A DNA stretch of 64,000 bases from Clostridiales bacterium (lineage in GTDB: Bacteria > Bacillota > Clostridia > Christensenellales > Borkfalkiaceae), in assembly GCA_015069465.1 (NCBI GenBank), contig SVIO01000001.1, positions 62,001 to 126,000 of the forward strand, written 5' to 3'. The position numbers and the translations under genes are program-made. Below are positions 1 to 64,000 of the stretch, one piece after another; positions within the stretch are counted from its first letter, which is position 1; each line of letters opens with the position of its first letter. The notes under the pieces were generated by a model. That model had not been told where the DNA came from, searched no databases, and saw only the letters and a list, made by a program, of their open reading frames with translations.

Positions 1-788
1 TTGAACTTGTTGAAAACGCTCCAAAAACATTTACTAAGTATTCACAAAACGGCAGTGGTACAGATTTAACTGATATTCCAGAAATGAACAACGTTCCTGG
101 TATTATCGCTTCTCAACAAATCGAAAGGTCAACACTTAAGAATGTTATAGTTAGATGTGATGCATTGAAAGATGCTGATAAGTCTCTCCAAAACTTCCGT
201 GCTGCACTTAACGTTGCTGGCAACTGTACATTAGAAAATGTATTTGTAATCGGTTCATCATACTCTAATATGTCTATTGATGTTGTTGATGTTACAGAAG
301 GCGAAGGTGAAGAAGCAACAGTTGTTGGTCAAGAATATGTATTAACACTTTCTGCTCCAGCAGGCGTTGAACCAGGTACTTATGCAGTTGGCGATGATGA
401 AACTCTTGCTCCTTACTTTGCTATGGCAACAGATATGTTTAAGTTTATGCAAAACATTGACGTATCTAATGAAATTGTTAAGGTTAAGTTTGTAGCTGAA
501 CCTGCAACTATGAAATTTGCTAATGAAGAAGCTTTCCAAGCTTACTTAAATGGTGATGGTGCTGCAGCTAAAGAAGCTCTTATCGCAACAGGCAGATGGG
601 CAGAAGTTGAAGGCGCACTTGTATGGAAAAACGAACCTGTTGAAGGTACAACACAAAATACATACAAAGTGGTTGCTAACACTATGAGCTATAAGGTTCC
701 TGTTGTTCCAACTGCTGATACAACAACTGATATTTATAGTTGGGTAGGCTTTGCTGGTTATAACCCAAGCATAACAATTGCTGGCTAA
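1..788 (+). CDS. Secreted/surface protein of unknown function, C-terminal part (5' end outside window)
   Basis: The reading frame is open from base 3, so the gene begins upstream of the window. The first internal ATG (84) is not the real start, because codons before it already match the neighbouring paralogue. About 260 C-terminal residues are visible. They align along their whole length with the C-terminus of the protein at 1311-3773: both carry E.NAP..F near the cut edge, then PEMNNVPG, SSYSNM, VKFVAEPATMKFA and EAFQAYLN, and both end in a short hydrophobic strand closing with Gly. The Ca-loop-like insert of the paralogue (DNDG) is absent here. Function is not recognised; by analogy with the paralogue it is probably exported. 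There is no terminator directly after the stop, but hairpins lie further down. Confidence 0.65.
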   Translation, partial: ELVENAPKTFTKYSQNGSGTDLTDIPEMNNVPGIIASQQIERSTLKNVIVRCDALKDADKSLQNFRAALNVAGNCTLENVFVIGSSYSNMSIDVVDVTEGEGEEATVVGQEYVLTLSAPAGVEPGTYAVGDDETLAPYFAMATDMFKFMQNIDVSNEIVKVKFVAEPATMKFANEEAFQAYLNGDGAAAKEALIATGRWAEVEGALVWKNEPVEGTTQNTYKVVANTMSYKVPVVPTADTTTDIYSWVGFAGYNPSITIAG

Positions 789-822
789 TAGTTATTAACT
801 GAAAATAACAAAAAATGCAATA

Positions 823-854
823 CTTAACTAAGGCAAAATTTTGCCTTAGTTAAG
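823..854. repeat. 32-bp perfect palindrome after the first surface-protein gene
   Basis: The 16-bp left arm (823-838) is exactly complementary to 839-854. Outside it, GCAAT (817-821) and ATTGC (857-861) can extend the stem past a small bulge. No U-tract follows on the plus strand. On the minus strand the stem is followed by a T-run, but no minus-strand gene ends here. It could be an mRNA 3'-end stabiliser or a weak terminator for the upstream gene. Confidence 0.5.
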
Positions 855-1055
855 AAATTGCAAAAAAGTAAATCTAAATACTATCAACAAAAAGTATTTT
901 TCTTGAATAAAACAAGAAAGATTAGTTTTATTTTACAAATTTAAAAAACTAGAATATTGTTGCAAAAATGTTTGTATTTTCCAAAGAATTTATCTAACAA
1001 AAGAAACACAAAAGAAGTTTTTTATAAAACACAAAAGATAAATAAAAGTTCATAT

Positions 1056-1073
1056 AAAGCCTTTTGGCTTTTT
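1056..1073 (+). terminator. Short intrinsic terminator-like hairpin
   Basis: AAAGCC (1056-1061), a TTTT loop and GGCTTT (1066-1071) are followed by two more T. The stem is short (6 bp) and the T-tract brief, so this may be only a secondary or partial terminator ahead of the better one at 1130-1153. Confidence 0.4.
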
Positions 1074-1123
1074 AATAAAAAAAACAAACTTTATGCAAAT
1101 GATATTTTAATTTACAAAAGAGG

Positions 1124-1153
1124 AAAAAGGAACAGCAAATTGCTGTTCTTTTT
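1124..1153 (+). terminator. Rho-independent terminator
   Basis: GAACAGCA (1130-1137) pairs with TGCTGTTC (1141-1148) and is followed by TTTTT. The arm sequence AAAGGAACAGCA is the same as in the terminator after the paralogous gene (3789-3822), which suggests gene and terminator were duplicated together. It lies about 340 bp past the upstream stop codon. Confidence 0.65.
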
Positions 1154-1221
1154 GCTTATTTATTAAATAAAAATTTTGTTTAAATTTATAGCAATTTATT
1201 GCATATATTTTTGTAATTATA

Positions 1222-1250
1222 TTGACTTTTATCTAAAATTTAAGTATAAT
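1222..1250 (+). promoter_or_regulatory. SigA-type promoter of the secreted protein gene
   Basis: TTGACT (1222-1227), a 17-bp spacer and TATAAT (1245-1250). The expected start point is near 1257, giving a leader of about 54 nt with GGAGGG placed 5 nt before the ATG at 1311. The promoter closely resembles that of valS (6519-6547): both end in AAGTATAAT. Confidence 0.85.
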
Positions 1251-1310
1251 ATTTATGAGTAATTATATTAACATAAAAACGTAGTTTTTAATTGTTAACG
1301 GAGGGCTATA

Positions 1311-3773
1311 ATGAAAAGCATTGGCAAAAAGATTAAGGCAATTTATTTACTAGCAATAATGGCTATCTTAAGCGTTTGTGTTGCTGTTTTTCCTGCGTTC
1401 AAAGCAGAAACAGTTAATGCTGAAGATACCGGGCTTAGTATGACAGGTGCTTACGTTCAATTTAGCAAAACAAATGGCGCAGATGATTTTGCTTTGATGT
1501 TCCAAGCAAAAATTTCAAAAACATTTTACGACACTGTTGCTGACAAAAGTGTAATATTCGGTATGGCTATTGGCCCAAAAGATAGTCTTGCTGGTATTAC
1601 TACTTATACTGACTTAGTTGCATTAGGTAACAATGTTGTTATTTTTGATTCTCTTGTTTCATCAGTTAGCGCTTCTACAGGTGGTCAAGTTGTTGAATTT
1701 TTGCAAGAAGCTGACTCTTTCACTTACGAAGCAGGAACATATTTCAACAAAAACGCAGCAGGTCAAGAAAACACAACCGATGCTACTTGGAAAAATAGAT
1801 ATAACGCTGAACTTACAGCAATTCCTTTTTATACTTTAGATGGCGATGTTGTTTTCAATTCTAGCCTTGCTATAACAAGGTCAGCAAGCCAAGTTGTTTA
1901 TAACACTTTAATGCTTGAATCTGCTAAGCCTGTTGATAGTGAAAATCTCGCTGTAACTGATGATATTTACACTGCAATAACAGGTAAACAACTTATAGAA
2001 TGGTATGGCGACCAAGAAATTTATTTATCTCAAGATAACAAAAAGTTATTCACAAACTTTTTAACTGGCGCTGCTACAGATGATGAAAAAGACCAAAGTT
2101 TCATGAGAACTTGGGGTCCATCTATAGATAAGTCTTCTAGTTCATTTATCCCAGCAGGTGGATATATGGCTGGTCAAAAAATCTTAAAGGCTATGTCTGG
2201 TCATACAAGTGCTTTTAGCACAACTCATCTTACTAATCCAGATGTTTTATTAGAGTTAGAAGCAGGTAAGAATTATAGATATTATTATGATGACGGCACA
2301 AGCGTTGTTTACTTTGAATACAAAGTTGCAACAACTGTTTTCACCGATATTGCTGGTACTAGTGCACAAGGTGAAGACTTTGCAAACTCTCATAAATTGT
2401 TAAATTCTGAATCTGCTGAAGTTATGGGTTCATACTTTACATTAAGAGAAGATTCTAATAATCTTTATATGCCAGAATCTTGTGAAACAGAAAGTTATGA
2501 TGGTTATTATGTTCTTGCTGGTGACCTTGCTCTTCCAAATCAATTTGATGGTATTAAGTATAAAACACAAGGTGGTAACTCAGGCGATATTGCTGCTCGT
2601 TTTACAAATGCTAACTTTACAAGAAAAACTTTAGGTGCATTTAAGCATATCCCACAATATATTGAAATTGCTGATAAGGCAAATGTCAGTGGTGGTTTTA
2701 CTGGTACATTTGATGGCAGAGGTTATACTATTGAGACATCTTTTGCTCGTGGTGGTTTATTTGGTGTTATCAATGGTGGTACAGTTAAAAACTTAAATGT
2801 TGTTGCTGATTTCTATCAATATGGACTAGATGCTAACAAGCAAATTTATTATACAGAACAATCTTACGAAGAAAAGGCTGCAACCTTAGCCGAAGTTATC
2901 TATGATAACAGCACAATTGAAAATGTTGCTATCAAGATTAAAGAAAACGCTCCAAGAACTTTTGCTAATAATGCTCAAGATGATAGTGGCAATGCTATCG
3001 CAAACACTCCAGAAATGAACAATGTTCCAGGTGTTATCGCTGCTCAAGGATTTAAGGGTAATAACATTACACTTAAAAATGTTATCGTTGAATGTGATAC
3101 ATTAAAAGATGCTAATAAGTCAATTCAAAACTATCGTGCAGCACTTAATATCGCTGATGGCAGTGAAGTAACTATTGAAAATGTGTTTGTAGTCGGTTCA
3201 TCTTACTCTAACATGTTTATCGATGATAACTATACATTAACAATTTCAGTTGCTTCTGCTCCAGAAGGTTTTGATTTTGGCGAATATCCAATTACTACAG
3301 CTGGTTTAGAAGATTATGCTTCAATGGCGACTGAAATGTATAAGTGGATGAGAAAAGAAGTTCTTGATTTGGAAGTTGCTAAAATTAAGTTTGTAGCTGA
3401 ACCTGCAACAATGAAATTCGCTACAGAAGATGCTTTCCAAGCATACTTAAATGATGCTGGTGCTGCTAATAAAACTGCTCTTATCGCATCTGGTATGTGG
3501 AAAGATAAGAACGGCGCTCTCATTTGGGCTAACGAAGTTATCGAAGGAACAACTTATACTATTTCTGCAAATAACACTGCATTGTCAGAACCACTTGATG
3601 CTACAACAGATGCTAACTTTAATGGTGTTGTAGACACAGCCGATACAGCTGATATCGATAACGATGGCATTTTGGACTATAAAGATAGCTTTATTGACTA
3701 CTTTGGTTGGACATTAGTTTTCCCAGAACTTGCAGATGTATCTTATAACTACGATATTACATTAGTAGGTTAA
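1311..3773 (+). CDS. Large secreted protein with beta-helix-like segment and Ca-binding-type loop, function unknown
   Basis: The protein has 820 residues. It starts with a Sec signal peptide: a Lys-rich n-region, a hydrophobic core at about 11-30, and an AxA-like site (TVNA/ED) after residue 37. The start is supported by GGAGGG 5 nt upstream. Around residues 458-500 the pattern GGFTGTFDGRGYTI...GGLFGVI-GGTVKNLNV resembles the GLUG/right-handed beta-helix repeats of surface adhesins. Residues about 545-820 are paralogous to the truncated gene at 1-788. Near residues 763-795 a D-N-NGVVD...DIDNDGILDYKD stretch looks like a thrombospondin-type-3 or dockerin calcium loop and is missing from the paralogue. 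No sortase motif or C-terminal membrane anchor was seen. It is probably an extracellular or cell-surface protein; no specific function is claimed. Confidence 0.75.
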   Translation: MKSIGKKIKAIYLLAIMAILSVCVAVFPAFKAETVNAEDTGLSMTGAYVQFSKTNGADDFALMFQAKISKTFYDTVADKSVIFGMAIGPKDSLAGITTYTDLVALGNNVVIFDSLVSSVSASTGGQVVEFLQEADSFTYEAGTYFNKNAAGQENTTDATWKNRYNAELTAIPFYTLDGDVVFNSSLAITRSASQVVYNTLMLESAKPVDSENLAVTDDIYTAITGKQLIEWYGDQEIYLSQDNKKLFTNFLTGAATDDEKDQSFMRTWGPSIDKSSSSFIPAGGYMAGQKILKAMSGHTSAFSTTHLTNPDVLLELEAGKNYRYYYDDGTSVVYFEYKVATTVFTDIAGTSAQGEDFANSHKLLNSESAEVMGSYFTLREDSNNLYMPESCETESYDGYYVLAGDLALPNQFDGIKYKTQGGNSGDIAARFTNANFTRKTLGAFKHIPQYIEIADKANVSGGFTGTFDGRGYTIETSFARGGLFGVINGGTVKNLNVVADFYQYGLDANKQIYYTEQSYEEKAATLAEVIYDNSTIENVAIKIKENAPRTFANNAQDDSGNAIANTPEMNNVPGVIAAQGFKGNNITLKNVIVECDTLKDANKSIQNYRAALNIADGSEVTIENVFVVGSSYSNMFIDDNYTLTISVASAPEGFDFGEYPITTAGLEDYASMATEMYKWMRKEVLDLEVAKIKFVAEPATMKFATEDAFQAYLNDAGAANKTALIASGMWKDKNGALIWANEVIEGTTYTISANNTALSEPLDATTDANFNGVVDTADTADIDNDGILDYKDSFIDYFGWTLVFPELADVSYNYDITLVG

Positions 3774-3788
3774 TAACTTAAAATAATT

Positions 3789-3822
3789 AAAAGGAACAGC
3801 ATTTTTGCTGTTCCTTTTTTTA
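3789..3822. terminator. Bidirectional intrinsic terminator
   Basis: A 13-bp stem, AAAAGGAACAGCA (3789-3801) with TGCTGTTCCTTTT (3806-3818), has a TTTT loop and a T-run on the plus strand. Read on the minus strand the hairpin also ends in a T-run. It therefore can serve both the surface-protein gene and the converging ABC-transporter operon, whose last gene stops at 3836. Confidence 0.85.
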
Positions 3823-3835
3823 TATATAAATTAAC

Positions 3836-4648
3836 TTAATAATTTGTGTTTTTAATAAGCAATTTTTCAAGTAGGGCAATGATTAAATACATCATTGTTG
3901 CCAAAATACATAGTATTATTGTTGCACTCATAACAAGGTCAAGCTTAAACACTTGCCCACCATATACTATTAAATAGCCAAGTCCTGCTCTAGATACTAA
4001 ATATTCGCCCATTATTGAGCCCACCCAAGATAGTCCCACGCTTATTTTTAACATACTTATTAGTGTTGGAAAACTGCCGGGAATTACAAGTTTTGTTAGT
4101 ATTTGAAATTTATTTGCTCCCATTGCTTTAAGCAGTAATATCTTATCTTTATCTGTTGCTAAAAAACCGTTTAACATTGTTATTATTGCAACTATTATTC
4201 CTATCAACACTGCCATAAAGATTATTGCCTTACTGCCACTTCCACACCATACAATTATTATCGGTCCTAACGCTATCTTTGGCAGACTGTTTAACACAAC
4301 CACATAAGGCTCTAAAACCTTTCTTAAACGCTCAGACCACCATAATGCTAGGGCAATTATATACCCAAGTCCAACGGCTATTATAAAGCCCATTATGGTT
4401 TCATACAATGTCACTCCCATGTGATAGGTTAGATTGTTTTCTTCTAAAAGTGATATTGTCGTTTTTAAAATTCGGCTAGGACTACTTGTTATAAATATAT
4501 CTATCTTTCCAAGGTTTGCTAAAATTTCCCAAAGTGCTAAAAGTAAGCCTAAAATTGCAAATCGTGCAACCCATATAATTATAGTTTCTCGTCTTTCTCG
4601 CTTTAGAAATAGAATATGCTCTTTTGAATATTTTTTCTCTTTTGTCAT
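3836..4648 (-). CDS. ABC transporter permease (SsuC/TauC-like, BPD_transp_1)
   Basis: Inner-membrane permease of 270 residues with about six membrane segments. The conserved EAA loop region is visible as LLLKAMGANKFQILTKLVIPGSFPTL in two parts: the AMGAN core, then the IPGS segment. I start it at the ATG at 4648, with AAGGAG just upstream and an ATGA overlap with the ATPase stop, rather than at an in-frame ATG 15 nt further up. It is the last gene of a three-gene operon with ATPase and lipoprotein. The family (SsuABC, TauABC, ThiXYZ) imports small organic molecules such as sulfonates or pyrimidine precursors. The substrate here cannot be read from sequence. Confidence 0.85.
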   Translation of the reverse strand: MTKEKKYSKEHILFLKRERRETIIIWVARFAILGLLLALWEILANLGKIDIFITSSPSRILKTTISLLEENNLTYHMGVTLYETIMGFIIAVGLGYIIALALWWSERLRKVLEPYVVVLNSLPKIALGPIIIVWCGSGSKAIIFMAVLIGIIVAIITMLNGFLATDKDKILLLKAMGANKFQILTKLVIPGSFPTLISMLKISVGLSWVGSIMGEYLVSRAGLGYLIVYGGQVFKLDLVMSATIILCILATMMYLIIALLEKLLIKNTNY

Positions 4649-5403
4649 ATTAACTCCTTCCAAACCTTTTCAAACAAAATGCCAAAATCTTTACTTTCTC
4701 TATTGCGTAGTGGAGAGCCACCATTTAAGTTTGGTCTAAATATCGATTTCACTTGTGCAGGCCTATGTGATAACACTATTATTTTGTCAGACATAGATAT
4801 CGCTTCTGATATATCGTGAGTAACTAAAATCGCCGTTTTTTTCTCAAGTTTTATTATGCTATAAACATCATCGCATACGCTAAGCCGTGTTTGTGAATCA
4901 AGTGCTGAAAACGGCTCATCTAGTAGCAATAATTGTGGTTTATATGCTAGTGTTCTAATAAGCGCTACTCTTTGTCGCATTCCACCAGAAAGTTCGCTAG
5001 GATAGTTCTTTCTAAAGTCAATAAGTCCATATTTTTCAAGTAAATGCAATGCGTATTCTTTGTTTTCTTTTGTGTTTATTCCTTTTATTTCTAGTGGCAA
5101 AAACACGTTCTTTTCTATTGTTCGCCAAGGAAATAATTGGTCTTTTTGTAGCATATAACCAAGTTCTATTTTTGCGTTATCTTTATTTATATCTTTTCCA
5201 TTTATTATTATTTTTCCACTGCTAGGCGTTATTAGTCCTGCTATCAATGATAGTATGCTCGTTTTTCCACACCCAGATGGGCCGATTATTGATAAAAATT
5301 CGCCTTGATTACAATTAAAACTTAACTTCTCTATAGCTTTTATTTCGTCTTTTTTTGTTTGGTATGTCAATGAAACATTTATGAATTCTAATTGTTTATT
5401 CAT
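4645..5403 (-). CDS. ABC transporter ATP-binding protein (SsuB/TauB-like)
   Basis: Cytoplasmic ATPase of 252 residues with a complete nucleotide-binding domain: Walker A GPSGCGKTS at about 41-49, Q-loop (MLQKDQLFPW), ABC signature LSGGMRQR, Walker B LLLLDEPFSALD, and the switch His in VTHD. It overlaps the permease gene by 4 bp (ATGA), implying translational coupling. It lies 43 bp downstream of the lipoprotein gene. It energises the importer with the permease and the binding protein. Confidence 0.9.
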   Translation of the reverse strand: MNKQLEFINVSLTYQTKKDEIKAIEKLSFNCNQGEFLSIIGPSGCGKTSILSLIAGLITPSSGKIIINGKDINKDNAKIELGYMLQKDQLFPWRTIEKNVFLPLEIKGINTKENKEYALHLLEKYGLIDFRKNYPSELSGGMRQRVALIRTLAYKPQLLLLDEPFSALDSQTRLSVCDDVYSIIKLEKKTAILVTHDISEAISMSDKIIVLSHRPAQVKSIFRPNLNGGSPLRNRESKDFGILFEKVWKELI

Positions 5404-5446
5404 AATTTTATCTCTCGTTTTTCTATTTCATAGTGAAGGCTGTCTT

Positions 5447-6436
5447 TTATCTGCCAAAAACCTGCCTTGCTATGCTATTGTCTACAATTTTATTAAATTC
5501 TACTCGACTTGTTAGTTCGCCTGCATTTTGCATTATGTCTTGAAGACGAGTAAAACTTGCTTCGGTCGCTTGCATGTCAGTTTTCCATGCATTTATATTC
5601 TTATAACTCTTTATTGATGTCTCTATTGAATTTATTGTCGTTGAAGGGAATTGTTTTACAATTGCTTCTGCAACTTCATACTCGCTATGTGTTTCAATAT
5701 ATTCATATGCCTTTTTAATTGCCTTCATAAACTTTTCTAGTTTTTCTTGATTGTTTTTAATATAACTGCCAAGTGCAATAAATGACGTGTATGGAATTTC
5801 GCCACCTTGCTCGCCAACACTTGCTACAATGTGCCATTTTCCACTTGCTTGATATTCTGATGCCGTAGGCTCAAATACAGTGCAATAATCAGCCGTTCCA
5901 CCTAAAAAGGCACTTGTCATAAGGTTAAATTGAACATCAAAATTCATTGTAAAATCCTGATTATTCTGCATGCCTAGTTGGTTCATAATATATTCAAATG
6001 TCATTGCTGGAACGCCACCTTTTCTGCCGGCAAGAATTTCTTTGCCCTGTAAATCTGTCCATCTAAAGTTTGGCTCGCTAACTCTTGAAACTAAAAATGC
6101 ACCGTCTTTTTGAGTTAGTTGACCAAACACTTTTGGATAGTCGGCTTTACCTTGATTATAGACGTAGATTACCGTTTCGGGACCCATTAGACCAATGTCG
6201 GCTGTTCCTGATAATAGGGCAGTCATTGAATTGTCTGCACCTCCACCATTTGTAAGTTCGATTTTTAAGCCTTCATCTTCAAAATAGCCGTTTTCTATTG
6301 CCAAATATAATGGTGTATAAAACACAGAGTGAGTTACTTCATTTAATCGAATTGTGCCTTCATCTTGCTTTTTACAGCCAAGCATTGGCATAGCTAAAAT
6401 ACAAATAGTTAGTATTATTGTTAAAATTCTTTTCAT
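5447..6436 (-). CDS. ABC transporter substrate-binding lipoprotein (NMT1/SsuA-like)
   Basis: Extracytoplasmic solute-binding protein of about 329 residues with a lipoprotein signal peptide. The lipobox MLGC puts the acylated Cys at residue 21 when translation starts at the ATG at 6436 (GGAG upstream). A longer in-frame start at 6475 would put a charged 13-residue tail before the signal and is rejected. The fold signature (N-terminal NGGGADNSMTALLSGTADIG, later GGTADYC) fits the NMT1/THI5-like family of sulfonate, nitrate or thiamine-precursor binding proteins. No TPP riboswitch or S-box leader is visible, so the ligand is open. Confidence 0.85.
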   Translation of the reverse strand: MKRILTIILTICILAMPMLGCKKQDEGTIRLNEVTHSVFYTPLYLAIENGYFEDEGLKIELTNGGGADNSMTALLSGTADIGLMGPETVIYVYNQGKADYPKVFGQLTQKDGAFLVSRVSEPNFRWTDLQGKEILAGRKGGVPAMTFEYIMNQLGMQNNQDFTMNFDVQFNLMTSAFLGGTADYCTVFEPTASEYQASGKWHIVASVGEQGGEIPYTSFIALGSYIKNNQEKLEKFMKAIKKAYEYIETHSEYEVAEAIVKQFPSTTINSIETSIKSYKNINAWKTDMQATEASFTRLQDIMQNAGELTSRVEFNKIVDNSIARQVFGR

Positions 6437-6473
6437 TTTGTTTTTTCTCCATTTTTTATTTTTGTCATATTTC

Positions 6474-6503
6474 ATTTTATGAAATTATTTCTATTATTGA
6501 CAA
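6474..6503 (-). promoter_or_regulatory. Probable promoter of the ABC importer operon
   Basis: On the minus strand TTGTCA (6503-6498) and TAAAAT (6479-6474) are separated by 18 bp, about 40 bp upstream of the lipoprotein ATG. The divergent valS promoter lies immediately next to it. Both boxes deviate slightly from consensus. Confidence 0.45.
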
Positions 6504-6518
6504 TGTTTTGCAATTATC

Positions 6519-6547
6519 TTGACTTTATTATAAATATTAAGTATAAT
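6519..6547 (+). promoter_or_regulatory. SigA-type promoter of valS
   Basis: TTGACT (6519-6524), a 17-bp spacer and TATAAT (6542-6547). The leader to the valS ATG is only about 60 nt, too short for a T-box, so valS does not appear to be controlled by a tRNA-sensing leader here. Confidence 0.85.
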
Positions 6548-6615
6548 AATCTTTGACTTTATTAAATTATTTGTTTTAAGTATATATTTTCAATATATAA
6601 AGGAGAAAGCCAACT

Positions 6616-9243
6616 ATGGATATGGCAAAAACTTATAACCCTTCTGAATTCGAAAATGATATTTATAAAGAATGGGAATCTAATGGTTATTTTACTGCGA
6701 AAGTAGATGCGAATAAACTTCCTTTTACTATCGTTATTCCACCACCAAATATTACTGGTCAACTTCACATGGGTCACGCTCTTGATGAAACTTTACAAGA
6801 TACTTTGATTCGTTTTAAAAGAATGCAAGGTTATAGTGCGCTTTGGCTTCCTGGAACTGACCACGCTTCTATTGCTACTGAAGTTAAAATCGTTGAGCAA
6901 ATGGCTAAAGAAGGCATTACCAAAAAAGATGTTGGAAGAGAAGGTTTTCTTGAGCGTGCTTGGGCTTGGAAAGAAAAATATGGTGGTCGTATTATCGAGC
7001 AATTAAAAACACTCGGTTCTTCTTGCGACTGGTCTCGTTTGGCTTTTACAATGGATGAAAAATGCTCAAGAGCCGTTAAAGAAGTCTTTGTTAACCTTTA
7101 TGAAAAAGGACTTATTTATCGTGGTGACAGAATTATTAACTGGTGTCCTGAGTGTAAAACTGCGCTTTCTGATGCTGAAGTTGAGTATGTAGAAGAAGAT
7201 AGTAATCTTTGGTATATTAAATATCCTGTAAAGGATAGTGATGAGTTTATTACTGTTGCAACATCTAGACCTGAAACCATGCTCGGTGATACTGCAGTTG
7301 CAGTTAATCCAAAAGATGAAAGATATAAACACATGCAAGGTAAAACTCTTATTTTACCTATTGTAAATAAAGAAATTCCTATCGTATTCGATGATTATGT
7401 TGAACTTGGTTTTGGTACAGGTGCTGTTAAAATTACGCCTGCACATGACCCAAATGACTTTGAAGTTGGTCTAAGACATAATTTAGAAGTTATTAAGGTT
7501 ATTGCTGACGATGGAAAAATGAACGAACTTGCTGGCAAGTATTGTGGCAAGGATGCTCTTGTTTGTAGAAAAGAGATTGTTGAAGAACTAAAAGAACTTG
7601 GTTATTTAGTTAAAATTGAGCCACTTCATCATAGTGTTGGGCATTGTTATAGATGTAACCACACGGTTGAGCCTATCGTAAGTAAGCAATGGTTTGTAAA
7701 GATGCAACCACTTGCTGACCCTGCAATTGATGTGGTTAGAAAGAAGAGCGTTAAGTTCACTCCAGATAGATTTTCTAAGATTTATTTCAATTGGATGGAA
7801 AATGTTAAGGATTGGTGTATCTCTCGTCAATTATGGTGGGGACATAGAATTCCAGCATATTACTGCCAAGATTGTGGCGAAATGATGATTTCTAAGACAG
7901 ATGTTTGCACTTGTTCTAAGTGTGGTAGCACTAATATAAAACAAGATGAAGATGTTCTTGATACATGGTTCTCATCAGCACTTTGGCCATTTTCTACATT
8001 AGGATATCCAGATAAAACCGAAGACTTAGAATATTTTTATCCAACAGATGTTCTTGTTACAGGATATGATATTATTTTCTTCTGGGTTGCAAGAATGATT
8101 TTCTCTGGTCTTGAACATATGAAACGCATACCATTTAAGGATGTTTTAATTCACGGACTTGTTCGTGACTCTCAGGGTAGAAAGATGAGTAAATCTTTAG
8201 GTAATGGTATTGACCCAACTGAAATTATTGCTAAATATGGCGCCGATACTCTTAGGTTTTCGCTTATCAATGGTGTTGCTGCTGGTAGCGATATGAGATT
8301 TTCTGATGAGAAGATTGAAGGCGCTAGAAACTTTATGAACAAGATTTGGAATGCTTCTAGATTTGTTCTTATGAATACCGAAGGCAAAAGGATTTCTTCA
8401 ATTAAGGACTGCAAACTTAACTGTGCTGATAAATGGATAATTACAAGGCTTAATAAGACCATTAAAGATGTTACAGTTAATATGGAAAAATTTGAAATGG
8501 GCGTTGCTCTAGCAAACCTTTATGATTTTGTTTGGAACGATTTCTGTGACTGGTACATTGAACTCACTAAACCTGTTCTTTATGGCGAAGATGAGAAGAA
8601 ATATAACGACACAATTAGTGTTCTAACATTTGTTCTTGGCGAAATTATGAAACTTTTACACCCATTTGTGCCATTTATTACAGAAAAGATTTATAAGAGT
8701 ATTCCTAATGCTAATGCTCCACTTATGCTTGCAGAATTCCCAAGATATAATTCTAAGTTTAACTATAGTGCTGCAGTTAAGGAAATAGAGCCTACTAAAG
8801 AAATTATAAAGTGTATTAGAAACCTTAAAGCTCAAGTAGGGGCTGCACCATCTAAAAAAGTAAAACTTTATGTAAAGACTGAAAACAAAAAAGTTATTAA
8901 AAATTGTAGCGTTTATATCGAAAAACTTGCTGGTGTTTCTGAAATTTCTATTATAGAAGACAAAAACAACCTAACTGAAAAGGTTGTTTCTCAAGTAATT
9001 GATGGATTTGAATTGTTTATTCCACTAGGAGAACTTGTAGATTTTGACAAGGAAATTGAAAGACTTGAAAGAGAACTTCACACCGTAAATAACGAAATCG
9101 CAAGAGCAAGTGGAAAACTTGCAAATGAAAAATTCTTAGAAAAAGCTCCTAAGAATTTGGTTGATGCAGAAAGAGAAAAATTAAATAAGTATATCGATAT
9201 GCGTGATAAATTATTAGTTCAAATTAAAGACTTAAAAGGATAA
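6616..9243 (+). CDS. valS: Valine--tRNA ligase
   Basis: Class Ia aminoacyl-tRNA synthetase charging tRNA-Val, 875 residues, normal for the family. The HIGH-type motif [14 protein letters not shown] has HMGH at 51-54 and the KMSKS loop is at 523-527. The editing (CP1) domain lies between. A Cys4 zinc-knuckle-like stretch (YYCQDCGE...CTCSKCGS) sits in the middle, and the C-terminal coiled-coil arm typical of ValRS is at about 810-875. AGGAG precedes the ATG by about 10 nt; a second ATG two codons on is an alternative start. It is monocistronic by layout, with its own promoter upstream and a convergent gene downstream whose end overlaps by 12 bp. Confidence 0.97.
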
Positions 9244-9819
9244 TATATAATGTCTTAATTCATTAGTGTTTGACTGATAATGAAAAGTATTTATTCCGAA
9301 CCTTGCAGCAGCTGCAAGGTTCGTTTTCATATCATCGATAAAAATACATTCGTTTGCTATTAAGTTATATTTATTGAGAATATATTCATAAATTTTTGGG
9401 TCGGGTTTGACCATTTTTATTGGTGCAGAGTAAACTATGCCGTCAAATTCCTTAAAAATAGGAAATTTATAATCATTATTTATAAAATGCCTTGTCATAT
9501 TAGACAAAATATAAAGTTTATATCCTTTTTGTTTAAGTTCTTGTATTAAAGAGATAATTCCTTCGCTATATCGCATATAATATTCCCAGTTATTAAGAAT
9601 AGATAATGCATATTTAGAAAGGTAGTCGGGAAGTGAACGCTTAACGTTATCGTTATATTCTTCAAGAGTAAGTCCATCTTCATCAAGAAGTTCCCAATTT
9701 TCAAAAGTTTTTTCTTTTAAAAGGTCATATTCTTTGCCGTTATAAAAATGTTTAAGTAAAAAATCACGATTAAATTGTAAAATTACATTGCCAATATCAA
9801 ATATTATATTTTTTATCAT
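9232..9819 (-). CDS. HAD-superfamily hydrolase, subfamily IA (YihX-like)
   Basis: Soluble phosphatase-type protein of 195 residues. Motif I is FDIGNVIL, with the nucleophile Asp at position 8 and Gly in place of the second Asp, as in the YihX-type group. Motif II is LSNM, motif III Lys lies in [12 protein letters not shown], and motif IV is FIDDMKTN. YihX acts on glucose-1-phosphate in Escherichia coli, which would fit the neighbouring glycogen operon, but the substrate here is not known. GGTGA precedes the ATG. The 3' end overlaps the end of valS tail to tail. Confidence 0.8.
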
Positions 9820-9857
9820 TAGTCACCAAAAATGTTAGTTTTAAGTTTATTGTAATT

Positions 9858-9886
9858 ATTTTATAAGACTAGTCGAAAAATGTCAA
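9858..9886 (-). promoter_or_regulatory. Promoter of the HAD hydrolase gene
   Basis: Minus strand: TTGACA (9886-9881), a 17-bp spacer, TAAAAT (9863-9858), about 40 bp upstream of the ATG. It is divergent from the glycogen-operon promoter. Confidence 0.65.
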
Positions 9887-9933
9887 TTTATTTTAATAAA
9901 TAGTCTAAAGTTGCTAGTTGTTCTTTTATTATA

Positions 9934-9962
9934 TTGACTTTTTTTAAGTTATGTATTATTAT
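9934..9962 (+). promoter_or_regulatory. Probable promoter of the glycogen operon
   Basis: TTGACT (9934-9939), a 17-bp spacer and TATTAT (9957-9962). An overlapping TATAAT at 9962-9967 would need a 22-bp spacer and is less likely. The leader to the pgi ATG is about 70 nt with no obvious terminator. Confidence 0.6.
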
Positions 9963-10036
9963 ATAATAGATTGGTAATAATATATTATAGACATTAGTAT
10001 TTATATAATGTAGTGATAATATATTAGGAGATAATT

Positions 10037-11467
10037 ATGAGTAGAAGAAATGAAAATTGGCGCAAGAGCATGTCGCTAAGAATTGATTACAATAATATGA
10101 TGTCAAAATATGTGGGTAATGAACAAGGTTTTGATGATAATATTTTTGTAAAGAATAAAAATAATATTGAAAGCGCATATTCACAAGTTGCTAATTCTCG
10201 TGGCAAGGGAATGATGGGGTGGACCGAACTTCCTTACAACCAAAACTATGTAGTAGAAGATATTTTGCAAACTGCAAAAAACATAAGAAAAAAATTTGAT
10301 AATTTTGTTGTGCTTGGTATTGGTGGCTCTGCATTAGGCCCGATTGCAGTATTTCAAGCACTTTGCCATTTAAGACATAATGAACTTCCAAAATCAAAAC
10401 GCAAAGCACCAAAACTTTTTATCGAAGACAATGTTGACCCAGAGCGTATGCAGGCATTATTCGACGTTATTGACCTCGATAGAACGGTTTTCAATGTGAT
10501 TACAAAAAGTGGCGCTACAAGCGAAACAATGGCTCAATATTTGATTATAATGAACCTACTTAAGCAAAAATATGGTGATAAAGCAAGCGAGCATATGATT
10601 GCAACAACCTCTTCTGGTTCGGGAAGTTTAATAAAAATAGCAAAGATAGAGGGACTAAAAACTTTTTATATTCCAGATGGTGTTGGGGGAAGGTTTTCTG
10701 AACTTTGTCCTGTAGGCTTGTTACCTGCGGCAGTAGTTGGTATTGATATTAAAGAACTTCTTGCTGGCGCAAAATATATGGATAAACTTTGCCTGAATAA
10801 AAATGTTAGAAAAAATCCAGCACTTTTAAGCGCTCTTTTGCAAGTTTTAGCAATGAGAAATGGAAAAAACATATCTGTTATGATGCCGTATGCAGATAGT
10901 TTAAAATACGTTGCCGATTGGTATTGTCAACTTTGGGGAGAAAGTCTTGGAAAGGCTATAGATAATAATGGTGATTATGTATATACAGGTCAGACGCCTG
11001 TAAAAGCATTAGGTGTTACCGACCAACACTCTCAAATGCAACTTTATAGAGAAGGACCATTTGATAAGGTTATAACAATAATAGGTGTTGATAATTATCG
11101 TACAGATATTGAAATTAGCAAAGGCTGTGAAGATATTAGTGATGTTAACTTCTTGTGTGGACACACGCTAAGCGAACTTATGAAAACCGAAAGAATGTCT
11201 GCAGAATATGCATTAACAATTGCAAAAAGGCAAAATTATACAATACATCTGCCAGAAGTTAATGCGTTTACTATTGGCGAACTTTTATATATGTTTGAAA
11301 TGCAAACAGCATATGCTGGAGCAATGTTAAATATTGATGCATATAATCAGCCGGGTGTAGAAGGTGGTAAAAATGCTACCTATGCAATTTTTGGCAAAAA
11401 AGGTTATGAACAAACAAAAAAGCAAATGGATAATGCACCAAATAAAGACTCAAATTATATTTGTTAA
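10037..11467 (+). CDS. pgi: Glucose-6-phosphate isomerase
   Basis: Interconverts glucose-6-P and fructose-6-P in the cytoplasm. It has 476 residues, in the short bacterial class. Visible are the sugar-phosphate site LGIGGSALGP, the STSS-like TKSGATSET stretch, the catalytic Glu region LWGESLGK and a variant of the PGI signature (GVTDQHSQMQLYREGP). AGGAG precedes the ATG; an internal ATG (MSLRIDY) 11 codons on is an alternative. It is the first gene of the glycogen operon, only 8 bp before glgB, linking glycolysis directly to glycogen turnover. Confidence 0.95.
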   Translation: MSRRNENWRKSMSLRIDYNNMMSKYVGNEQGFDDNIFVKNKNNIESAYSQVANSRGKGMMGWTELPYNQNYVVEDILQTAKNIRKKFDNFVVLGIGGSALGPIAVFQALCHLRHNELPKSKRKAPKLFIEDNVDPERMQALFDVIDLDRTVFNVITKSGATSETMAQYLIIMNLLKQKYGDKASEHMIATTSSGSGSLIKIAKIEGLKTFYIPDGVGGRFSELCPVGLLPAAVVGIDIKELLAGAKYMDKLCLNKNVRKNPALLSALLQVLAMRNGKNISVMMPYADSLKYVADWYCQLWGESLGKAIDNNGDYVYTGQTPVKALGVTDQHSQMQLYREGPFDKVITIIGVDNYRTDIEISKGCEDISDVNFLCGHTLSELMKTERMSAEYALTIAKRQNYTIHLPEVNAFTIGELLYMFEMQTAYAGAMLNIDAYNQPGVEGGKNATYAIFGKKGYEQTKKQMDNAPNKDSNYIC

Positions 11468-11475
11468 ACTTCTAA

Positions 11476-13371
11476 ATGAAAGTTAAAACAAATAAAATAA
11501 AACTTAATAAATCAAATTTACCACTCTATTTATTTCATCAAGGAACAAATTATAATGTTTATGAATATTTAGGTGCACATTTTACCAAAAAAAATGGAAT
11601 AAAAGGTGTTATATTTAGGGTGTGGGCGCCAAACGCAACAGAAGTTTCTGTTGTTGGCGAATTTAATGATTGGAACAAAAGCAAAAACGTCATGAAGAGA
11701 ATTTCTCTAAGTGGCGTTTTTGAACTTTTTATACCTAATTTAAAGCAGTATGATATGTACAAGTATGCAATTACAAATGGTGAAACCGTATTTAAGGCAG
11801 ACCCTTACGCATTTCATAGTCAAACGCCACCAGAAACAGCCTCAAAAATTTACGATTTAGATGGATATTGTTGGAAAGATGCTGATTTTATTAAAAATAA
11901 AACCACATCATACGACAAGCCAATGAATATTTATGAAGTAAATTTAGGCTCTTGGAAGAAAAATGCTGATGGCAGTTATTATAGTTATCAGCAATTAAAG
12001 AAAAGTTTAGTTGAATATGTTGTTGATATGGGCTATACTCACGTTGAATTTATGCCTGTTTTTGAATATCCGTTTGATGGTTCTTGGGGATATCAAGTTA
12101 CAGGTTACTATTCAATTTCTTCAAGGTTTGGCACGCCAAAAGATTTTATGGAACTTATTGATGAGTTTCATAAATATAAAATTTCAGTAATTTTAGATTG
12201 GGTGCCTGCGCATTTTCCAAAAGATTTATTTGGATTATATATGTTTGACGGGTCGCATTGCTATGAAAGTGAAATTCCATCACGAAAAGAGCATAAAACG
12301 TGGGGAACACATATTTTTGATTGGGGAAAAAATGAAGTACAAAGTTTTTTAGTATCTAATGCAATATTTTTATTTGATAAATTTCATATTGATGGACTTA
12401 GAGTAGATGCTGTTGCATCAATGCTATATTTGGATTATGATAGAAAAAATGGTGAGTGGATGGCTAATAAATATGGTGGAAATTACAATTTAGAAGCAAT
12501 ATCATTCTTTCAAAAATTAAACACTGAAGTATTTAAGAGATATCCTTATTCTCTTATGATTGCTGAAGAATCAACAGCATTTCCATTGGTTACAAAACCT
12601 GTTTATATGGGTGGGCTTGGGTTTAATTACAAATGGAATATGGGTTGGATGAACGACTCACTTTCATATTTAAGTTGTGACCCGTATTTTAGGAGAGAAA
12701 ACCATAATAAACTAACTTTTTCAATGTATTATGCTTTTAGTGAAAACTTTGTCTTGCCAATTTCGCATGATGAAGTTGTGCATGGCAAAAAATCACTTAT
12801 TGATAAGGCATTTGGTGATATTGAAACTAAGTTTTCATCACTTAGGACATTTATGCTATATATGATGGCACACCCAGGAAAGAAACTTTCATTTATGGGC
12901 AATGAATATGGGCAGTTTAGAGAGTGGGATTATCAAAATGGGCTTGAATTTTTTATGCTTAATTTTGACTTGCACAAAAAATTAAAATTATTTAATAAAA
13001 AATTGAACATAATATACAAAGAAAATTCTCCATTATATCAAATAGAAGATAGTTGGCAAGGTTTTGAGTGGATTGCTGTTAACGAAAGTGAAAATAATGT
13101 TTATTCTTTTATGAGAAAGGACAAAAGAGACAATAAAATAATCGTTATATTAAATTTTTCATCAAATAATTATGATAATTATAGATTAGGTGTAGATAAA
13201 GGAAAGTATAAAATGATAATATGCACAGACCAAAAAATGTTTGGTGGAAAAGGACAAATTAAAAACAAAATTTATACTACAAGAAAACAAAAAGCACACC
13301 AAAGAGAATATTCAATTAAAATAAATTTGCCTAAGTTTACAGGTGCATATTTTGTTGAGATTAAAGGATAA
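11476..13371 (+). CDS. glgB: 1,4-alpha-glucan branching enzyme
   Basis: Forms alpha-1,6 branches in glycogen. It has 631 residues, the typical length without the extra N1 domain. An N-terminal CBM48 domain (FRVWAPNATEVSVVGEFNDW) precedes the GH13 barrel. The catalytic triad is readable as Asp311 (DGLRVDAVASM), Glu364 (IAEEST) and Asp432 (SHDEVVHGK). The C-terminal beta domain follows. No strong ribosome binding site lies between pgi and this ATG, so it probably relies on coupling to pgi. Confidence 0.96.
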   Translation: MKVKTNKIKLNKSNLPLYLFHQGTNYNVYEYLGAHFTKKNGIKGVIFRVWAPNATEVSVVGEFNDWNKSKNVMKRISLSGVFELFIPNLKQYDMYKYAITNGETVFKADPYAFHSQTPPETASKIYDLDGYCWKDADFIKNKTTSYDKPMNIYEVNLGSWKKNADGSYYSYQQLKKSLVEYVVDMGYTHVEFMPVFEYPFDGSWGYQVTGYYSISSRFGTPKDFMELIDEFHKYKISVILDWVPAHFPKDLFGLYMFDGSHCYESEIPSRKEHKTWGTHIFDWGKNEVQSFLVSNAIFLFDKFHIDGLRVDAVASMLYLDYDRKNGEWMANKYGGNYNLEAISFFQKLNTEVFKRYPYSLMIAEESTAFPLVTKPVYMGGLGFNYKWNMGWMNDSLSYLSCDPYFRRENHNKLTFSMYYAFSENFVLPISHDEVVHGKKSLIDKAFGDIETKFSSLRTFMLYMMAHPGKKLSFMGNEYGQFREWDYQNGLEFFMLNFDLHKKLKLFNKKLNIIYKENSPLYQIEDSWQGFEWIAVNESENNVYSFMRKDKRDNKIIVILNFSSNNYDNYRLGVDKGKYKMIICTDQKMFGGKGQIKNKIYTTRKQKAHQREYSIKINLPKFTGAYFVEIKG

Positions 13372-13383
13372 GGAGATAAAAAT

Positions 13384-14586
13384 ATGATAAGAAAGAAAAA
13401 ATGCATTGCAATGCTGCTTGCTGGTGGACAAGGTAGCAGATTATATTCTTTAACTACTAATATTGCAAAACCTGCCGTGTCTTTTGGTGGGAAGTATAGA
13501 ATTATAGACTTTCCACTTTCTAATTGTGTAAATTCTGGTATCGATACTGTGGGTGTTTTAACACAATACCAACCACTTATATTGAATACATACATCGGAA
13601 ATGGTCAGCCTTGGGACTTAGATAGAGAATTTGGTGGTGTTCATACTTTGCCACCATATCAAGGCAAAAATTCATCAGATTGGTATAAAGGAACGGCAAA
13701 TGCCATTTATCAAAATTTAAGATTTATAAAACAATATGACCCAGATTATGTGTTAATTTTATCAGGCGACCATATTTACAAAATGAATTATTCAAGAATG
13801 CTGAATTATCACATATTAAATAAAGCAGACTGCACAATTGCAGCGATTAACGTACCCATTGAAGAAGCATCAAGATTTGGAGTTCTTAATACAAAAGAAG
13901 ACGGCTCAATTTATGAGTTTGAAGAAAAACCCAAAAAACCAAAATCAACGCTTGCATCAATGGGTATTTATATTTTTTCAACTAAAAAATTAGAAAAATA
14001 TTTAAAAGAAGATAGCAAAAATCCTAAATCATCAAATGATTTTGGCAAAGATGTACTTCCAAAAATGCTGTCTTGTGGAGAAAAGATGATGGCTTATGTC
14101 TTTGATGGGTATTGGAAAGATGTTGGAACAATAGAATCCTTATATGAAGCGAATATGGACCTTTTAGGAGATAGTCCTAAGTTTGATGTGACAGATTCTG
14201 CTTGGAAAATTCAATCAAGAAGTCCACTTGCACCACCACATTATATAGGAAAAGTGGCAAAAACTTTTAATAGTATAATTATGTCAGGTTGTGAAATTTA
14301 TGGCGAAGTTGAAAACTCTATAATTTCAAGTAATGTAATTATAAAAAAGGGTGCGGTAATTAAAAATAGCATCATTATGGGCGATGTAATAATAAACGAA
14401 GACGCTGTAGTAGATTATTCAATTATTGATGAGTGTGCAAACATAGGTAAAAATGTAAAAATTGGCGAAAATAAAGAAAGTGATAAAGGTATTACGCTTA
14501 TTGGTAGAAACCTTGTAATCAAAGATAATTGTATTATTGAAGGTGGAAAAATAGTAGATAAAGATATGCAAGGGGGCACTTTATAA
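13384..14586 (+). CDS. glgC: Glucose-1-phosphate adenylyltransferase, catalytic subunit
   Basis: Makes ADP-glucose from glucose-1-P and ATP, the committed step of glycogen synthesis. It has 400 residues: a nucleotidyltransferase domain with the intact [13 protein letters not shown] loop (about 12-24), the Asp of [23 protein letters not shown] for the sugar phosphate, and a C-terminal left-handed beta-helix of hexapeptide repeats ([20 protein letters not shown]). AAGGAG lies ahead of the ATG. One base separates it from glgD, its partner subunit. Confidence 0.96.
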
Positions 14587-14587
14587 A

Positions 14588-15703
14588 ATGAAAGCAGTTG
14601 GTATAATATTTTCAAATATACACGATAACAACGTGCCTGAACTTGCAAGACTTAGAACACTTGGTTCAATTCCTTTTGGGGGAAGGTATAGGCTTATAGA
14701 TTTTCCACTTTCAAACATGGTAAATTCAGGGATTGATACTGTTGGTATTATTACAAAAAGTAATTATCAGTCGCTTATGGACCATGTTGGAAGTGGCAAA
14801 GATTGGGATTTGGCAAGAAAAGATGGAGGAGTGATAATTCTTCCACCTTATGGCAACGTAGAAAGTAGCAATCTTTACGAATCAAGATTAGAAGCATTAA
14901 AAGGAGTTATAAATTTTTTGTTTAGGGCAGATGAAGAATTTGTTGTTATGACAGATTGTGATACTGTGTGTAGAATAAACTTTAATGAAGTTATAGAACA
15001 TCATATAAGAAATCACGCAGATATAACTCTTATATATAAACGATTAAATGATAATGAATATTATAATAAAAATACAACCTTTCTTAATATAAAAAATAAA
15101 AGGATTATTGGCGTTAAATATCAAAATCAAGAAATAGGCGAAAAATATCAAAATGTATTTACAAATATGTTCGTTCTAAAAAAATCTTTATTACAAAATA
15201 TTGTAATGGATAGTATTTCGCATAATAAAAGGCACTTTATGTCAGACATAATCGCATCTAATTTAGATAGTTTAAAAGTAATTGGGTATGAACATAAAGG
15301 TTTTTTTGCAGGTATAACATCTTTAAAAGCATATTATGACAGCAATATGAAAATGCTAGACACAAAAAATAGAGAAGAAGTGTTTGGAGATAGAAGTGTT
15401 TTTACTAAAATTCTAGATTCTGCACCAACAAAATATGGAAGTAGTGCAATTGTAAAAAACTCTATGATTGCCGATGGTTGCACTATAGAAGGAGAAGTTG
15501 AAAATAGCATTATATTTAGAAATGTTAAGGTGGCTAGGGGCGCAAAAATAAAAAATAGTATCATTATGCAAAATACTGTTTTAGGCGAAAACTCAACGCT
15601 AAACTGTATAATAACTGATAAAAATGTTGTTATAAAAGATAGAAAAATTTTGTCGGGCAGTAAGAATCATCCATTTTATATCAGCAAGGGCATTATGATT
15701 TAG
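14588..15703 (+). CDS. glgD: GlgD, non-catalytic/regulatory subunit of ADP-glucose pyrophosphorylase
   Basis: 371 residues, homologous to GlgC but with the N-terminal GGxGxRL nucleotide loop lost: the equivalent stretch reads FSNIHDNNVPELARLRTLGSIPFGGRYRLIDFPLSN. That loss is the hallmark of Firmicutes GlgD, which in Bacillus-type systems forms a heteromer with GlgC and tunes its activity. The C-terminal hexapeptide beta-helix is kept (NSIIFRNVKVARGAKIKNSI). It starts one base after glgC stops, so the two are made in equal amounts. Confidence 0.94.
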   Translation: MKAVGIIFSNIHDNNVPELARLRTLGSIPFGGRYRLIDFPLSNMVNSGIDTVGIITKSNYQSLMDHVGSGKDWDLARKDGGVIILPPYGNVESSNLYESRLEALKGVINFLFRADEEFVVMTDCDTVCRINFNEVIEHHIRNHADITLIYKRLNDNEYYNKNTTFLNIKNKRIIGVKYQNQEIGEKYQNVFTNMFVLKKSLLQNIVMDSISHNKRHFMSDIIASNLDSLKVIGYEHKGFFAGITSLKAYYDSNMKMLDTKNREEVFGDRSVFTKILDSAPTKYGSSAIVKNSMIADGCTIEGEVENSIIFRNVKVARGAKIKNSIIMQNTVLGENSTLNCIITDKNVVIKDRKILSGSKNHPFYISKGIMI

Positions 15704-15713
15704 GAGGAACAAG

Positions 15714-17216
15714 ATGAAAGTAAATTATAATATGAAATCAAAGCAAAAGAAAGAGGACTCAGTTGTTATTCCAGAAATTAAAATAACAAAAAGAAAAAGA
15801 ATAATATTTTTAGGCTCTGAAGCAACGCCTTTTATTGCAACAGGTGGCCTTGCTGATGTTTTAGGCTCACTTCCAAAAGAACTTGCTAAAAATAAAAGTT
15901 TGGATATAAGTGTGATATTACCTTTATATAGTTCTATTTGTACTGAACATAGGGTAAATTTTAAGTTTTTAACAAGTTTTAATGTATCACTCTCATGGCG
16001 CTATCAATATGTTGGAGTATTTTTTTATAAGTATGAAGGGGTAAATTTTTATTTTATTGATAACGAATATTATTTTAAGAGAGAAGGTAGTATTTATGGT
16101 CAGTATGATGATGGCGAAAGGTTTGCCTTTTTTTCTAAAGCATCACTCGATACTATTTCAAGATTAGATATATATCCCGATATTTTGCATTGTAACGATT
16201 GGCAAACAGCATCTGCGATTATTTATCTAAAAGGCATGTATTATGAAGATGAGAAATTTCGCAGAATTAAAACGATTTTTACAATACACAATATTGAATA
16301 TCAAGGCAAGTTTGGTATGCATACTTATGATGACTTGTTCGGTTTCATACCAAATATAAAAAACTATATTGAGTATAACGGCTGTATAAATATCATGAAA
16401 GGAGCAATTGAAATGACCGATTTAGTTTCAACAGTAAGTCCTACTTATGCTGAAGAAATTAAATATGAGTATTATGCACACGGATTAGAAAAAATAATAA
16501 ATAGAAATTCGCAAAAACTTTGTGGAATACTCAATGGTATTGATTTTGATTATTACAATCCAGAAAGTGACAAATGTTTGTTTAAAAACTATTCTTTTAG
16601 TGACTTAAATGGAAAGGCAGTTTGCAAAAAAGAACTTCAAAAGATGTTATCACTTCCTGTAAGAGAAGATGTGCCGATAATTGCAATAATTTCAAGGCTT
16701 GTATCACATAAAGGATTAGATTTAATCACTCAAGTTTTAGAAAGTCTATTAAGTCAAGATGTTCAAGTTATAGTTTTAGGTAAGGGTGAAACTTCTTATG
16801 AAAACTATTTTACGCACATTTCACATATTTACCAAGGAAAATGTATGGCAATTATTGCATATAATCAAGATTTATCTAGAAAAATATATTCTGGCGCAGA
16901 CATGTTCTTAATGCCATCGAAAAGCGAACCTTGTGGACTTGCCCAAATGATTGCTAGTAGATACGGAACTATTCCTATCGTAAGAGAAACGGGTGGCTTA
17001 AATGATAGTATTAAAGCCTACACGGGTAATAGTGGTAATGGTTTCACTTTTAAGAACTATAATGCACATGATATGCTTTATGTATTAAATCAAGCAATAA
17101 AAACATTTTATGATAAAAAAGCATGGACAGATGTTCAAAAAAGGGCTATGACAACAGATTTTTCTTGGAAAAATCAAGCAGAAAAATATTTAGAGTTATA
17201 TAGTAAATGTTTTTAG
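15714..17216 (+). CDS. glgA: Glycogen synthase (ADP-glucose)
   Basis: GT5 glycosyltransferase elongating alpha-1,4-glucan from ADP-glucose. It has 500 residues, including a Lys-rich N-terminal extension of about 27 residues before the usual start (RIIFLGSEATPF). AGGAGG precedes the ATG by 6 nt, so the extension is likely real. The N-terminal substrate loop reads IATGGLADVLGSLP: the Lys of the KTGGL motif known from Escherichia coli GlgA is Ala42 here. The rest is standard: HCNDWQTA, TIHNIEYQG, ISRLVSHKG, and the C-terminal PSKSEPCGLAQMIASRYG with ETGGL. Confidence 0.94.
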   Translation: MKVNYNMKSKQKKEDSVVIPEIKITKRKRIIFLGSEATPFIATGGLADVLGSLPKELAKNKSLDISVILPLYSSICTEHRVNFKFLTSFNVSLSWRYQYVGVFFYKYEGVNFYFIDNEYYFKREGSIYGQYDDGERFAFFSKASLDTISRLDIYPDILHCNDWQTASAIIYLKGMYYEDEKFRRIKTIFTIHNIEYQGKFGMHTYDDLFGFIPNIKNYIEYNGCINIMKGAIEMTDLVSTVSPTYAEEIKYEYYAHGLEKIINRNSQKLCGILNGIDFDYYNPESDKCLFKNYSFSDLNGKAVCKKELQKMLSLPVREDVPIIAIISRLVSHKGLDLITQVLESLLSQDVQVIVLGKGETSYENYFTHISHIYQGKCMAIIAYNQDLSRKIYSGADMFLMPSKSEPCGLAQMIASRYGTIPIVRETGGLNDSIKAYTGNSGNGFTFKNYNAHDMLYVLNQAIKTFYDKKAWTDVQKRAMTTDFSWKNQAEKYLELYSKCF

Positions 17217-17225
17217 GAGAATTAA

Positions 17226-19649
17226 ATGAAGTCTATGACAGAAAAAGATGCATCGAGCCTTATAAAAAGTAAACTTTCAAGGTATTTTGGAATTTTACCA
17301 AATGAAGCAACAAAAGAACAAATCTATAAATCAGTTGTTATGTGCATAAGGGATATTCTTTTAGAAAAAAGAAGTGCTTTTAACAAGGAATATAGGTCAC
17401 AAAACGGCAAAAGAGTTTATTATCTTTGTATGGAATTTTTGCTTGGTCAGTCGCTTAGAAACAACGCATATAACTTAAGTATAGAAAATGCTTTCAATAA
17501 CGCTTTAATAAAAGACTTTTCTTGTTCGCTTGATGAACTATACGATTTAGAACCTGATGCAGGACTTGGAAATGGTGGTTTAGGAAGACTTGCAGCATGT
17601 TTTATGGATGCGCTTGCAAGTCAAGATTATCCAGCAATGGGTTATTCGATTAGATATGAATACGGACTATTTAAGCAAAAAATAGTTGACGGCTGGCAAA
17701 TGGAACTTCCAGACATTTGGCTTCCGGGTGGAGAAGTTTGGCTTACTCAGCGTATGGATAAGACTTTTAAAATTAAGTTCGATGGGCATATTAAAGAAAA
17801 TTGGACAGATAATGGACTTAAAATTGAACATTATAATGCAAAAGAAATAGAAGCCGTTGCCTATGATATGATGATTTCTGGAAAAGATAGCAAAGCCGTT
17901 TCGGTGTTAAGACTTTGGAAGGCGCAAAACATAAGGGATTTTGATATGAAAACCTTTTCTCAAGGCGATTATATTCGAAGTATGCAAGAAGATAATTTTG
18001 CAGACTTGATTTCAAAAGTTTTATATCCATCAGATAATCATTTTGAAGGAAAATCTTTAAGATTAAAGCAACAATATTTACTTGTTTCGGCAACACTTCA
18101 AGACATAATTTCCGACCATATTATTGAATATGGTTCGCTTTATTCTTTGCCTGAAAAAGCATCGATACACATAAATGATACGCACCCAGCGCTTTGTATT
18201 CCAGAATTTATGAGATTACTAATTGATGAACATAATTTTAGTTGGGAAGATGCGTGGGATATCGTAACAAAAACTATTGCATATACGAATCATACAGTTA
18301 TGAGCGAAGCGTTAGAAAAATGGAACGAAGACCTAATTGCAAGAAGATTGCCACGAATTCATATGATTCTAAAAGAAATTAACGAGCGATTTTGTGCTGA
18401 AATATGGCAAAAATATCCGGGGAACTGGGAAAAAATTGACCGAATGAGTATATTTTCACATGGTGAGATAAAGATGGCAAACTTGTCGGTTATTGCATCT
18501 CATACGGTAAACGGAGTTTCTGCACTTCATAGTGATATTATTAAAAATAGTATTTTTAAGGACTTTTATGATGTTTATCCACACAAGTTTATAAATATTA
18601 CAAATGGAATTGCACATAGGCGTTGGCTTTGCCAATCAAATAAAGAACTTTGTGATTTGCTGAACGATTGCATTGGTAATGGTTACGTTATGGATGCATT
18701 AAAACTTGCTGATTTAAAAAAGTATGAAAATGACACAAGCGTTCTTAATCGATTAAATGAAATAAAATATATTAAGAAAAAGCAGTTTTGTGAATATATA
18801 AAGAAAAAACAATCAATTATTATAGACCCAACTAGTATATTTGACGTTCAAGCAAAGCGTATGCACGAATATAAAAGGCAACTTCTTAATGCATTATATA
18901 TAATTTCGCTTTATAATGACTTAAAAGAAAATCCAAGCCTTAATATCAAACCAAAAACCTTTATTTTTGGAGCAAAAGCAGCACCAGGGTATTATTTTGC
19001 AAAACAAATAATTAAACTTATTTGTTCTATAAGTAAAGATATTGAAAAGCACCCTAAAATCAGAGAAAAATTAAGGGTTATATATTTAGAAGATTATTCG
19101 GTATCAATGGCAGAAAAACTTATGCCAGCAACCGAAATAAGCGAGCAAATATCTCAAGCAGGCAAAGAAGCAAGTGGCACAGGAAACATGAAGTTTATGA
19201 TAAATGGTGCATTAACTATTGGCACACTTGACGGGGCAAACGTTGAAATGCAAATGGCGTGTGGTAGAGATAATATTTTTATCTTTGGCTTGACGGCAGA
19301 AGAAGTTGAAAGGGAGTGGTTGCAAGGCTATAATTCTTCACTTTATTATGCAAATAATAAAAGGTTGGAAAAGGTTATAAATGCATTAAATATTGGCTTT
19401 AATGGACAAAGTTTTAGTGAGATTGCAAATTATCTTCTTACAGCAAGCCCTGTTGCAGACCCTTATATGTGCCTTGCTGATTTTGGTGCATATTATGATG
19501 TGCACAAAATTGTTGATGAAGTTTACACTAATAGATTAGATTGGGCAAAGAAAAGTCTAAATAATATTGCTTCGGCTGGTATTTTTGCAAGCGATAGAAG
19601 TATAAAAGAATATGCTGAAAAAGTTTGGGGACTTAAAAGAATTAAATAA
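17226..19649 (+). CDS. glgP: Glycogen/alpha-glucan phosphorylase
   Basis: GT35 enzyme releasing glucose-1-P from glycogen ends, 807 residues. The N-terminal GLGNGGLGRLAACFMDALAS block, NDTHPAL, and the pyridoxal-phosphate lysine Lys656 (SGTGNMKFMINGALTIGTLDG) are all intact. The mammalian-type phosphorylation site is lacking, as in other bacteria. It starts 9 bp after glgA and its stop codon abuts the next ATG directly (TAAATG). Degradation and synthesis are therefore co-transcribed, so flux must be set at enzyme level. Confidence 0.96.
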   Translation: MKSMTEKDASSLIKSKLSRYFGILPNEATKEQIYKSVVMCIRDILLEKRSAFNKEYRSQNGKRVYYLCMEFLLGQSLRNNAYNLSIENAFNNALIKDFSCSLDELYDLEPDAGLGNGGLGRLAACFMDALASQDYPAMGYSIRYEYGLFKQKIVDGWQMELPDIWLPGGEVWLTQRMDKTFKIKFDGHIKENWTDNGLKIEHYNAKEIEAVAYDMMISGKDSKAVSVLRLWKAQNIRDFDMKTFSQGDYIRSMQEDNFADLISKVLYPSDNHFEGKSLRLKQQYLLVSATLQDIISDHIIEYGSLYSLPEKASIHINDTHPALCIPEFMRLLIDEHNFSWEDAWDIVTKTIAYTNHTVMSEALEKWNEDLIARRLPRIHMILKEINERFCAEIWQKYPGNWEKIDRMSIFSHGEIKMANLSVIASHTVNGVSALHSDIIKNSIFKDFYDVYPHKFINITNGIAHRRWLCQSNKELCDLLNDCIGNGYVMDALKLADLKKYENDTSVLNRLNEIKYIKKKQFCEYIKKKQSIIIDPTSIFDVQAKRMHEYKRQLLNALYIISLYNDLKENPSLNIKPKTFIFGAKAAPGYYFAKQIIKLICSISKDIEKHPKIREKLRVIYLEDYSVSMAEKLMPATEISEQISQAGKEASGTGNMKFMINGALTIGTLDGANVEMQMACGRDNIFIFGLTAEEVEREWLQGYNSSLYYANNKRLEKVINALNIGFNGQSFSEIANYLLTASPVADPYMCLADFGAYYDVHKIVDEVYTNRLDWAKKSLNNIASAGIFASDRSIKEYAEKVWGLKRIK

Positions 19650-21446
19650 ATGATATATAATCCACTTGACACATTTTACAAAAGCCAAATAGGTGCAATT
19701 AAAGAAAATAGTAAAATTACTTTTAGAGTTAAAGGCAACTTTAACTCTTGTGTTTTTTGCATTAAAAAAGATGGCTTTGAATATAAAAGTTATCAAATGC
19801 AAAAAAAAGAAAACTATTTCGAAGTTAGCACTAAGTTAACTAGTGGGCTATATTTTTATTATTTTGACCTAAAAAATGGCGAATATATTTCAAATAGTTA
19901 TGAAAATATTGGTGTTGTTGCAAGAGCAATACAAGATTTTCAACTTACGGTATACGACATTGAATATGAAGTTCCATCTTGGCTATCTGGTGGAATAATT
20001 TATCAAATTTTCCCAGATAGATTTTATAGATATGAAAAAGAAAAAAATGTGCCTAGTTATAAGGTTTTGCATAAAGATTGGAAGGAAAAACCTGTTTTTA
20101 TGCCAAATGAACAAGGCGAAATATTAAACAATGATTTTTTTGGTGGTGACCTTAAAGGAATAACAAAAAAATTAGATTATATTAAGAGTTTAGGTGTTAA
20201 TGCTATTTATCTTAATCCGATATTTAAGGCGTATTCTAACCATAGATACGATACGGGCGATTATATGCATGTTGATGAACTGCTTGGCACAGAGAGCGAT
20301 TTAATAACACTTATAGACAAGGCAAAAGAGTATGGGATTAAAATTGTTTTAGATGGTGTTTTTAATCATACAGGGATTGACAGTTTATATTTTAATGTTT
20401 ATAATAGATATGATAGTTTAGGAGCGAGTCAAAGTAAAGATTCAAAGTATTATAATTGGTATAATTTTAATAATTTCCCTAACGATTATGGATGTTGGTG
20501 GGGGATTAAAACTTTGCCGACAATAAACAAGGAAAACCAAGATTATATAGACTTTATAACGGGTGAAAATGGCGTAATTGACCATTACACAAAACTTGGT
20601 GTTAGTGGATGGCGACTTGATGTAGTTGATGAACTTCCTTCAAATTTTGTAAAAAATATTAGAAAGGCTGTAAAAAAAGCAAATAAAAATGCTATAATTA
20701 TTGGCGAAGTTTGGGAAGACGCTTCAAATAAAATTTCCTATGGAAAAAGAAGGGAATATTTTCAAGGAAAAGAACTTGATAGTGTGATGAATTATCCACT
20801 AAAAAATGCTATAATCGAGTTTGTTTTGAGTGGAAATACCAACCAATTAACTCATACAATTTGTCAGCAAATTGACCATTATCCACAATCGGTTTTGCAC
20901 TCGCTTATGAATATTTTATCCACACACGATACTGCTAGAATTTTAAGCGTGTTATGTGGCGAAAACATCGATGGAAAAGACAAAATAGAACTGTCAAAAA
21001 TCAAGATTTTGCCTGATAAAATGAAAGATGCTATATTTAGGCTAAAAGTTGCGACCTTATTACAATTTACACTCTGTGGAGTGCCATCGATTTATTATGG
21101 CGATGAAGTTGGTATGGAAGGATTTTTTGACCCATTAAATAGATGTCCTTATCCTTGGGGCGATGAAAACTTGGAGATTTTAGAGTGGTATAAGTTTTTA
21201 TCAAAGCTTAGAAAAAGACTTTCAGCATTTAAAAAAGGCGAATTTAATAGTGTTTATAACGATAATGGTGTGTTAATATATAAAAGAATAGATGAACTAA
21301 GTCAAGTTTTAATTTGTGTTAACATATCACAGAATACTTATGATTTTAAGTTTAATGGCAACTTAAAAGAACTAATTTCAAATAAGATATATTCAAACGA
21401 ATATGTGTTAAATAAAAAAACTATAGCAATATTTATTAAAAACTAA
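19650..21446 (+). CDS. GH13 alpha-glycosidase (neopullulanase/cyclomaltodextrinase-like debranching enzyme)
   Basis: 598 residues, no signal peptide, so intracellular. An N-terminal beta-sandwich domain (about 1-105, CBM34-like position) is followed by a GH13 barrel starting at GGIIYQIFPDRFYR. The triad is Asp324 (GWRLDVVDE), Glu353 (IGEVWED) and Asp427 (LSTHDTARIL). A short all-beta C-terminal domain closes it. It probably trims the limit dextrin left by the phosphorylase or hydrolyses maltodextrins. It sits directly after glgP without a base between, so translation is coupled. The exact specificity (pullulanase, neopullulanase or amylase) cannot be decided. Confidence 0.88.
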   Translation: MIYNPLDTFYKSQIGAIKENSKITFRVKGNFNSCVFCIKKDGFEYKSYQMQKKENYFEVSTKLTSGLYFYYFDLKNGEYISNSYENIGVVARAIQDFQLTVYDIEYEVPSWLSGGIIYQIFPDRFYRYEKEKNVPSYKVLHKDWKEKPVFMPNEQGEILNNDFFGGDLKGITKKLDYIKSLGVNAIYLNPIFKAYSNHRYDTGDYMHVDELLGTESDLITLIDKAKEYGIKIVLDGVFNHTGIDSLYFNVYNRYDSLGASQSKDSKYYNWYNFNNFPNDYGCWWGIKTLPTINKENQDYIDFITGENGVIDHYTKLGVSGWRLDVVDELPSNFVKNIRKAVKKANKNAIIIGEVWEDASNKISYGKRREYFQGKELDSVMNYPLKNAIIEFVLSGNTNQLTHTICQQIDHYPQSVLHSLMNILSTHDTARILSVLCGENIDGKDKIELSKIKILPDKMKDAIFRLKVATLLQFTLCGVPSIYYGDEVGMEGFFDPLNRCPYPWGDENLEILEWYKFLSKLRKRLSAFKKGEFNSVYNDNGVLIYKRIDELSQVLICVNISQNTYDFKFNGNLKELISNKIYSNEYVLNKKTIAIFIKN

Positions 21447-21459
21447 GGAAAAAACAATT

Positions 21460-22587
21460 ATGAAAAGTTTTGCAAGTCAAGAATATTATGATTTAACGCT
21501 TAAATTAACAGAAGAATTATGTAAAATACCAGCGCCATCTGGCTTGGAAGATAAAAGAGCCGAATATATAAAAAATTATTTGTATGATATTGGTTATAAA
21601 AACGCTTATATCGACAGTGCGAAAAACGTTATTTGGGATATAAAAGGAAATAATAACACATATTCATTATTTATGGCGCATACAGACACGGTTTTTCCTG
21701 ATTTAGAGCCACTTCCATATATTGATGATGGCGAACTTATCAAATGCCCAGGCGTTTGTGATGATACGGTTTGTGTTGCAATGATTCTTGCTTTTTGTAA
21801 ATATCTAAAAGACATTGATTTTAAGGCTGAAAAATCCGTTCTATTCTCTGCAAATGCGTGTGAAGAAGGACTTGGCGACCTAAAAGGGTGCAAACAAATA
21901 TTTAAGGATTTTGCAAGTAAAATAGATGTTATGTTTACTTTAGATGGTGGCTATAATCATATTGTAAACAAAAGCGTAGGCTCTCATAGATATAAAGTAA
22001 CTTGCCAAACAAAAGGTGGCCATTCTTATGGTGCTTTTGGAAGGACAAATGCTATTGCTGTTTTGTCAAACCTAGTTAATGAAATTTATAAAATTAAAGT
22101 TCCACAAAAAGAAGGGGCTAAAACAACATACAATGTTGGAATGATTAGTGGTGGAACATCTGTGAATACAATTGCACAAAGTGCTGAATTGCTCTGTGAA
22201 TATAGGTCAGATGATAACGAGTGCTTGAACATTATGAAAGAAAAGTTTAACCTAATTTTTGAGCAAGTTAAGAATGATTATCCTGATGTAACTATTGACA
22301 TTGAACTTGTAGGTAATAGACCAGGTATGGGTAATGTTGATAAAGAAAAATTAGATAAATTATCAAAAATGGTTGTTGAAATTCAAGAAAAACACGCTAA
22401 AACTGAAGTTAAAGAAAGTTCCGGCTCAACAGACTGCAATATTCCACACTCAATGGGAATTCCTGCTATATGCGTAGGTGTTTATAAAGGGGCAGGCGTA
22501 CATACAAGAGAAGAATATTTAGTTAAAGAGTCTATAAAAATTGGCTTAAACGTGCTAAATGATTTATTTTATAGTGTTTCAAAGTAA
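21460..22587 (+). CDS. M20-family metallopeptidase (PepT/carboxypeptidase-like)
   Basis: Zinc aminoacylase/peptidase of 375 residues. Metal ligands are visible as His74 and Asp76 (MAHTDTVFP), the Asp pair at 101-102 (VCDDTV), Glu135-Glu136 (ACEEGLGD) and a late His (GVHTREEY). A lid/dimerisation domain (RYKVTCQTKGGHSYGAFGR) lies between. It is soluble. It lies 13 bp after the GH13 gene and shares its orientation, so it is the last gene of the glycogen operon by layout, although its link to glycogen is not obvious. No intrinsic terminator is clear after it. The next promoter begins 36 bp downstream. Confidence 0.85.
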   Translation: MKSFASQEYYDLTLKLTEELCKIPAPSGLEDKRAEYIKNYLYDIGYKNAYIDSAKNVIWDIKGNNNTYSLFMAHTDTVFPDLEPLPYIDDGELIKCPGVCDDTVCVAMILAFCKYLKDIDFKAEKSVLFSANACEEGLGDLKGCKQIFKDFASKIDVMFTLDGGYNHIVNKSVGSHRYKVTCQTKGGHSYGAFGRTNAIAVLSNLVNEIYKIKVPQKEGAKTTYNVGMISGGTSVNTIAQSAELLCEYRSDDNECLNIMKEKFNLIFEQVKNDYPDVTIDIELVGNRPGMGNVDKEKLDKLSKMVVEIQEKHAKTEVKESSGSTDCNIPHSMGIPAICVGVYKGAGVHTREEYLVKESIKIGLNVLNDLFYSVSK

Positions 22588-22622
22588 AATTTAGCCTAAT
22601 TTTTAGAAATTAGCATAAATAG

Positions 22623-22651
22623 TTGACACTTTTATTAAAAGGTGCTATTAT
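22623..22651 (+). promoter_or_regulatory. SigA-type promoter of the T-box/trpB unit
   Basis: TTGACA (22623-22628), a 17-bp spacer and TATTAT (22646-22651). The start point should fall near 22658, just ahead of the T-box stem I. Confidence 0.8.
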
Positions 22652-22659
22652 AAAGAAAA

Positions 22660-22916
22660 AGAATATAAACCGATGAAGTAAAGTAGTAGATTTTGCAGAA
22701 GTTTTTAGAGAGATTGTGGTCGGTGTAAACAATTAGCAGAGCAATTTTGAATGGATTACTGAGGGTGGCAATGAACAAAAAAGTAGTTGCTGACGCAAAA
22801 AGCCAAGCGTTAAAGTGGCAGGGCATTATTGTGCTCGAAAGAGACAAAGTTTTAGACTTTGTGAAAGTGGGTGGCAACACGGATATATTCGTCCCATAGA
22901 ATATTCCGTGTTTTTT
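22660..22916 (+). promoter_or_regulatory. T-box riboswitch, tRNA-Trp specific
   Basis: Stem I runs from AGTA (22682) to TACT (22757-22760). It contains the AGAGAG motif and an inner TTGC/GCAA pairing that leaves a specifier loop reading TTTTGAATGGAT. The codon UGG (22752-22754, Trp) is followed by the usual A. The T-box itself is GTGGGTGGCAACACGG (about 22867-22882). Its UGGC bulge (22872-22875) calls for a tRNA with discriminator G, as in bacterial tRNA-Trp. A terminator hairpin (ACACGGA.../...TCCGTGT followed by TTTTTT, ending at 22916) competes with the antiterminator (GTGGG with TCCCA). Uncharged tRNA-Trp should therefore switch on the downstream gene. A second GGGTGGCAA lies at 22763-22771. 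Confidence 0.92.
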
Positions 22917-22939
22917 ATTTTAAATAAGGAGAAATAATT

Positions 22940-24313
22940 ATGCTAGAAAAAGTTATTCCAACAAAAATTTATCTTCAAGAAAGTGAACTACCTAAAAGTT
23001 GGTATAATATAAACGCTGTTATGAAAGATAAGCATGCTCCAGCGCTTAATCCTATAACAAAAAAACCTGTTACATTTGAAGAACTAAGCCAAATTTTGTG
23101 TGATGAACTTGCTAAGCAAGAATTAAACATGACCGATGAATATATCCCTATTCCTGAAGAAGTTCAAGAATTTTATAAAATGGTTCGTCCATCACCATTA
23201 ACTAGGGCATATTTTTTAGAAAAAGTGCTTGATACTCCTGCTGAAATTTATTATAAATTTGAAGGAAACAATACATCTGGTTCGCATAAATTAAATTCTG
23301 CAATTGCTCAGGCTTATTATGCTAAAAAACAAGGTTTAACAAGTCTTACAACCGAAACAGGTGCAGGACAATGGGGAACAGCCCTTTCTATGGCATGTGC
23401 ATTTTATGGACTTGATTTAACTGTTTATATGGTAAAGAGCAGTGCTGAACAAAAACCATTTAGAAAAGCAATTATCGAAACATATGGTGGAAAGGTTATC
23501 CCAAGCCCATCAAACACAACAAAAGTTGGTAGGGAAATTTTGGAGGCGTTCCCAAACACGGGTGGCTCGCTTGGTTGTGCCGTTTCTGAAGCAACAGAAA
23601 AAGCATTAAACACACCAAACTGCAGATATGTTTTAGGTAGCGTTCAAGACCATGTAATTTTGCATCAATCTATTATCGGTTTAGAAACTAAGGTAGCACT
23701 TGATAAATACGGCATTGAACCTGATATGTTTATTAGTTGTGTTGGTGGTGGTTCTAACTTTGGTGGTTTTATCGCCCCATTTGTTAAAGATAAAATTGAA
23801 GGTAAGGCAAAATATAAAATTATCGGTGTTGAGCCAGCATCTTGCCCGTCAATGACAAGGGGTAAATATGCTTATGACTTTGGTGATACAGGTAAAATTA
23901 CACCACTTCTTAAAATGTGCACACTTGGTAGTGGGTTTATGCCATCAACGAACCATGCTGGTGGACTTAGATATCACGGCATGAACCCAATCGTGTCTAA
24001 ACTTTATCACGATGGATATATTGATGCTGTTGCTGTTGAACAAACTAAGGTATTTGAAGCGGCAGTAATGTTTGCAAAATCTGAAGGCATACTTCCAGCA
24101 CCAGAATCATCACATACCATTAGAGAAGTTGTTGACCAAGCATTAAAGTGCAAAGAAACTGGCGAAAAGAAAACAATTGTATTCTGTTTGACAGGAACGG
24201 GCTTTTTTGACCTTGCAGCATATTCAGCATATAACAACAATACTATGTCTGATTATATTCCAACAGATGCTGAACTTCAAAAAGGTTTTGATACTTTGCC
24301 AAAAATTGACTAA
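22940..24313 (+). CDS. trpB: TrpB-like PLP enzyme (tryptophan synthase beta, TrpB2 type)
   Basis: 457 residues, about 60 longer than classical TrpB1. It has the N-terminal extension and the RPSPLTRAYFLEK block of the TrpB2 family. The PLP lysine is Lys117 in SGSHKLNSA, the substrate loop ETGAGQWG is present, and the phosphate-binding Gly loop reads CVGGGSNFGG. TrpB2 proteins make tryptophan from indole and serine. No trpA or other trp gene is nearby. The Trp T-box directly upstream is strong contextual evidence that the product is tryptophan. AAGGAG lies ahead of the ATG. Confidence 0.92.
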   Translation: MLEKVIPTKIYLQESELPKSWYNINAVMKDKHAPALNPITKKPVTFEELSQILCDELAKQELNMTDEYIPIPEEVQEFYKMVRPSPLTRAYFLEKVLDTPAEIYYKFEGNNTSGSHKLNSAIAQAYYAKKQGLTSLTTETGAGQWGTALSMACAFYGLDLTVYMVKSSAEQKPFRKAIIETYGGKVIPSPSNTTKVGREILEAFPNTGGSLGCAVSEATEKALNTPNCRYVLGSVQDHVILHQSIIGLETKVALDKYGIEPDMFISCVGGGSNFGGFIAPFVKDKIEGKAKYKIIGVEPASCPSMTRGKYAYDFGDTGKITPLLKMCTLGSGFMPSTNHAGGLRYHGMNPIVSKLYHDGYIDAVAVEQTKVFEAAVMFAKSEGILPAPESSHTIREVVDQALKCKETGEKKTIVFCLTGTGFFDLAAYSAYNNNTMSDYIPTDAELQKGFDTLPKID

Positions 24314-24336
24314 TTTAATTATTTTGTAATTATTAC

Positions 24337-24365
24337 TTGCAATATTAGAATAAATATATTATAAT
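24337..24365 (+). promoter_or_regulatory. SigA-type promoter of acpP
   Basis: TTGCAA (24337-24342), a 17-bp spacer, TATAAT (24360-24365). It lies in the 82-bp gap after trpB, so acpP can be expressed independently of the Trp T-box. Confidence 0.7.
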
Positions 24366-24395
24366 AGTATTATAAATTTATTGGAGGATACATTG

Positions 24396-24626
24396 ATGGC
24401 AGTAGCAGATAAGGTTATAGAACTTATTTCTAAACAACTCAATAGACCTGCTGAAGAAATCACTTTAGACAAAGAAATTGTTAAAGATTTAGGAGCAGAT
24501 TCTTTAGACGTTGTTGAAATGCTTATGAGTTTAGAAGAAGAATTTGAAATTTCAGTTCCAGAAGAAGACGCAGTTAATATTAAAACTGTTGGCGATATCG
24601 TTAATCTCATTGAACAAAGTAAATAG
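24396..24626 (+). CDS. acpP: Acyl carrier protein
   Basis: 76-residue acidic four-helix carrier of fatty-acid synthesis. The phosphopantetheine-attachment Ser lies in DLGADSLDVVEM. I chose the ATG at 24396 because GGAGG (24383-24387) sits 8 nt upstream; an in-frame TTG at 24381 overlaps that ribosome binding site. It is monocistronic by layout: own promoter and a strong terminator. No other fatty-acid synthesis gene is nearby. Confidence 0.95.
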   Translation: MAVADKVIELISKQLNRPAEEITLDKEIVKDLGADSLDVVEMLMSLEEEFEISVPEEDAVNIKTVGDIVNLIEQSK

Positions 24627-24656
24627 TCCTTAAACTAAAATCAAATTTAATTTAAT

Positions 24657-24693
24657 AAAAAGAAGCCATTTTTATAAAATGGCTTCTTTTTTT
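24657..24693. terminator. Strong bidirectional intrinsic terminator
   Basis: A 15-bp stem, AAAAGAAGCCATTTT with AAAATGGCTTCTTTT, has a 3-nt loop and a T-run on both strands. It sits between acpP and the converging P-type ATPase gene. Confidence 0.9.
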
Positions 24694-24719
24694 GCTAATA
24701 AAATATTTAGTTTTTAAGT

Positions 24720-27134
24720 TTATTTAACTTTCTTTTTAGAAAGGTCAAGATTCTTAAATAGTTTTTGTAATATAAATGCTAATGGTATATCGGCAAGAAC
24801 AACAAGCGTAATTATAATTAAATTAATATAATACTTGCTTAGTGGAAGAAGTTTTGCAAGTGTAATATAACTTCCTAAATCAGTTGTCATTGCAAGGCTT
24901 GATATAATTAAAATTATAATAAGGTTTGAAAAGAAAACAATAGAACGATATTTGTTTAATGGTTTGCAGGTGATAAATAGGTTTATAACGCCAGCAAAAG
25001 TTAAAACATATATTCCCATTGTATCATAAATTTCTTTGTTTAAGGTTGGATTAGGCATTCTAAATAGTTCGATAATAAACACACTTAAAACCATAAGTAA
25101 AGCACTAGGAAGTGACTTTTTAATAATGTAACTTATAAAATGTCCATCAACTCTAGAATCGTTTGGTTGGAATGATAAGAAAAATGATGGAATACCAATT
25201 ATAAATACTTCAAACATTATCATATTTGAAAGGGTGTAAGGGTAGGTATTCATGTAAGGCAAGCACAATGTAATTATTCCCCAAAGCATGGTAAATAGTG
25301 TTTTCATTAAAAATAATGATGCTGAACTTTGAACATTATTTATAACTCTTCTGCCTTCATGAACAACTTTTGGCATTGAATTGAAGTTATTGTCAAGAAG
25401 AACTAAGTGCGAAACGTTTCTTGCTGCATCGCTACCAGATGCCACGGAAACAGCACAATCTGCCTCTTTTAGTGCTAAAATGTCATTTACACCGTCGCCC
25501 GTCATTGCAGTAACGTGCCCAGCGCTCTTTAATGCTTTAACTAAGATTGCCTTTTGTTCAGGTGACACTCTTCCAAACACTGTATACTTATTTGCAACAT
25601 CAAAAACTTGCTCGTCTGTTAGACCTTCTAAACTGATATATTTATCAGCATTTTCAATGCCAACTCTCTTTGAAACTTCAGCAACTGTCATTGCATTGTC
25701 GCCAGAAATAACTTTAATTTGAACATTGTTATCCTTAAACCACTGAATTGTTGAAATTGCATCTTCTCTAACATTGTCTGCTATAATAATAAGCGAAATC
25801 GCCTTAAAATCATTAGGGATTTGGTCTTCAGTTATTGGGGAATTAGATTTTGCAAAAACTAATACTCTAAGACCTTTTTTGGTATAACTATTTATTTTGT
25901 CTTCATATATATCTAATTCTGCTTTATCAAGCACGAACTCTGGTGCTCCAAACGAAAAGGTGCCGATTTTATCGAAACTAACGGCCGATAGTTTTCTTTT
26001 TGAACTAAATGGCATTGTTTGTATAGGTGTAAAATGACTTTGCTCGCCAAAATAATTAAGCATTGCTATTGCCGTTTGGTTGTTGTCTTGAAGGGCGTTC
26101 AACATTGAACTTACAATAGGCTTAATATCTAAATTATCATCTGTGAGGTTGTCAATGTTAATAACGGTCATTTTTCCATCAGTAATTGTTCCTGTTTTGT
26201 CAAAGCATATTGTGTCAACACGAGCAAGCATTTCTAAAGAGTATAAGTCTTGAACCAAGGTCTTATGCTTTGCAAGTTTAATAATACCCACAGCAAGTGC
26301 AACGCTAGTAAGTAAAAACATGCCAGCAGGAATCATTCCAATAACTATTGTTGAAGTGCCTAGAATTGAAGCAGGGAGACTTGCGCCCTTAATAAGAATA
26401 CTTCTTAAAATTGATGCTGTTGCAATAGGAACGATTATGCAACTTATAACTTTAATAATAAGTTTTAATGAACTCATTATTTCAGATTGTGGCTTTTTAT
26501 ACGCTTTTGCCTTTTCTGAAAGAGTTTCAACATAATTATCTTTACCAACTTTTATTGCTTGGACAGTGCAAATACCACTCGTTATAAAACTACCTGCTAG
26601 CAAGGTGTCGCCAACGCTTTTCTTAACGGCAACCGATTCGCCTGTTAATAGAGATTCATTAACTTCAATGTCGCCTTTTAATATTTTGCAGTCGGTTGGG
26701 ATTTGGTTGCCAATTCCAAGCAAAATTATATCATCTAGAACGATATCTGATGACATAATTTCAATAGTTTGTCCATTTCTAATTACTTTAACTGTTTTAC
26801 TAGCAACTAATGAAAGTTTGTCAATGCACCTTTTTGCTCTAATTTCTTGAATAATACCAATTGAAATATTTGCAATATAAAAGAATACAAAAAAGAAATT
26901 TCCAAGTGTTGCGCCACTTAATAGTAGGGCAATAAAAACGATTAAACCTAATAGGTTGAAAAAAGTGCATACATTGTTTACAAAAATATTTATGTAAGAT
27001 TTAGAATACTTTTGTTTAACCTTGTTAACTAATCCGTTTTCGTATCTTTCGCTAACTTCTATATCATTAAGCCCTAACTCAATGTTAGGGCTTAATCTAT
27101 CTATATTTTTTGTTAAAGTGTTGTTATTTGCCAT
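24720..27134 (-). CDS. P-type cation-transporting ATPase (HAD-IC, possibly CtpE-like)
   Basis: Membrane pump of 804 residues. It has an actuator TGES loop (SLLTGESVAVKK), the phosphorylation motif CFDKTGTITDG, the KGLRVLVFA and TGDGVNDILALKEAD motifs of the P and N domains, and about ten membrane segments. The M4 ion-site motif reads IPAGM rather than the IPEG of Ca ATPases or the CPC of heavy-metal pumps; this variant occurs in the CtpE-like group, linked to Ca2+ in mycobacteria. The ion transported here is not established. AAAGGTG precedes the ATG. The gene starts 22 bp after leuS on the same strand, so the two are probably co-transcribed. Confidence 0.85.
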   Translation of the reverse strand: MANNNTLTKNIDRLSPNIELGLNDIEVSERYENGLVNKVKQKYSKSYINIFVNNVCTFFNLLGLIVFIALLLSGATLGNFFFVFFYIANISIGIIQEIRAKRCIDKLSLVASKTVKVIRNGQTIEIMSSDIVLDDIILLGIGNQIPTDCKILKGDIEVNESLLTGESVAVKKSVGDTLLAGSFITSGICTVQAIKVGKDNYVETLSEKAKAYKKPQSEIMSSLKLIIKVISCIIVPIATASILRSILIKGASLPASILGTSTIVIGMIPAGMFLLTSVALAVGIIKLAKHKTLVQDLYSLEMLARVDTICFDKTGTITDGKMTVINIDNLTDDNLDIKPIVSSMLNALQDNNQTAIAMLNYFGEQSHFTPIQTMPFSSKRKLSAVSFDKIGTFSFGAPEFVLDKAELDIYEDKINSYTKKGLRVLVFAKSNSPITEDQIPNDFKAISLIIIADNVREDAISTIQWFKDNNVQIKVISGDNAMTVAEVSKRVGIENADKYISLEGLTDEQVFDVANKYTVFGRVSPEQKAILVKALKSAGHVTAMTGDGVNDILALKEADCAVSVASGSDAARNVSHLVLLDNNFNSMPKVVHEGRRVINNVQSSASLFLMKTLFTMLWGIITLCLPYMNTYPYTLSNMIMFEVFIIGIPSFFLSFQPNDSRVDGHFISYIIKKSLPSALLMVLSVFIIELFRMPNPTLNKEIYDTMGIYVLTFAGVINLFITCKPLNKYRSIVFFSNLIIILIISSLAMTTDLGSYITLAKLLPLSKYYINLIIITLVVLADIPLAFILQKLFKNLDLSKKKVK

Positions 27135-27156
27135 ATTTACACCTTTATACTAAAAT

Positions 27157-29583
27157 TTATACAATAATATTTACCAAGCGTTTAGGAACAACGATAAGTT
27201 TTTTAATTGTCTTATCTTGTAATTCTTGTGCTAATTTTTCATCAGCATATATAATTTCTTTAATTGTATCTTGGTCTGCATCGTTTGGAATCATTATTTT
27301 AGCACGCATTTTGCTGTTGATTTGAACTGCAACTTCAACTTGGTCTAAAACGAGTGCACTTTCATCACAAACAGGGTATTTTGCATTGAAAATAGACGTT
27401 TTACTGCCAAGCATTTCCCAAATTTCTTCAGCAAAGTGTGGTGCACAAGGTGCAAGTAATAGGATAAGTGACTTAAAGCAATCTTTAAATACATTTACAT
27501 TTATTTGTTCTAATGTGTCGTATTTAGAAAGAGCATTTAAAAGTTCCATTAAACGAGCAACTGATGTGTTAAATGAGAATTGTTCCATATCTCTATCAAC
27601 GTTTTTAATTGCGTAGTTTGTTGCATATAAAAGGTCTTTTTCTTCTTTACCAATTGCGCTATCTTTGTTTGGTTGAAGGTTGATGAGTTTGTTAGCAAGT
27701 CTTTCAATCCTATCTAAGAACTTAGTAATTGCTTTAATACCATCATCGTTCCAAGGACCACCTTCAGTGTAAGAAAAACCGAACATTAAGTATAATCTTA
27801 AAATGTCAGAGCCAAATTCTTGAACGTATGGGTCAGGGGCGATAACATTGCCTTTAGACTTGCTCATTCTTTGTCCATCAGGTCCTAAAATTACGCCTTG
27901 GTGAACTAAAGATTTAAATGGTTCATCAAAGTTTAGATATCCCATATCTCTAAGTGCCTTAGTGATAAAACGAGCATAAAGTAGGTGCATACAAGCGTGT
28001 TCAGCACCACCAACATATTTATCAACAGGAAGCATTTTGTTGATGATTTCAGGGTTAAATGGCTCTTTTGAGTTTTGTGCATCTGGGTATCTTAAGTAAT
28101 ACCAACTTGAGCAAACGAATGTGTCAAGCGTATCAGAATCACGTTTTGCAGGTGCGCCACAAATAGGGCAAACGGTATTTATAAAACCATCGTGTTTTGC
28201 AAGTGGAGATTCTCCATCTGGCTTAAATTCAACATCGTATGGTAATTTAACAGGCAGTTGGTCATAAGGAACAGGAACTGTGCCACATTTTTCACAATGG
28301 ATAATAGGAATAGGCGCACCCCAATAACGCTGACGAGAAACCAACCAGTCACGAAGTCTATAGTTAGTTTTATGTTCAGCCTTTCCTTGTTTAACAAGTT
28401 CATTTATTATTGCCTTTCTTGCTTCTTCGCTTGACAAACCATCAAAACCAGGGCTATTCATAACGATTCCATCTTCAGTAAATGGAAGGTCATCAGCACA
28501 ATTTGAGCCTTTAATAACACGGGTAATAGGAAGGTTGTATTTGTTTGCAAAAGCAAAATCTCTATCATCGTGAGAAGGAACGCCCATAACAGCCCCTGTA
28601 CCGTATGAATATAAAACATAATCTGCAACGTAAATAGGAACGCTTTTACCATTGATAGGGTTTATTGCGTTGTGTCCAATATAAACGCCTGTTTTTTCAC
28701 GAGAAGTTGATAATCTATCTATTTCGTTGCACTTTGAAGTTTCTAAAATATATTCTTCAACAACTTTCTTTTGTTTTTGAGAAGTGAGTTTTGCAACTAA
28801 TGGATGTTCTGGTGCTAGAACTACATAAGAAACGCCGAAAAGTGTGTCTGCACGGGTTGTGAAAACCTTAAATTTATCGCCACTTTCAGCAGTAAATTCA
28901 ATTTCGCCACCAGAAGATTTGCCAATCCAATTCTTTTGCATAAGTTTTGTTTTTTCTGGCCAGTCAAGATTGTTTAAGCCTTGTAAAAGTTCTTCTGCAT
29001 AGTTGGTAATCTTAAAGAACCATTGTGTTAAATTCTTTTTAACAACAACGGATTTACATCTTTCGCACTCGCCGTTAACAACTTGTTCGTTTGCAAGAAC
29101 GGTTTGACAACCAGGGCACCAGTTTACAGGTGCTTCTTTTCTATAAGCAAGTCCATTTTCGTAGAGTTTTAAAAATAGCCATTGTGTCCACTTGTAATAA
29201 TCTTCGTTACAAGTCTTAATTTCGGCGCTCCAATCGAACAAAGCACCCATTTCGCTAAGTGTTTGTTCCATGTTTTCTATATTTTGCATTGTAGAATCTT
29301 TTGGGTGAATACCTGTTTTAATTGCATAGTTTTCGGCAGGTAAACCAAAAGCGTCAAAACCCATTGGTTGAAAAACTTCATATCCTTTCATTTTTTTATA
29401 GCGAACAAAACTATCAGTAGGGCCATAGTTATACCAATGTCCTAAGTGTAGTTTTGATGCTGATGGATATGAAAACATTTCTAAGCAATAATATTTTTTA
29501 TCAATATTCTTTGGGTTAAAGTTGGCTATTTTATCTTTTTCCCAAATATCTTGCCATTTCTTTTCAATCTTTTTAATGTCCAT
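27157..29583 (-). CDS. leuS: Leucine--tRNA ligase
   Basis: Class Ia synthetase charging tRNA-Leu, 808 residues. The HIGH motif is [15 protein letters not shown], the KMSKS loop is [10 protein letters not shown], the CP1 editing domain lies between, and two Cys-pair motifs ([14 protein letters not shown] and CERC) are present. I start it at the ATG at 29583 because GGAGG lies 11 nt upstream. The longer ORF start at 29622 falls within a few bases of the predicted transcription start, so it cannot be used. No T-box fits in the short leader. Confidence 0.97.
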
Positions 29584-29626
29584 AAAGTCAAATTGCCTCC
29601 ATAGTATAGTTATATAAAACAAAGTA

Positions 29627-29655
29627 ATTATATAATAATTAAATATTTAAGTCAA
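29627..29655 (-). promoter_or_regulatory. SigA-type promoter of leuS
   Basis: Minus strand: TTGACT (29655-29650), a 17-bp spacer, TATAAT (29632-29627). Transcription should start near 29620, giving a leader of about 37 nt. Confidence 0.85.
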
Positions 29656-29965
29656 GAATAATTTATATAATTAAACATTATAAACAAAAAATTTTGTTAA
29701 AATTTATAGGGAAGATTTAATTTTTTTGATAATTTACAAAATAATAATGCAATATTAGCGAAACAAAACCATAAAAATAATTTAATTATATATTTTTATA
29801 AAAGTCTGTAAAATAATAGCGATTTTAATGGTCATTATGTGTGTCATAATCATATCGACTATTTTTTATTTTTCAATATAATTAACACTTGGTATATGCT
29901 AAAATTTATAGGTTTTTTTATATTAAAAAAATTAGCAATTTACCTATGAAACTACATTTATATAG
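29656..29965. other. AT-rich intergenic region between leuS and the aromatic-acid operon
   Basis: About 310 bp with no ORF, tRNA or riboswitch that I can recognise. A small inverted repeat, ATTATG...CATAAT, lies at about 29835-29851 and could be an operator. No second element supports that. Confidence 0.4.
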
Positions 29966-29994
29966 TTGACTTTGTTTATTTAAAAGTATATAAT
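29966..29994 (+). promoter_or_regulatory. SigA-type promoter of the attenuated aromatic-acid operon
   Basis: TTGACT (29966-29971), a 17-bp spacer, TATAAT (29989-29994). The start point should be near 30001. The transcript would open with a leader-peptide ORF at 30024. Confidence 0.88.
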
Positions 29995-30023
29995 ATATAA
30001 GAAATTTACTTTAGGAAAGAATT

Positions 30024-30083
30024 ATGAAAAACATAGTGCATTATTATCGCCAATACAATTATTTTTATTATTATTTTGGATAA
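30024..30083 (+). CDS. Tyrosine-rich leader peptide (19 aa)
   Basis: Translation gives MKNIVHYYRQYNYFYYYFG then TAA. Seven of 19 residues are Tyr (six TAT and one TAC codon) and two are Phe, with a run YFYYYF just before the stop. AGGAAAG (30013-30019) lies at a proper distance ahead of the ATG. The ORF begins about 23 nt after the predicted transcription start. The stop codon is followed within 9 nt by the 5' strand of an antiterminator, and then by an intrinsic terminator. This is the design of ribosome-mediated attenuation leaders such as pheL or trpL. The peptide itself probably has no other role: slow decoding of its Tyr codons is the signal. I know of no named family for it. Confidence 0.85.
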   Translation: MKNIVHYYRQYNYFYYYFG

Positions 30084-30091
30084 TAAACTTT

Positions 30092-30155
30092 TTTTGTGCG
30101 GTATAATGTAATTAACTGTATAATTTATGCCGTCACAAAATTGTGACGGCTTTTT
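30092..30155 (+). promoter_or_regulatory. Transcription attenuator with alternative antiterminator and terminator
   Basis: The segment TTTTGTG-CGGTATAA (30092-30106) can pair with 30125-30140: 14 pairs including one G-U, with one bulged U at 30133. This pairing consumes the 5' arm of the terminator (30129-30138). The two structures are thus mutually exclusive. A ribosome that finishes the leader at 30083 would cover the first bases of the antiterminator and favour termination. A ribosome stalled at the Tyr cluster (30060-30074) leaves 30092 free and favours read-through. Predicted outcome: the operon is induced when charged tRNA-Tyr is scarce. Confidence 0.82.
30129..30155 (+). terminator. 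Intrinsic terminator of the Tyr attenuator
   Basis: GCCGTCAC (30129-30136) and GTGACGGC (30143-30150) form a GC-rich stem around AAAATT, followed by TTTTT and, after one C, TTT. It ends 15 nt before the symporter ATG at 30170, whose ribosome binding site (GGAGG at 30160-30164) lies just past the T-tract. It is a leader terminator rather than the end of an upstream gene. Confidence 0.9.
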
Positions 30156-30169
30156 CTTTGGAGGCTTAA

Positions 30170-31696
30170 ATGACTGTTGCTTATATTATTTTAATTTTAT
30201 ATTTTTTGTCTATGGTGGCAATTACCCTTTATACAAAAAATCGCTCTAAATCAGTAAATGACTTTTTAATGGCAGGTAAAAAAGGGCTTAATGGCTGGAT
30301 GAGTGCTTTTGCTTATGGCACAACATATTTTTCGGCAGTAATCTTTATCGGTTATGCAGGTAAATTTGGTCAGTCTTATCAAATGGCTGCAACTTGGATA
30401 GGTATTGGGAATGCTTTTTTAGGTGCATTATTTGCTTGGAAAGTTCTTGCAAAAAGAACAAAACTAATGACCCATAGATTAAGCACTAAAACTATGCCTG
30501 AATTTTTTGAAAAAAGATACGGTAGTAAAAATATTAAACTTTTTTCGGCTATCATAATATTTGTGTTCTTAATTCCATATTCAGTTTCGGTATATAACGG
30601 ACTTAGCAACTTATTTGAAATGGTTTTTGGGATTGAAGGTTGGATAATTATGCTTGCATTAGCAGGAATAACGGCACTTTATCTATTTTTTGGTGGATAT
30701 TTTGCAACGGCACTTTCGGATTTTATTCAAGGCATAATTATGCTTGTCGGCATTGTTTTAATGGTGTTGTTTTTTCTTAAAAGTGAATATGTTGAGTGGG
30801 ATATTTCTTCACTTAATTGGTTTACTTTTAATAGTAAAAATCAAGTGATTTTTGGTGATACAATTTCGCTAATTTCTCTAATATTATTAACATCTTTTGG
30901 CGTTTGGGCATTGCCACAAACAATACATAAATATCATACAGTTAGAGATGATAAGGCCATAAATCAAGGTATGATTGTAAGCACTGTGTTTGCTTTAATC
31001 ATTGGGTTTGGCGCATATTTTGTTGGTGGACTCAGTCAAGTTGATGGTTTTTCTAATCACTTAAATGGGGTGGCATCAGACGATGTTGTTCCAACTATGC
31101 TAAAACTTTTAGGTCAACCTTGGCTTCTTGGAATAATTGCCGTTTTAATACTTTCTGCAAGTATGTCAACGCTTTCATCTGTTTCGCTTTCAAGTGCATC
31201 GGTTGTTGCAATTGACCTTTATAAAGGTTTTATTGATAAAAAGGCACAAGATAGAAAAGTTAATATAATAATGCGTGTTTTATGTCTTGTTTTTATTGTA
31301 ATTTCGGTTGTTTTAGCCGTGCTTAACGATATATATAAAATTTCGGCAATTGCTTATCTTATGGGGTTAAGTTGGGGTACGCTTGCAGGTTGTTTTATCG
31401 GCCCATATGTTTTAGGACTTGTTTGGAAAAAGGTTACAAAAAGTGCTGTTTGGGTATCGATGATTACTTCGTTAGTGTTAACAATTGTTTTAATTTTTGT
31501 GTTTGGATATATTAAGTGTGGCTATGGTGGAACATTTGGTTTAATACTTCAAAATGGTATTAACTGCTCGCCACTAATCGGCGTTATTTGTATGGCAAGT
31601 TCAATGATTTTAACATTTGTTATAAGTTTGTTTACAAAACAACTAGATAATAAAATTGTTGAAAAGGCTTTTAATGATGTAGTAGAAAATAATTAA
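30170..31696 (+). CDS. Sodium:solute symporter (SSS family), candidate arylacetate or aromatic amino acid importer
   Basis: Integral membrane protein of 508 residues with about 12-13 helices. Family marks include the N-terminal YTKNRSKSVNDFLMAGK loop and FFGGYFATALSDFIQG in the middle. GGAGG lies 5 nt before the ATG. It is the first structural gene after the Tyr attenuator and is followed 29 bp later by paaK. SSS members include phenylacetate permeases (PaaL/PhaJ type), acetate permeases (ActP) and proline carriers (PutP). The operon context suggests an aryl acid or an aromatic amino acid as substrate. That is inference. Confidence 0.88.
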   Translation: MTVAYIILILYFLSMVAITLYTKNRSKSVNDFLMAGKKGLNGWMSAFAYGTTYFSAVIFIGYAGKFGQSYQMAATWIGIGNAFLGALFAWKVLAKRTKLMTHRLSTKTMPEFFEKRYGSKNIKLFSAIIIFVFLIPYSVSVYNGLSNLFEMVFGIEGWIIMLALAGITALYLFFGGYFATALSDFIQGIIMLVGIVLMVLFFLKSEYVEWDISSLNWFTFNSKNQVIFGDTISLISLILLTSFGVWALPQTIHKYHTVRDDKAINQGMIVSTVFALIIGFGAYFVGGLSQVDGFSNHLNGVASDDVVPTMLKLLGQPWLLGIIAVLILSASMSTLSSVSLSSASVVAIDLYKGFIDKKAQDRKVNIIMRVLCLVFIVISVVLAVLNDIYKISAIAYLMGLSWGTLAGCFIGPYVLGLVWKKVTKSAVWVSMITSLVLTIVLIFVFGYIKCGYGGTFGLILQNGINCSPLIGVICMASSMILTFVISLFTKQLDNKIVEKAFNDVVENN

Positions 31697-31725
31697 ACGC
31701 TGTAGTTTGATTTTAAGGAGATAAT

Positions 31726-33024
31726 ATGATTTGGTCAAAGGAAGAAACTCTTTCTAGGAGTGAAATTGAAAAAATTCAACTTGAAAGACTGCAAGAAACT
31801 GTAACAAGGGTTTATGAAACTGTACCTTATTATAGACAAAAAATGCAAGATAAGGGCATTGTTCCACAAGACATAAAGTCGCTAAGTGACCTTAAAAAAT
31901 TGCCGTTTGTTACAAAACAGGATATGAGAGATACTTATCCTTTCGGGCTATTTGCTGTTCCAAAGAATAAACTTGTAAGAATTCACGCTTCAAGTGGTAC
32001 AACGGGCAAACCAACGGTTGTAGGTTACACACAAAACGATTTGAAAGTTTGGACTGAATGCGTTTCTCGTATTGCTTGCATGGGTGGTGCAACGGCAGAT
32101 GATGTTGCTCAAATATGTTTTGGTTATGGAATGTTTACCGGCGCTTTAGGACTTCATTATGGCTTAGAAAATATTGGCGCAACAATAATTCCATCATCAA
32201 CTGGTAATTCAGAAAAACAAATAATGTATATGAAAGATTTTGGAACAACACTTCTTGTTGCAACTCCTTCATATGCACTTAGACTTGCTGAAGTTGCAAG
32301 AGAAATAGGCGTTGACCCAACAAAAGACTTGAATGTTAAAATAGGACTTGTTGGAAGCGAACTTTTAACCGATGCTATGCGTGAAGAAATGCATAAAGCG
32401 TGGGGCAAAGATATGCTTGTTACATCAAACTATGGCATGAGCGAACTTATGGGGCCTGGTGTTTCTGGCGAATGTGAATATCTTTGTGGTATGCACATAA
32501 ATGAAGACTATTTTATTCCAGAAATTATTGACCCTGTAACTGAAGAAGTTTTACCAGCAGGTGAAAAGGGTGAACTTGTTATTACTTGTATCAAAAAGGA
32601 AGGAATTCCACTAATTAGATATAGAACAAAAGACATAACAAGACTTTTCTATGAACCTTGCAAATGTGGAAGAACTTTCTGCAGAATGGAAAACTTGTCT
32701 GGTAGAAGCGACGATATGCTTAAAATTCGTGGTGTAAATGTCTTCCCAAGTCAAATAGAAGAAGTAATACTCAGTTTTGATGAGTTAGGTCCACATTATG
32801 AAATAGTTGTTTCAAGAGAAGGTTATACCGATAAACTTGAAATTAGAGTTGAACTTACTCACTCAACCGATTCGTTTGCAGTGCTTGAAAAATTATCAAA
32901 TGCTGTTAGGAATAAACTAAAGGTTATTTTAGGATTAGATGCAAAAGTTAAATTAGAATCACCAAACACACTTCAAAGGTTTGAAGGTAAAGCAAAAAGG
33001 ATAAAGGATTTAAGAGGAAAATAA
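31726..33024 (+). CDS. paaK: Phenylacetate--CoA ligase family protein (copy 1)
   Basis: AMP-forming ligase of 432 residues that activates an aryl acid such as phenylacetate to its CoA thioester. The P-loop HASSGTTGKPTVVGYT begins at residue 88. GMSELMGPGVSGECEY and the hinge motif GRSDDMLKIRGVNVFPSQIEE are intact, as is the PaaK-type C-terminal domain. AAGGAG is well placed. One base separates its stop codon from the iorA start. It shares length and motif order with the second copy at 35358-36656, so the two are paralogues. Confidence 0.93.
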   Translation: MIWSKEETLSRSEIEKIQLERLQETVTRVYETVPYYRQKMQDKGIVPQDIKSLSDLKKLPFVTKQDMRDTYPFGLFAVPKNKLVRIHASSGTTGKPTVVGYTQNDLKVWTECVSRIACMGGATADDVAQICFGYGMFTGALGLHYGLENIGATIIPSSTGNSEKQIMYMKDFGTTLLVATPSYALRLAEVAREIGVDPTKDLNVKIGLVGSELLTDAMREEMHKAWGKDMLVTSNYGMSELMGPGVSGECEYLCGMHINEDYFIPEIIDPVTEEVLPAGEKGELVITCIKKEGIPLIRYRTKDITRLFYEPCKCGRTFCRMENLSGRSDDMLKIRGVNVFPSQIEEVILSFDELGPHYEIVVSREGYTDKLEIRVELTHSTDSFAVLEKLSNAVRNKLKVILGLDAKVKLESPNTLQRFEGKAKRIKDLRGK

Positions 33025-33025
33025 A

Positions 33026-34765
33026 ATGAAAGAAAAAATTATTATGCTTGGAAATGAAGCCATTGCTCGTGGCGTGTATGAAGCAGGTGTTAAGGTTTCA
33101 AGTGCATATCCAGGAACACCAAGCACAGAGATTAGTGAATACTTATCAAAGTATAGTGAAGTTTATACTGAATGGGCACCAAATGAAAAGGTTGCAACCG
33201 AAGTTGCTTTCGGTGCATCATTTGCAGGTGTAAGAAGCCTTGCTTGTATGAAACACGTTGGTTTAAACGTTGCAAGTGACCCATTATATACATTTTCTTA
33301 TACAGGCGTAAATGGTGGCGCAGTTATCGTTGTTGCAGACGACCCAGGTCTTGCAAGTTCACAAAACGAACAAGACACTCGCATGATTGCTCGTGCATCA
33401 CATATTCCTGTAATCGAACCATCAGATAGTATGGAAGCCAAAGAATTTGTTAAGTTTGCATACGAATTAAGCGAAAAATACGATACTCCTGTAATTCTTA
33501 GAACAACGACAAAACTTTCTCATTCACAAAGTATTGTGGAACTCTGCGATAGGGTTGAAGTTAGTGACAAAGACTATAATCGTGACGTAAGAAAATATGT
33601 TATGATGCCAGCATCTGCTATCGGCAGACACCTTGTTGTTGAAGCAAGGGATAACAAAATTGCAGAAGACGGCTGTAATTTTCCTATAAATAAAATGCAA
33701 ATTCTTGATAAGAAAATCGGCTTTATCACAAGTGGTATTGCTTATCAATATGTAAAGGAAGTTTGCCCAAAAGCAAGCGTATTAAAACTTGGTCTTGTAA
33801 ACCCACTTCCTAAAAAACTTATAGAAGAATTTATAGCCCAAGTTGACACAGTTTATGTTTTTGAAGAACTTGAACCTGTTATCGAAGAACAAGTTAGGTC
33901 TTGGGGTTATGATGTAAAAGGAAAAGAACTTTTCACTCGCCAAGGCGAATATAGTGCAAACATGCTCAAAAAAGCACTTTTTGGCACAAATGACGTTGTT
34001 TTTGAAAAGAAAGACTCTCCAAATCGTCCTCCTATTCTTTGCCCAGGTTGTCCACACAGAAGCGTGTTCTCAGTATTAAATAAACTTAAAATTCACGCTG
34101 CTGGCGACATTGGTTGTTATACTTTAGGTGCTGTTGCTCCACTTGGTGTAATTGATAGCACGCTTTGTATGGGTGCAAGTATTTCAACACTTCACGGCAT
34201 TGAAAAGGCAAGGGGTAAAGATTTTATTAAAAATTGGGTTGCAGTTATCGGCGATTCAACATTCCTACATACAGGTATCAACTCTTTAATCGGTTTAGTA
34301 TACAACAAGGCGACAGGAACTGTTCTTATTTTAGACAATAGAACAACAGGTATGACAGGTCACCAAGAACACGCAGCAACAGGCAAAACTCTTAAAGGTG
34401 AAGATACAAATGCTATCGATTTAGAAGTTCTTTGCAAGGCTGTTGGTGTTAAAAACGTTTTAACTATTGATGCTTTTGACATTAAATCATTAGAAAAGGC
34501 TATTAAAGAAAGTGTTAATGGTGATGAACTCACAGTTATCATTGCAAAAGCACCTTGCGCACTATTAAAAGGTCAAAAATTTCCATTTAAGTGCGTGTGT
34601 GATACTGAAAAGTGTAAAAAATGTGGCATGTGCTTAAAAATAGGATGTCCAGCAATAACAAAACAAGCAGATGGAACTGTTAAAATAGATGAATCTATGT
34701 GTAATGGTTGTGGTTTGTGCAAGAGTTATTGTAAATTTGATGCTATAAACAAGGTGGAAAAATAA
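33026..34765 (+). CDS. iorA: Indolepyruvate:ferredoxin oxidoreductase, alpha subunit
   Basis: 579 residues. Interconverts aryl pyruvates (indole-, phenyl-, hydroxyphenylpyruvate) and arylacetyl-CoA with ferredoxin. An N-terminal pyrimidine-binding domain (SAYPGTPSTEISEYL) is followed by a TPP-binding domain (GDIGCYTLG..., then GDSTFLHTGIN ahead of LDNRTTGMTGHQ). The C-terminus carries two 4Fe-4S binding runs (CKKCGMCLKIGCP and CNGCGLCKSYC) at about 528-570. The reaction is reversible and low-potential: some anaerobes use it to make aromatic amino acids from aryl acids. It is coupled to iorB by a 1-bp gap. Confidence 0.95.
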   Translation: MKEKIIMLGNEAIARGVYEAGVKVSSAYPGTPSTEISEYLSKYSEVYTEWAPNEKVATEVAFGASFAGVRSLACMKHVGLNVASDPLYTFSYTGVNGGAVIVVADDPGLASSQNEQDTRMIARASHIPVIEPSDSMEAKEFVKFAYELSEKYDTPVILRTTTKLSHSQSIVELCDRVEVSDKDYNRDVRKYVMMPASAIGRHLVVEARDNKIAEDGCNFPINKMQILDKKIGFITSGIAYQYVKEVCPKASVLKLGLVNPLPKKLIEEFIAQVDTVYVFEELEPVIEEQVRSWGYDVKGKELFTRQGEYSANMLKKALFGTNDVVFEKKDSPNRPPILCPGCPHRSVFSVLNKLKIHAAGDIGCYTLGAVAPLGVIDSTLCMGASISTLHGIEKARGKDFIKNWVAVIGDSTFLHTGINSLIGLVYNKATGTVLILDNRTTGMTGHQEHAATGKTLKGEDTNAIDLEVLCKAVGVKNVLTIDAFDIKSLEKAIKESVNGDELTVIIAKAPCALLKGQKFPFKCVCDTEKCKKCGMCLKIGCPAITKQADGTVKIDESMCNGCGLCKSYCKFDAINKVEK

Positions 34766-34766
34766 T

Positions 34767-35336
34767 ATGAAAGAATTAAACATAATGGTTGTAGGTGTAG
34801 GTGGACAAGGTACACTTTTGACAAGTAGAATTATAGGTAAAACAGCACTTAATGCTGGCTATGATGTAAAACTTTCTGAAGTTCACGGCATGGCTCAACG
34901 TGGTGGTAGCGTTGTAACTTTCGTTAGGTTTGGCGAAAGCGTTAACGAGCCTGTTGTCGAAGAAGGTTCAGCAGATATTTTAATCGCATTTGAAAGACTT
35001 GAAGCATATAGATATTCACATTATCTTAAAAAAGATGGCGTTATCATTGTTAATGATTGCAGAATTGACCCAATGACAGTTGTTATCGGTGCAAGTACAT
35101 ATCCAGAAAACATTATTGAAGAATTACAAAAAGACCATAAAGTTATTGCAATCGATGGTATGGAGATTGCTAAAAAACTTGGTAATTCTAAGGTGCTTAA
35201 TTCTGTTGTATTAGGATTATCTGCAAAATACATTGGTTTTACTAAAGAAGAATGGCTTGATATCGTTAGAAAAACAGTTCCACAAAAAACCATTGAAATA
35301 AATGAAAAGGCTTTTTTAAGTGGTTATGAATTCTAG
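34767..35336 (+). CDS. iorB: Indolepyruvate:ferredoxin oxidoreductase, beta subunit
   Basis: 189 residues, the gamma-domain partner of iorA. The N-terminal GVGGQGTLLTSRIIGKTALNAGYDVKLSEVHGMAQRGGSV region is shown in key parts as GVGGQGTLL and HGMAQRGGSV, both diagnostic for 2-oxoacid:ferredoxin oxidoreductase gamma domains. It forms the heteromer with IorA. It starts one base after the iorA stop, and the second paaK begins 21 bp later. Confidence 0.95.
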   Translation: MKELNIMVVGVGGQGTLLTSRIIGKTALNAGYDVKLSEVHGMAQRGGSVVTFVRFGESVNEPVVEEGSADILIAFERLEAYRYSHYLKKDGVIIVNDCRIDPMTVVIGASTYPENIIEELQKDHKVIAIDGMEIAKKLGNSKVLNSVVLGLSAKYIGFTKEEWLDIVRKTVPQKTIEINEKAFLSGYEF

Positions 35337-35357
35337 TAAATAATTGGAGATTTTTAT

Positions 35358-36656
35358 ATGTATTGGAATCAAAAAATAGAATGCATGAGCAGAGATGAAC
35401 TTACAAAGTTGCAAAGTGAAAGGTTGGTTAAACTCGTTGATTATGTGTATAACAATGTTGAGTTTTATCGTAAGAAAATGCAAGCAGTTGGTTTAGTGCC
35501 ACAAGATATAAAAAATATTGAAGATATAACAAAATTGCCTTTTACAACAAAAGATGATTTAAGAGACAATTATCCTTTTGGACTTTTTGCTGTTCCTGAT
35601 AGCGAAATTGTTAGAGTTCACGCATCTTCTGGAACAACAGGCAAAGCAACTGTTGTTGGTTATACAAAAAATGACATTGAAACTTGGTCTGAATGCGTGG
35701 CAAGATGTATGACAATGGCTGGGGTAACAAAAAACGATATAATTCAAATTGCTTATGGCTACGGTTTATTCACAGGTGGTCTTGGCGCACATTATGGCAG
35801 TGAAAAAGTTGGTGCAATGGTTGTTCCTATGAGCACAGGTAACTCTAAAAAATTAACCACAATGATGGTTGACTTTGGGGCAACAGCGATTGCTTGCACA
35901 CCATCATATTTACTTCATATCATTGAAGTTTTAGAACAAGAAGGTTTAATGGATAAAGTTAAACTTAAATATGCTATTTGTGGTGCCGAACCTTGGACTG
36001 AAAAAATGCATAAGGAAATTGAAGAAAGACTTCATGTTAGGGCACACGATATATATGGTTTAAGTGAAGTTATGGGACCTGGGGTTGCTTGTGACTGCGA
36101 ATATCACAAAGGACTTCACGTTTGCGAAGACCATTTCTATCCAGAAATTCTTTCTCCAAGTACATTTAAATGGCAAAAACCAGGTAAAACGGGTGAATTA
36201 GTGTTTACAACGCTTACAAAAGAAGGTTTGCCACTAATTAGATATAGAACAAAAGACCTTACAAGCATTGATTATTCTACTTGTGAATGTGGCAGAACAA
36301 GTGCTAGAATTAGCAGGTTTAAGGGTAGAGTTGACGATATGCTTATTATCCGTGGCGTAAACGTATTCCCAAGCCAAGTTGAAGCAGCACTCGTTGACGT
36401 TAAGGAAGTTTCTCCACACTATATGATTATTGTTGACCGTGTAAATAATCTTGATACATTAGAAATTCAAGTAGAAGTAAATCCACAGTATTATACTGAT
36501 GAAATTAGAGTTTTAGAAAACTTAACGAAAAAGATTTCGCATGTAATTAGTCAAGCATTGGGGCTTAATCCAAAGATTAAACTTGTTGAGCCACAAACAC
36601 TTGTTAGAAGTGAAGGCAAGGCTGTTCATGTTATTGATAAAAGAAATTTATATTGA
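35358..36656 (+). CDS. paaK: Phenylacetate--CoA ligase family protein (copy 2)
   Basis: 432 residues, the same length as copy 1, and paralogous throughout. HASSGTTGKATVVGYT is the P-loop, YGLSEVMGPGVACDCEYHKG and GRVDDMLIIRGVNVFPSQVEA follow. Differences cluster in the central acid-binding region (MVDFGATAIACTPSYLLHIIEV here, KDFGTTLLVATPSYALRLAEV in copy 1; compare TPSYLL with TPSYAL), so the two may prefer different aryl acids. GGAG precedes the ATG. It flanks iorAB on the other side from copy 1. Confidence 0.93.
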   Translation: MYWNQKIECMSRDELTKLQSERLVKLVDYVYNNVEFYRKKMQAVGLVPQDIKNIEDITKLPFTTKDDLRDNYPFGLFAVPDSEIVRVHASSGTTGKATVVGYTKNDIETWSECVARCMTMAGVTKNDIIQIAYGYGLFTGGLGAHYGSEKVGAMVVPMSTGNSKKLTTMMVDFGATAIACTPSYLLHIIEVLEQEGLMDKVKLKYAICGAEPWTEKMHKEIEERLHVRAHDIYGLSEVMGPGVACDCEYHKGLHVCEDHFYPEILSPSTFKWQKPGKTGELVFTTLTKEGLPLIRYRTKDLTSIDYSTCECGRTSARISRFKGRVDDMLIIRGVNVFPSQVEAALVDVKEVSPHYMIIVDRVNNLDTLEIQVEVNPQYYTDEIRVLENLTKKISHVISQALGLNPKIKLVEPQTLVRSEGKAVHVIDKRNLY

Positions 36657-36668
36657 TAGGAGGAAATT

Positions 36669-37097
36669 ATGGTAGCAAAGCAATTATCGGTTTTTATCGA
36701 AAATAGACAAGGAAGGCTAGGCGAAGTTTTAAATGTATTAAAACAAAACAATGTTAATATCTTATCACTAAGTTTAGCAGATACAACAGAATATGGTTTG
36801 TTAAGACTTATTGTTAACAATCCAGAATTAGGCAAGGAAAAACTTGCAGAAGATGGTTTTTCAACAATTTTAACCGATGTTTTAGTGTTGAAAATCTCTC
36901 ATCAAGCAGGCTCACTTCAACAACTTTTAAAAATTCTTTCTGATAATGATGTAAACATCGAATATATGTATGGACTTTCTATTGACGGTGAAGAAGCGTC
37001 AGTTGTTCTTAAAACATCAGATATTAAAATGGCTGAAGAAGTGCTAGGCGTTCAAGGCGTTAAAACATTATCTACAAAGGACATTGCATCACTATAA
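36669..37097 (+). CDS. Double ACT-domain protein
   Basis: 142 residues made of two ACT domains (about 1-66 and 70-142). The first opens with LSVFIENRQGRLGEVLNVLK and the second with LKISHQAGSLQQLLKILSDN. ACT domains bind amino acids. Stand-alone double-ACT proteins are often found beside paaK and ior genes and may sense the aromatic product. AGGAGG precedes the ATG. The role, allosteric partner of PaaK/IOR or regulator, is inference. Confidence 0.88.
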   Translation: MVAKQLSVFIENRQGRLGEVLNVLKQNNVNILSLSLADTTEYGLLRLIVNNPELGKEKLAEDGFSTILTDVLVLKISHQAGSLQQLLKILSDNDVNIEYMYGLSIDGEEASVVLKTSDIKMAEEVLGVQGVKTLSTKDIASL

Positions 37098-37098
37098 T

Positions 37099-37908
37099 AT
37101 GATTATCGATTTTCACACACATATTTTTCCAGATAAAATAGCAAGTTCAACTATTGGTGCACTTGCAAGTAATTCTGGCTCTACAGCGTACACAGACGGA
37201 ACGGTTAAGGGTATGGTTGATGCTTTAACTCGTGCAAATGCAGATATTGCTATTGCACTTCCTGTGCTTACAAAAGCCACTCAGTTTGACAGTGTGCTAA
37301 ATTTTGCATGCAGTGTTAACGAGCAATTTAAGAATGAAAAAAGAAAAATAATTTCTTTTGCAGGTATGCACCCAGACTGCGATGATATTGATGGAAAAAT
37401 GAAAAAAATCAAAAGTTTGGGCATTAAAGGTATAAAAATTCATCCAGATTATCAAAGTACTTACATCGATGACCCAAGATATATTGAAATACTTAAGTGC
37501 GCTAAAAAATATGATTTAATTGTCGTTACACACTCGGGCATTGACAATGGTTATATTGGTCAGCCTGTTAGATGTCCTGTCGATAAGGTCTTAAAAGTAA
37601 TTGAAGAAGTTAATTATGACAAGTTTGTGCTTGCTCATTTTGGCGCTCATAAACTATGGAATGAAGTTTTAGATAAACTTGCAGGAAAAAATGTGTATTT
37701 TGACACTGCTTTTACTTTTCACGAAATTGATAAGGATTTGTTTAAGGAAATTGTTTGTAAACATGGAAGCAAAAAGGTATTATTTGCAACAGACTGTCCT
37801 TGGCGAGATATAAAAGACGACTATGAAATTTTAAGTTCATACGGCTTAAAAAAAGAGTGTCTTGACAACATTTTATATAAAAATGCGTTAAAATTGTTAA
37901 ATTTATAG
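37099..37908 (+). CDS. Amidohydrolase (amidohydrolase_2/ACMSD-like metal-dependent hydrolase or decarboxylase)
   Basis: 269 residues, a TIM-barrel metalloenzyme. The HxH metal site is in the first strand (MIIDFHTHIFP). A GIKIHPDYQ strand, a His in VVTHSG, a His in VLAHFG and the late Asp in LFATDCPW follow in the order expected for the family. I start at the ATG at 37099, which gives the canonical N-terminus. A TTG at 37084 in the same frame overlaps the ACT gene and its ribosome spacing is too short. Relatives include ACMSD and resorcylate decarboxylases as well as hydrolases. Its step in this aromatic operon is unknown. Confidence 0.8.
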   Translation: MIIDFHTHIFPDKIASSTIGALASNSGSTAYTDGTVKGMVDALTRANADIAIALPVLTKATQFDSVLNFACSVNEQFKNEKRKIISFAGMHPDCDDIDGKMKKIKSLGIKGIKIHPDYQSTYIDDPRYIEILKCAKKYDLIVVTHSGIDNGYIGQPVRCPVDKVLKVIEEVNYDKFVLAHFGAHKLWNEVLDKLAGKNVYFDTAFTFHEIDKDLFKEIVCKHGSKKVLFATDCPWRDIKDDYEILSSYGLKKECLDNILYKNALKLLNL

Positions 37909-37916
37909 GTGACATT

Positions 37917-39110
37917 ATGAATTATAATCAAAATTCTTATGCGCTTGGAAGCAAGCGCTCAATCATTAGAGAAATATTTGAATATAGCAAAGTTAGAGCA
38001 AGCCAAATTGGTGCTGAAAACGTTTTTGACTTTAGTTTAGGTAATCCAAGTGTTGAGCCACCTAAAGAAGTAATTGACAGCATTAAAGAACTTCTTGCAA
38101 GCGAAAATCAAACTCTTTTACACGGATATACATCTGCTCAAGGCGATTTATCAGTTAGAACGGCTGTTGCAGACAATATAAATAGAAGATTTAATGCAAA
38201 TGTAACTCCAAACAATATATATATGACTTGTGGAGCAGCAGCATCGCTTTCTATTTGCTTAAAAGCCGTTGTTAATCAAGGTGACGAGTGCATTGTTTTT
38301 GCACCTTTCTTTACAGAATATAGAGTATTTGTTCAAAATGCCTTAGGTGAACTTGTAATTTCTAATCCAGATAAAGATTTACAAATAGACTTAAAAGATT
38401 TTGAAAGCAAGATTACACCAAAAACAAAGGCAGTAATTATCAACTCGCCAAATAATCCAAGTGGCGTTGTGTATACTGAAAGCGTTATTAAGTCGGTTTG
38501 CGATATTTTAAGAAAAAAACAAGCCGAACATGGCAATATTATATATTTAATTGCAGATGAACCATATCGTGAACTTGTTTATGGCGATGTTTTTGTACCA
38601 TATCTTATGAATTATTATGAAAATTGCATGGTTTGTTATTCTTATTCTAAATCGTTATCATTGCCAGGTGAAAGAATAGGTTATATTGCTGTAAATCCAC
38701 AAATGACCGATAGCCAAAACGTTTATCTTGCAATTTGTGGTGCAGGAAGAAGTCTTGGTTATGTTTGTGCGCCAAGTTTATTCCAACAAGTTGTTAAAAA
38801 ATGCATCGATGCAAAGGTTAATATAGATGCATATAAGAAAAATAGAGATTTGCTTTACACAAACTTAACTGAGTTTGGTTATGATTGTGTTAAACCAGAC
38901 GGAGCATTTTATCTTTTTGTAAAAAGTCCTGATGGAGATGCTTATTCATTTTATGAAAAGGCAAAAGCAAAAGAAATTTTGGTTGTTCCTTGCGATGATT
39001 TTGGTGTTAAGGGCTATGTAAGAATTGCTTATTGTGTTGATTATAATAGAATTAAAAATTCTCTCGCTGGTTTTGAAAAATTAGCAAAAGAATACGGCTT
39101 AATAAAATAA
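37917..39110 (+). CDS. PLP-dependent aminotransferase, class I (probable aromatic aminotransferase)
   Basis: 397 residues, fold type I. The cofactor lysine is Lys245 in SYSKSLSLPGERIGY. NSPNNPSGVVY and ADEPYRELVY supply the phosphate-binding and PLP-stacking residues. It is the last gene of the operon, 8 bp after the amidohydrolase and just before a strong terminator. In this setting it most likely interconverts aryl pyruvates with Tyr/Phe/Trp, completing the route between aryl acids and amino acids. Substrate preference cannot be fixed from sequence. Confidence 0.88.
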   Translation: MNYNQNSYALGSKRSIIREIFEYSKVRASQIGAENVFDFSLGNPSVEPPKEVIDSIKELLASENQTLLHGYTSAQGDLSVRTAVADNINRRFNANVTPNNIYMTCGAAASLSICLKAVVNQGDECIVFAPFFTEYRVFVQNALGELVISNPDKDLQIDLKDFESKITPKTKAVIINSPNNPSGVVYTESVIKSVCDILRKKQAEHGNIIYLIADEPYRELVYGDVFVPYLMNYYENCMVCYSYSKSLSLPGERIGYIAVNPQMTDSQNVYLAICGAGRSLGYVCAPSLFQQVVKKCIDAKVNIDAYKKNRDLLYTNLTEFGYDCVKPDGAFYLFVKSPDGDAYSFYEKAKAKEILVVPCDDFGVKGYVRIAYCVDYNRIKNSLAGFEKLAKEYGLIK

Positions 39111-39125
39111 AATATTAAACAAAAT

Positions 39126-39159
39126 AAAAAAGGTTCACTTTTTATGTGAACCTTTTTTT
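39126..39159. terminator. Intrinsic terminator of the aromatic-acid operon (bidirectional)
   Basis: AAAAAAGGTTCAC (39126-39138) pairs with GTGAACC plus the start of a seven-T run (39046-numbered arm at 39146-39152, T-run 39153-39159). The A-run on the left gives a T-run on the minus strand too, serving the converging pyrophosphatase gene. Confidence 0.9.
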
Positions 39160-39175
39160 AATATATAAATCGTTG

Positions 39176-39718
39176 TTATTTTGCAGTTAATTCGTATAGA
39201 TTAGCCTTATAACTATCCATTGATTTAATAATAATTTTAACGGCTTCATCTTTGTCTGATGCAACGTCAACAGAAGTGTTTTTATTTTCTAACTGTTTAT
39301 AAACAGTGAAAAAGTGGCGCATTTCATCAAAAATGTGCTGTGGCAAATCGTGAATGCTCTTATATGTATTATAGTTTGGGTCAGTGTCTGGTATAGCGAT
39401 AATCTTTTCGTCAACAGAGCCGTTATCGTTCATTATAATAACGCCGATAGGGTAACATTTAACCAAACTCATTGGAATAAGACTTTCTGAACATAAAATT
39501 AAAACATCAAGTGGGTCGTTATCTTCTGCAAGAGTATGTGGAATAAAGCCATAGTTTGCTGGGTAGTGTGTTGATGTGTATAAAATTCTATCAAGACGCA
39601 AAAGTCCTGTTTTTTTATCCATTTCATATTTTTGTTTTGAGCCTTTGCTAATTTCAACAACGGCTATAAATTCATCTGGTGTAATTCTATTACTTTCTAT
39701 ATCATGCCATATATTCAT
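39176..39718 (-). CDS. ppa: Inorganic pyrophosphatase (type I)
   Basis: Soluble enzyme of 180 residues hydrolysing PPi to 2 Pi, pulling forward reactions such as tRNA charging and PaaK-type activation. The family signature DNDPLDVLIL is intact and HYPANYGFIPHTL precedes it. I start at the ATG at 39718 with AAGGAG upstream. A longer frame to 39835 adds 39 residues of unrelated AT-rich translation and lacks a ribosome site. It is the only minus-strand gene between 30 and 42 kb. Confidence 0.94.
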   Translation of the reverse strand: MNIWHDIESNRITPDEFIAVVEISKGSKQKYEMDKKTGLLRLDRILYTSTHYPANYGFIPHTLAEDNDPLDVLILCSESLIPMSLVKCYPIGVIIMNDNGSVDEKIIAIPDTDPNYNTYKSIHDLPQHIFDEMRHFFTVYKQLENKNTSVDVASDKDEAVKIIIKSMDSYKANLYELTAK

Positions 39719-39827
39719 AAAAATACTCCTTCTTTTATATAATACGCCTATTCTATCACTTTTTTTTGGTAAAAGCAAATAATTATTAACAAAATTAAGA
39801 AAATCGTAAAATATAGATATTAAAAAA

Positions 39828-39856
39828 TTGCACAAAATATAAATGTTTGATATAAT
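39828..39856 (+). promoter_or_regulatory. Probable promoter of mrp
   Basis: TTGCAC (39828-39833), a 17-bp spacer, TATAAT (39851-39856), about 70 bp upstream of the mrp ATG. Confidence 0.6.
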
Positions 39857-39927
39857 ATTATGAAGAAATATCTTACATTATATATAATGTTTATATATGT
39901 TTACAAAATAAAGGATGGTGCTTAAAA

Positions 39928-40746
39928 ATGAGCGAGTGTTCACACAATTGTTCGTCTTGTAATAAAGACTGCTCCGAAAGAAAGGATTTTAAAGAAAAAC
40001 AAAATGAACTAAGTAACATTAAAAAAGTTATTGGTATTGTTAGTGGTAAAGGTGGCGTTGGTAAGTCATTAGTTACTTCAATGTTATCTGTTTTAACAAA
40101 GAGAAAAGGCTTAAAAACAGCAATTCTTGATGCTGATATAACAGGTCCATCAATTCCTAAACTTTTTGGCTTAAATAAAAGAGCAGAAGCAATGGATGAT
40201 AAATTTTTGCTTCCTGTAATTTCTAAATCAGGTATAGAAGTTATGTCAATTAACTTGCTTTTAGAAAATGAAAATGACCCTGTAGTTTGGCGTGGCCCTG
40301 TAATCGCTGGTGCTGTTAAACAATTCTGGACCGACGTTGTTTGGAATGAGGTTGACTATATGTTTGTCGATATGCCTCCAGGAACGGGTGACGTTCCACT
40401 TACAGTTTTCCAATCACTTCCTGTTGACGGCATAGTTGTTGTTGCTTCTCCACAAGAACTTGTTTCTATGATAGTTGGTAAAGCCGTTAAAATGGCAAAT
40501 ATGATGAATATTCCGGTTATTGCATTAGTTGAAAATATGTCATACTTTGAATGTCCAGATTGTAAGAAAAAAATTGAAATTTTTGGTCAAAGCAAAGTTG
40601 ATAAAACTGCTAGTGAATTTGGTATTAAAAATGTTGCAAAACTCCCAATTAACCCAGAATTTGCAACGCTTGCTGACAATGGAAATATAGAAGAATTTAC
40701 GGGTGAATATTTAGATAATGTTGTAGATGCAATTTTATCTATTTAA
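39928..40746 (+). CDS. mrp: Mrp/NBP35-type P-loop ATPase, Fe-S cluster carrier
   Basis: 272 residues. The deviant Walker A GKGGVGKS is at 40-47, followed by DADITGPSIPKLFGL, DMPPGTGDVPLTV and the C-terminal CPDC pair that holds a bridging Fe-S cluster in dimers. The N-terminus has four Cys (C4, C8, C11, C15), like the extra cluster site of NBP35. It probably loads 4Fe-4S clusters onto apoproteins. Possible clients here include IorA (two clusters) and MiaB. A ribosome site (AAGGATGG) precedes the ATG. Confidence 0.92.
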   Translation: MSECSHNCSSCNKDCSERKDFKEKQNELSNIKKVIGIVSGKGGVGKSLVTSMLSVLTKRKGLKTAILDADITGPSIPKLFGLNKRAEAMDDKFLLPVISKSGIEVMSINLLLENENDPVVWRGPVIAGAVKQFWTDVVWNEVDYMFVDMPPGTGDVPLTVFQSLPVDGIVVVASPQELVSMIVGKAVKMANMMNIPVIALVENMSYFECPDCKKKIEIFGQSKVDKTASEFGIKNVAKLPINPEFATLADNGNIEEFTGEYLDNVVDAILSI

Positions 40747-40757
40747 GTTGATAATTT

Positions 40758-42155
40758 ATGGAAAATAAGAATAATTTTAATGATGGACTTTGTGAAGTTC
40801 ATCAAAAGAAAGCAGGATTTAGTGGAAAACTTGGCTTTGTTCTTGCTGCAGCAGGCTCTGCAGTAGGACTTGGCAATTTATGGCGTTTTCCTTATCTAGT
40901 TGCAAAATATGGTGGAGGCGCATTTATTCTTTGCTATGTTCTTCTTGCTGTGTTTTTCGGCATTGCTCTTTTAATGCTTGAAATCGGTATAGGTAGGTAT
41001 ACTGGCAAAAGTGTTGTTGGTGCTTTTCCTGCGCTTAATAAAAAGTTTAAGTGGGTTGGATATTTGTCTATCATAGCGCCACTTTTAATAGTCCCTTATT
41101 ATTGCGTTATAGGTGGTTGGGTTGTTAAGTATGCTTGGTCATTTATAGTTGGAAGCGAAGGATTAGTTGGGGCAAATTCTACAGAAATGACTTCAAACTT
41201 TTTTAATAGTTTTGTTTCAAGTGATGTTGCGCCACTAATATTCTTTTTTATATTTGCATTTGTTACAATTTTGATTGTAAGTTTTGGCGTTAAAGATGGA
41301 ATTGAAAAGATGAGCAAAATTCTTATGCCTGCACTTGCTATTTTGGCTGTACTTTTAATGGTGTACGTGTTGTTTCAAGACAATTCAAGCAAGGGCTTAG
41401 AATATGTTTTTGTGCCAAAAATAGAAGATTTAACTTTTAATACCGTGCTTGCAGCATTAGGGCAATTATTTTATTCAATGTCAATAGGTATGAGCATTAT
41501 GATAACTTATGGCTCATATATGAAAAAAGATGTTAATATTAAGTCTTCTGCAACACAAATCGCCATATTTGATAGTGCTTTTGCGTTTGTTGCATCAACA
41601 ATAATTATTACTGCCGTTTTTGCTTTTGGCGCTGGCGAAAGTGCCTTAAAGCAAGATGGACCAGCACTTATGTTTGTGCAACTTACAAACGTGTTTAACG
41701 CTATTCCAGCAGGTAGAATTATTGCTATAGTGTTCTTTGTTTTAGTTTTATTTGCTGCAATAACAAGTTCGGTTTCTCTTGTAGAAGCAATTGTTGCAGT
41801 ATTAACCGAAAAGGGCAAAATGAAAAGACTTACTGCCTGCATGATTGTTTTTGGTGTAATTATAGTTTTAGGAAGTCTTTCGGCACTTGGTTTTGGTGCA
41901 CTTAGTCATGTTATTATTTTCGGTAGAGATATTTTAGGTATGTTTGACTTTGTAGCAAATAATATACTAATTCCTATTATTGCTATTATTACTTGTGTGT
42001 TTGCAGGTTGGTGTATAAACAAAAACATTATACCTAAAGAAATTGGTATTGACAAAAACAAAGCGTTAAATACATATTTTAATGTAATAGTAAGGTTTGT
42101 TGCACCTATTTGTATATTTGTTATTTTAGTTTCAGGCTTATTCTTAACATTATAA
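40758..42155 (+). CDS. Neurotransmitter:sodium symporter (NSS) family transporter
   Basis: 465 residues with 11 predicted helices, the bacterial MhsT/TnaT-like size class. The sodium/substrate site of helix 1 is intact (AAAGSAVGLGNLWRFPYLVAKYGGGAF), seen in parts as GSAVGLGNLWRFPY. Helix 6 carries the unwound FYSMSIGMS region. Bacterial NSS proteins import amino acids such as Trp, Tyr or Leu. The exact substrate is not fixed. It lies 11 bp after mrp with no clear ribosome site, and a terminator follows. Confidence 0.9.
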   Translation: MENKNNFNDGLCEVHQKKAGFSGKLGFVLAAAGSAVGLGNLWRFPYLVAKYGGGAFILCYVLLAVFFGIALLMLEIGIGRYTGKSVVGAFPALNKKFKWVGYLSIIAPLLIVPYYCVIGGWVVKYAWSFIVGSEGLVGANSTEMTSNFFNSFVSSDVAPLIFFFIFAFVTILIVSFGVKDGIEKMSKILMPALAILAVLLMVYVLFQDNSSKGLEYVFVPKIEDLTFNTVLAALGQLFYSMSIGMSIMITYGSYMKKDVNIKSSATQIAIFDSAFAFVASTIIITAVFAFGAGESALKQDGPALMFVQLTNVFNAIPAGRIIAIVFFVLVLFAAITSSVSLVEAIVAVLTEKGKMKRLTACMIVFGVIIVLGSLSALGFGALSHVIIFGRDILGMFDFVANNILIPIIAIITCVFAGWCINKNIIPKEIGIDKNKALNTYFNVIVRFVAPICIFVILVSGLFLTL

Positions 42156-42176
42156 ATTTATATAAACATATTTTAG

Positions 42177-42205
42177 AAAGACTCGACCTATGGTTGGGTC
42201 TTTTT
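42177..42205 (+). terminator. Intrinsic terminator after the NSS gene
   Basis: AAAGACTCGACC (42177-42188) pairs with GGTTGGGTCTTT through 12 pairs (two G-U wobbles) around a TAT loop, ending in TTTTT. Confidence 0.8.
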
Positions 42206-42249
42206 GCATAAAAAAGACTAGCAAAACACTAAACTTTATATAAAATCGT

Positions 42250-42287
42250 ATAAAAGAAAGGAGAGATACACTAAATTCGTATCTCTC
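42250..42287 (-). terminator. Intrinsic terminator of the tRNA operon
   Basis: On the minus strand GAGAGATAC and GTATCTCTC (42261-42269 with 42279-42287) form a 9-bp stem followed by CTTTCTTTTAT. It lies just past the 3' end of tRNA-Tyr, the last gene of the cluster. Confidence 0.75.
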
Positions 42288-42291
42288 TCTT

Positions 42292-42376
42292 TGGTGGGAA
42301 GGGGTGGATTCGAACCACCGAAGTCGCTGACGACAGATTTACAGTCTGTTCCCTTTGGCCACTCGGGAACCTTCCC
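42292..42376 (-). tRNA. tRNA-Tyr (GTA)
   Basis: 85 nt with a long variable arm (class II). Acceptor arms are GGGAAGG and CCTTCCC, discriminator A, CCA encoded. The anticodon loop is CTGTAAA, with GTA reading TAT/TAC. It is the last of six tRNAs. This is the tRNA whose charging would be sensed by the Tyr-rich leader at 30024. Confidence 0.96.
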
Positions 42377-42381
42377 AAATA

Positions 42382-42457
42382 TGGAGCTGGTGACTGGAAT
42401 CGAACCCGCAACCTGCTGATTACAAATCAGCTGCTCTGCCAGTTGAGCTACACCAGC
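42382..42457 (-). tRNA. tRNA-Thr (TGT)
   Basis: 76 nt cloverleaf. Acceptor GCTGGTG with CACCAGC-type 3' strand, discriminator T, CCA encoded. Anticodon stem CTGAT/ATCAG with TGT in the loop, T-loop GTTCGATTC. Confidence 0.95.
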
Positions 42458-42466
42458 GATGAAACT

Positions 42467-42542
42467 TGGTGCCTCGGGGCGGAATCGAACCACCGACACA
42501 GGGATTTTCAGTCCCTTGCTCTACCTACTGAGCTACCGAGGC
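42467..42542 (-). tRNA. tRNA-Phe (GAA)
   Basis: 76 nt. Acceptor GCCTCGG and CCGAGGC, discriminator A, CCA encoded. Anticodon GAA in the loop CTGAAAA. Its anticodon and discriminator match the UUC specifier and UGGU bulge of the pheS T-box at 48361-48587. Confidence 0.96.
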
Positions 42543-42560
42543 ATACAAGTTGTTTTTTAT

Positions 42561-42591
42561 GAAAATGCTTGCAAATATTACAAGCATTTTC
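42561..42591. repeat. Perfect inverted repeat between tRNA-Phe and tRNA-Asp
   Basis: GAAAATGCTTG (42561-42571) and CAAGCATTTTC (42581-42591) are exact complements around 9 nt. No T-run follows on either strand, so it is not a standard terminator. Inside the tRNA precursor it could guide processing. Confidence 0.6.
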
Positions 42592-42594
42592 ATT

Positions 42595-42671
42595 TGGCGA
42601 CCCGGAAGGGGCTCGAACCCTCGACCTCCAGCGTGACAGGCTGGCGTACTAACCATCTGTACTACCGGGCC
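42595..42671 (-). tRNA. tRNA-Asp (GTC)
   Basis: 77 nt. Acceptor GGCCCGG with CCGGGTC (one G-U), discriminator G, CCA encoded. Anticodon loop CTGTCAC between CCAGC and GCTGG. Confidence 0.95.
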
Positions 42672-42688
42672 AAATATATATAATTTAA

Positions 42689-42765
42689 TGGTGGGCCTTC
42701 ACGGACTCGAACCGCGGACCAATCGGTTATGAGCCGACCGCTCTAACCTACTGAGCTAAAGGCCC
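42689..42765 (-). tRNA. tRNA with CAT anticodon (elongator Met, or Ile2)
   Basis: 77 nt. Acceptor GGGCCTT with AAGGCCC, discriminator A, CCA encoded. Loop CTCATAA. The first pair (G-C) and the D-arm exclude initiator tRNA. CAT is also used by the lysidine-modified Ile2 tRNA, and sequence alone does not separate the two safely. Confidence 0.9.
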
Positions 42766-42804
42766 TAAAAGCGTCTTAGTGATATAGCAAAGATAATTGC
42801 TATT

Positions 42805-42880
42805 TGGTCGGGGTGAAGAGACTCGAACTCCCGACCCCATGGTCCCAAACCACGTGCGCTACCAACTGCGCTACACCCCG
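42805..42880 (-). tRNA. tRNA-Pro (TGG)
   Basis: 76 nt. Acceptor CGGGGTG with CACCCCG, discriminator A, CCA encoded. Loop TTTGGGA gives anticodon TGG with G37. It is the first gene of the tRNA operon, next to the promoter. Confidence 0.95.
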
Positions 42881-42900
42881 TACACTCACGACGCTATAAT

Positions 42901-42929
42901 ATACTATAATAAATTGAAAAAAAAGTCAA
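42901..42929 (-). promoter_or_regulatory. Promoter of the tRNA operon
   Basis: Minus strand: TTGACT (42929-42924), a 17-bp spacer, TAGTAT (42906-42901), about 20 bp before tRNA-Pro. Confidence 0.6.
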
Positions 42930-43023
42930 CAGTTTTTCACTACTTTTTTTAAATTTTTTTTAGTTTTTTAATATTTATTTGTTTTTATCTATTTTGTCAA
43001 AACTTTGCAATTATTTATCAATA

Positions 43024-43052
43024 TTGACAAGATTTTACTAATGATATATGTT
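43024..43052 (+). promoter_or_regulatory. Possible promoter of the spoIIA operon
   Basis: TTGACA (43024-43029), a 17-bp spacer, TATGTT (43047-43052), 33 bp before the spoIIAA ATG. In Bacillus this operon uses SigH; I see no clear SigH motif. Confidence 0.45.
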
Positions 43053-43084
43053 ATGTTAATAACTAATAGAAAAAGGAGATATTT

Positions 43085-43393
43085 ATGGAGATAAAATATA
43101 AAAATAGCAATCTGTCGCTAACTATTTATGTTTATGGTGAATTAGACGAATGTTCGGCTTCAAATGCTAAAAACATATTAGATAAATTATTGTTTGACAA
43201 TTTAACAGCAAAAAAAGTTATATTTGATTTATCGGGGTTATCGTTTATGGATAGCACGGGTATTGGGCTTTTGATAGGAAGGTATAAAAAATTAAAGCAA
43301 TTTAACATTCCTTCATACATAACAGGTGCATCGGTTGCAACCGAAAAGGTAATAGAACTTGCTGGGCTATATAATATTATGCCTAAATTTTAA
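43085..43393 (+). CDS. spoIIAA: Anti-sigma F factor antagonist
   Basis: 102-residue STAS-domain protein. The phosphorylated serine is Ser57 in FMDSTGIGLLIGRYK. In its unphosphorylated form it releases SigF from SpoIIAB in the forespore. AAGGAG lies ahead of the ATG. It is the first gene of the canonical spoIIAA-spoIIAB-sigF operon, with 12 bp to spoIIAB. Confidence 0.95.
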   Translation: MEIKYKNSNLSLTIYVYGELDECSASNAKNILDKLLFDNLTAKKVIFDLSGLSFMDSTGIGLLIGRYKKLKQFNIPSYITGASVATEKVIELAGLYNIMPKF

Positions 43394-43405
43394 GGAGATT
43401 ATATA

Positions 43406-43831
43406 ATGAATAATAAAATGAAATTAGTTTTTTCTTCTAAATCAGAAAACGAAAGTTTTGCACGAAACGTAATTTCTTGTTTTGTGCTTTCGCTTAATCC
43501 ATCACTTGCTGAACTTTCTGAAATAAAAACTGCAGTAAGTGAAGCAGTTACAAATGCAATTGTGCATGCCTATAATCACGATATAGGCGAAATTGTTATG
43601 GAAGCAGAAATAATTGATAGAACTTTACATATAAACATATTCGATAGTGGTAAGGGTATTGAAAACATAGACAAGGCTCTGCAACCATTTTACACAACAA
43701 ACGCAGAAGAAGAGCGCTCAGGTATGGGTTTTACTATAATGCAAAGTTTTATGGATAAAGTTGTTGTAGAGTCAAATGTTGGTTTAGGCACAAAGGTTTA
43801 TATGACTAAATTATTAAAACAAGATGCATAA
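43406..43831 (+). CDS. spoIIAB: Anti-sigma F factor, serine kinase
   Basis: 141-residue GHKL-fold kinase. The N-box ELSEIKTAVSEAVTNAIVHAY is represented by EAVTNAIVHAY; the G1 box FDSGKGIENI and the G2 region RSGMGFTIM bind ATP. It holds SigF inactive and phosphorylates SpoIIAA. AAGGAG precedes the ATG by 9 nt. Confidence 0.96.
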   Translation: MNNKMKLVFSSKSENESFARNVISCFVLSLNPSLAELSEIKTAVSEAVTNAIVHAYNHDIGEIVMEAEIIDRTLHINIFDSGKGIENIDKALQPFYTTNAEEERSGMGFTIMQSFMDKVVVESNVGLGTKVYMTKLLKQDA

Positions 43832-43839
43832 GGGGTATA

Positions 43840-44556
43840 ATGTTAAATCAAGAGCAAACACTTGATTACATAAGAAAAGCAAAAAATGGAGATGAAAGTG
43901 CAAAACAGCAATTGTTTAATAATAATTCTGCGCTATTAAAGAGTGTTATAAGGCGATTTTGCAATAAAGGCATAGAATATGATGACCTTTATCAAATTGC
44001 TTGCATTGGCTTTTTAAAGGCTATAAAAAACTTTGATGAAGAGTTTGGCGTTAAGTTTTCAACATATACCGTGCCAATGATAATAGGTGAAATTAAAAGG
44101 TATATGAGAGATAATGGTGCTATAAAAGTGTCAAGAACACTTAAAATTTTGGCAAATAAAATCAATCATTTTATTGATGATTATCAAACTAAAAACAATT
44201 TTTCGCCTACAATTGAGTGTATTGCACTAAATTTTAATATTTCTCAAGAAGACGTTGTAATTGCTTTAGATAGCGTAAAAATGCCACTTTCAATTTTTGA
44301 TAAGTTTGAAGACGATGACGAAGGTCAAGAACTTATTGATAAACTTATAACGACAGATAATGAAGAAAAAACAATTGACAGAATACATCTATCTAACATT
44401 ATTGAAAGTTTAAGCGATAGAGAGAAAAAACTTGTAGTTTTAAGATATTTTAGAGATAAAACACAATGTGAGATTGCCGAAAGTTTGGGTGTTTCGCAAG
44501 TTCAGGTTTCGAGGCTTGAAAGTAAGGTGATAGAAAAGTTGCGAAAAAAATATTAA
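43840..44556 (+). CDS. sigF: RNA polymerase sigma factor SigF (SigF/SigG group)
   Basis: 238 residues. Region 2 contains DDLYQIACIGFLKAIKNFD and FSTYTVPMIIGEIKRYMRD; region 4 has the helix-turn-helix CEIAESLGVSQVQVSRLE. Operon position directly after spoIIAB identifies it as SigF rather than SigG. It switches on early forespore genes. AGGGG precedes the ATG. Confidence 0.95.
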   Translation: MLNQEQTLDYIRKAKNGDESAKQQLFNNNSALLKSVIRRFCNKGIEYDDLYQIACIGFLKAIKNFDEEFGVKFSTYTVPMIIGEIKRYMRDNGAIKVSRTLKILANKINHFIDDYQTKNNFSPTIECIALNFNISQEDVVIALDSVKMPLSIFDKFEDDDEGQELIDKLITTDNEEKTIDRIHLSNIIESLSDREKKLVVLRYFRDKTQCEIAESLGVSQVQVSRLESKVIEKLRKKY

Positions 44557-44581
44557 AACTTTGGTAAAAATATAGTTTTGT

Positions 44582-44716
44582 ATGAAAAATTTAATAGTTG
44601 CACATAGTATGTGTATGAGAAAAGAAAATGAATATCAGCCACTTAAAAATATTGATGAAAGAGAAATTTTAAGTGGCAAATTTATTAAAACGGAAGTGAA
44701 AAATGAAAAACTATAA
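44582..44716 (+). CDS. Possible small ORF (44 aa) between sigF and spoVAC
   Basis: An ATG-initiated frame of 44 codons, hydrophilic and Lys/Glu-rich, ending 14 bp inside spoVAC. No good ribosome site precedes it, and an 11-bp inverted repeat lies within it. It may be a small sporulation protein or chance. spoVAA and spoVAB, which sit here in Bacillus, are absent and this frame does not resemble them. Confidence 0.25.
   Translation: MKNLIVAHSMCMRKENEYQPLKNIDEREILSGKFIKTEVKNEKL
44638..44677. repeat. Inverted repeat upstream of spoVAC
   Basis: GCCACTTAAAA (44638-44648) and TTTTAAGTGGC (44667-44677) are exact complements around an 18-nt loop, 26 bp before spoVAC. There is no T-run after it. It may be an RNA stem in the sigF-spoVAC transcript or a protein-binding site. 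Confidence 0.5.
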
Positions 44717-45164
44717 CGGCTATAAAAATCAAAACTATATTCAATATGTAAAAGGAATTTCTCCAAAAACCAATCAAAAACGCTCGCTTTTTCATGCTTT
44801 TTGGGTTGGCGGAGTAATATGTTCAATCGGTCAGTCCTTTAGATATCTTCTTCAATATGGATTTAACCTTTCAGGTGATGAACTTTCTAGTTATGTGTCA
44901 ATGATAATGATATTTTTAGGCGCATTTTTAACTGGACTTGGTGTTTATGACAGAATAGGAAAGTATGCAGGTGGTGGTTCAATCGTGCCAATAACAGGTT
45001 TTGCAAACTCTGTAGTGTCGCCAGCAATGGAATTTAAAACTGAAGGATATATTTATGGAACTGCTGCAAAAATGTTTATAGTTGCAGGGCCAATTATTGT
45101 TTTTGGTATTGCAAGTAGTGTATTAGTTGGGATTTTATATTTTATAGGCTTTAGAATTTTTTAA
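44703..45164 (+). CDS. spoVAC: Stage V sporulation protein AC
   Basis: 153-residue membrane protein with about four helices (FHAFWVGGVICSIGQSF near the N-terminus). It is part of the SpoVA channel that moves dipicolinic acid into the spore and acts in germination. GGAAGTG precedes the ATG. The motif GGGSIVPITGFANSVVSPAMEFKTEG is reduced to its key part VPITGFANSV, shared in pattern with SpoVAE (VPICGFGYLL). The expected next genes, spoVAD and spoVAE, follow only after an interposed yitT. Confidence 0.94.
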   Translation: MKNYNGYKNQNYIQYVKGISPKTNQKRSLFHAFWVGGVICSIGQSFRYLLQYGFNLSGDELSSYVSMIMIFLGAFLTGLGVYDRIGKYAGGGSIVPITGFANSVVSPAMEFKTEGYIYGTAAKMFIVAGPIIVFGIASSVLVGILYFIGFRIF

Positions 45165-45177
45165 TAATCAATATTAC

Positions 45178-45206
45178 TTGACATAAAACTTTTAGCATAA
45201 TATAAT
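45178..45206 (+). promoter_or_regulatory. Consensus SigA promoter inside the spoVA cluster
   Basis: TTGACA (45178-45183), exactly 17 bp, TATAAT (45201-45206). It matches the vegetative consensus perfectly and lies right after spoVAC, 20 bp before the yitT ATG. It should drive yitT in growing cells. Confidence 0.9.
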
Positions 45207-45226
45207 TAACAAATGAGGTGGGTTTT

Positions 45227-46108
45227 ATGGATAAACTTATGAATAAAAAATTTACTGTTAAAAGTTTGATGGGCTATTTATTTATGGTTGTGGGGTGCGC
45301 TTTTTATGCATTTAGCACAGTATTATTTTTAGCACCAAATGCAATAGTTGCCGGTGGCGTTACAGGTTTATCAGTTTTGATTAACATCTTAAATAATAAT
45401 ATTCCTATCGGTATAATTTCTATCGTTATCAATATCCCAATTTTATTTTTAGGTTTGAAATATTATGGTCTATCATTTGTTATTAAGTGTTTGTTAACGG
45501 TTACTTCGCTTGGTCTTATTACAGACTTGTTCGACTTGTTTATGCCTCTAATGACAGATGACAAAATTCTTGCATCTCTCTATGGTGGCGTTTGTCAAGG
45601 CGTGGGTATTGGACTATTTGTTAGGTATAAATTTTCAAGTGGTGGAACAGAACTTTTTGGTAGAGTCGTTTCAAAATGGACCAAATTATCAAATATTCCA
45701 ATATTTGTAGGTATTTTAGATGGAATAATCGTTGTTTTTGGTGCAATTGTCACTAAAACCCCAGATAATATGCTTTATGCCTTAATAGTTGTATTTGTTA
45801 GCACAAAAGTTTCTGAAATTATTTTGATGGGTTTAGAAAAAGCAAAACTTTGTATAGTTATTAGCGATAAGAGTGAAGAAATTGCAAAAATACTTATTGA
45901 AAACAGCCCTAGAGGCGTTACAATGCTTGATAGTGTTGGTATGTACACTCATAATGAGCACAAATTACTACTTACTTGTGTTAAAAACAGACAACTTATG
46001 CAAGTGAAAGAAATTGTTAAAAACATTGATAAACACGCATTTATGATTATAAATGATTCGTTTGAAGTTAGAGGTCAAGGCTTTAAGGATATTGCTGGAG
46101 ACTTATAA
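45227..46108 (+). CDS. YitT family membrane protein (with DUF2179 domain)
   Basis: 293 residues: about five membrane segments (AFYAFSTVLFLAPNAIVAGGVTGLS region marked by APNAIVAGGVTG) and a soluble C-terminal DUF2179 domain (GVTMLDSVGMYT, then HAFMIINDSFEVRGQGF). Function of the family is not settled; some members are proposed transporters. I start it at the ATG at 45227, with GAGGTG 6 nt upstream; the in-frame GTG at 45218 overlaps this site. It has its own perfect SigA promoter and its own terminator, although it sits between spoVAC and spoVAD. Confidence 0.88.
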   Translation: MDKLMNKKFTVKSLMGYLFMVVGCAFYAFSTVLFLAPNAIVAGGVTGLSVLINILNNNIPIGIISIVINIPILFLGLKYYGLSFVIKCLLTVTSLGLITDLFDLFMPLMTDDKILASLYGGVCQGVGIGLFVRYKFSSGGTELFGRVVSKWTKLSNIPIFVGILDGIIVVFGAIVTKTPDNMLYALIVVFVSTKVSEIILMGLEKAKLCIVISDKSEEIAKILIENSPRGVTMLDSVGMYTHNEHKLLLTCVKNRQLMQVKEIVKNIDKHAFMIINDSFEVRGQGFKDIAGDL

Positions 46109-46130
46109 ATACATAAATTATAAAGGTATT

Positions 46131-46173
46131 AAAATCCTGTTATTGCTTATATTAGTAATAACAGGATTTTTTT
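46131..46173 (+). terminator. Intrinsic terminator of yitT overlapping the spoVAD ribosome site
   Basis: AAAATCCTGTTATT (46131-46144) pairs with AATAACAGGATTTT (46157-46170) and is followed by T to 46173. The spoVAD ATG begins at the very next base. The only Shine-Dalgarno candidate for spoVAD, AGGA (46163-46166), lies within the 3' arm, so it would be hidden in read-through RNA. Confidence 0.85.
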
Positions 46174-47166
46174 ATGAAAAGAAGTATGCAATTTTTTAAT
46201 AAACCTAAAATAATAGGGGTGTCTTCAATAGCAGGGCCTAAAGAAAGTAATGGTAGTATAAATGAGTTTATTGAAACTAAACTTAACGATGACATGTTCG
46301 GTGAAGACACGTTTGAAAAGGCCGAAAGTAAAATGCTTTATACGGTTATAGACAAAAGTATCAAAAATGCAAATAGAACCGAAAAAGAAATAGATGCAAT
46401 AGTCGCAGGTGACCTTCTTAACCAAATAATATCATCAACATTTGCTGCTAGAAATTTTTCAACTGGTTATCTTGGAATATATAACGCTTGCGCAACATTT
46501 TCTGAAAGTTTGATTTTAGGTGCTACGCTTGTTGATGGTGGATATATGGACAATGTGATTTGTGCATCTAGCAGTCATTTTTCATCGGCTGAAAGGCAAT
46601 ATAGATATCCACTTGAACTTGGCTCAACTCGTCCACCACAATCGCAATGGACTGTAACAGGGGCAGGCGCAAGCGTTATTTCTAGTGAAGGTAAAGGGCC
46701 TATAATAACAGGAGCAACCGTTGGTAAAATTGTCGATTTTGGCATTACTGATGCAAATAATATGGGAGCAGCAATGGCGCCAGCGGCGTGCGATACTCTA
46801 TTTACGCACTTTAAGGATTTTAATCTTGAAGCAAATGATTATGACTTGATAATTACAGGCGATTTGGGTGCTTTGGGTTCAAGAATTTTTAAGGATTTAA
46901 TGTGGGAAAAAGGGTATGATGTTGAGGGACAGCATGTTGATTGTGGAGAACTTGTTTATAATATTTGTGAGCAAGAATATCAAGGTGGTAGTGGCGCTGG
47001 CTGTAGTGCATTAGTTTTTAATTCATATCTATATAACAGATTATATAATGGCAGTTACAGAAAAATTTTGTTGATGGCAACGGGGGCTCTTTTATCTTCT
47101 GTTTCAACACAACAAGGAGATAGTATTCCTGCAATAGCGCATGCTGTGGTAATAGAGGGAGAATAA
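46174..47166 (+). CDS. spoVAD: Stage V sporulation protein AD
   Basis: 330 residues, thiolase-like fold, binds dipicolinic acid. Family features include the N-terminal KIIGVSSIAGPKESNG, the nucleophile-like Cys region IYNACATFSESL, and SQWTVTGAGASV. The start at 46174 gives the usual N-terminal length; an ATG five codons on is possible. Expression is puzzling because the ATG abuts the yitT terminator. spoVAE follows after one base. Confidence 0.94.
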   Translation: MKRSMQFFNKPKIIGVSSIAGPKESNGSINEFIETKLNDDMFGEDTFEKAESKMLYTVIDKSIKNANRTEKEIDAIVAGDLLNQIISSTFAARNFSTGYLGIYNACATFSESLILGATLVDGGYMDNVICASSSHFSSAERQYRYPLELGSTRPPQSQWTVTGAGASVISSEGKGPIITGATVGKIVDFGITDANNMGAAMAPAACDTLFTHFKDFNLEANDYDLIITGDLGALGSRIFKDLMWEKGYDVEGQHVDCGELVYNICEQEYQGGSGAGCSALVFNSYLYNRLYNGSYRKILLMATGALLSSVSTQQGDSIPAIAHAVVIEGE

Positions 47167-47167
47167 G

Positions 47168-47536
47168 ATGGATATTTTAATTATGTATATAAAAGTTTTC
47201 GTTGTTGGTGGTGCGATATGTACGATTGCACAAGTGCTAATAAATTACACCAAAATTACTGCTGGAAAAATTTTAGTATATTTTTTACTTGCAGGGGTTT
47301 TGTTGCAAGCAGTTGGACTTTATCAATATTTAGTTGATTTTGCTGGTGCTGGGGCAACAGTTCCTATTTGTGGTTTTGGATATTTGCTTGCCGATGGGGC
47401 AATAAAAGGTGCAAAGATAAGCCTTTTCAAAGCCATTACAGGTGGAATATCGGCTGCCGCTATGGGCATAACTGCTGCGATAATTTTTGGATATATTTTT
47501 GCCTTGATTTTCAAGTCAAAATCTAAGAAAAATTAA
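47168..47536 (+). CDS. spoVAE: Stage V sporulation protein AE
   Basis: 122-residue membrane protein, four helices, related to SpoVAC. VPICGFGYLLADGAIKGA is characteristic. GGAGAATAAG precedes the ATG; the 1-bp gap to spoVAD implies coupling. Part of the DPA channel in the spore inner membrane. A weak AT-only inverted repeat around 47527-47557 follows the stop. Confidence 0.94.
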   Translation: MDILIMYIKVFVVGGAICTIAQVLINYTKITAGKILVYFLLAGVLLQAVGLYQYLVDFAGAGATVPICGFGYLLADGAIKGAKISLFKAITGGISAAAMGITAAIIFGYIFALIFKSKSKKN

Positions 47537-47634
47537 CTCGTTTTTTTGTTAATTTTCTTACTTAAAATTTCTATGAGTATATAATAAACTTATTATTTTG
47601 AATAAATAAAATCTTTATCTAATATCATAATAAT

Positions 47635-48300
47635 ATGATAGAGTGTACAGAAAATTATATATGGCATAAAAAACGCAAGAAAAGGTCTTTCAAGCGTTTT
47701 TTTTCTTTATTTTTGGTTTTTTCAATAGTTTTAGGTTTTTATTTATATTATAAACATGCAATTTGCGAGCAAATATTTAAAATATGTGCCAATCAAGCCT
47801 ATTCATTTAGCACAGAATCGGTTAATAGCGCCGTGCTTGTTTCGTTAAATAATAAGATTGAATATAACGAACTAATTTACATAGAAAAAAATAATAGTGG
47901 GGAAATTGTGTTTATGAGCACAAATTCCTTAAAAGTAAACACTATAAATAGACAAGTTGCAACTGCCACTTATGAACTTTTAAAAAACAAACTAAACAAT
48001 GGCTTTAATATACCTTTAGGTGCATTTACAGGAATAAATCTATTATCAGGTTATGGAACAAATATTAAATTAAAAATAATCAACACGCCAAGTGTTGTTT
48101 GCGAATTTGTATCTAAATTCACATCGGTTGGAATAAACCAAACGTTACATTCAATTTATATAGATGTTATAAGCACGATTGAACTTAATATGCCATTAAA
48201 CAGCACCACAACCACATGTAAAACACAGATACTAATTAGCGAAACTGTTTTAGTTGGAAAAGTGCCTGACATTTACTTAAAAGACGGACTATTTAACTAA
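47635..48300 (+). CDS. yunB: Sporulation protein YunB
   Basis: 221 residues: a basic N-terminus (HKKRKKRSFKRF), one membrane anchor (about 25-42), and an extracytoplasmic domain. The domain shows VNSAVLVSLNNKIEYNELIYIEK, IPLGAFTGINLLSGYG and TSVGINQTLHSIYIDV, the conserved blocks of YunB (for example IPLGAFTG and GINQTLH). In Bacillus yunB is a SigE-dependent gene needed for proper spore formation. No clear ribosome site precedes the ATG. The next promoter starts 16 bp after the stop. Confidence 0.88.
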   Translation: MIECTENYIWHKKRKKRSFKRFFSLFLVFSIVLGFYLYYKHAICEQIFKICANQAYSFSTESVNSAVLVSLNNKIEYNELIYIEKNNSGEIVFMSTNSLKVNTINRQVATATYELLKNKLNNGFNIPLGAFTGINLLSGYGTNIKLKIINTPSVVCEFVSKFTSVGINQTLHSIYIDVISTIELNMPLNSTTTTCKTQILISETVLVGKVPDIYLKDGLFN

Positions 48301-48315
48301 ATCCTAATTAAATCC

Positions 48316-48344
48316 TTGACATAACAGCCAAAAAATATTATAAT
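48316..48344 (+). promoter_or_regulatory. Consensus SigA promoter of the pheST operon
   Basis: TTGACA (48316-48321), a 17-bp spacer, TATAAT (48339-48344). Transcription should start about 48351, just before T-box stem I. Confidence 0.9.
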
Positions 48345-48360
48345 ACTATAAAACTATGAT

Positions 48361-48587
48361 AAAGACTAAGCTTGCGAGAAAAACAAAGCAAGAGAAAGAA
48401 ATTCATTGGCTGTAAGATTTCTATTTGTTTGCAAGTGATTCACTTTGGAGTTGTGCACTGAAATAGTAGTAGGTGGCATCGGTTAATTTCCGTTATCGAA
48501 TTAAAAGGTTTATATTTTTTTATAAACGAATTTAGGTGGTACAGCGTTTCAAATCGCCCTATAAAATATAGGGCGATTTTATTTTTT
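48361..48587 (+). promoter_or_regulatory. T-box riboswitch, tRNA-Phe specific
   Basis: Stem I: AAAG (48361-48364) with CTTT, CTTGC with GCAAG, AAACAAA with TTTGTTT and AGAAAT with ATTTCT. This leaves a specifier loop TGATTCA with UUC (48439-48441, Phe) followed by A. The T-box AGGTGGTACAGCG is at 48534-48546. Its UGGU bulge fits discriminator A, which the tRNA-Phe at 42467-42542 has. Terminator: a 13-bp stem from AAATCGCCC (48551) to GGGCGATTT (48579), then TTATTTTTTT. Uncharged tRNA-Phe should turn on pheST. Confidence 0.94.
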
Positions 48588-48597
48588 TGGAGGAATT

Positions 48598-49623
48598 ATG
48601 CAAGAAAAACACAACGAAATTAAGCAAAATGCTAAAATTGAAATTGCTAAAACAGAGTCAACAAAAGAATTAAATGACTTAAAAGCAAAATATGTTGGCA
48701 AAAATGGCGAAGTAACGGCGCTTCTTAGGGGTATGAAAGATATTCCTGCTGAAGAAAGGGCTTCTTTTGGTAAGATGGTAAACGACTTAAAAGTTGAAAT
48801 TACCGAAATGTTTTCTGCAAAAGAAAATGAACTTAAAGATAAAGAAATGATGGCAAAATTTGATAGCGAAGCAATTGATATCACTTTGCCTGGTAAAACT
48901 CCTTTAGCAGGCAGTTTGCATCCATTAAACATAGTTAAAAACAAGATTTTTGACGCTTTTTGTGGCATGGGTTTTGAAGTTTTTGAAGGCCCAGAAATTG
49001 ATACCGACTATTATTGCTTCCAAGCACTAAATATTCCTAAAGACCACCCAGCAAGAGATATGCAAGACACTTTTTATATTACTGATAATATTTTGCTTCG
49101 TCCACACACATCTCCAGGGCAAGTTAGAACGATGGAAAATAAAAAGCCACCAATCAAAATTTTAAGCCCAGGCAGAGTGTATAGGGCAGATGATGACGCT
49201 TCTCACTCTCCAATGTTTCATCAAATTGAAGGGCTTGTTGTTGACAAGGGCGTTTCTCTTTGCGATTTGCAAGGTCTTTTAGATGAATTCGTTAAAATTA
49301 TGTTTGATGAACAAACAAAAACACGCTTTAGACCTTCATATTTCCCATTTACAGAGCCAAGTGTTGAAGTTGACGTTACATGTTGCAAATGTCACGGAAA
49401 AGGCTGTAGCCTTTGCAAAGGCACTGGTTGGATAGAAATTTTAGGCGCAGGCATTGTAAACAAAAAAGTATTAGAAATGAGTGGAATTGATTCTAACGAA
49501 TATTCTGGTCTTGCTTTCGGTCTTGGTATTGAAAGAATTACAATGATTAAATATGGAATTTCTGATATTAGAACATTATTTGAAAATAATGTTAAGTTCT
49601 TAAAACAGTTTAATAGGAGATAA
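48598..49623 (+). CDS. pheS: Phenylalanine--tRNA ligase, alpha subunit
   Basis: 341 residues: N-terminal coiled coil (about 1-85), then the class II catalytic core with motif 2 SPGRVYRADDDASHSPMFHQIEG (seen as RVYRADDDASHSPMFHQ) and motif 3 GLAFGLGIERI. A Cys-rich insert (CCKCHGKGCSLCKGTG) looks like a zinc knuckle. GGAGG lies 6 nt before the ATG. It forms the alpha2-beta2 enzyme with PheT, which starts 4 bp later. Confidence 0.97.
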   Translation: MQEKHNEIKQNAKIEIAKTESTKELNDLKAKYVGKNGEVTALLRGMKDIPAEERASFGKMVNDLKVEITEMFSAKENELKDKEMMAKFDSEAIDITLPGKTPLAGSLHPLNIVKNKIFDAFCGMGFEVFEGPEIDTDYYCFQALNIPKDHPARDMQDTFYITDNILLRPHTSPGQVRTMENKKPPIKILSPGRVYRADDDASHSPMFHQIEGLVVDKGVSLCDLQGLLDEFVKIMFDEQTKTRFRPSYFPFTEPSVEVDVTCCKCHGKGCSLCKGTGWIEILGAGIVNKKVLEMSGIDSNEYSGLAFGLGIERITMIKYGISDIRTLFENNVKFLKQFNRR

Positions 49624-49627
49624 AAAT

Positions 49628-52030
49628 ATGAAAGCACCACTTTCTTGGTTAAAAGAATACGTTGATATTGATTGCTCTGCAGAAGAGTTAAAAGATAAAT
49701 TATTTTCATGTGGCTTTGAAGTTGAAGATATGACCTATATTGGAAAGAACATCAATAGAATTGTTACATGTAAAGTTTTAAGCATTGAAAAGCACCCAGA
49801 AGCAGACAAACTTTCTGTCGTTCAAGTTGATGCAGGCGAGCACGGTAATTTGCAAATAATAACAGCAGCAACAAACCTTTTTGTTGGGGCAGTTGTTCCT
49901 GTTGCGTTAGATAATTCAACTCTTGCTAACGGCGAAAAAATAAAAACAGGTAAACTTCGTGGGCTAACCTCCTATGGAATGTTCTGCAGTGGGGAAGAAT
50001 TAGGCATAAATGATGACTGGTATTTAGGTGCATCAGTAAACGGAATTTTGATTTTAGATGAAAATTTTCCACTCGGCGTTGAAGTTAAAGAGTTATTAGA
50101 AATTGAAGATGTTATGTTTGACATAAATATAACTGCAAATCGCCCAGATTGTCAGTCGATTTTGGGTATTGCTCGTGAAGTTGCAGCAGTGTTAAATAAA
50201 CAACTAAAAATGCCTAAGTTAGATTATGTTTGTGACCCAAATTTAAGCACACAATCATTAGTTAAGGTCACAAATTCTGCTTATGATTTATGCCCAAGAT
50301 ATTCTGCTCATTTAGTTAAGGATATTAAAATTACTGAGTCTCCAAGATGGCTTAAAAGAAGACTTTTCTTAATGGGAATTAGGTCAATAAATAATATTGT
50401 TGACATCACTAACTATGTTCTTTTAGAAATTGGACAACCTATGCATGCTTTTGATTTAAGCACTTTAGAAGGAAGCCAAATTGAAATTCGTAGGGCATTT
50501 GATAAAGAAAAAATTATCACTCTAGATGAAAAAGTGTTTGAACTAAATAAAAACAACCTTGTTATTTGCGACCAAAATAAACCTGTTGCTCTTGCTGGTG
50601 TTATGGGTGGCCTAAATAGTGGCATAAACGACAATACTAAAGATATCGTATTTGAATGCGCTAAATTTACAAGGGATAATATAAGAAAAACATCTAAACA
50701 ATTAGGTCAAAGAACTGATTCTTCATCTCGCTATGAAAAGGGTGTGGATTATTTCTCAGTTGAAACAGGTCTAAAAAGAGCATTAAATCTTATTGATACG
50801 CTTGGTTGTGGCACTATCGCTTGCGATGGCTATGATTTATATGTAGGCGATATTAAACAAAAGGAAATTACAACAACAATCGATAAAATAAATGGTGTTT
50901 TGGGTATTGTTGTTCCAACAGAAACTATTGTTAATATATTAACAAGACTTGGTTTTGTAGTTAAGTTAGATAATGATTGCATAACGGTTAAAGTTCCACT
51001 TTATAGAGAAGATATGGAAGATTATCCAGATATTGCTGAAGAAATTATTAGGGAATATGGTTATGAAAACATTAAGCCAACACTTTTAAAAACTTCTGCA
51101 ATTACAAATGGTGGTTTTACCGAAGCACAAAAATCACACGAACAATTAAAAAATCTTTTAGTTGGCTATGGTTTTAACGAAATGATAAACTATTCTTTTG
51201 TTAGTGAAAAAGAATACGACATGTTTGGTTTGGATAAAACTGCAAATGAACACAAGTTCATTAAACTTTTAAACCCACTTGGCGAAGATTTAGCCGTTAT
51301 GAGAACATCTCTTTTACCATCGGCAGTTAGAAGTGCTTGCAACAACTTAAATAGAAAGAACTTTGATGGCAGATTATTTGAACTTGCAAAGGTTTATAAC
51401 CCAGAAAGTTTACCTCTTGAAAAATTGCCTGTTGAAAACGAGATGTTATCACTTGTAATGTTTGGCGAAAACGAAGATTTCTTTACATTAAAAGGTGTTG
51501 TAGATGGTATTATAAATTCTTTCTGCTATGGTCAAAAGGTAGAGTATGTTGCTTCTAAAAAGGCATATTTTCATCCAACACGCTGTGCATATATACTAAT
51601 AAATGGCGAAATTATTGGTTCAATTGGTCAAATTCATCCACAAATCATAGACAAACTTGATGCTGATAAACCTGTTTATGCTGGTGAAATTTCTTATTCT
51701 AAGTTAGAAAAACAATTCAACAGCAAAATTGTTGCAAAACAAATTTCAAAATTCCCAACCGTTGAAAGAGACCTTGCGATTATTGTGGAAAATAGTATTT
51801 CACATGCAAATATTGAAGACATAATCAAAAGAGCAAGTGGTAAATATTTAGATAGTATAAAACTTTTTGATATTTATCAAGGCGCACAAATCGTTGAAGG
51901 CAAAAAGAGTATGGCATTTAATCTTGTTTTCGTTGCAGATGATAGAACATTAAATGTTGAAGAAGTGGATAACATTATTAAAAAGATATTAAAATCATTA
52001 AGTTATCAATTAGGAGCAGAACTTAGATAA
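49628..52030 (+). CDS. pheT: Phenylalanine--tRNA ligase, beta subunit
   Basis: 800 residues, standard. The N-terminal EMAP-like tRNA-binding domain (about 40-150), B3/B4 editing domain, B5, catalytic-like core and the C-terminal FDX-ACB domain (SKFPTVERDLAIIVE) are recognisable in order. TAATG overlap: its stop codon shares one base with the mutS2 start. Confidence 0.97.
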   Translation: MKAPLSWLKEYVDIDCSAEELKDKLFSCGFEVEDMTYIGKNINRIVTCKVLSIEKHPEADKLSVVQVDAGEHGNLQIITAATNLFVGAVVPVALDNSTLANGEKIKTGKLRGLTSYGMFCSGEELGINDDWYLGASVNGILILDENFPLGVEVKELLEIEDVMFDINITANRPDCQSILGIAREVAAVLNKQLKMPKLDYVCDPNLSTQSLVKVTNSAYDLCPRYSAHLVKDIKITESPRWLKRRLFLMGIRSINNIVDITNYVLLEIGQPMHAFDLSTLEGSQIEIRRAFDKEKIITLDEKVFELNKNNLVICDQNKPVALAGVMGGLNSGINDNTKDIVFECAKFTRDNIRKTSKQLGQRTDSSSRYEKGVDYFSVETGLKRALNLIDTLGCGTIACDGYDLYVGDIKQKEITTTIDKINGVLGIVVPTETIVNILTRLGFVVKLDNDCITVKVPLYREDMEDYPDIAEEIIREYGYENIKPTLLKTSAITNGGFTEAQKSHEQLKNLLVGYGFNEMINYSFVSEKEYDMFGLDKTANEHKFIKLLNPLGEDLAVMRTSLLPSAVRSACNNLNRKNFDGRLFELAKVYNPESLPLEKLPVENEMLSLVMFGENEDFFTLKGVVDGIINSFCYGQKVEYVASKKAYFHPTRCAYILINGEIIGSIGQIHPQIIDKLDADKPVYAGEISYSKLEKQFNSKIVAKQISKFPTVERDLAIIVENSISHANIEDIIKRASGKYLDSIKLFDIYQGAQIVEGKKSMAFNLVFVADDRTLNVEEVDNIIKKILKSLSYQLGAELR

Positions 52031-54396
52031 TGGTTAGCGAAAAGACTTTAAAGGCACTTGAATATGATAAAATTTTGGCTGAAGTTTGTGCTTTTGCCGT
52101 TTTAGGGTGCACAAAAGAACAAATATTATCTTCAAAGCCTTTAACAAGTCTTGTTGGTAGCGAACTTTTACTTAAAAAAACCGAAGAAGCCTATAAATAT
52201 CTTTTTACTTATAGTACAGGTGGTATTTATTTCTTTGATGACATAACTGACGAACTAAAACGAGTTGACATTGGTGGCGTATTAAACAATGTTGAAATTT
52301 TGCACGTTTTAGCAAATCTAAAAAGTGCAAGGATTATAAAAACAGCAATAAATTCGGTAAACGATAGTAGTTTATACGTTCTAAAGCAAATAACTGATAT
52401 TTTATATACAAATCCAGAGTTTGAAGCCGAAATTTCTCGAATAATCATTTCAGAAGACCAAATAAGCGACAATGCATCTCCAAAACTTTATTCGATAAGA
52501 AAAAGTATTGCGAATATAAACGCAAGAATAAGAGCCGAACTTAACTCTTATATGCGTGGAAGTTCAAGCAAATACTTGCAAGATGCTGTCGTTACAATGC
52601 GACAAGATAGATATGTAATTCCTGTAAAAAGTGAATTTAGAAGTTTTGTTAAAGGGTTTATACATGACCAATCTTCATCAGGTGCAACTGTTTTTGTTGA
52701 GCCAGAACATGTTATGGAACTTAACAACGACCTAAAAAAAGCACTTCTTGATGAAAAGGAAGAAATTCATAGAATTCTTGCCGAACTTTCTCAAAAAATC
52801 TCTTGCATGTCTGATGCGCTTAGATATAACGCTGGAAATCTTGCCGAACTTGATTATGCTTTTGCTCGTGCTGGATATGCTTATAAAAATAAATGCTCTA
52901 AACCGAAACTAAATAATTATGGCAAAATAGACATTAAAAGGGGAAGACACCCACTTATAAATAAAGATAAAGTTGTGCCTGTTTCTATTCACTTAGGAAA
53001 AGACTTTAACTTTTTGCTTATAACAGGGCCAAATACAGGTGGCAAAACGGTTACCCTTAAACTTACAGGTTTATTTTGCGCTATGGCAATGAGTGGGCTT
53101 TATATTCCTGCAGATGACGATAGCGAAATTTCTGTATTTAACAACATTTATTGCGATATAGGCGATGAACAAAGCATCGAACAAAACCTTTCAACTTTTT
53201 CTTCCCACATTATGAATATTATCAACATAATAAATAACGTTGATAATAATAGTTTGGTTTTAATTGATGAAATTGGTGCTGGAACCGACCCAGAAGAAGG
53301 TAGTGCACTTGCCCTTGCAATAATAGAAAAACTTCTTGATAGTAATTGTTTTGGTATTATTACAACACACTATTCAAGATTAAAAGAATTTGCAATGAGT
53401 AGTGCTAAACTTGAAAATGCTTCAATGGAATTTAATGCAAAAACATTAAAACCTATTTACAAACTAAATATTGGGTTGCCGGGAAGTTCTAATGCAATTG
53501 AAATAGCAAAAACACTTGGAATTGACAAAGATATTATTGATAAATCAATTTCACTTTTGTCGGACAAAAAAGTGTCTTTTGAATTAGTTCTTAAAAAAGC
53601 CGAAGAAAGTAGAAGAAAGGCTGATGAACTTGCACAAAAATTAAACGAACTTGAACTTGAAAAGCAAAAACAATTAGAGCAAATTGTTTTAGAAAAAGAA
53701 AAGATAATTAAAGAAAGGGAAAAAATAACTCAAACTGCTAAGCATGAAACAAAAAGAATTGTTGCCGATAAACTTGCTGATGCAGAAGAAATTATCGATG
53801 AACTTAAAAAAATACTAAAGGCTGTTGACTTAGAAAGCAAGGAAGTATTTAGAGCAAACGAACTTAAAAATAGGCTTAAAAACAGCAGATATTTAGATAG
53901 TGATTATGACAATAGTCCTATCGAACTTATTAAAGTAAATAAGGCAGACCTAAAGGTTGGTAACAAAGTTTATGTAAAATCTCTTGGTGCTTATGCAAAA
54001 CTACTTAGCATTAAAGAAAGTAAAAATGAAGCCGAAGTTTTAATTGGAAATATTAAAACAAAGGTGAAAATAAGCGAATTATACAATAATGAAAAAGAGA
54101 TAAATAAAGCCGAAAAAGATATAAAAATTTATAGGCAAACGGCAAACGGGCTTCCTATAACTGAAATAAATGTTATAGGCAAAACCGAACTTGAGGCACT
54201 AACCGAAACCGAACAATTCCTTGACCAAGCAATAATTCATAATCTAGAAGAAATTAAAATTATTCACGGCGTAGGACAGGGCGTTTTACTTAAAGCCATA
54301 AGAAATTACCTAAAAACTAACAAAAATGTTTTAGAATTTAGGCGTGGAAAATATGGCGAAGGTGAAAATGGTGTTACAATTATCAAACTAAAGTAA
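52030..54396 (+). CDS. mutS2: Endonuclease MutS2
   Basis: 788 residues. The ATPase domain has Walker A ITGPNTGGKTVTLK (about 332-345) and Walker B LVLIDEIGAGTDPEEG. A long coiled coil follows (about 520-620), then KOW-like and a C-terminal Smr nuclease domain (EIKIIHGVGQGVLLKAIRNYL). The mismatch-recognition domain of MutS1 is absent. In Firmicutes it acts on collided ribosomes and/or recombination intermediates. It is translationally coupled to pheT by a 1-base overlap, so it falls under the Phe T-box unless an internal promoter exists. Confidence 0.95.
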   Translation: MVSEKTLKALEYDKILAEVCAFAVLGCTKEQILSSKPLTSLVGSELLLKKTEEAYKYLFTYSTGGIYFFDDITDELKRVDIGGVLNNVEILHVLANLKSARIIKTAINSVNDSSLYVLKQITDILYTNPEFEAEISRIIISEDQISDNASPKLYSIRKSIANINARIRAELNSYMRGSSSKYLQDAVVTMRQDRYVIPVKSEFRSFVKGFIHDQSSSGATVFVEPEHVMELNNDLKKALLDEKEEIHRILAELSQKISCMSDALRYNAGNLAELDYAFARAGYAYKNKCSKPKLNNYGKIDIKRGRHPLINKDKVVPVSIHLGKDFNFLLITGPNTGGKTVTLKLTGLFCAMAMSGLYIPADDDSEISVFNNIYCDIGDEQSIEQNLSTFSSHIMNIINIINNVDNNSLVLIDEIGAGTDPEEGSALALAIIEKLLDSNCFGIITTHYSRLKEFAMSSAKLENASMEFNAKTLKPIYKLNIGLPGSSNAIEIAKTLGIDKDIIDKSISLLSDKKVSFELVLKKAEESRRKADELAQKLNELELEKQKQLEQIVLEKEKIIKEREKITQTAKHETKRIVADKLADAEEIIDELKKILKAVDLESKEVFRANELKNRLKNSRYLDSDYDNSPIELIKVNKADLKVGNKVYVKSLGAYAKLLSIKESKNEAEVLIGNIKTKVKISELYNNEKEINKAEKDIKIYRQTANGLPITEINVIGKTELEALTETEQFLDQAIIHNLEEIKIIHGVGQGVLLKAIRNYLKTNKNVLEFRRGKYGEGENGVTIIKLK

Positions 54397-54441
54397 ATAT
54401 AGTTAATTGTAAATAATAGTAGAAATTTAAAAAGGAGTATT

Positions 54442-55029
54442 ATGCAAGAAGTTTTTTATGAAGAAACTGCGACCATTCAAAATCAAGAAAAGGCCGCAAA
54501 AAAATATAATTTTTTTAAGTTAATATCAAGAATTTGCTATATACTTTTTACATTATATGCGATAATACTATTTTTGTTCTTTGGACCAGACCCTAATGGT
54601 GCAATTTTTAGTATAATATTTTCATTTTTGCCTTTGGTTATATTTTTGGTTACTGCAATACTTTGTGGCAGATATAAAAATACACTTTACGTTGAATATG
54701 ATTATACTTTTATTTCTGGCTCAATAAGAATTGCTAAAGTTGTAAAAGATTATAGAAGAAAAACTGTTATTAATTTTGATACTTATAATATTGAAAAAAT
54801 CGGGCGTTATAATAGTTCAACTTATAATAAATACCAAATAATGCCAGGGATAAATAAACTTATTTTAACACAAAATTTAATTGCTTCTGAAAATAAAGAC
54901 TTTTATTATTTGGTTGTAAATGTAAATAGTAAAAAGAATCTTCTTGTATTAGAATGTAGCGACCAATTTATCGTTAATATCTTAAAGTTTTCTAAAAAAA
55001 CAATCCTTGAAGAGAGGTTTTTTAATTAA
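54442..55029 (+). CDS. Conserved membrane protein of unknown function (possibly DUF6106)
   Basis: 195 residues. Two membrane helices (about 30-48 and 56-74) follow a short cytoplasmic N-terminus. The remaining 120 residues are soluble, beta-rich and alternate hydrophobic/charged, resembling a PH-like domain. The pattern fits a family I recall as DUF6106 in Clostridia, without certainty. AAGGAG precedes the ATG. It sits between mutS2 and the desulfurase gene, whose ATG follows one base after its stop. Confidence 0.7.
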   Translation: MQEVFYEETATIQNQEKAAKKYNFFKLISRICYILFTLYAIILFLFFGPDPNGAIFSIIFSFLPLVIFLVTAILCGRYKNTLYVEYDYTFISGSIRIAKVVKDYRRKTVINFDTYNIEKIGRYNSSTYNKYQIMPGINKLILTQNLIASENKDFYYLVVNVNSKKNLLVLECSDQFIVNILKFSKKTILEERFFN

Positions 55030-55030
55030 A

Positions 55031-56152
55031 ATGCTATATTTTGACAATGCAGCAACGACAATTCCATCTCAAACTGCGCTTGAAAAGGCTGATATATTTA
55101 ATAGTGAAAAATTTTTTAATCCATCTGCATTATATTTGGGTGGGTTAAATTGCTCTAAAGAAATTAAACTCGCAAAAGAAAACATACTTCGCAATTTAAG
55201 AGCAACAAACCACGAAGTTATATTTACATCTTGTGGCTCAGAAAGTGACAATATGGCAATTTTTTGTGCTGTAAAAAGGGGCACTTTTTTGACTACAAAA
55301 GGCGAACATTCTGCTGTATATAAGAGTTTCTTGGAACTTAAAAATCGTGGTCTAAGTGTGGAATTTATAGACTTAAACGCCGATGGAACAGTAAATGAAG
55401 AAAAACTTTATGATTATGTTAAAAATAATAAAGTTGACTTTGTGTCAATTGTTCATGTGAACAATGAAACAGGTGGCATAAACGATGTTAATAAAATTGC
55501 AAAAACGCTTAAATCTATAAATAAAAGCATTGTTTTTCATGCAGATGGCGTGCAGGCTTATGGCAAAATTCCTTTTACATTAAGTCAAGATATAGATTTG
55601 TATTCAATAAGCGCACATAAAATAAACGCCTTAAAAGGTGTTGGCGCTTTAATTAAAAGGAAAAATTTGAATATTTCACCACTTATATTTGGTGGTGGTC
55701 AAGAAAATGGACTTAGAAGTGGCACCGAAAATGTTTTTGGCATAAAAGTGTTTGATTTTGCAGGGCAAGAAAAATATCAAAACTTAAACGAAAATTATAA
55801 AAAAGCACAATTACATAAATCGCTTTTTGTAAATGGCTTAAATAAAGACTTATTTGTATTTATTTCAAATGATAATTGTAGTCCATATATACTTACAATT
55901 TCAGCAAAAGGACTTCGTGGCGAAGTTGTTATGCACGCTTTAGAAAATCAAAACGTAATAGTTGGTAACGGCTCGGCATGTTCATCAAAGAATAGGTTTA
56001 GTAGAGTTATAGAAAATTGTGGGTATAATAAAGATATACTTGACGGAGTTATAAGGATAAGTTTTTCTACAGAAACTACTATAGCAGAATGCAAACAAGC
56101 AGTTGAAATAATAAATAACACAGTTCAAAAACTAAAGGGAATATTAAAATAA
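55031..56152 (+). CDS. Cysteine desulfurase (NifS/IscS family)
   Basis: 373 residues. The PLP lysine lies in SISAHKINALKGVGALI, His in FTSCGSESDNMA and VHVNNETGGI. The active Cys loop reads GNGSACSSKNRFS. The start at ATG 55031 (MLYFDNAATT) is the canonical N-terminus; a longer frame begins inside the upstream gene. It provides persulfide sulfur. Directly followed by thiI (TAATG overlap), so its main client is probably ThiI for tRNA 4-thiouridine. Confidence 0.94.
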   Translation: MLYFDNAATTIPSQTALEKADIFNSEKFFNPSALYLGGLNCSKEIKLAKENILRNLRATNHEVIFTSCGSESDNMAIFCAVKRGTFLTTKGEHSAVYKSFLELKNRGLSVEFIDLNADGTVNEEKLYDYVKNNKVDFVSIVHVNNETGGINDVNKIAKTLKSINKSIVFHADGVQAYGKIPFTLSQDIDLYSISAHKINALKGVGALIKRKNLNISPLIFGGGQENGLRSGTENVFGIKVFDFAGQEKYQNLNENYKKAQLHKSLFVNGLNKDLFVFISNDNCSPYILTISAKGLRGEVVMHALENQNVIVGNGSACSSKNRFSRVIENCGYNKDILDGVIRISFSTETTIAECKQAVEIINNTVQKLKGILK

Positions 56153-57309
56153 TGAAAAATGCTATTATAATAAGATATTGTGAAATTCATCTTAAAGGGA
56201 AAAATCGTGGATTTTTTGAAAAAATGCTTAAGGAAAACATAAAAAATTCTTTAAAAGAATTTAAGTTTACCTTTACTACTATGCATAGTCGCTATTTGAT
56301 TGAAGATTACGACCCATTAGATTACGAACTAATTACAGCAAAACTTCACAAAATTGCAGGTGTTCATACTTATAGCAATGCTTTAGTTGTTGAAAATGAA
56401 TTTGAAAAGATTGTTGAAGCATCTTCTATTTTATTAAAAGATAAAGTTGGAACATTTAAAGTGAACACTAATAGGGCTGACAAAACATTTACCCCAAATT
56501 CTATGGAAACTTCAATGCTTCTTGGTGGTAGAATGTTGGAGTTGTATGGCAAAAACATTAGTGTTGATGTAAAAAATCCAGACTTTACTCTATATGTTGA
56601 TATTAGAGAAGATGGAAAAACCTTTGTTTATACCGATGTTGTAAACTGTTTAAGTGGTATGCCCGTAGGCTCTGCAGGAAAAGGCTTATTATTGATTTCT
56701 GGTGGCATTGATAGTCCTGTTGCTGGTTATATGATGTGTAAGCGTGGAATGAAGTTAAATTGTTTACATTTCCATAGTTTTCCATACACAGGTGAAGCGG
56801 CTAAAGAAAAGGTTATTGAACTTACTAAAAAAGTTGGCGAATACAATGGGGGAATCAATCTTTACGTTGTTTCTTTCACCCATATTCAAGAAGCAATTCA
56901 CGAGCATTGCCCTGAAGAATTTATGATTACGATAATGCGTAGGTTTATGATGCGAATTGCAGAACGTTTGGCAATTCAACAAGGTGACCAAGCAATTATT
57001 ACAGGTGAAAGTCTAGGTCAAGTTGCAAGCCAAACTATAGAAAGTATAACGTCATCTAACTCTGTTGTAACTATGCCAATGCTTCGTCCACTTATTGCTT
57101 TTGATAAACTAGATATAATTGATATTGCAAAGAAAATAGACACTTATGAAACATCAATTTTGCCTTATGAAGATTGTTGTACGGTATTTTTACCAAAATA
57201 TCCAGCAATTAAACCAAATCTTGAAAGGGTTAAAAGGGCAGAAAGTAAGTTAGATGTCGAAGGCTTAATAGAAGAAGCGTTTAAGAAAGTTGAAAAATAT
57301 ACATTTTAA
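56152..57309 (+). CDS. thiI: tRNA 4-thiouridine synthase ThiI
   Basis: 385 residues: N-terminal ferredoxin-like and THUMP domains, then a PP-loop domain with SGGIDSPVAGYMMCKRG. The C-terminal rhodanese domain of enterobacterial ThiI is absent, as in other Firmicutes, where a dedicated desulfurase replaces it; that gene is immediately upstream. EDCCTVF-P-YPAIKP at the end is typical. Makes s4U8 in tRNA. Confidence 0.95.
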   Translation: MKNAIIIRYCEIHLKGKNRGFFEKMLKENIKNSLKEFKFTFTTMHSRYLIEDYDPLDYELITAKLHKIAGVHTYSNALVVENEFEKIVEASSILLKDKVGTFKVNTNRADKTFTPNSMETSMLLGGRMLELYGKNISVDVKNPDFTLYVDIREDGKTFVYTDVVNCLSGMPVGSAGKGLLLISGGIDSPVAGYMMCKRGMKLNCLHFHSFPYTGEAAKEKVIELTKKVGEYNGGINLYVVSFTHIQEAIHEHCPEEFMITIMRRFMMRIAERLAIQQGDQAIITGESLGQVASQTIESITSSNSVVTMPMLRPLIAFDKLDIIDIAKKIDTYETSILPYEDCCTVFLPKYPAIKPNLERVKRAESKLDVEGLIEEAFKKVEKYTF

Positions 57310-57321
57310 TTTATCATTAAA

Positions 57322-59538
57322 TTAGATATCCCACCAATCGTCAGTATCTATTATTGGCGATTTTATTTTTTCTAATGCAATTTCTTTTCCATAATATATT
57401 TTTCCATCTATATTTGTATAGGGAAGAACAATATAACTGTAGGTTGACGTTTTGCTATTAAATTTATCAACAAACAAATCGCTGTTATTTTTTACGCTAT
57501 CAAAAACTTCTATTTTTTTATTACCATCTAACTTAAAAATCTTTGCATTTATGCATTGTGTTAGACATAATTGAATAAATATTTCATTGTTATTTACTGA
57601 TATTTTTGGTTTTTCAATTTGAGGGCAAGAAAACCTTGTTGATTTTGTTTTTGGTATCATAGATTTCTTAAACAACGCCTTAAATTTATACCTTAATGGG
57701 CAAACATCATCTGCTAAAACTAATTTATTATTATTGTCGTATTCGATTTTATCAAGAAAAACTTCTTCCACATTTTCACTTTTTATAATTTCAATACTAC
57801 TTGGCTCAAGTAAATATAACTTATCCCATATTTCACTAGAAATACTGCTAGGGATGTTTCCACCGGTAACATTGTTTTCTAACAAAACATCATTTTTGTT
57901 TCCAAGCCATACGCCCATAACATAATCATTGCTATAAGATATTGTGTAAGCGTCAGTGTTTCCATTTTTATTTCCAACAGTTCCTGTTTTAGCATATAAT
58001 TTTTGCTTGCAATACTTCAGTTTTTTTGCCGTTCCATTTTGTACAACATCACCAAGCATGTCGTTCATTATAGTTATTGTGTCATCGTTAAAAACCTTAG
58101 AGTTTTGCTCTTGATTTTGATATATAACATTGCCTTTTAAATCGGTTATTTTTTTAATAAAGGTAGGCTTGTTATATTTTCCATTATTGTTAAATACGCA
58201 ATAAGCACCTGTTGAATCAATTAAATCAATACCATTTTGCGTTGAACCAAGCGCTAAGCATAAAGAATTATCTTCTTTGGTTGTTTTAATATTTAATTTA
58301 TTTAGATATTCTTTGGCTTTACTTATGCCAACATAGTTTAACAACTTAACGGCGCAAACATTTGAACTTGTTGAAAGGGCAGTTTTTACCGAAATATCTC
58401 CTAAATATTTACCATTGTAATTTTTAGGTGAATAATCGCCAAAATAAGTTTTAGTATCTGATAGTTTTGTCGCAGAACTAACTAAATCGTTTTCAATTGC
58501 AGGTGCATAACAAACAAGTGGCTTAATTATAGAACCAATTTGCCTATTAGACCTTCCAAAAGTTGAATAATAAGCGCAAATATGCGCATTTTTATCCATT
58601 AAAAGGGCTGTTTTATGCGCATTTGTTGTGCAGTTATTTACAGCGTTTTCAATGTATGTTTGAGCATCTGGATTAATGTATGTGTAAACATTAAGTTCTC
58701 TTAAAGAATAAGGCGACTTATTTAATATTTTATCTATTTGATTTGATGCAAAATTAAAATAGTCAACACCTTTATTTGTTTGGCTTTTTTCAGCAAGATT
58801 TATGGGTGCGTTTAGATTTGCTAGATACTCATTTTTAGTAATTAGTTTTTGGTTTAACATCTGTTTTAAAACTACTTTCTTTCTTTCGTAGCATCTTTTA
58901 TAATTTTGATAAGGCGAGTAATAAGTTGGCGCCTTTATTATTCCAGCAAGCGTTGCACTTTCATTTAGTGATAATTCACTAGGCTCTTTATCAAAATAAT
59001 GTTTTGAAGCGCTTAAAATTCCATAACAATTTTCACCAAAATAAATAGTATTTAAGTATTTTTCTAATATTTCTTCTTTGGAATATTTATTTTCTAGTTG
59101 TTTTGCGAGTTTCATTTCGTATAATTTTCTTTTTAAGGTTTTTTGACTTGATAAATGAGTGTTTTTTATAAGTTGTTGACTAATAGTTGATGCGCCTTGC
59201 TTAAACGAAAAAGATTTTAGATTAGACAAAATCGCTCTAAAAAGACCTTTATAATCAATACCGTTATGACTATAAAAACGCTTATCTTCGATTGATATAA
59301 AGGCGTTCTTCGTTTGAGTTGGGATTTTTGTAGAATCGACAATAGAATTTCCATTTGATTGCTCTAAAACCACATTGTTATTATCATCATAAAAAACAAC
59401 ACTTCTATCAAAACTAACTAGTTTATTAACATCTAAATTCATGTTATAAGTTGTGATATAAAAGTAAATAAGCAAACAAAATATTGCTATAAAGATGCTT
59501 GCAAAAACCATAAATAAAACTTTAAGTGCTTTTTTCAT
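57322..59538 (-). CDS. Class A penicillin-binding protein (PBP1A-like)
   Basis: 738 residues. One N-terminal membrane anchor (about 8-30). GT51 glycosyltransferase: catalytic Glu84 in EDKRFYSHNG, GASTISQQ at 115-122. Transpeptidase: SIIK at 336-339, SSN at 391-393, KTG at 517-519. The last 120 residues are a beta-rich tail. Polymerises and cross-links peptidoglycan outside the membrane. It converges with thiI (12-bp gap). The ribosome site is weak. Confidence 0.93.
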   Translation of the reverse strand: MKKALKVLFMVFASIFIAIFCLLIYFYITTYNMNLDVNKLVSFDRSVVFYDDNNNVVLEQSNGNSIVDSTKIPTQTKNAFISIEDKRFYSHNGIDYKGLFRAILSNLKSFSFKQGASTISQQLIKNTHLSSQKTLKRKLYEMKLAKQLENKYSKEEILEKYLNTIYFGENCYGILSASKHYFDKEPSELSLNESATLAGIIKAPTYYSPYQNYKRCYERKKVVLKQMLNQKLITKNEYLANLNAPINLAEKSQTNKGVDYFNFASNQIDKILNKSPYSLRELNVYTYINPDAQTYIENAVNNCTTNAHKTALLMDKNAHICAYYSTFGRSNRQIGSIIKPLVCYAPAIENDLVSSATKLSDTKTYFGDYSPKNYNGKYLGDISVKTALSTSSNVCAVKLLNYVGISKAKEYLNKLNIKTTKEDNSLCLALGSTQNGIDLIDSTGAYCVFNNNGKYNKPTFIKKITDLKGNVIYQNQEQNSKVFNDDTITIMNDMLGDVVQNGTAKKLKYCKQKLYAKTGTVGNKNGNTDAYTISYSNDYVMGVWLGNKNDVLLENNVTGGNIPSSISSEIWDKLYLLEPSSIEIIKSENVEEVFLDKIEYDNNNKLVLADDVCPLRYKFKALFKKSMIPKTKSTRFSCPQIEKPKISVNNNEIFIQLCLTQCINAKIFKLDGNKKIEVFDSVKNNSDLFVDKFNSKTSTYSYIVLPYTNIDGKIYYGKEIALEKIKSPIIDTDDWWDI

Positions 59539-59591
59539 ACAAATTAGTATGTAAAAGTTGGGATATATTATTCAAAGTCTATAATTATAAA

Positions 59592-59620
59592 TTGACAAAA
59601 TTTAAATATTAAGTTATTAT
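59592..59620 (+). promoter_or_regulatory. SigA promoter positioned for a leaderless or near-leaderless miaB mRNA
   Basis: TTGACA (59592-59597), a 17-bp spacer, TATTAT (59615-59620). The miaB ATG begins at 59628, only 7 bp past the -10 box, where transcription itself should start. No Shine-Dalgarno sequence is possible in that gap. Confidence 0.75.
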
Positions 59621-59627
59621 ATAGAGT

Positions 59628-60947
59628 ATGGAAAGAAATGAAAAAAGATATTATATAACTACATATGGTTGCCAGATGAATATTCACGAATCTGAAAAAC
59701 TTGCTGGCATACTCACAAGCCTTGGTTATAAGCCTAGCGAAAACGAGTTAAATGCTGATATTATAGTGTTTAACACTTGTTGCATTAGAGAAAATGCTGA
59801 AAATACGGCTGATGGCAATATTGGAGCACTTAAAAAACTAAAGAAAAATAAAAAAGATTTAATTATCGCCGTTGGTGGTTGCATGACTCAGCAAGTTGGA
59901 TACGCTGAAAAACTTCATCAAAAATTTCCTTTTATAGATATTATTTTTGGCACTCATAATCTAGAAAATTTTAAAGCTTTGTTAGAGACCAAACTTAAAC
60001 AAAAACGTACACTTATTGAAGTTTTAGAAAAAGAGGGTGAAATTGTTGAAGGAACACCAAAAACTCGAACAAGTTACCCAAACGCATGGGTAAATATCAC
60101 TTATGGTTGCAACAATTTCTGTACTTATTGTATCGTTCCTTACGTTAGGGGAAGAGAACGCAGTAGAATGTTAAATGATATTGTAAATGAGTGCAAAGAA
60201 TTAGTTGCTGAAGGTTATAAAGAAATTACGCTTTTAGGTCAAAATGTTAATTCCTATGGCAAAGATTTAGGTGTTGATTTTGCCGATTTAATTAGCGAAA
60301 TTTCTAAAATTGAAGGTAAGTTCAGGCTTAGATATATGACTAACCATCCTAAAGATTTAAACGAAAAACTTATTATTGCATTAAGTAAAAGCGATAAGGC
60401 ATGTAGAAGTATTCATTTACCTATTCAAGCAGGTTCAAATAGGATTTTAAAACTTATGAACAGGAAATACGATAGGGAAAGTTACTTTGAAAAAGTTGAA
60501 ATGCTTAGAAAATATATGCCAGATATTGCAATAACAACCGACATTATGGTTGGTTTTCCTACCGAAACAGAGCAAGATTTTCTTGATACCGTTGATGTAT
60601 TAAAAAAGGTTGGTTTTGCTGGGGCATTTACCTTTGTATATTCAAAAAGAGAAGGCACACCTGCCGCTAAAATGGATGGTCAAATCGATGAAAGCGTGTC
60701 TAAAAAACGAATCATGCACTTAATCGATTTGCAAAATCAAATAAATCGCAATCAATCTAAGCAATATATAGGCAAGGTTGTCGAAGTGCTTTGTGAAGGT
60801 TATGATGAGAAAAAAGACATGTATCTTGGTAGAGACACTTATGGAAGAATGTTATATTTTAACGGCGAACAAAGTGATATCGGCAATTTTGTAAACGTTA
60901 AGGTTGAAAAAACGGGTGGAATTTCACTAGTAGGACAAAAAGTTTAA
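59628..60947 (+). CDS. miaB: tRNA-2-methylthio-N6-dimethylallyladenosine synthase MiaB
   Basis: 439 residues, radical-SAM methylthiotransferase acting on A37 of tRNAs. N-terminal UPF0004 domain with three cluster cysteines (YGCQMN, FNTCCIREN, GGCMTQQ). Radical-SAM CNNFCTYC gives Cx3Cx2C. The C-terminal TRAM domain ends the protein. The start at 59628 gives the family N-terminus (RYYITTYGCQMN). First gene of miaB-mutS-mutL, the usual order in Clostridia. mutS follows after 27 bp. Confidence 0.96.
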   Translation: MERNEKRYYITTYGCQMNIHESEKLAGILTSLGYKPSENELNADIIVFNTCCIRENAENTADGNIGALKKLKKNKKDLIIAVGGCMTQQVGYAEKLHQKFPFIDIIFGTHNLENFKALLETKLKQKRTLIEVLEKEGEIVEGTPKTRTSYPNAWVNITYGCNNFCTYCIVPYVRGRERSRMLNDIVNECKELVAEGYKEITLLGQNVNSYGKDLGVDFADLISEISKIEGKFRLRYMTNHPKDLNEKLIIALSKSDKACRSIHLPIQAGSNRILKLMNRKYDRESYFEKVEMLRKYMPDIAITTDIMVGFPTETEQDFLDTVDVLKKVGFAGAFTFVYSKREGTPAAKMDGQIDESVSKKRIMHLIDLQNQINRNQSKQYIGKVVEVLCEGYDEKKDMYLGRDTYGRMLYFNGEQSDIGNFVNVKVEKTGGISLVGQKV

Positions 60948-60974
60948 GTTATAAAAAGATAAGGTTAGGTATTT

Positions 60975-63557
60975 ATGGAAGATTTATCACCAATGATGAA
61001 ACATTATTTATCGGTTAAAGAAGAATATAAAGATTGCATAATTTTTTATAGATTAGGCGATTTTTATGAAATGTTTTTTGATGATGCAATTAAGGTCTCA
61101 AAACTTCTAGATTTAACTTTAACAGGCAGAAATTGTGGGCTTAAAGAAAGAGCGCCAATGTGTGGCGTTCCGTTTCATGCTGCCGATTTATATATTTCTA
61201 AACTTCTATCTTTTGGTGAAAAAGTCGCTATTTGCGAACAAACAACTGCACCAAACGGAAAAGACCTTGTAAATAGAGAAGTTGTAAAAATTGCAACTGC
61301 AGGAACTATTACAAACAACGAACTAATAAGCGAAAAAAATAATAACTTTTTAGCGTCAATATATCTAAAAAAAGATAGTATAGCACTTGCTTGGGCAGAT
61401 ATAACGACAGGTGAGTTTTTAGTTCGTAATTTTTCTAATGAAAATAGTTCAAACGAACTTTTTGACACTCTTGTTAGAATAAGCCCTGTTGAAATAATTT
61501 GTAACGATGATTGTAAGGAAAGGTTTATCGATTCTCCACTTATTAAGCACGGAATCTTGCCTAAATTTAGTGCATTTTCTCAGAGCGAATATAATTTAAA
61601 CAATGCTACAAACACACTTAAAAGACATTTTAACATTCTTAATTTTAATGCTTTTGGCATTGAAAAATCTCCAGAATGCATTAGTGCTTGTGGCGCACTT
61701 ATAGCATATCTTAATCAAACGCAAAAGCAAACCTTAATTAACATCAATAAAATTAAGTTTGAAAATGATGATGCGATAATGATGTTAGATATCAACGCAA
61801 TAAGGAACTTAGAACTTGTAAAAACGCTAAGAGACGGAAAAACATACGGCTCACTCTTATGGCTTTTAGATAAGACAAAAACAAGTATGGGGGCAAGAAA
61901 ACTTCAAAGTCAAATACTTTCTCCACTTGTTGATAAGGAAAAAATTAACTATAGATTAGATGCTGTTGATTGCCTATTTAATGACAGCGTAACAAGACAA
62001 TCGCTTGCCAATTTGCTTTGCTCTATACGAGATGTTCAAAGACTTACAGGCAAAATTTCAAGTGGAAACATTATGCCAAGAGATTGCTTAGCGCTAAAGT
62101 CTTCTTTAGAAGTTTTACCATCGCTAAAATTTAAACTTTTAGGATTAAATTCAGCGTTTATACAAGATATTTTTAATAGCATTGAAGATTTTAATGATAC
62201 CACTCAATTAATTGATAGTGCAATCGTTTCTGAACCACCATCAAATATGAAAGACGGTGGGTATATTAAAGATGGTTATGATGCTAACCTAGACGAAATG
62301 CGTAATTTAGGCAAAAACAGCAAGTCTTTAATTGCTCAAATTGAAAATAATGAAAGAGAAAAGACAGGCATTAAAACGCTTAAAATAGGCTATAATCGTG
62401 TATTCGGTTATTACATTGAAGTAACCAACTCTTTTAAGGACAAAGTTCCTTATGAATACCAAAGGAAACAAACGCTTTCTAATGCCGAAAGATTTATTAC
62501 AGATGAACTAAAAGAATTAGAAGTTGCAATCTTATCGAGCGAAGAAAAATCGTTGCAAATAGAAGCAAATATCTTTAATAAAATTAAAGAGCATTTAAGA
62601 AGCCAAGTTGAAAGGCTTTTATCCACAGCAAATGCAATTGCCGACCTTGACGTTATTTGTTCGCTTGCTACAGTTGCAAAAGAAAACGGATACTCAAAAC
62701 CAATAATATTAGATGCAGGCAACAAACTTGATATTGTCGATGGAAGACACCCTGTGGTTGAAAGTTTTTCTAAGCAAAAATTTATTCCTAACGATTGTCT
62801 GCTTGATAGCGATGAAAATAGGACGATGATTTTAACAGGTCCAAATATGGCTGGTAAAAGCACGTATATGCGACAAATTGCTATTATTACTTTACTTGCT
62901 CAAATGGGTAGTTTTGTACCAGCAAAAAGTGCAGAAATTCCTATTACAGATAAAATATTTACACGAATAGGAGCGAGCGACAACCTTATTTCAGACCAAA
63001 GCACGTTTATGGTTGAAATGTCTGAAATGGCAAATATATTAAACAATGCAACAAAAAATAGTCTACTTATTTTAGATGAAATTGGCCGTGGAACAAGCAC
63101 TTTTGATGGGCTTAGTATTGCTTGGGCTGTAGTTGAGTATATAACAAACAATATTAAGGCTAGAACAATGTTTGCAACGCACTATCACGAACTTACCACA
63201 CTTGAAGGCAGTTTAGAGGGCGTAAAGAATTATAAGGTTACAGTCAAAGAACTTCAAGGTGGGATTGTGTTCATGCGCAAAATTATGCGTGGTGGTACAA
63301 ATAAGAGTTTTGGTATAGAAGTTGCTCAGCTTGCTGGCGTGAATAAAGAAATAATAGATAAGTCAAAAGAAATTCTTAAAAAATTAGAAAAATCTAATAT
63401 AAATAACGATAAAATTAGTGTGCAAAACATTGACAATCCAACTAAAACTTTAAGCGAAGTTGAAAAAATTATTGCCGAACTTGACACTAATAATTTGTCA
63501 CCAATGCAAGCATTTAATATTTTAATAGATTTGCAAGAAAAAGTTAAGGAAGAATAG
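60975..63557 (+). CDS. mutS: DNA mismatch repair protein MutS
   Basis: 860 residues. The mismatch-binding Phe-x-Glu is visible in [13 protein letters not shown] (F-Y-E). Connector, lever and clamp domains follow; the ATPase has Walker [15 protein letters not shown], Walker [19 protein letters not shown], and ATHYHEL. A C-terminal tail includes a dimerisation-type helix. AAGGTTAGG precedes the ATG weakly. Confidence 0.97.
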
Positions 63558-63560
63558 TTA

Positions 63561-64000
63561 TGAAAATAAATTTACTAAGCAGTAAAATTTATAACCGAAT
63601 AGCAGCAGGGGAAGTTGTTGAGCGTCCATTTTCAGTTGTAAAAGAACTTGTTGAAAACTCTATCGATGCAGGTGCAACTAAAATTGAAATTGAAATTGAA
63701 AATGGTGGAATTTCTTGTGTTAAAATTACCGATAATGGCTGTGGTATTGAAAAGAGCGAACTAAAAAAGGCGCTTTTGCCACATGCAACAAGTAAGATTT
63801 CTTCTTTAAAAGATTTAGATAATATTATGTCTTTAGGCTTTAGAGGAGAGGCTCTTGCAAGTATTGCTTCGGTTTCCAAAATTACAATAGAATCAAAGCC
63901 AAGTGACCAAGAATTTGGCGCTTCTATTAGTGCCGATGGGGGCGAAATGTCAGATATTACTGACTCTGCTATAAATAACGGCACAATTATTTCGGTAAAT
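63561..64000 (+). CDS. mutL: DNA mismatch repair protein MutL, N-terminal part (continues past window)
   Basis: The first 146 codons are visible. GHKL ATPase domain: [26 protein letters not shown] (key [10 protein letters not shown]), DNGCGI, ATSKI and [21 protein letters not shown] precedes the ATG; it starts 3 bp after mutS stops. The C-terminal endonuclease domain lies outside the window. Confidence 0.96.

Follow-up and report, generated by a model that had tools for sequence, protein, structure and literature searches.

A putative tyrosine-responsive leader-peptide attenuator in front of an aryl-acid operon of uncultured Clostridia

Leader-peptide attenuation is a textbook mechanism, and in Clostridia and other low-GC Gram-positive bacteria the usual amino-acid sensor is the T-box RNA. 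An initial annotation of a stretch of 64,000 nucleotides from a Clostridiales genome (contig SVIO01000001.1; the whole stretch is referred to as the window) had placed a Tyr-rich leader ORF and a complete attenuator in front of an operon for aryl acids, which raises the question of whether a peptide-based switch is present at this locus and which amino acid it would sense. The leader is best read as an attenuator of the classical ribosome-mediated kind, in which transcription responds to charged tRNA-Tyr and probably also to tRNA-Phe; the probability of this reading is put at roughly 0.88.

Layout of the leader and the operon

The leader (positions 29966-30169 of the window) and the genes that follow it comprise these features:

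29966..29994, plus strand: promoter of the sigma-70 type, TTGACT-17-TATAAT (11 of 12 matches to the consensus)
30013..30019, plus strand: ribosome-binding site of the leader ORF, AGGAAAG (from the sequence; a purine-rich site lies 5' of all leader ATGs)
30024..30083, plus strand: leader peptide ORF MKNIVHYYRQYNYFYYYFG, 19 codons with seven Tyr and two Phe (composition kept in 12 leaders)
30038..30058 (approximate), plus strand: region 1, the segment of the ORF that pairs with region 2 if ribosome-free (MFE fold)
30096..30106, plus strand: region 2, 5' arm of the antiterminator, GTGCGGTATAA, 12 nt 3' of the stop codon
30125..30136, plus strand: region 3, 3' arm of the antiterminator, TTATGCCGTCAC, overlapping the 5' half of the terminator
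30129..30150, plus strand: regions 3:4, intrinsic terminator hairpin of 9 bp with the loop AAAA
30151..30159, plus strand: T-run of the terminator, TTTTTCTTT (from the sequence)
30170..31696, plus strand: SSS-family sodium:solute symporter, first structural gene (Pfam SSF, 2.5e-49; below every NCBIfam equivalog cut-off)
31726..33024, plus strand: paaK-like phenylacetate-CoA ligase 1 (TIGR02155, 5.9e-151, under the curated cut-off)
33026..34765, plus strand: iorA, indolepyruvate ferredoxin oxidoreductase alpha (TIGR03336, 695 bits, over the cut-off)
34767..35336, plus strand: iorB, indolepyruvate oxidoreductase beta (NF005325, 262 bits, over the cut-off)
35358..36656, plus strand: paaK-like phenylacetate-CoA ligase 2 (TIGR02155, 3e-166, under the curated cut-off)
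36669..37097, plus strand: protein with a pair of ACT domains (Pfam ACT_8, 1e-25)
37084..37908, plus strand: amidohydrolase-family protein (Pfam PF04909, 5.4e-15)
37917..39110, plus strand: class I/II aminotransferase (NF005305, 556 bits, over the cut-off), probably the last gene of the operon

Promoter, ribosome-binding site, 19-codon ORF and terminator were all found where the initial annotation had them, and its antiterminator and terminator are indeed mutually exclusive, with the antiterminator arms narrowed from 30092-30106 with 30125-30140 to 30096-30106 with 30125-30136. The ORF runs from the ATG at 30024 to the stop codon at 30081-30083; the terminator hairpin ends 20 nt 5' of the symporter start, and is followed by the Shine-Dalgarno sequence GGAGG and the symporter ATG at 30170. 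The duplex of regions 2 and 3 has a free energy of -14.6 kcal/mol (p = 0.005 against shuffles), and the fold of the 170-nt leader has a z-score of -4.75, with none of 200 shuffles equally stable. The neighbour on the other side is leuS (27157-29622, minus strand); because it lies on the opposite strand, the hairpin does not mark the 3' end of a preceding gene, and the terminator is part of the operon transcript. Shortly 3' of the operon, at 40758-42155, a transporter of the sodium:neurotransmitter-symporter family is encoded, some members of which carry aromatic amino acids.

The whole 1.21-Mb assembly was scanned for similar leaders, with 72,000 bases of contig C11 read as N and outside all genome-wide statements. 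Among the 57 terminators in a 5'-leader position, only that of the window is preceded by a strongly amino-acid-biased ORF (72 kb of C11 masked). Likewise, 193 intergenic ORFs of 10-36 codons with a Shine-Dalgarno sequence and an ATG were collected from the genome and 80 related loci; the seven with at least five Tyr and at least 20% Tyr all sit at this leader position, and no other reaches these values. The runner-up in the genome is a weak candidate Phe leader, MGFIPYFGFAFRI, on the minus strand of contig C8 near position 44000, followed by a terminator and a gene for a 128-aa membrane protein; beyond it, no other amino-acid leader was found in the genome (72 kb of C11 masked).

Leaders in related genomes

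Searches of whole genomes and contigs with the symporter gave some 90 distinct loci, the compared genomes being uncultured MAGs. The gene order is kept in most of the symporter loci with more than 55% identity. The leader is present in 12 loci, i.e. in the window and in at least eleven relatives, and its peptides are highly divergent: MKKALFYCSYKYFYYYFR, MFYFYTAYAYYYFTTI, MYYFYPVYEFYYYHLT, MKLDARFNFYYAYYFYYYFE, MKNFKSFFRYYFYTRV, MRKFALFNRFYRYFFGGYLSISGRSGKYSRFLF, MFYYFDYYHGYKF, MFYFSYYFSFYFTIES, MFYFSYYFSFYFRIES, MFYCNAYYYGYFYFRNYFVS and MAIMKKYFYGYYFFGYYYFNGVQF in the relatives. They are 13-33 aa long and vary freely in their non-aromatic residues, while the richness in Tyr and Phe persists. 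A promoter with 11-12 of 12 consensus matches precedes all 12 leaders, compared with 23 of 2400 shuffled upstream sequences, and the distance from the -10 box to the leader ATG is 18-32 nt in ten of the 12. A GCGG-type arm follows 2-13 nt 3' of the stop codon (within the end of the ORF in L015), and the terminator hairpin ends approximately 18-34 nt 5' of the symporter start.

Terminator and Tyr-rich ORF occur together: ten loci have both, four the terminator only, one the ORF only, and 55 neither (Fisher p = 2.6e-8, with loci treated as independent and kinship ignored). Two of the five discordant loci (L067 and L022) are leaders that were overlooked by the automatic criteria. In one relative (L020/L127), promoter and terminator are kept with no Tyr ORF between them and a plain hairpin in its place, possibly a decayed or altered attenuator. 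The comparison with relatives that the initial annotation had proposed supports its reading: Tyr-rich ORF, antiterminator arm and terminator are kept as a unit, with L020/L127 as the exception. Two loci were excluded from the leader set: L064, which lies close to the end of its contig, and L078, whose contig is too short. In L064 (positions 1-325), a Tyr run, YYYEYRNF, lies just 5' of the terminator in another frame of a truncated response-regulator-like ORF, as either a natural fusion or an assembly chimera.

The leader is absent from most related operons, the close relatives L010, L070 and L071 among them. Since these leaderless relatives keep the operon, the switch has been lost (or gained) several times. 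In a tree of the symporters, the leader is found in several separated lineages, with at least five changes on supported branches and eight overall; this distribution is most simply explained by a leader that is old and was lost repeatedly, and repeated gain may have occurred instead. No T-box was found near the operons of leaderless relatives (11 loci, up to 13.5 kb), which rules out a T-box as their regulator within these stretches. No leader was found 5' of paaK in four genomes with the symporter elsewhere (G005, G016, G019 and G033), in the stretches examined, some of which were ended by contig ends. A degenerate DNA pattern (Tyr-Tyr-Tyr-Phe, GCGG, CCG) matched the 396 genomes of the order about as often as its reversed control, and in the 30 loci examined from these matches, the leader of the window was the only Tyr-rich short ORF with the same layout.

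Competing stems and the modelled switch

In each of the 12 leaders, region 2 is complementary to the 5' half of the terminator. Against dinucleotide shuffles, the pairing of regions 2 and 3 has a combined p of 5e-6 (individual leaders 0.005 to 0.35; related leaders taken as independent), and the weaker pairing of regions 1 and 2 a combined p of 0.003 (12 leaders, taken as independent). Region 2 was misaligned in several leaders in a MAFFT alignment, and covariation was therefore assessed by arm swapping, not with a covariance model. With one leader per group and all 40320 permutations, the leaders' own arms paired better than swapped arms, both for 2:3 (P = 0.018) and for 3:4 (P = 0.0002). At the level of sequence, the mutually exclusive parts, their conservation and the co-variation of their arms are established.

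The switch itself was modelled by folding with a blocked ribosome, in which the nucleotides under the ribosome were held unpaired and a footprint of 13 nt downstream was assumed. The leader of the window is predicted to switch, as the initial annotation had supposed: the probability of 1:2 pairing is 0.99 in the naked RNA, and that of 2:3 pairing is approximately 1.0 when the ribosome occupies Tyr 7, 8, 11, 13 or 15, but 0.00 when it has reached the stop codon. A window-like switch was obtained for L063, L074, L106, L093, L110 and L022, i.e. for seven of 11 leaders including the window (six of the ten others), and a partial one for L128; in L066, L067 and L068, the modelled antiterminator stays even with the ribosome at the stop codon (13-nt footprint). 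Once the leader is complete, the terminator is predicted to be the more stable fold in most cases, so the switch must be kinetic.

Stalling in vivo, and the amino acid sensed, we infer as follows. Transcription would start at the promoter (29966-29994), and a ribosome would translate the Tyr-rich leader. With ample Tyr, it would reach the stop codon at 30081, and region 2 would be covered or paired back to region 1; with region 2 occupied, the terminator (30129-30150) would form and end transcription before the symporter gene. When charged tRNA-Tyr is scarce, the ribosome would halt at Tyr codons 7-15, cover region 1 and leave region 2 free; the 2:3 stem would then form ahead of the synthesis of region 4, and transcription would continue into the operon. 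Its products would import aryl acids, which PaaK would activate to CoA thioesters; these would be reductively carboxylated by IOR, and the product transaminated to Tyr and Phe. The earlier proposal that low charged tRNA-Tyr leads to readthrough is supported by the comparison of the 12 leaders and by the fold of the window leader, and is to be qualified in that Phe is also enriched and that three of 11 leaders have no clean switch in the model.

Amino acid sensed, direction of the operon and related systems

When the residues of the 12 leader peptides are pooled, 31.5% are Tyr and 21% Phe (52% together); Lys accounts for 6%, Asn for 4%, Leu for 3% and Ile for 2.5%, and Trp does not occur. Either Tyr codon, TAT or TAC, is used interchangeably with the other. 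AT bias is not the cause of this enrichment, since Ile, Asn, Lys and Leu, with equally AT-rich codons, are rare.

Phe outnumbers Tyr in four leaders (L015, L074, L093 and L110), and with its share of one fifth of all residues it might be the amino acid that is chiefly sensed, or that is sensed equally with Tyr. A precedent is the AroR leader in front of aroF in Corynebacterium glutamicum (Neshat et al. 2014), which contains Phe-Tyr-Phe and is reported to respond to Phe, not to Tyr (PMC11802643). AroR is similarly a Gram-positive aromatic leader peptide with Phe and Tyr codons; it differs from the leader of the window in having only Phe-Tyr-Phe, in answering to Phe, in its actinobacterial host and in its shikimate target (PMC11802643). 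Such Phe sensing is unlikely for the leaders described here, given the seven Tyr against two Phe codons in the window, the lead of Tyr in the pooled count, the Tyr codons at the stall positions that free region 2 in the model, and the control of pheS in this genome by a Phe-type T-box already. For the window, the codons point to Tyr as the main signal, and Phe may contribute, most of all in the four leaders named; because Phe codons are also strongly enriched, the sensor is probably a Tyr-dominant aromatic one, not a purely Tyr-specific one.

PaaK turns aryl acids into CoA thioesters, IOR catalyses the step between aryl-acetyl-CoA and aryl-pyruvate, and the aminotransferase gives the amino acid; the route is reversible and can also be used in the catabolic direction. 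The genome contains aroC, pheA and tyrA, which rules out that the switch exists because the shikimate pathway was lost, and because of which the operon probably serves the salvage of aryl acids, the likely substrates of the symporter. The anabolic direction, in which we infer the operon to run, would agree with induction when Tyr is short, and the ACT-domain protein would fit feedback by aromatic amino acids.

The same reversibility, and the presence of a de novo route by which the operon is not the sole source of Tyr, could be taken to favour a tnaC-type arrest peptide, on which an abundant ligand, either free tyrosine or an aryl acid, would arrest the ribosome and so switch on a catabolic operon for the fermentation of amino acids. 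This is highly improbable, as arrest peptides need fixed residues at fixed distances, and here peptide length and non-aromatic residues vary freely with only the Tyr/Phe richness persisting, and as an intrinsic terminator with a competing antiterminator right after the ORF is the layout of starvation sensing. Least probable of all is a general translation-status sensor or a weakly functional relic, which would accord with the frequent absence of the leader and would ascribe its aromatic richness to AT bias or to the need of region 1 to pair with region 2, but which leaves unexplained a Tyr and Phe share of about half beside the rarity of equally AT-rich codons, and the fact that no other of the 193 short ORFs is as rich in Tyr.

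A Tyr-sensing attenuator of this kind resembles the enterobacterial pheA, pheST and trp leaders in its peptide rich in the sensed amino acid, its exclusive 2:3 and 3:4 stems and its terminator before the first gene; it differs in sensing Tyr instead of Phe or Trp, in its occurrence in Clostridia, and in its target, which is an operon for aryl acids where the enterobacterial leaders precede shikimate genes or synthetases. No Rfam leader family, Phe_leader, Trp_leader and Thr_leader included, reached its gathering threshold at the leader (best, Thr_leader with 18.8 against 55 bits). The uORFC-13-1 motif before aroF of Acholeplasma, a predicted Phe-type leader with at least one Phe codon and 24 representatives, likewise combines an ORF containing aromatic codons with a terminator behind it in a lineage other than Proteobacteria, and is set apart from the window by its published description, i.e. 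by another gene and another lineage (PMC8632094). In bacilli, His leader peptides precede hisZ/hisS* and represent ordinary leader-peptide attenuation replacing a T-box in Firmicutes; they differ from the window in amino acid (His), lineage (Bacilli) and target (synthetase-related genes) (PMC2965389). A survey of 2005 placed tyrosine genes under T-boxes and found Firmicute synthetases to be without classical attenuation (PMC1262725), and no published leader peptide that responds to Tyr was found in the full-text papers searched, mostly outside subscription journals.

The class of mechanism is known, and its Tyr specificity, its occurrence in Clostridia and its operon target appear to be new. 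It is somewhat more probable than not that these leaders are the first family of tyrosine-specific leader-peptide attenuators, old and repeatedly lost in uncultured gut Clostridia, and that aryl-acid reductive carboxylation (PaaK and IOR) is under Tyr control, which would imply that the operons run biosynthetically. If so, the at least 12 divergent Tyr leaders would add a new amino acid to the list and a new lineage to peptide attenuation, and a single small genome would combine peptide sensing with T-box sensing. If a shortage of Tyr turns the operon on, this would mean salvage from gut aryl acids such as 4-hydroxyphenylacetate and phenylacetate, not only the fermentation that makes them.

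The T-box (RF00230) also reads the charging of one tRNA and serves other amino acids in the same genome; it differs from the leader in binding the tRNA directly and in having no ORF. No RF00230 match is present at 29900-30250, though the two T-boxes that the initial annotation had reported elsewhere in the window are real. That at 22664-22899 (specifier TGG by position) precedes a TrpB-like PALP gene at 22940, and that at 48347-48564 (TTC by position) precedes pheS at 48598. Seven T-boxes were found in the genome, before the TrpB-like gene (one), a leuA-like gene (a tandem pair), pheS and thrS (one each) and two genes with an XRE domain at the start; by position, their specifiers appear to be TGG, CTC, TTC, ACC, ATC and GTA, for Trp, Leu, Phe, Thr, Ile and Val. 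None of the seven is a Tyr T-box (72 kb of C11 masked), and tyrS is preceded by a plain promoter and no T-box. The tandem T-boxes (C2:18323-18535, L213; C2:18649-18842, L218) precede one leuA/homocitrate-synthase-like gene, and the first of them reads CTC (Leu) by position. The T-boxes L214 (C5:873-1118) and L217 (C3:9301-9541, minus strand) read GTA (Val) and ATC (Ile) by position, and each is followed by a single gene for a protein of 755-776 aa with the XRE domain at its start; these genes may serve the salvage of branched-chain acids, as a counterpart to the aryl-acid operon under putative Tyr control.
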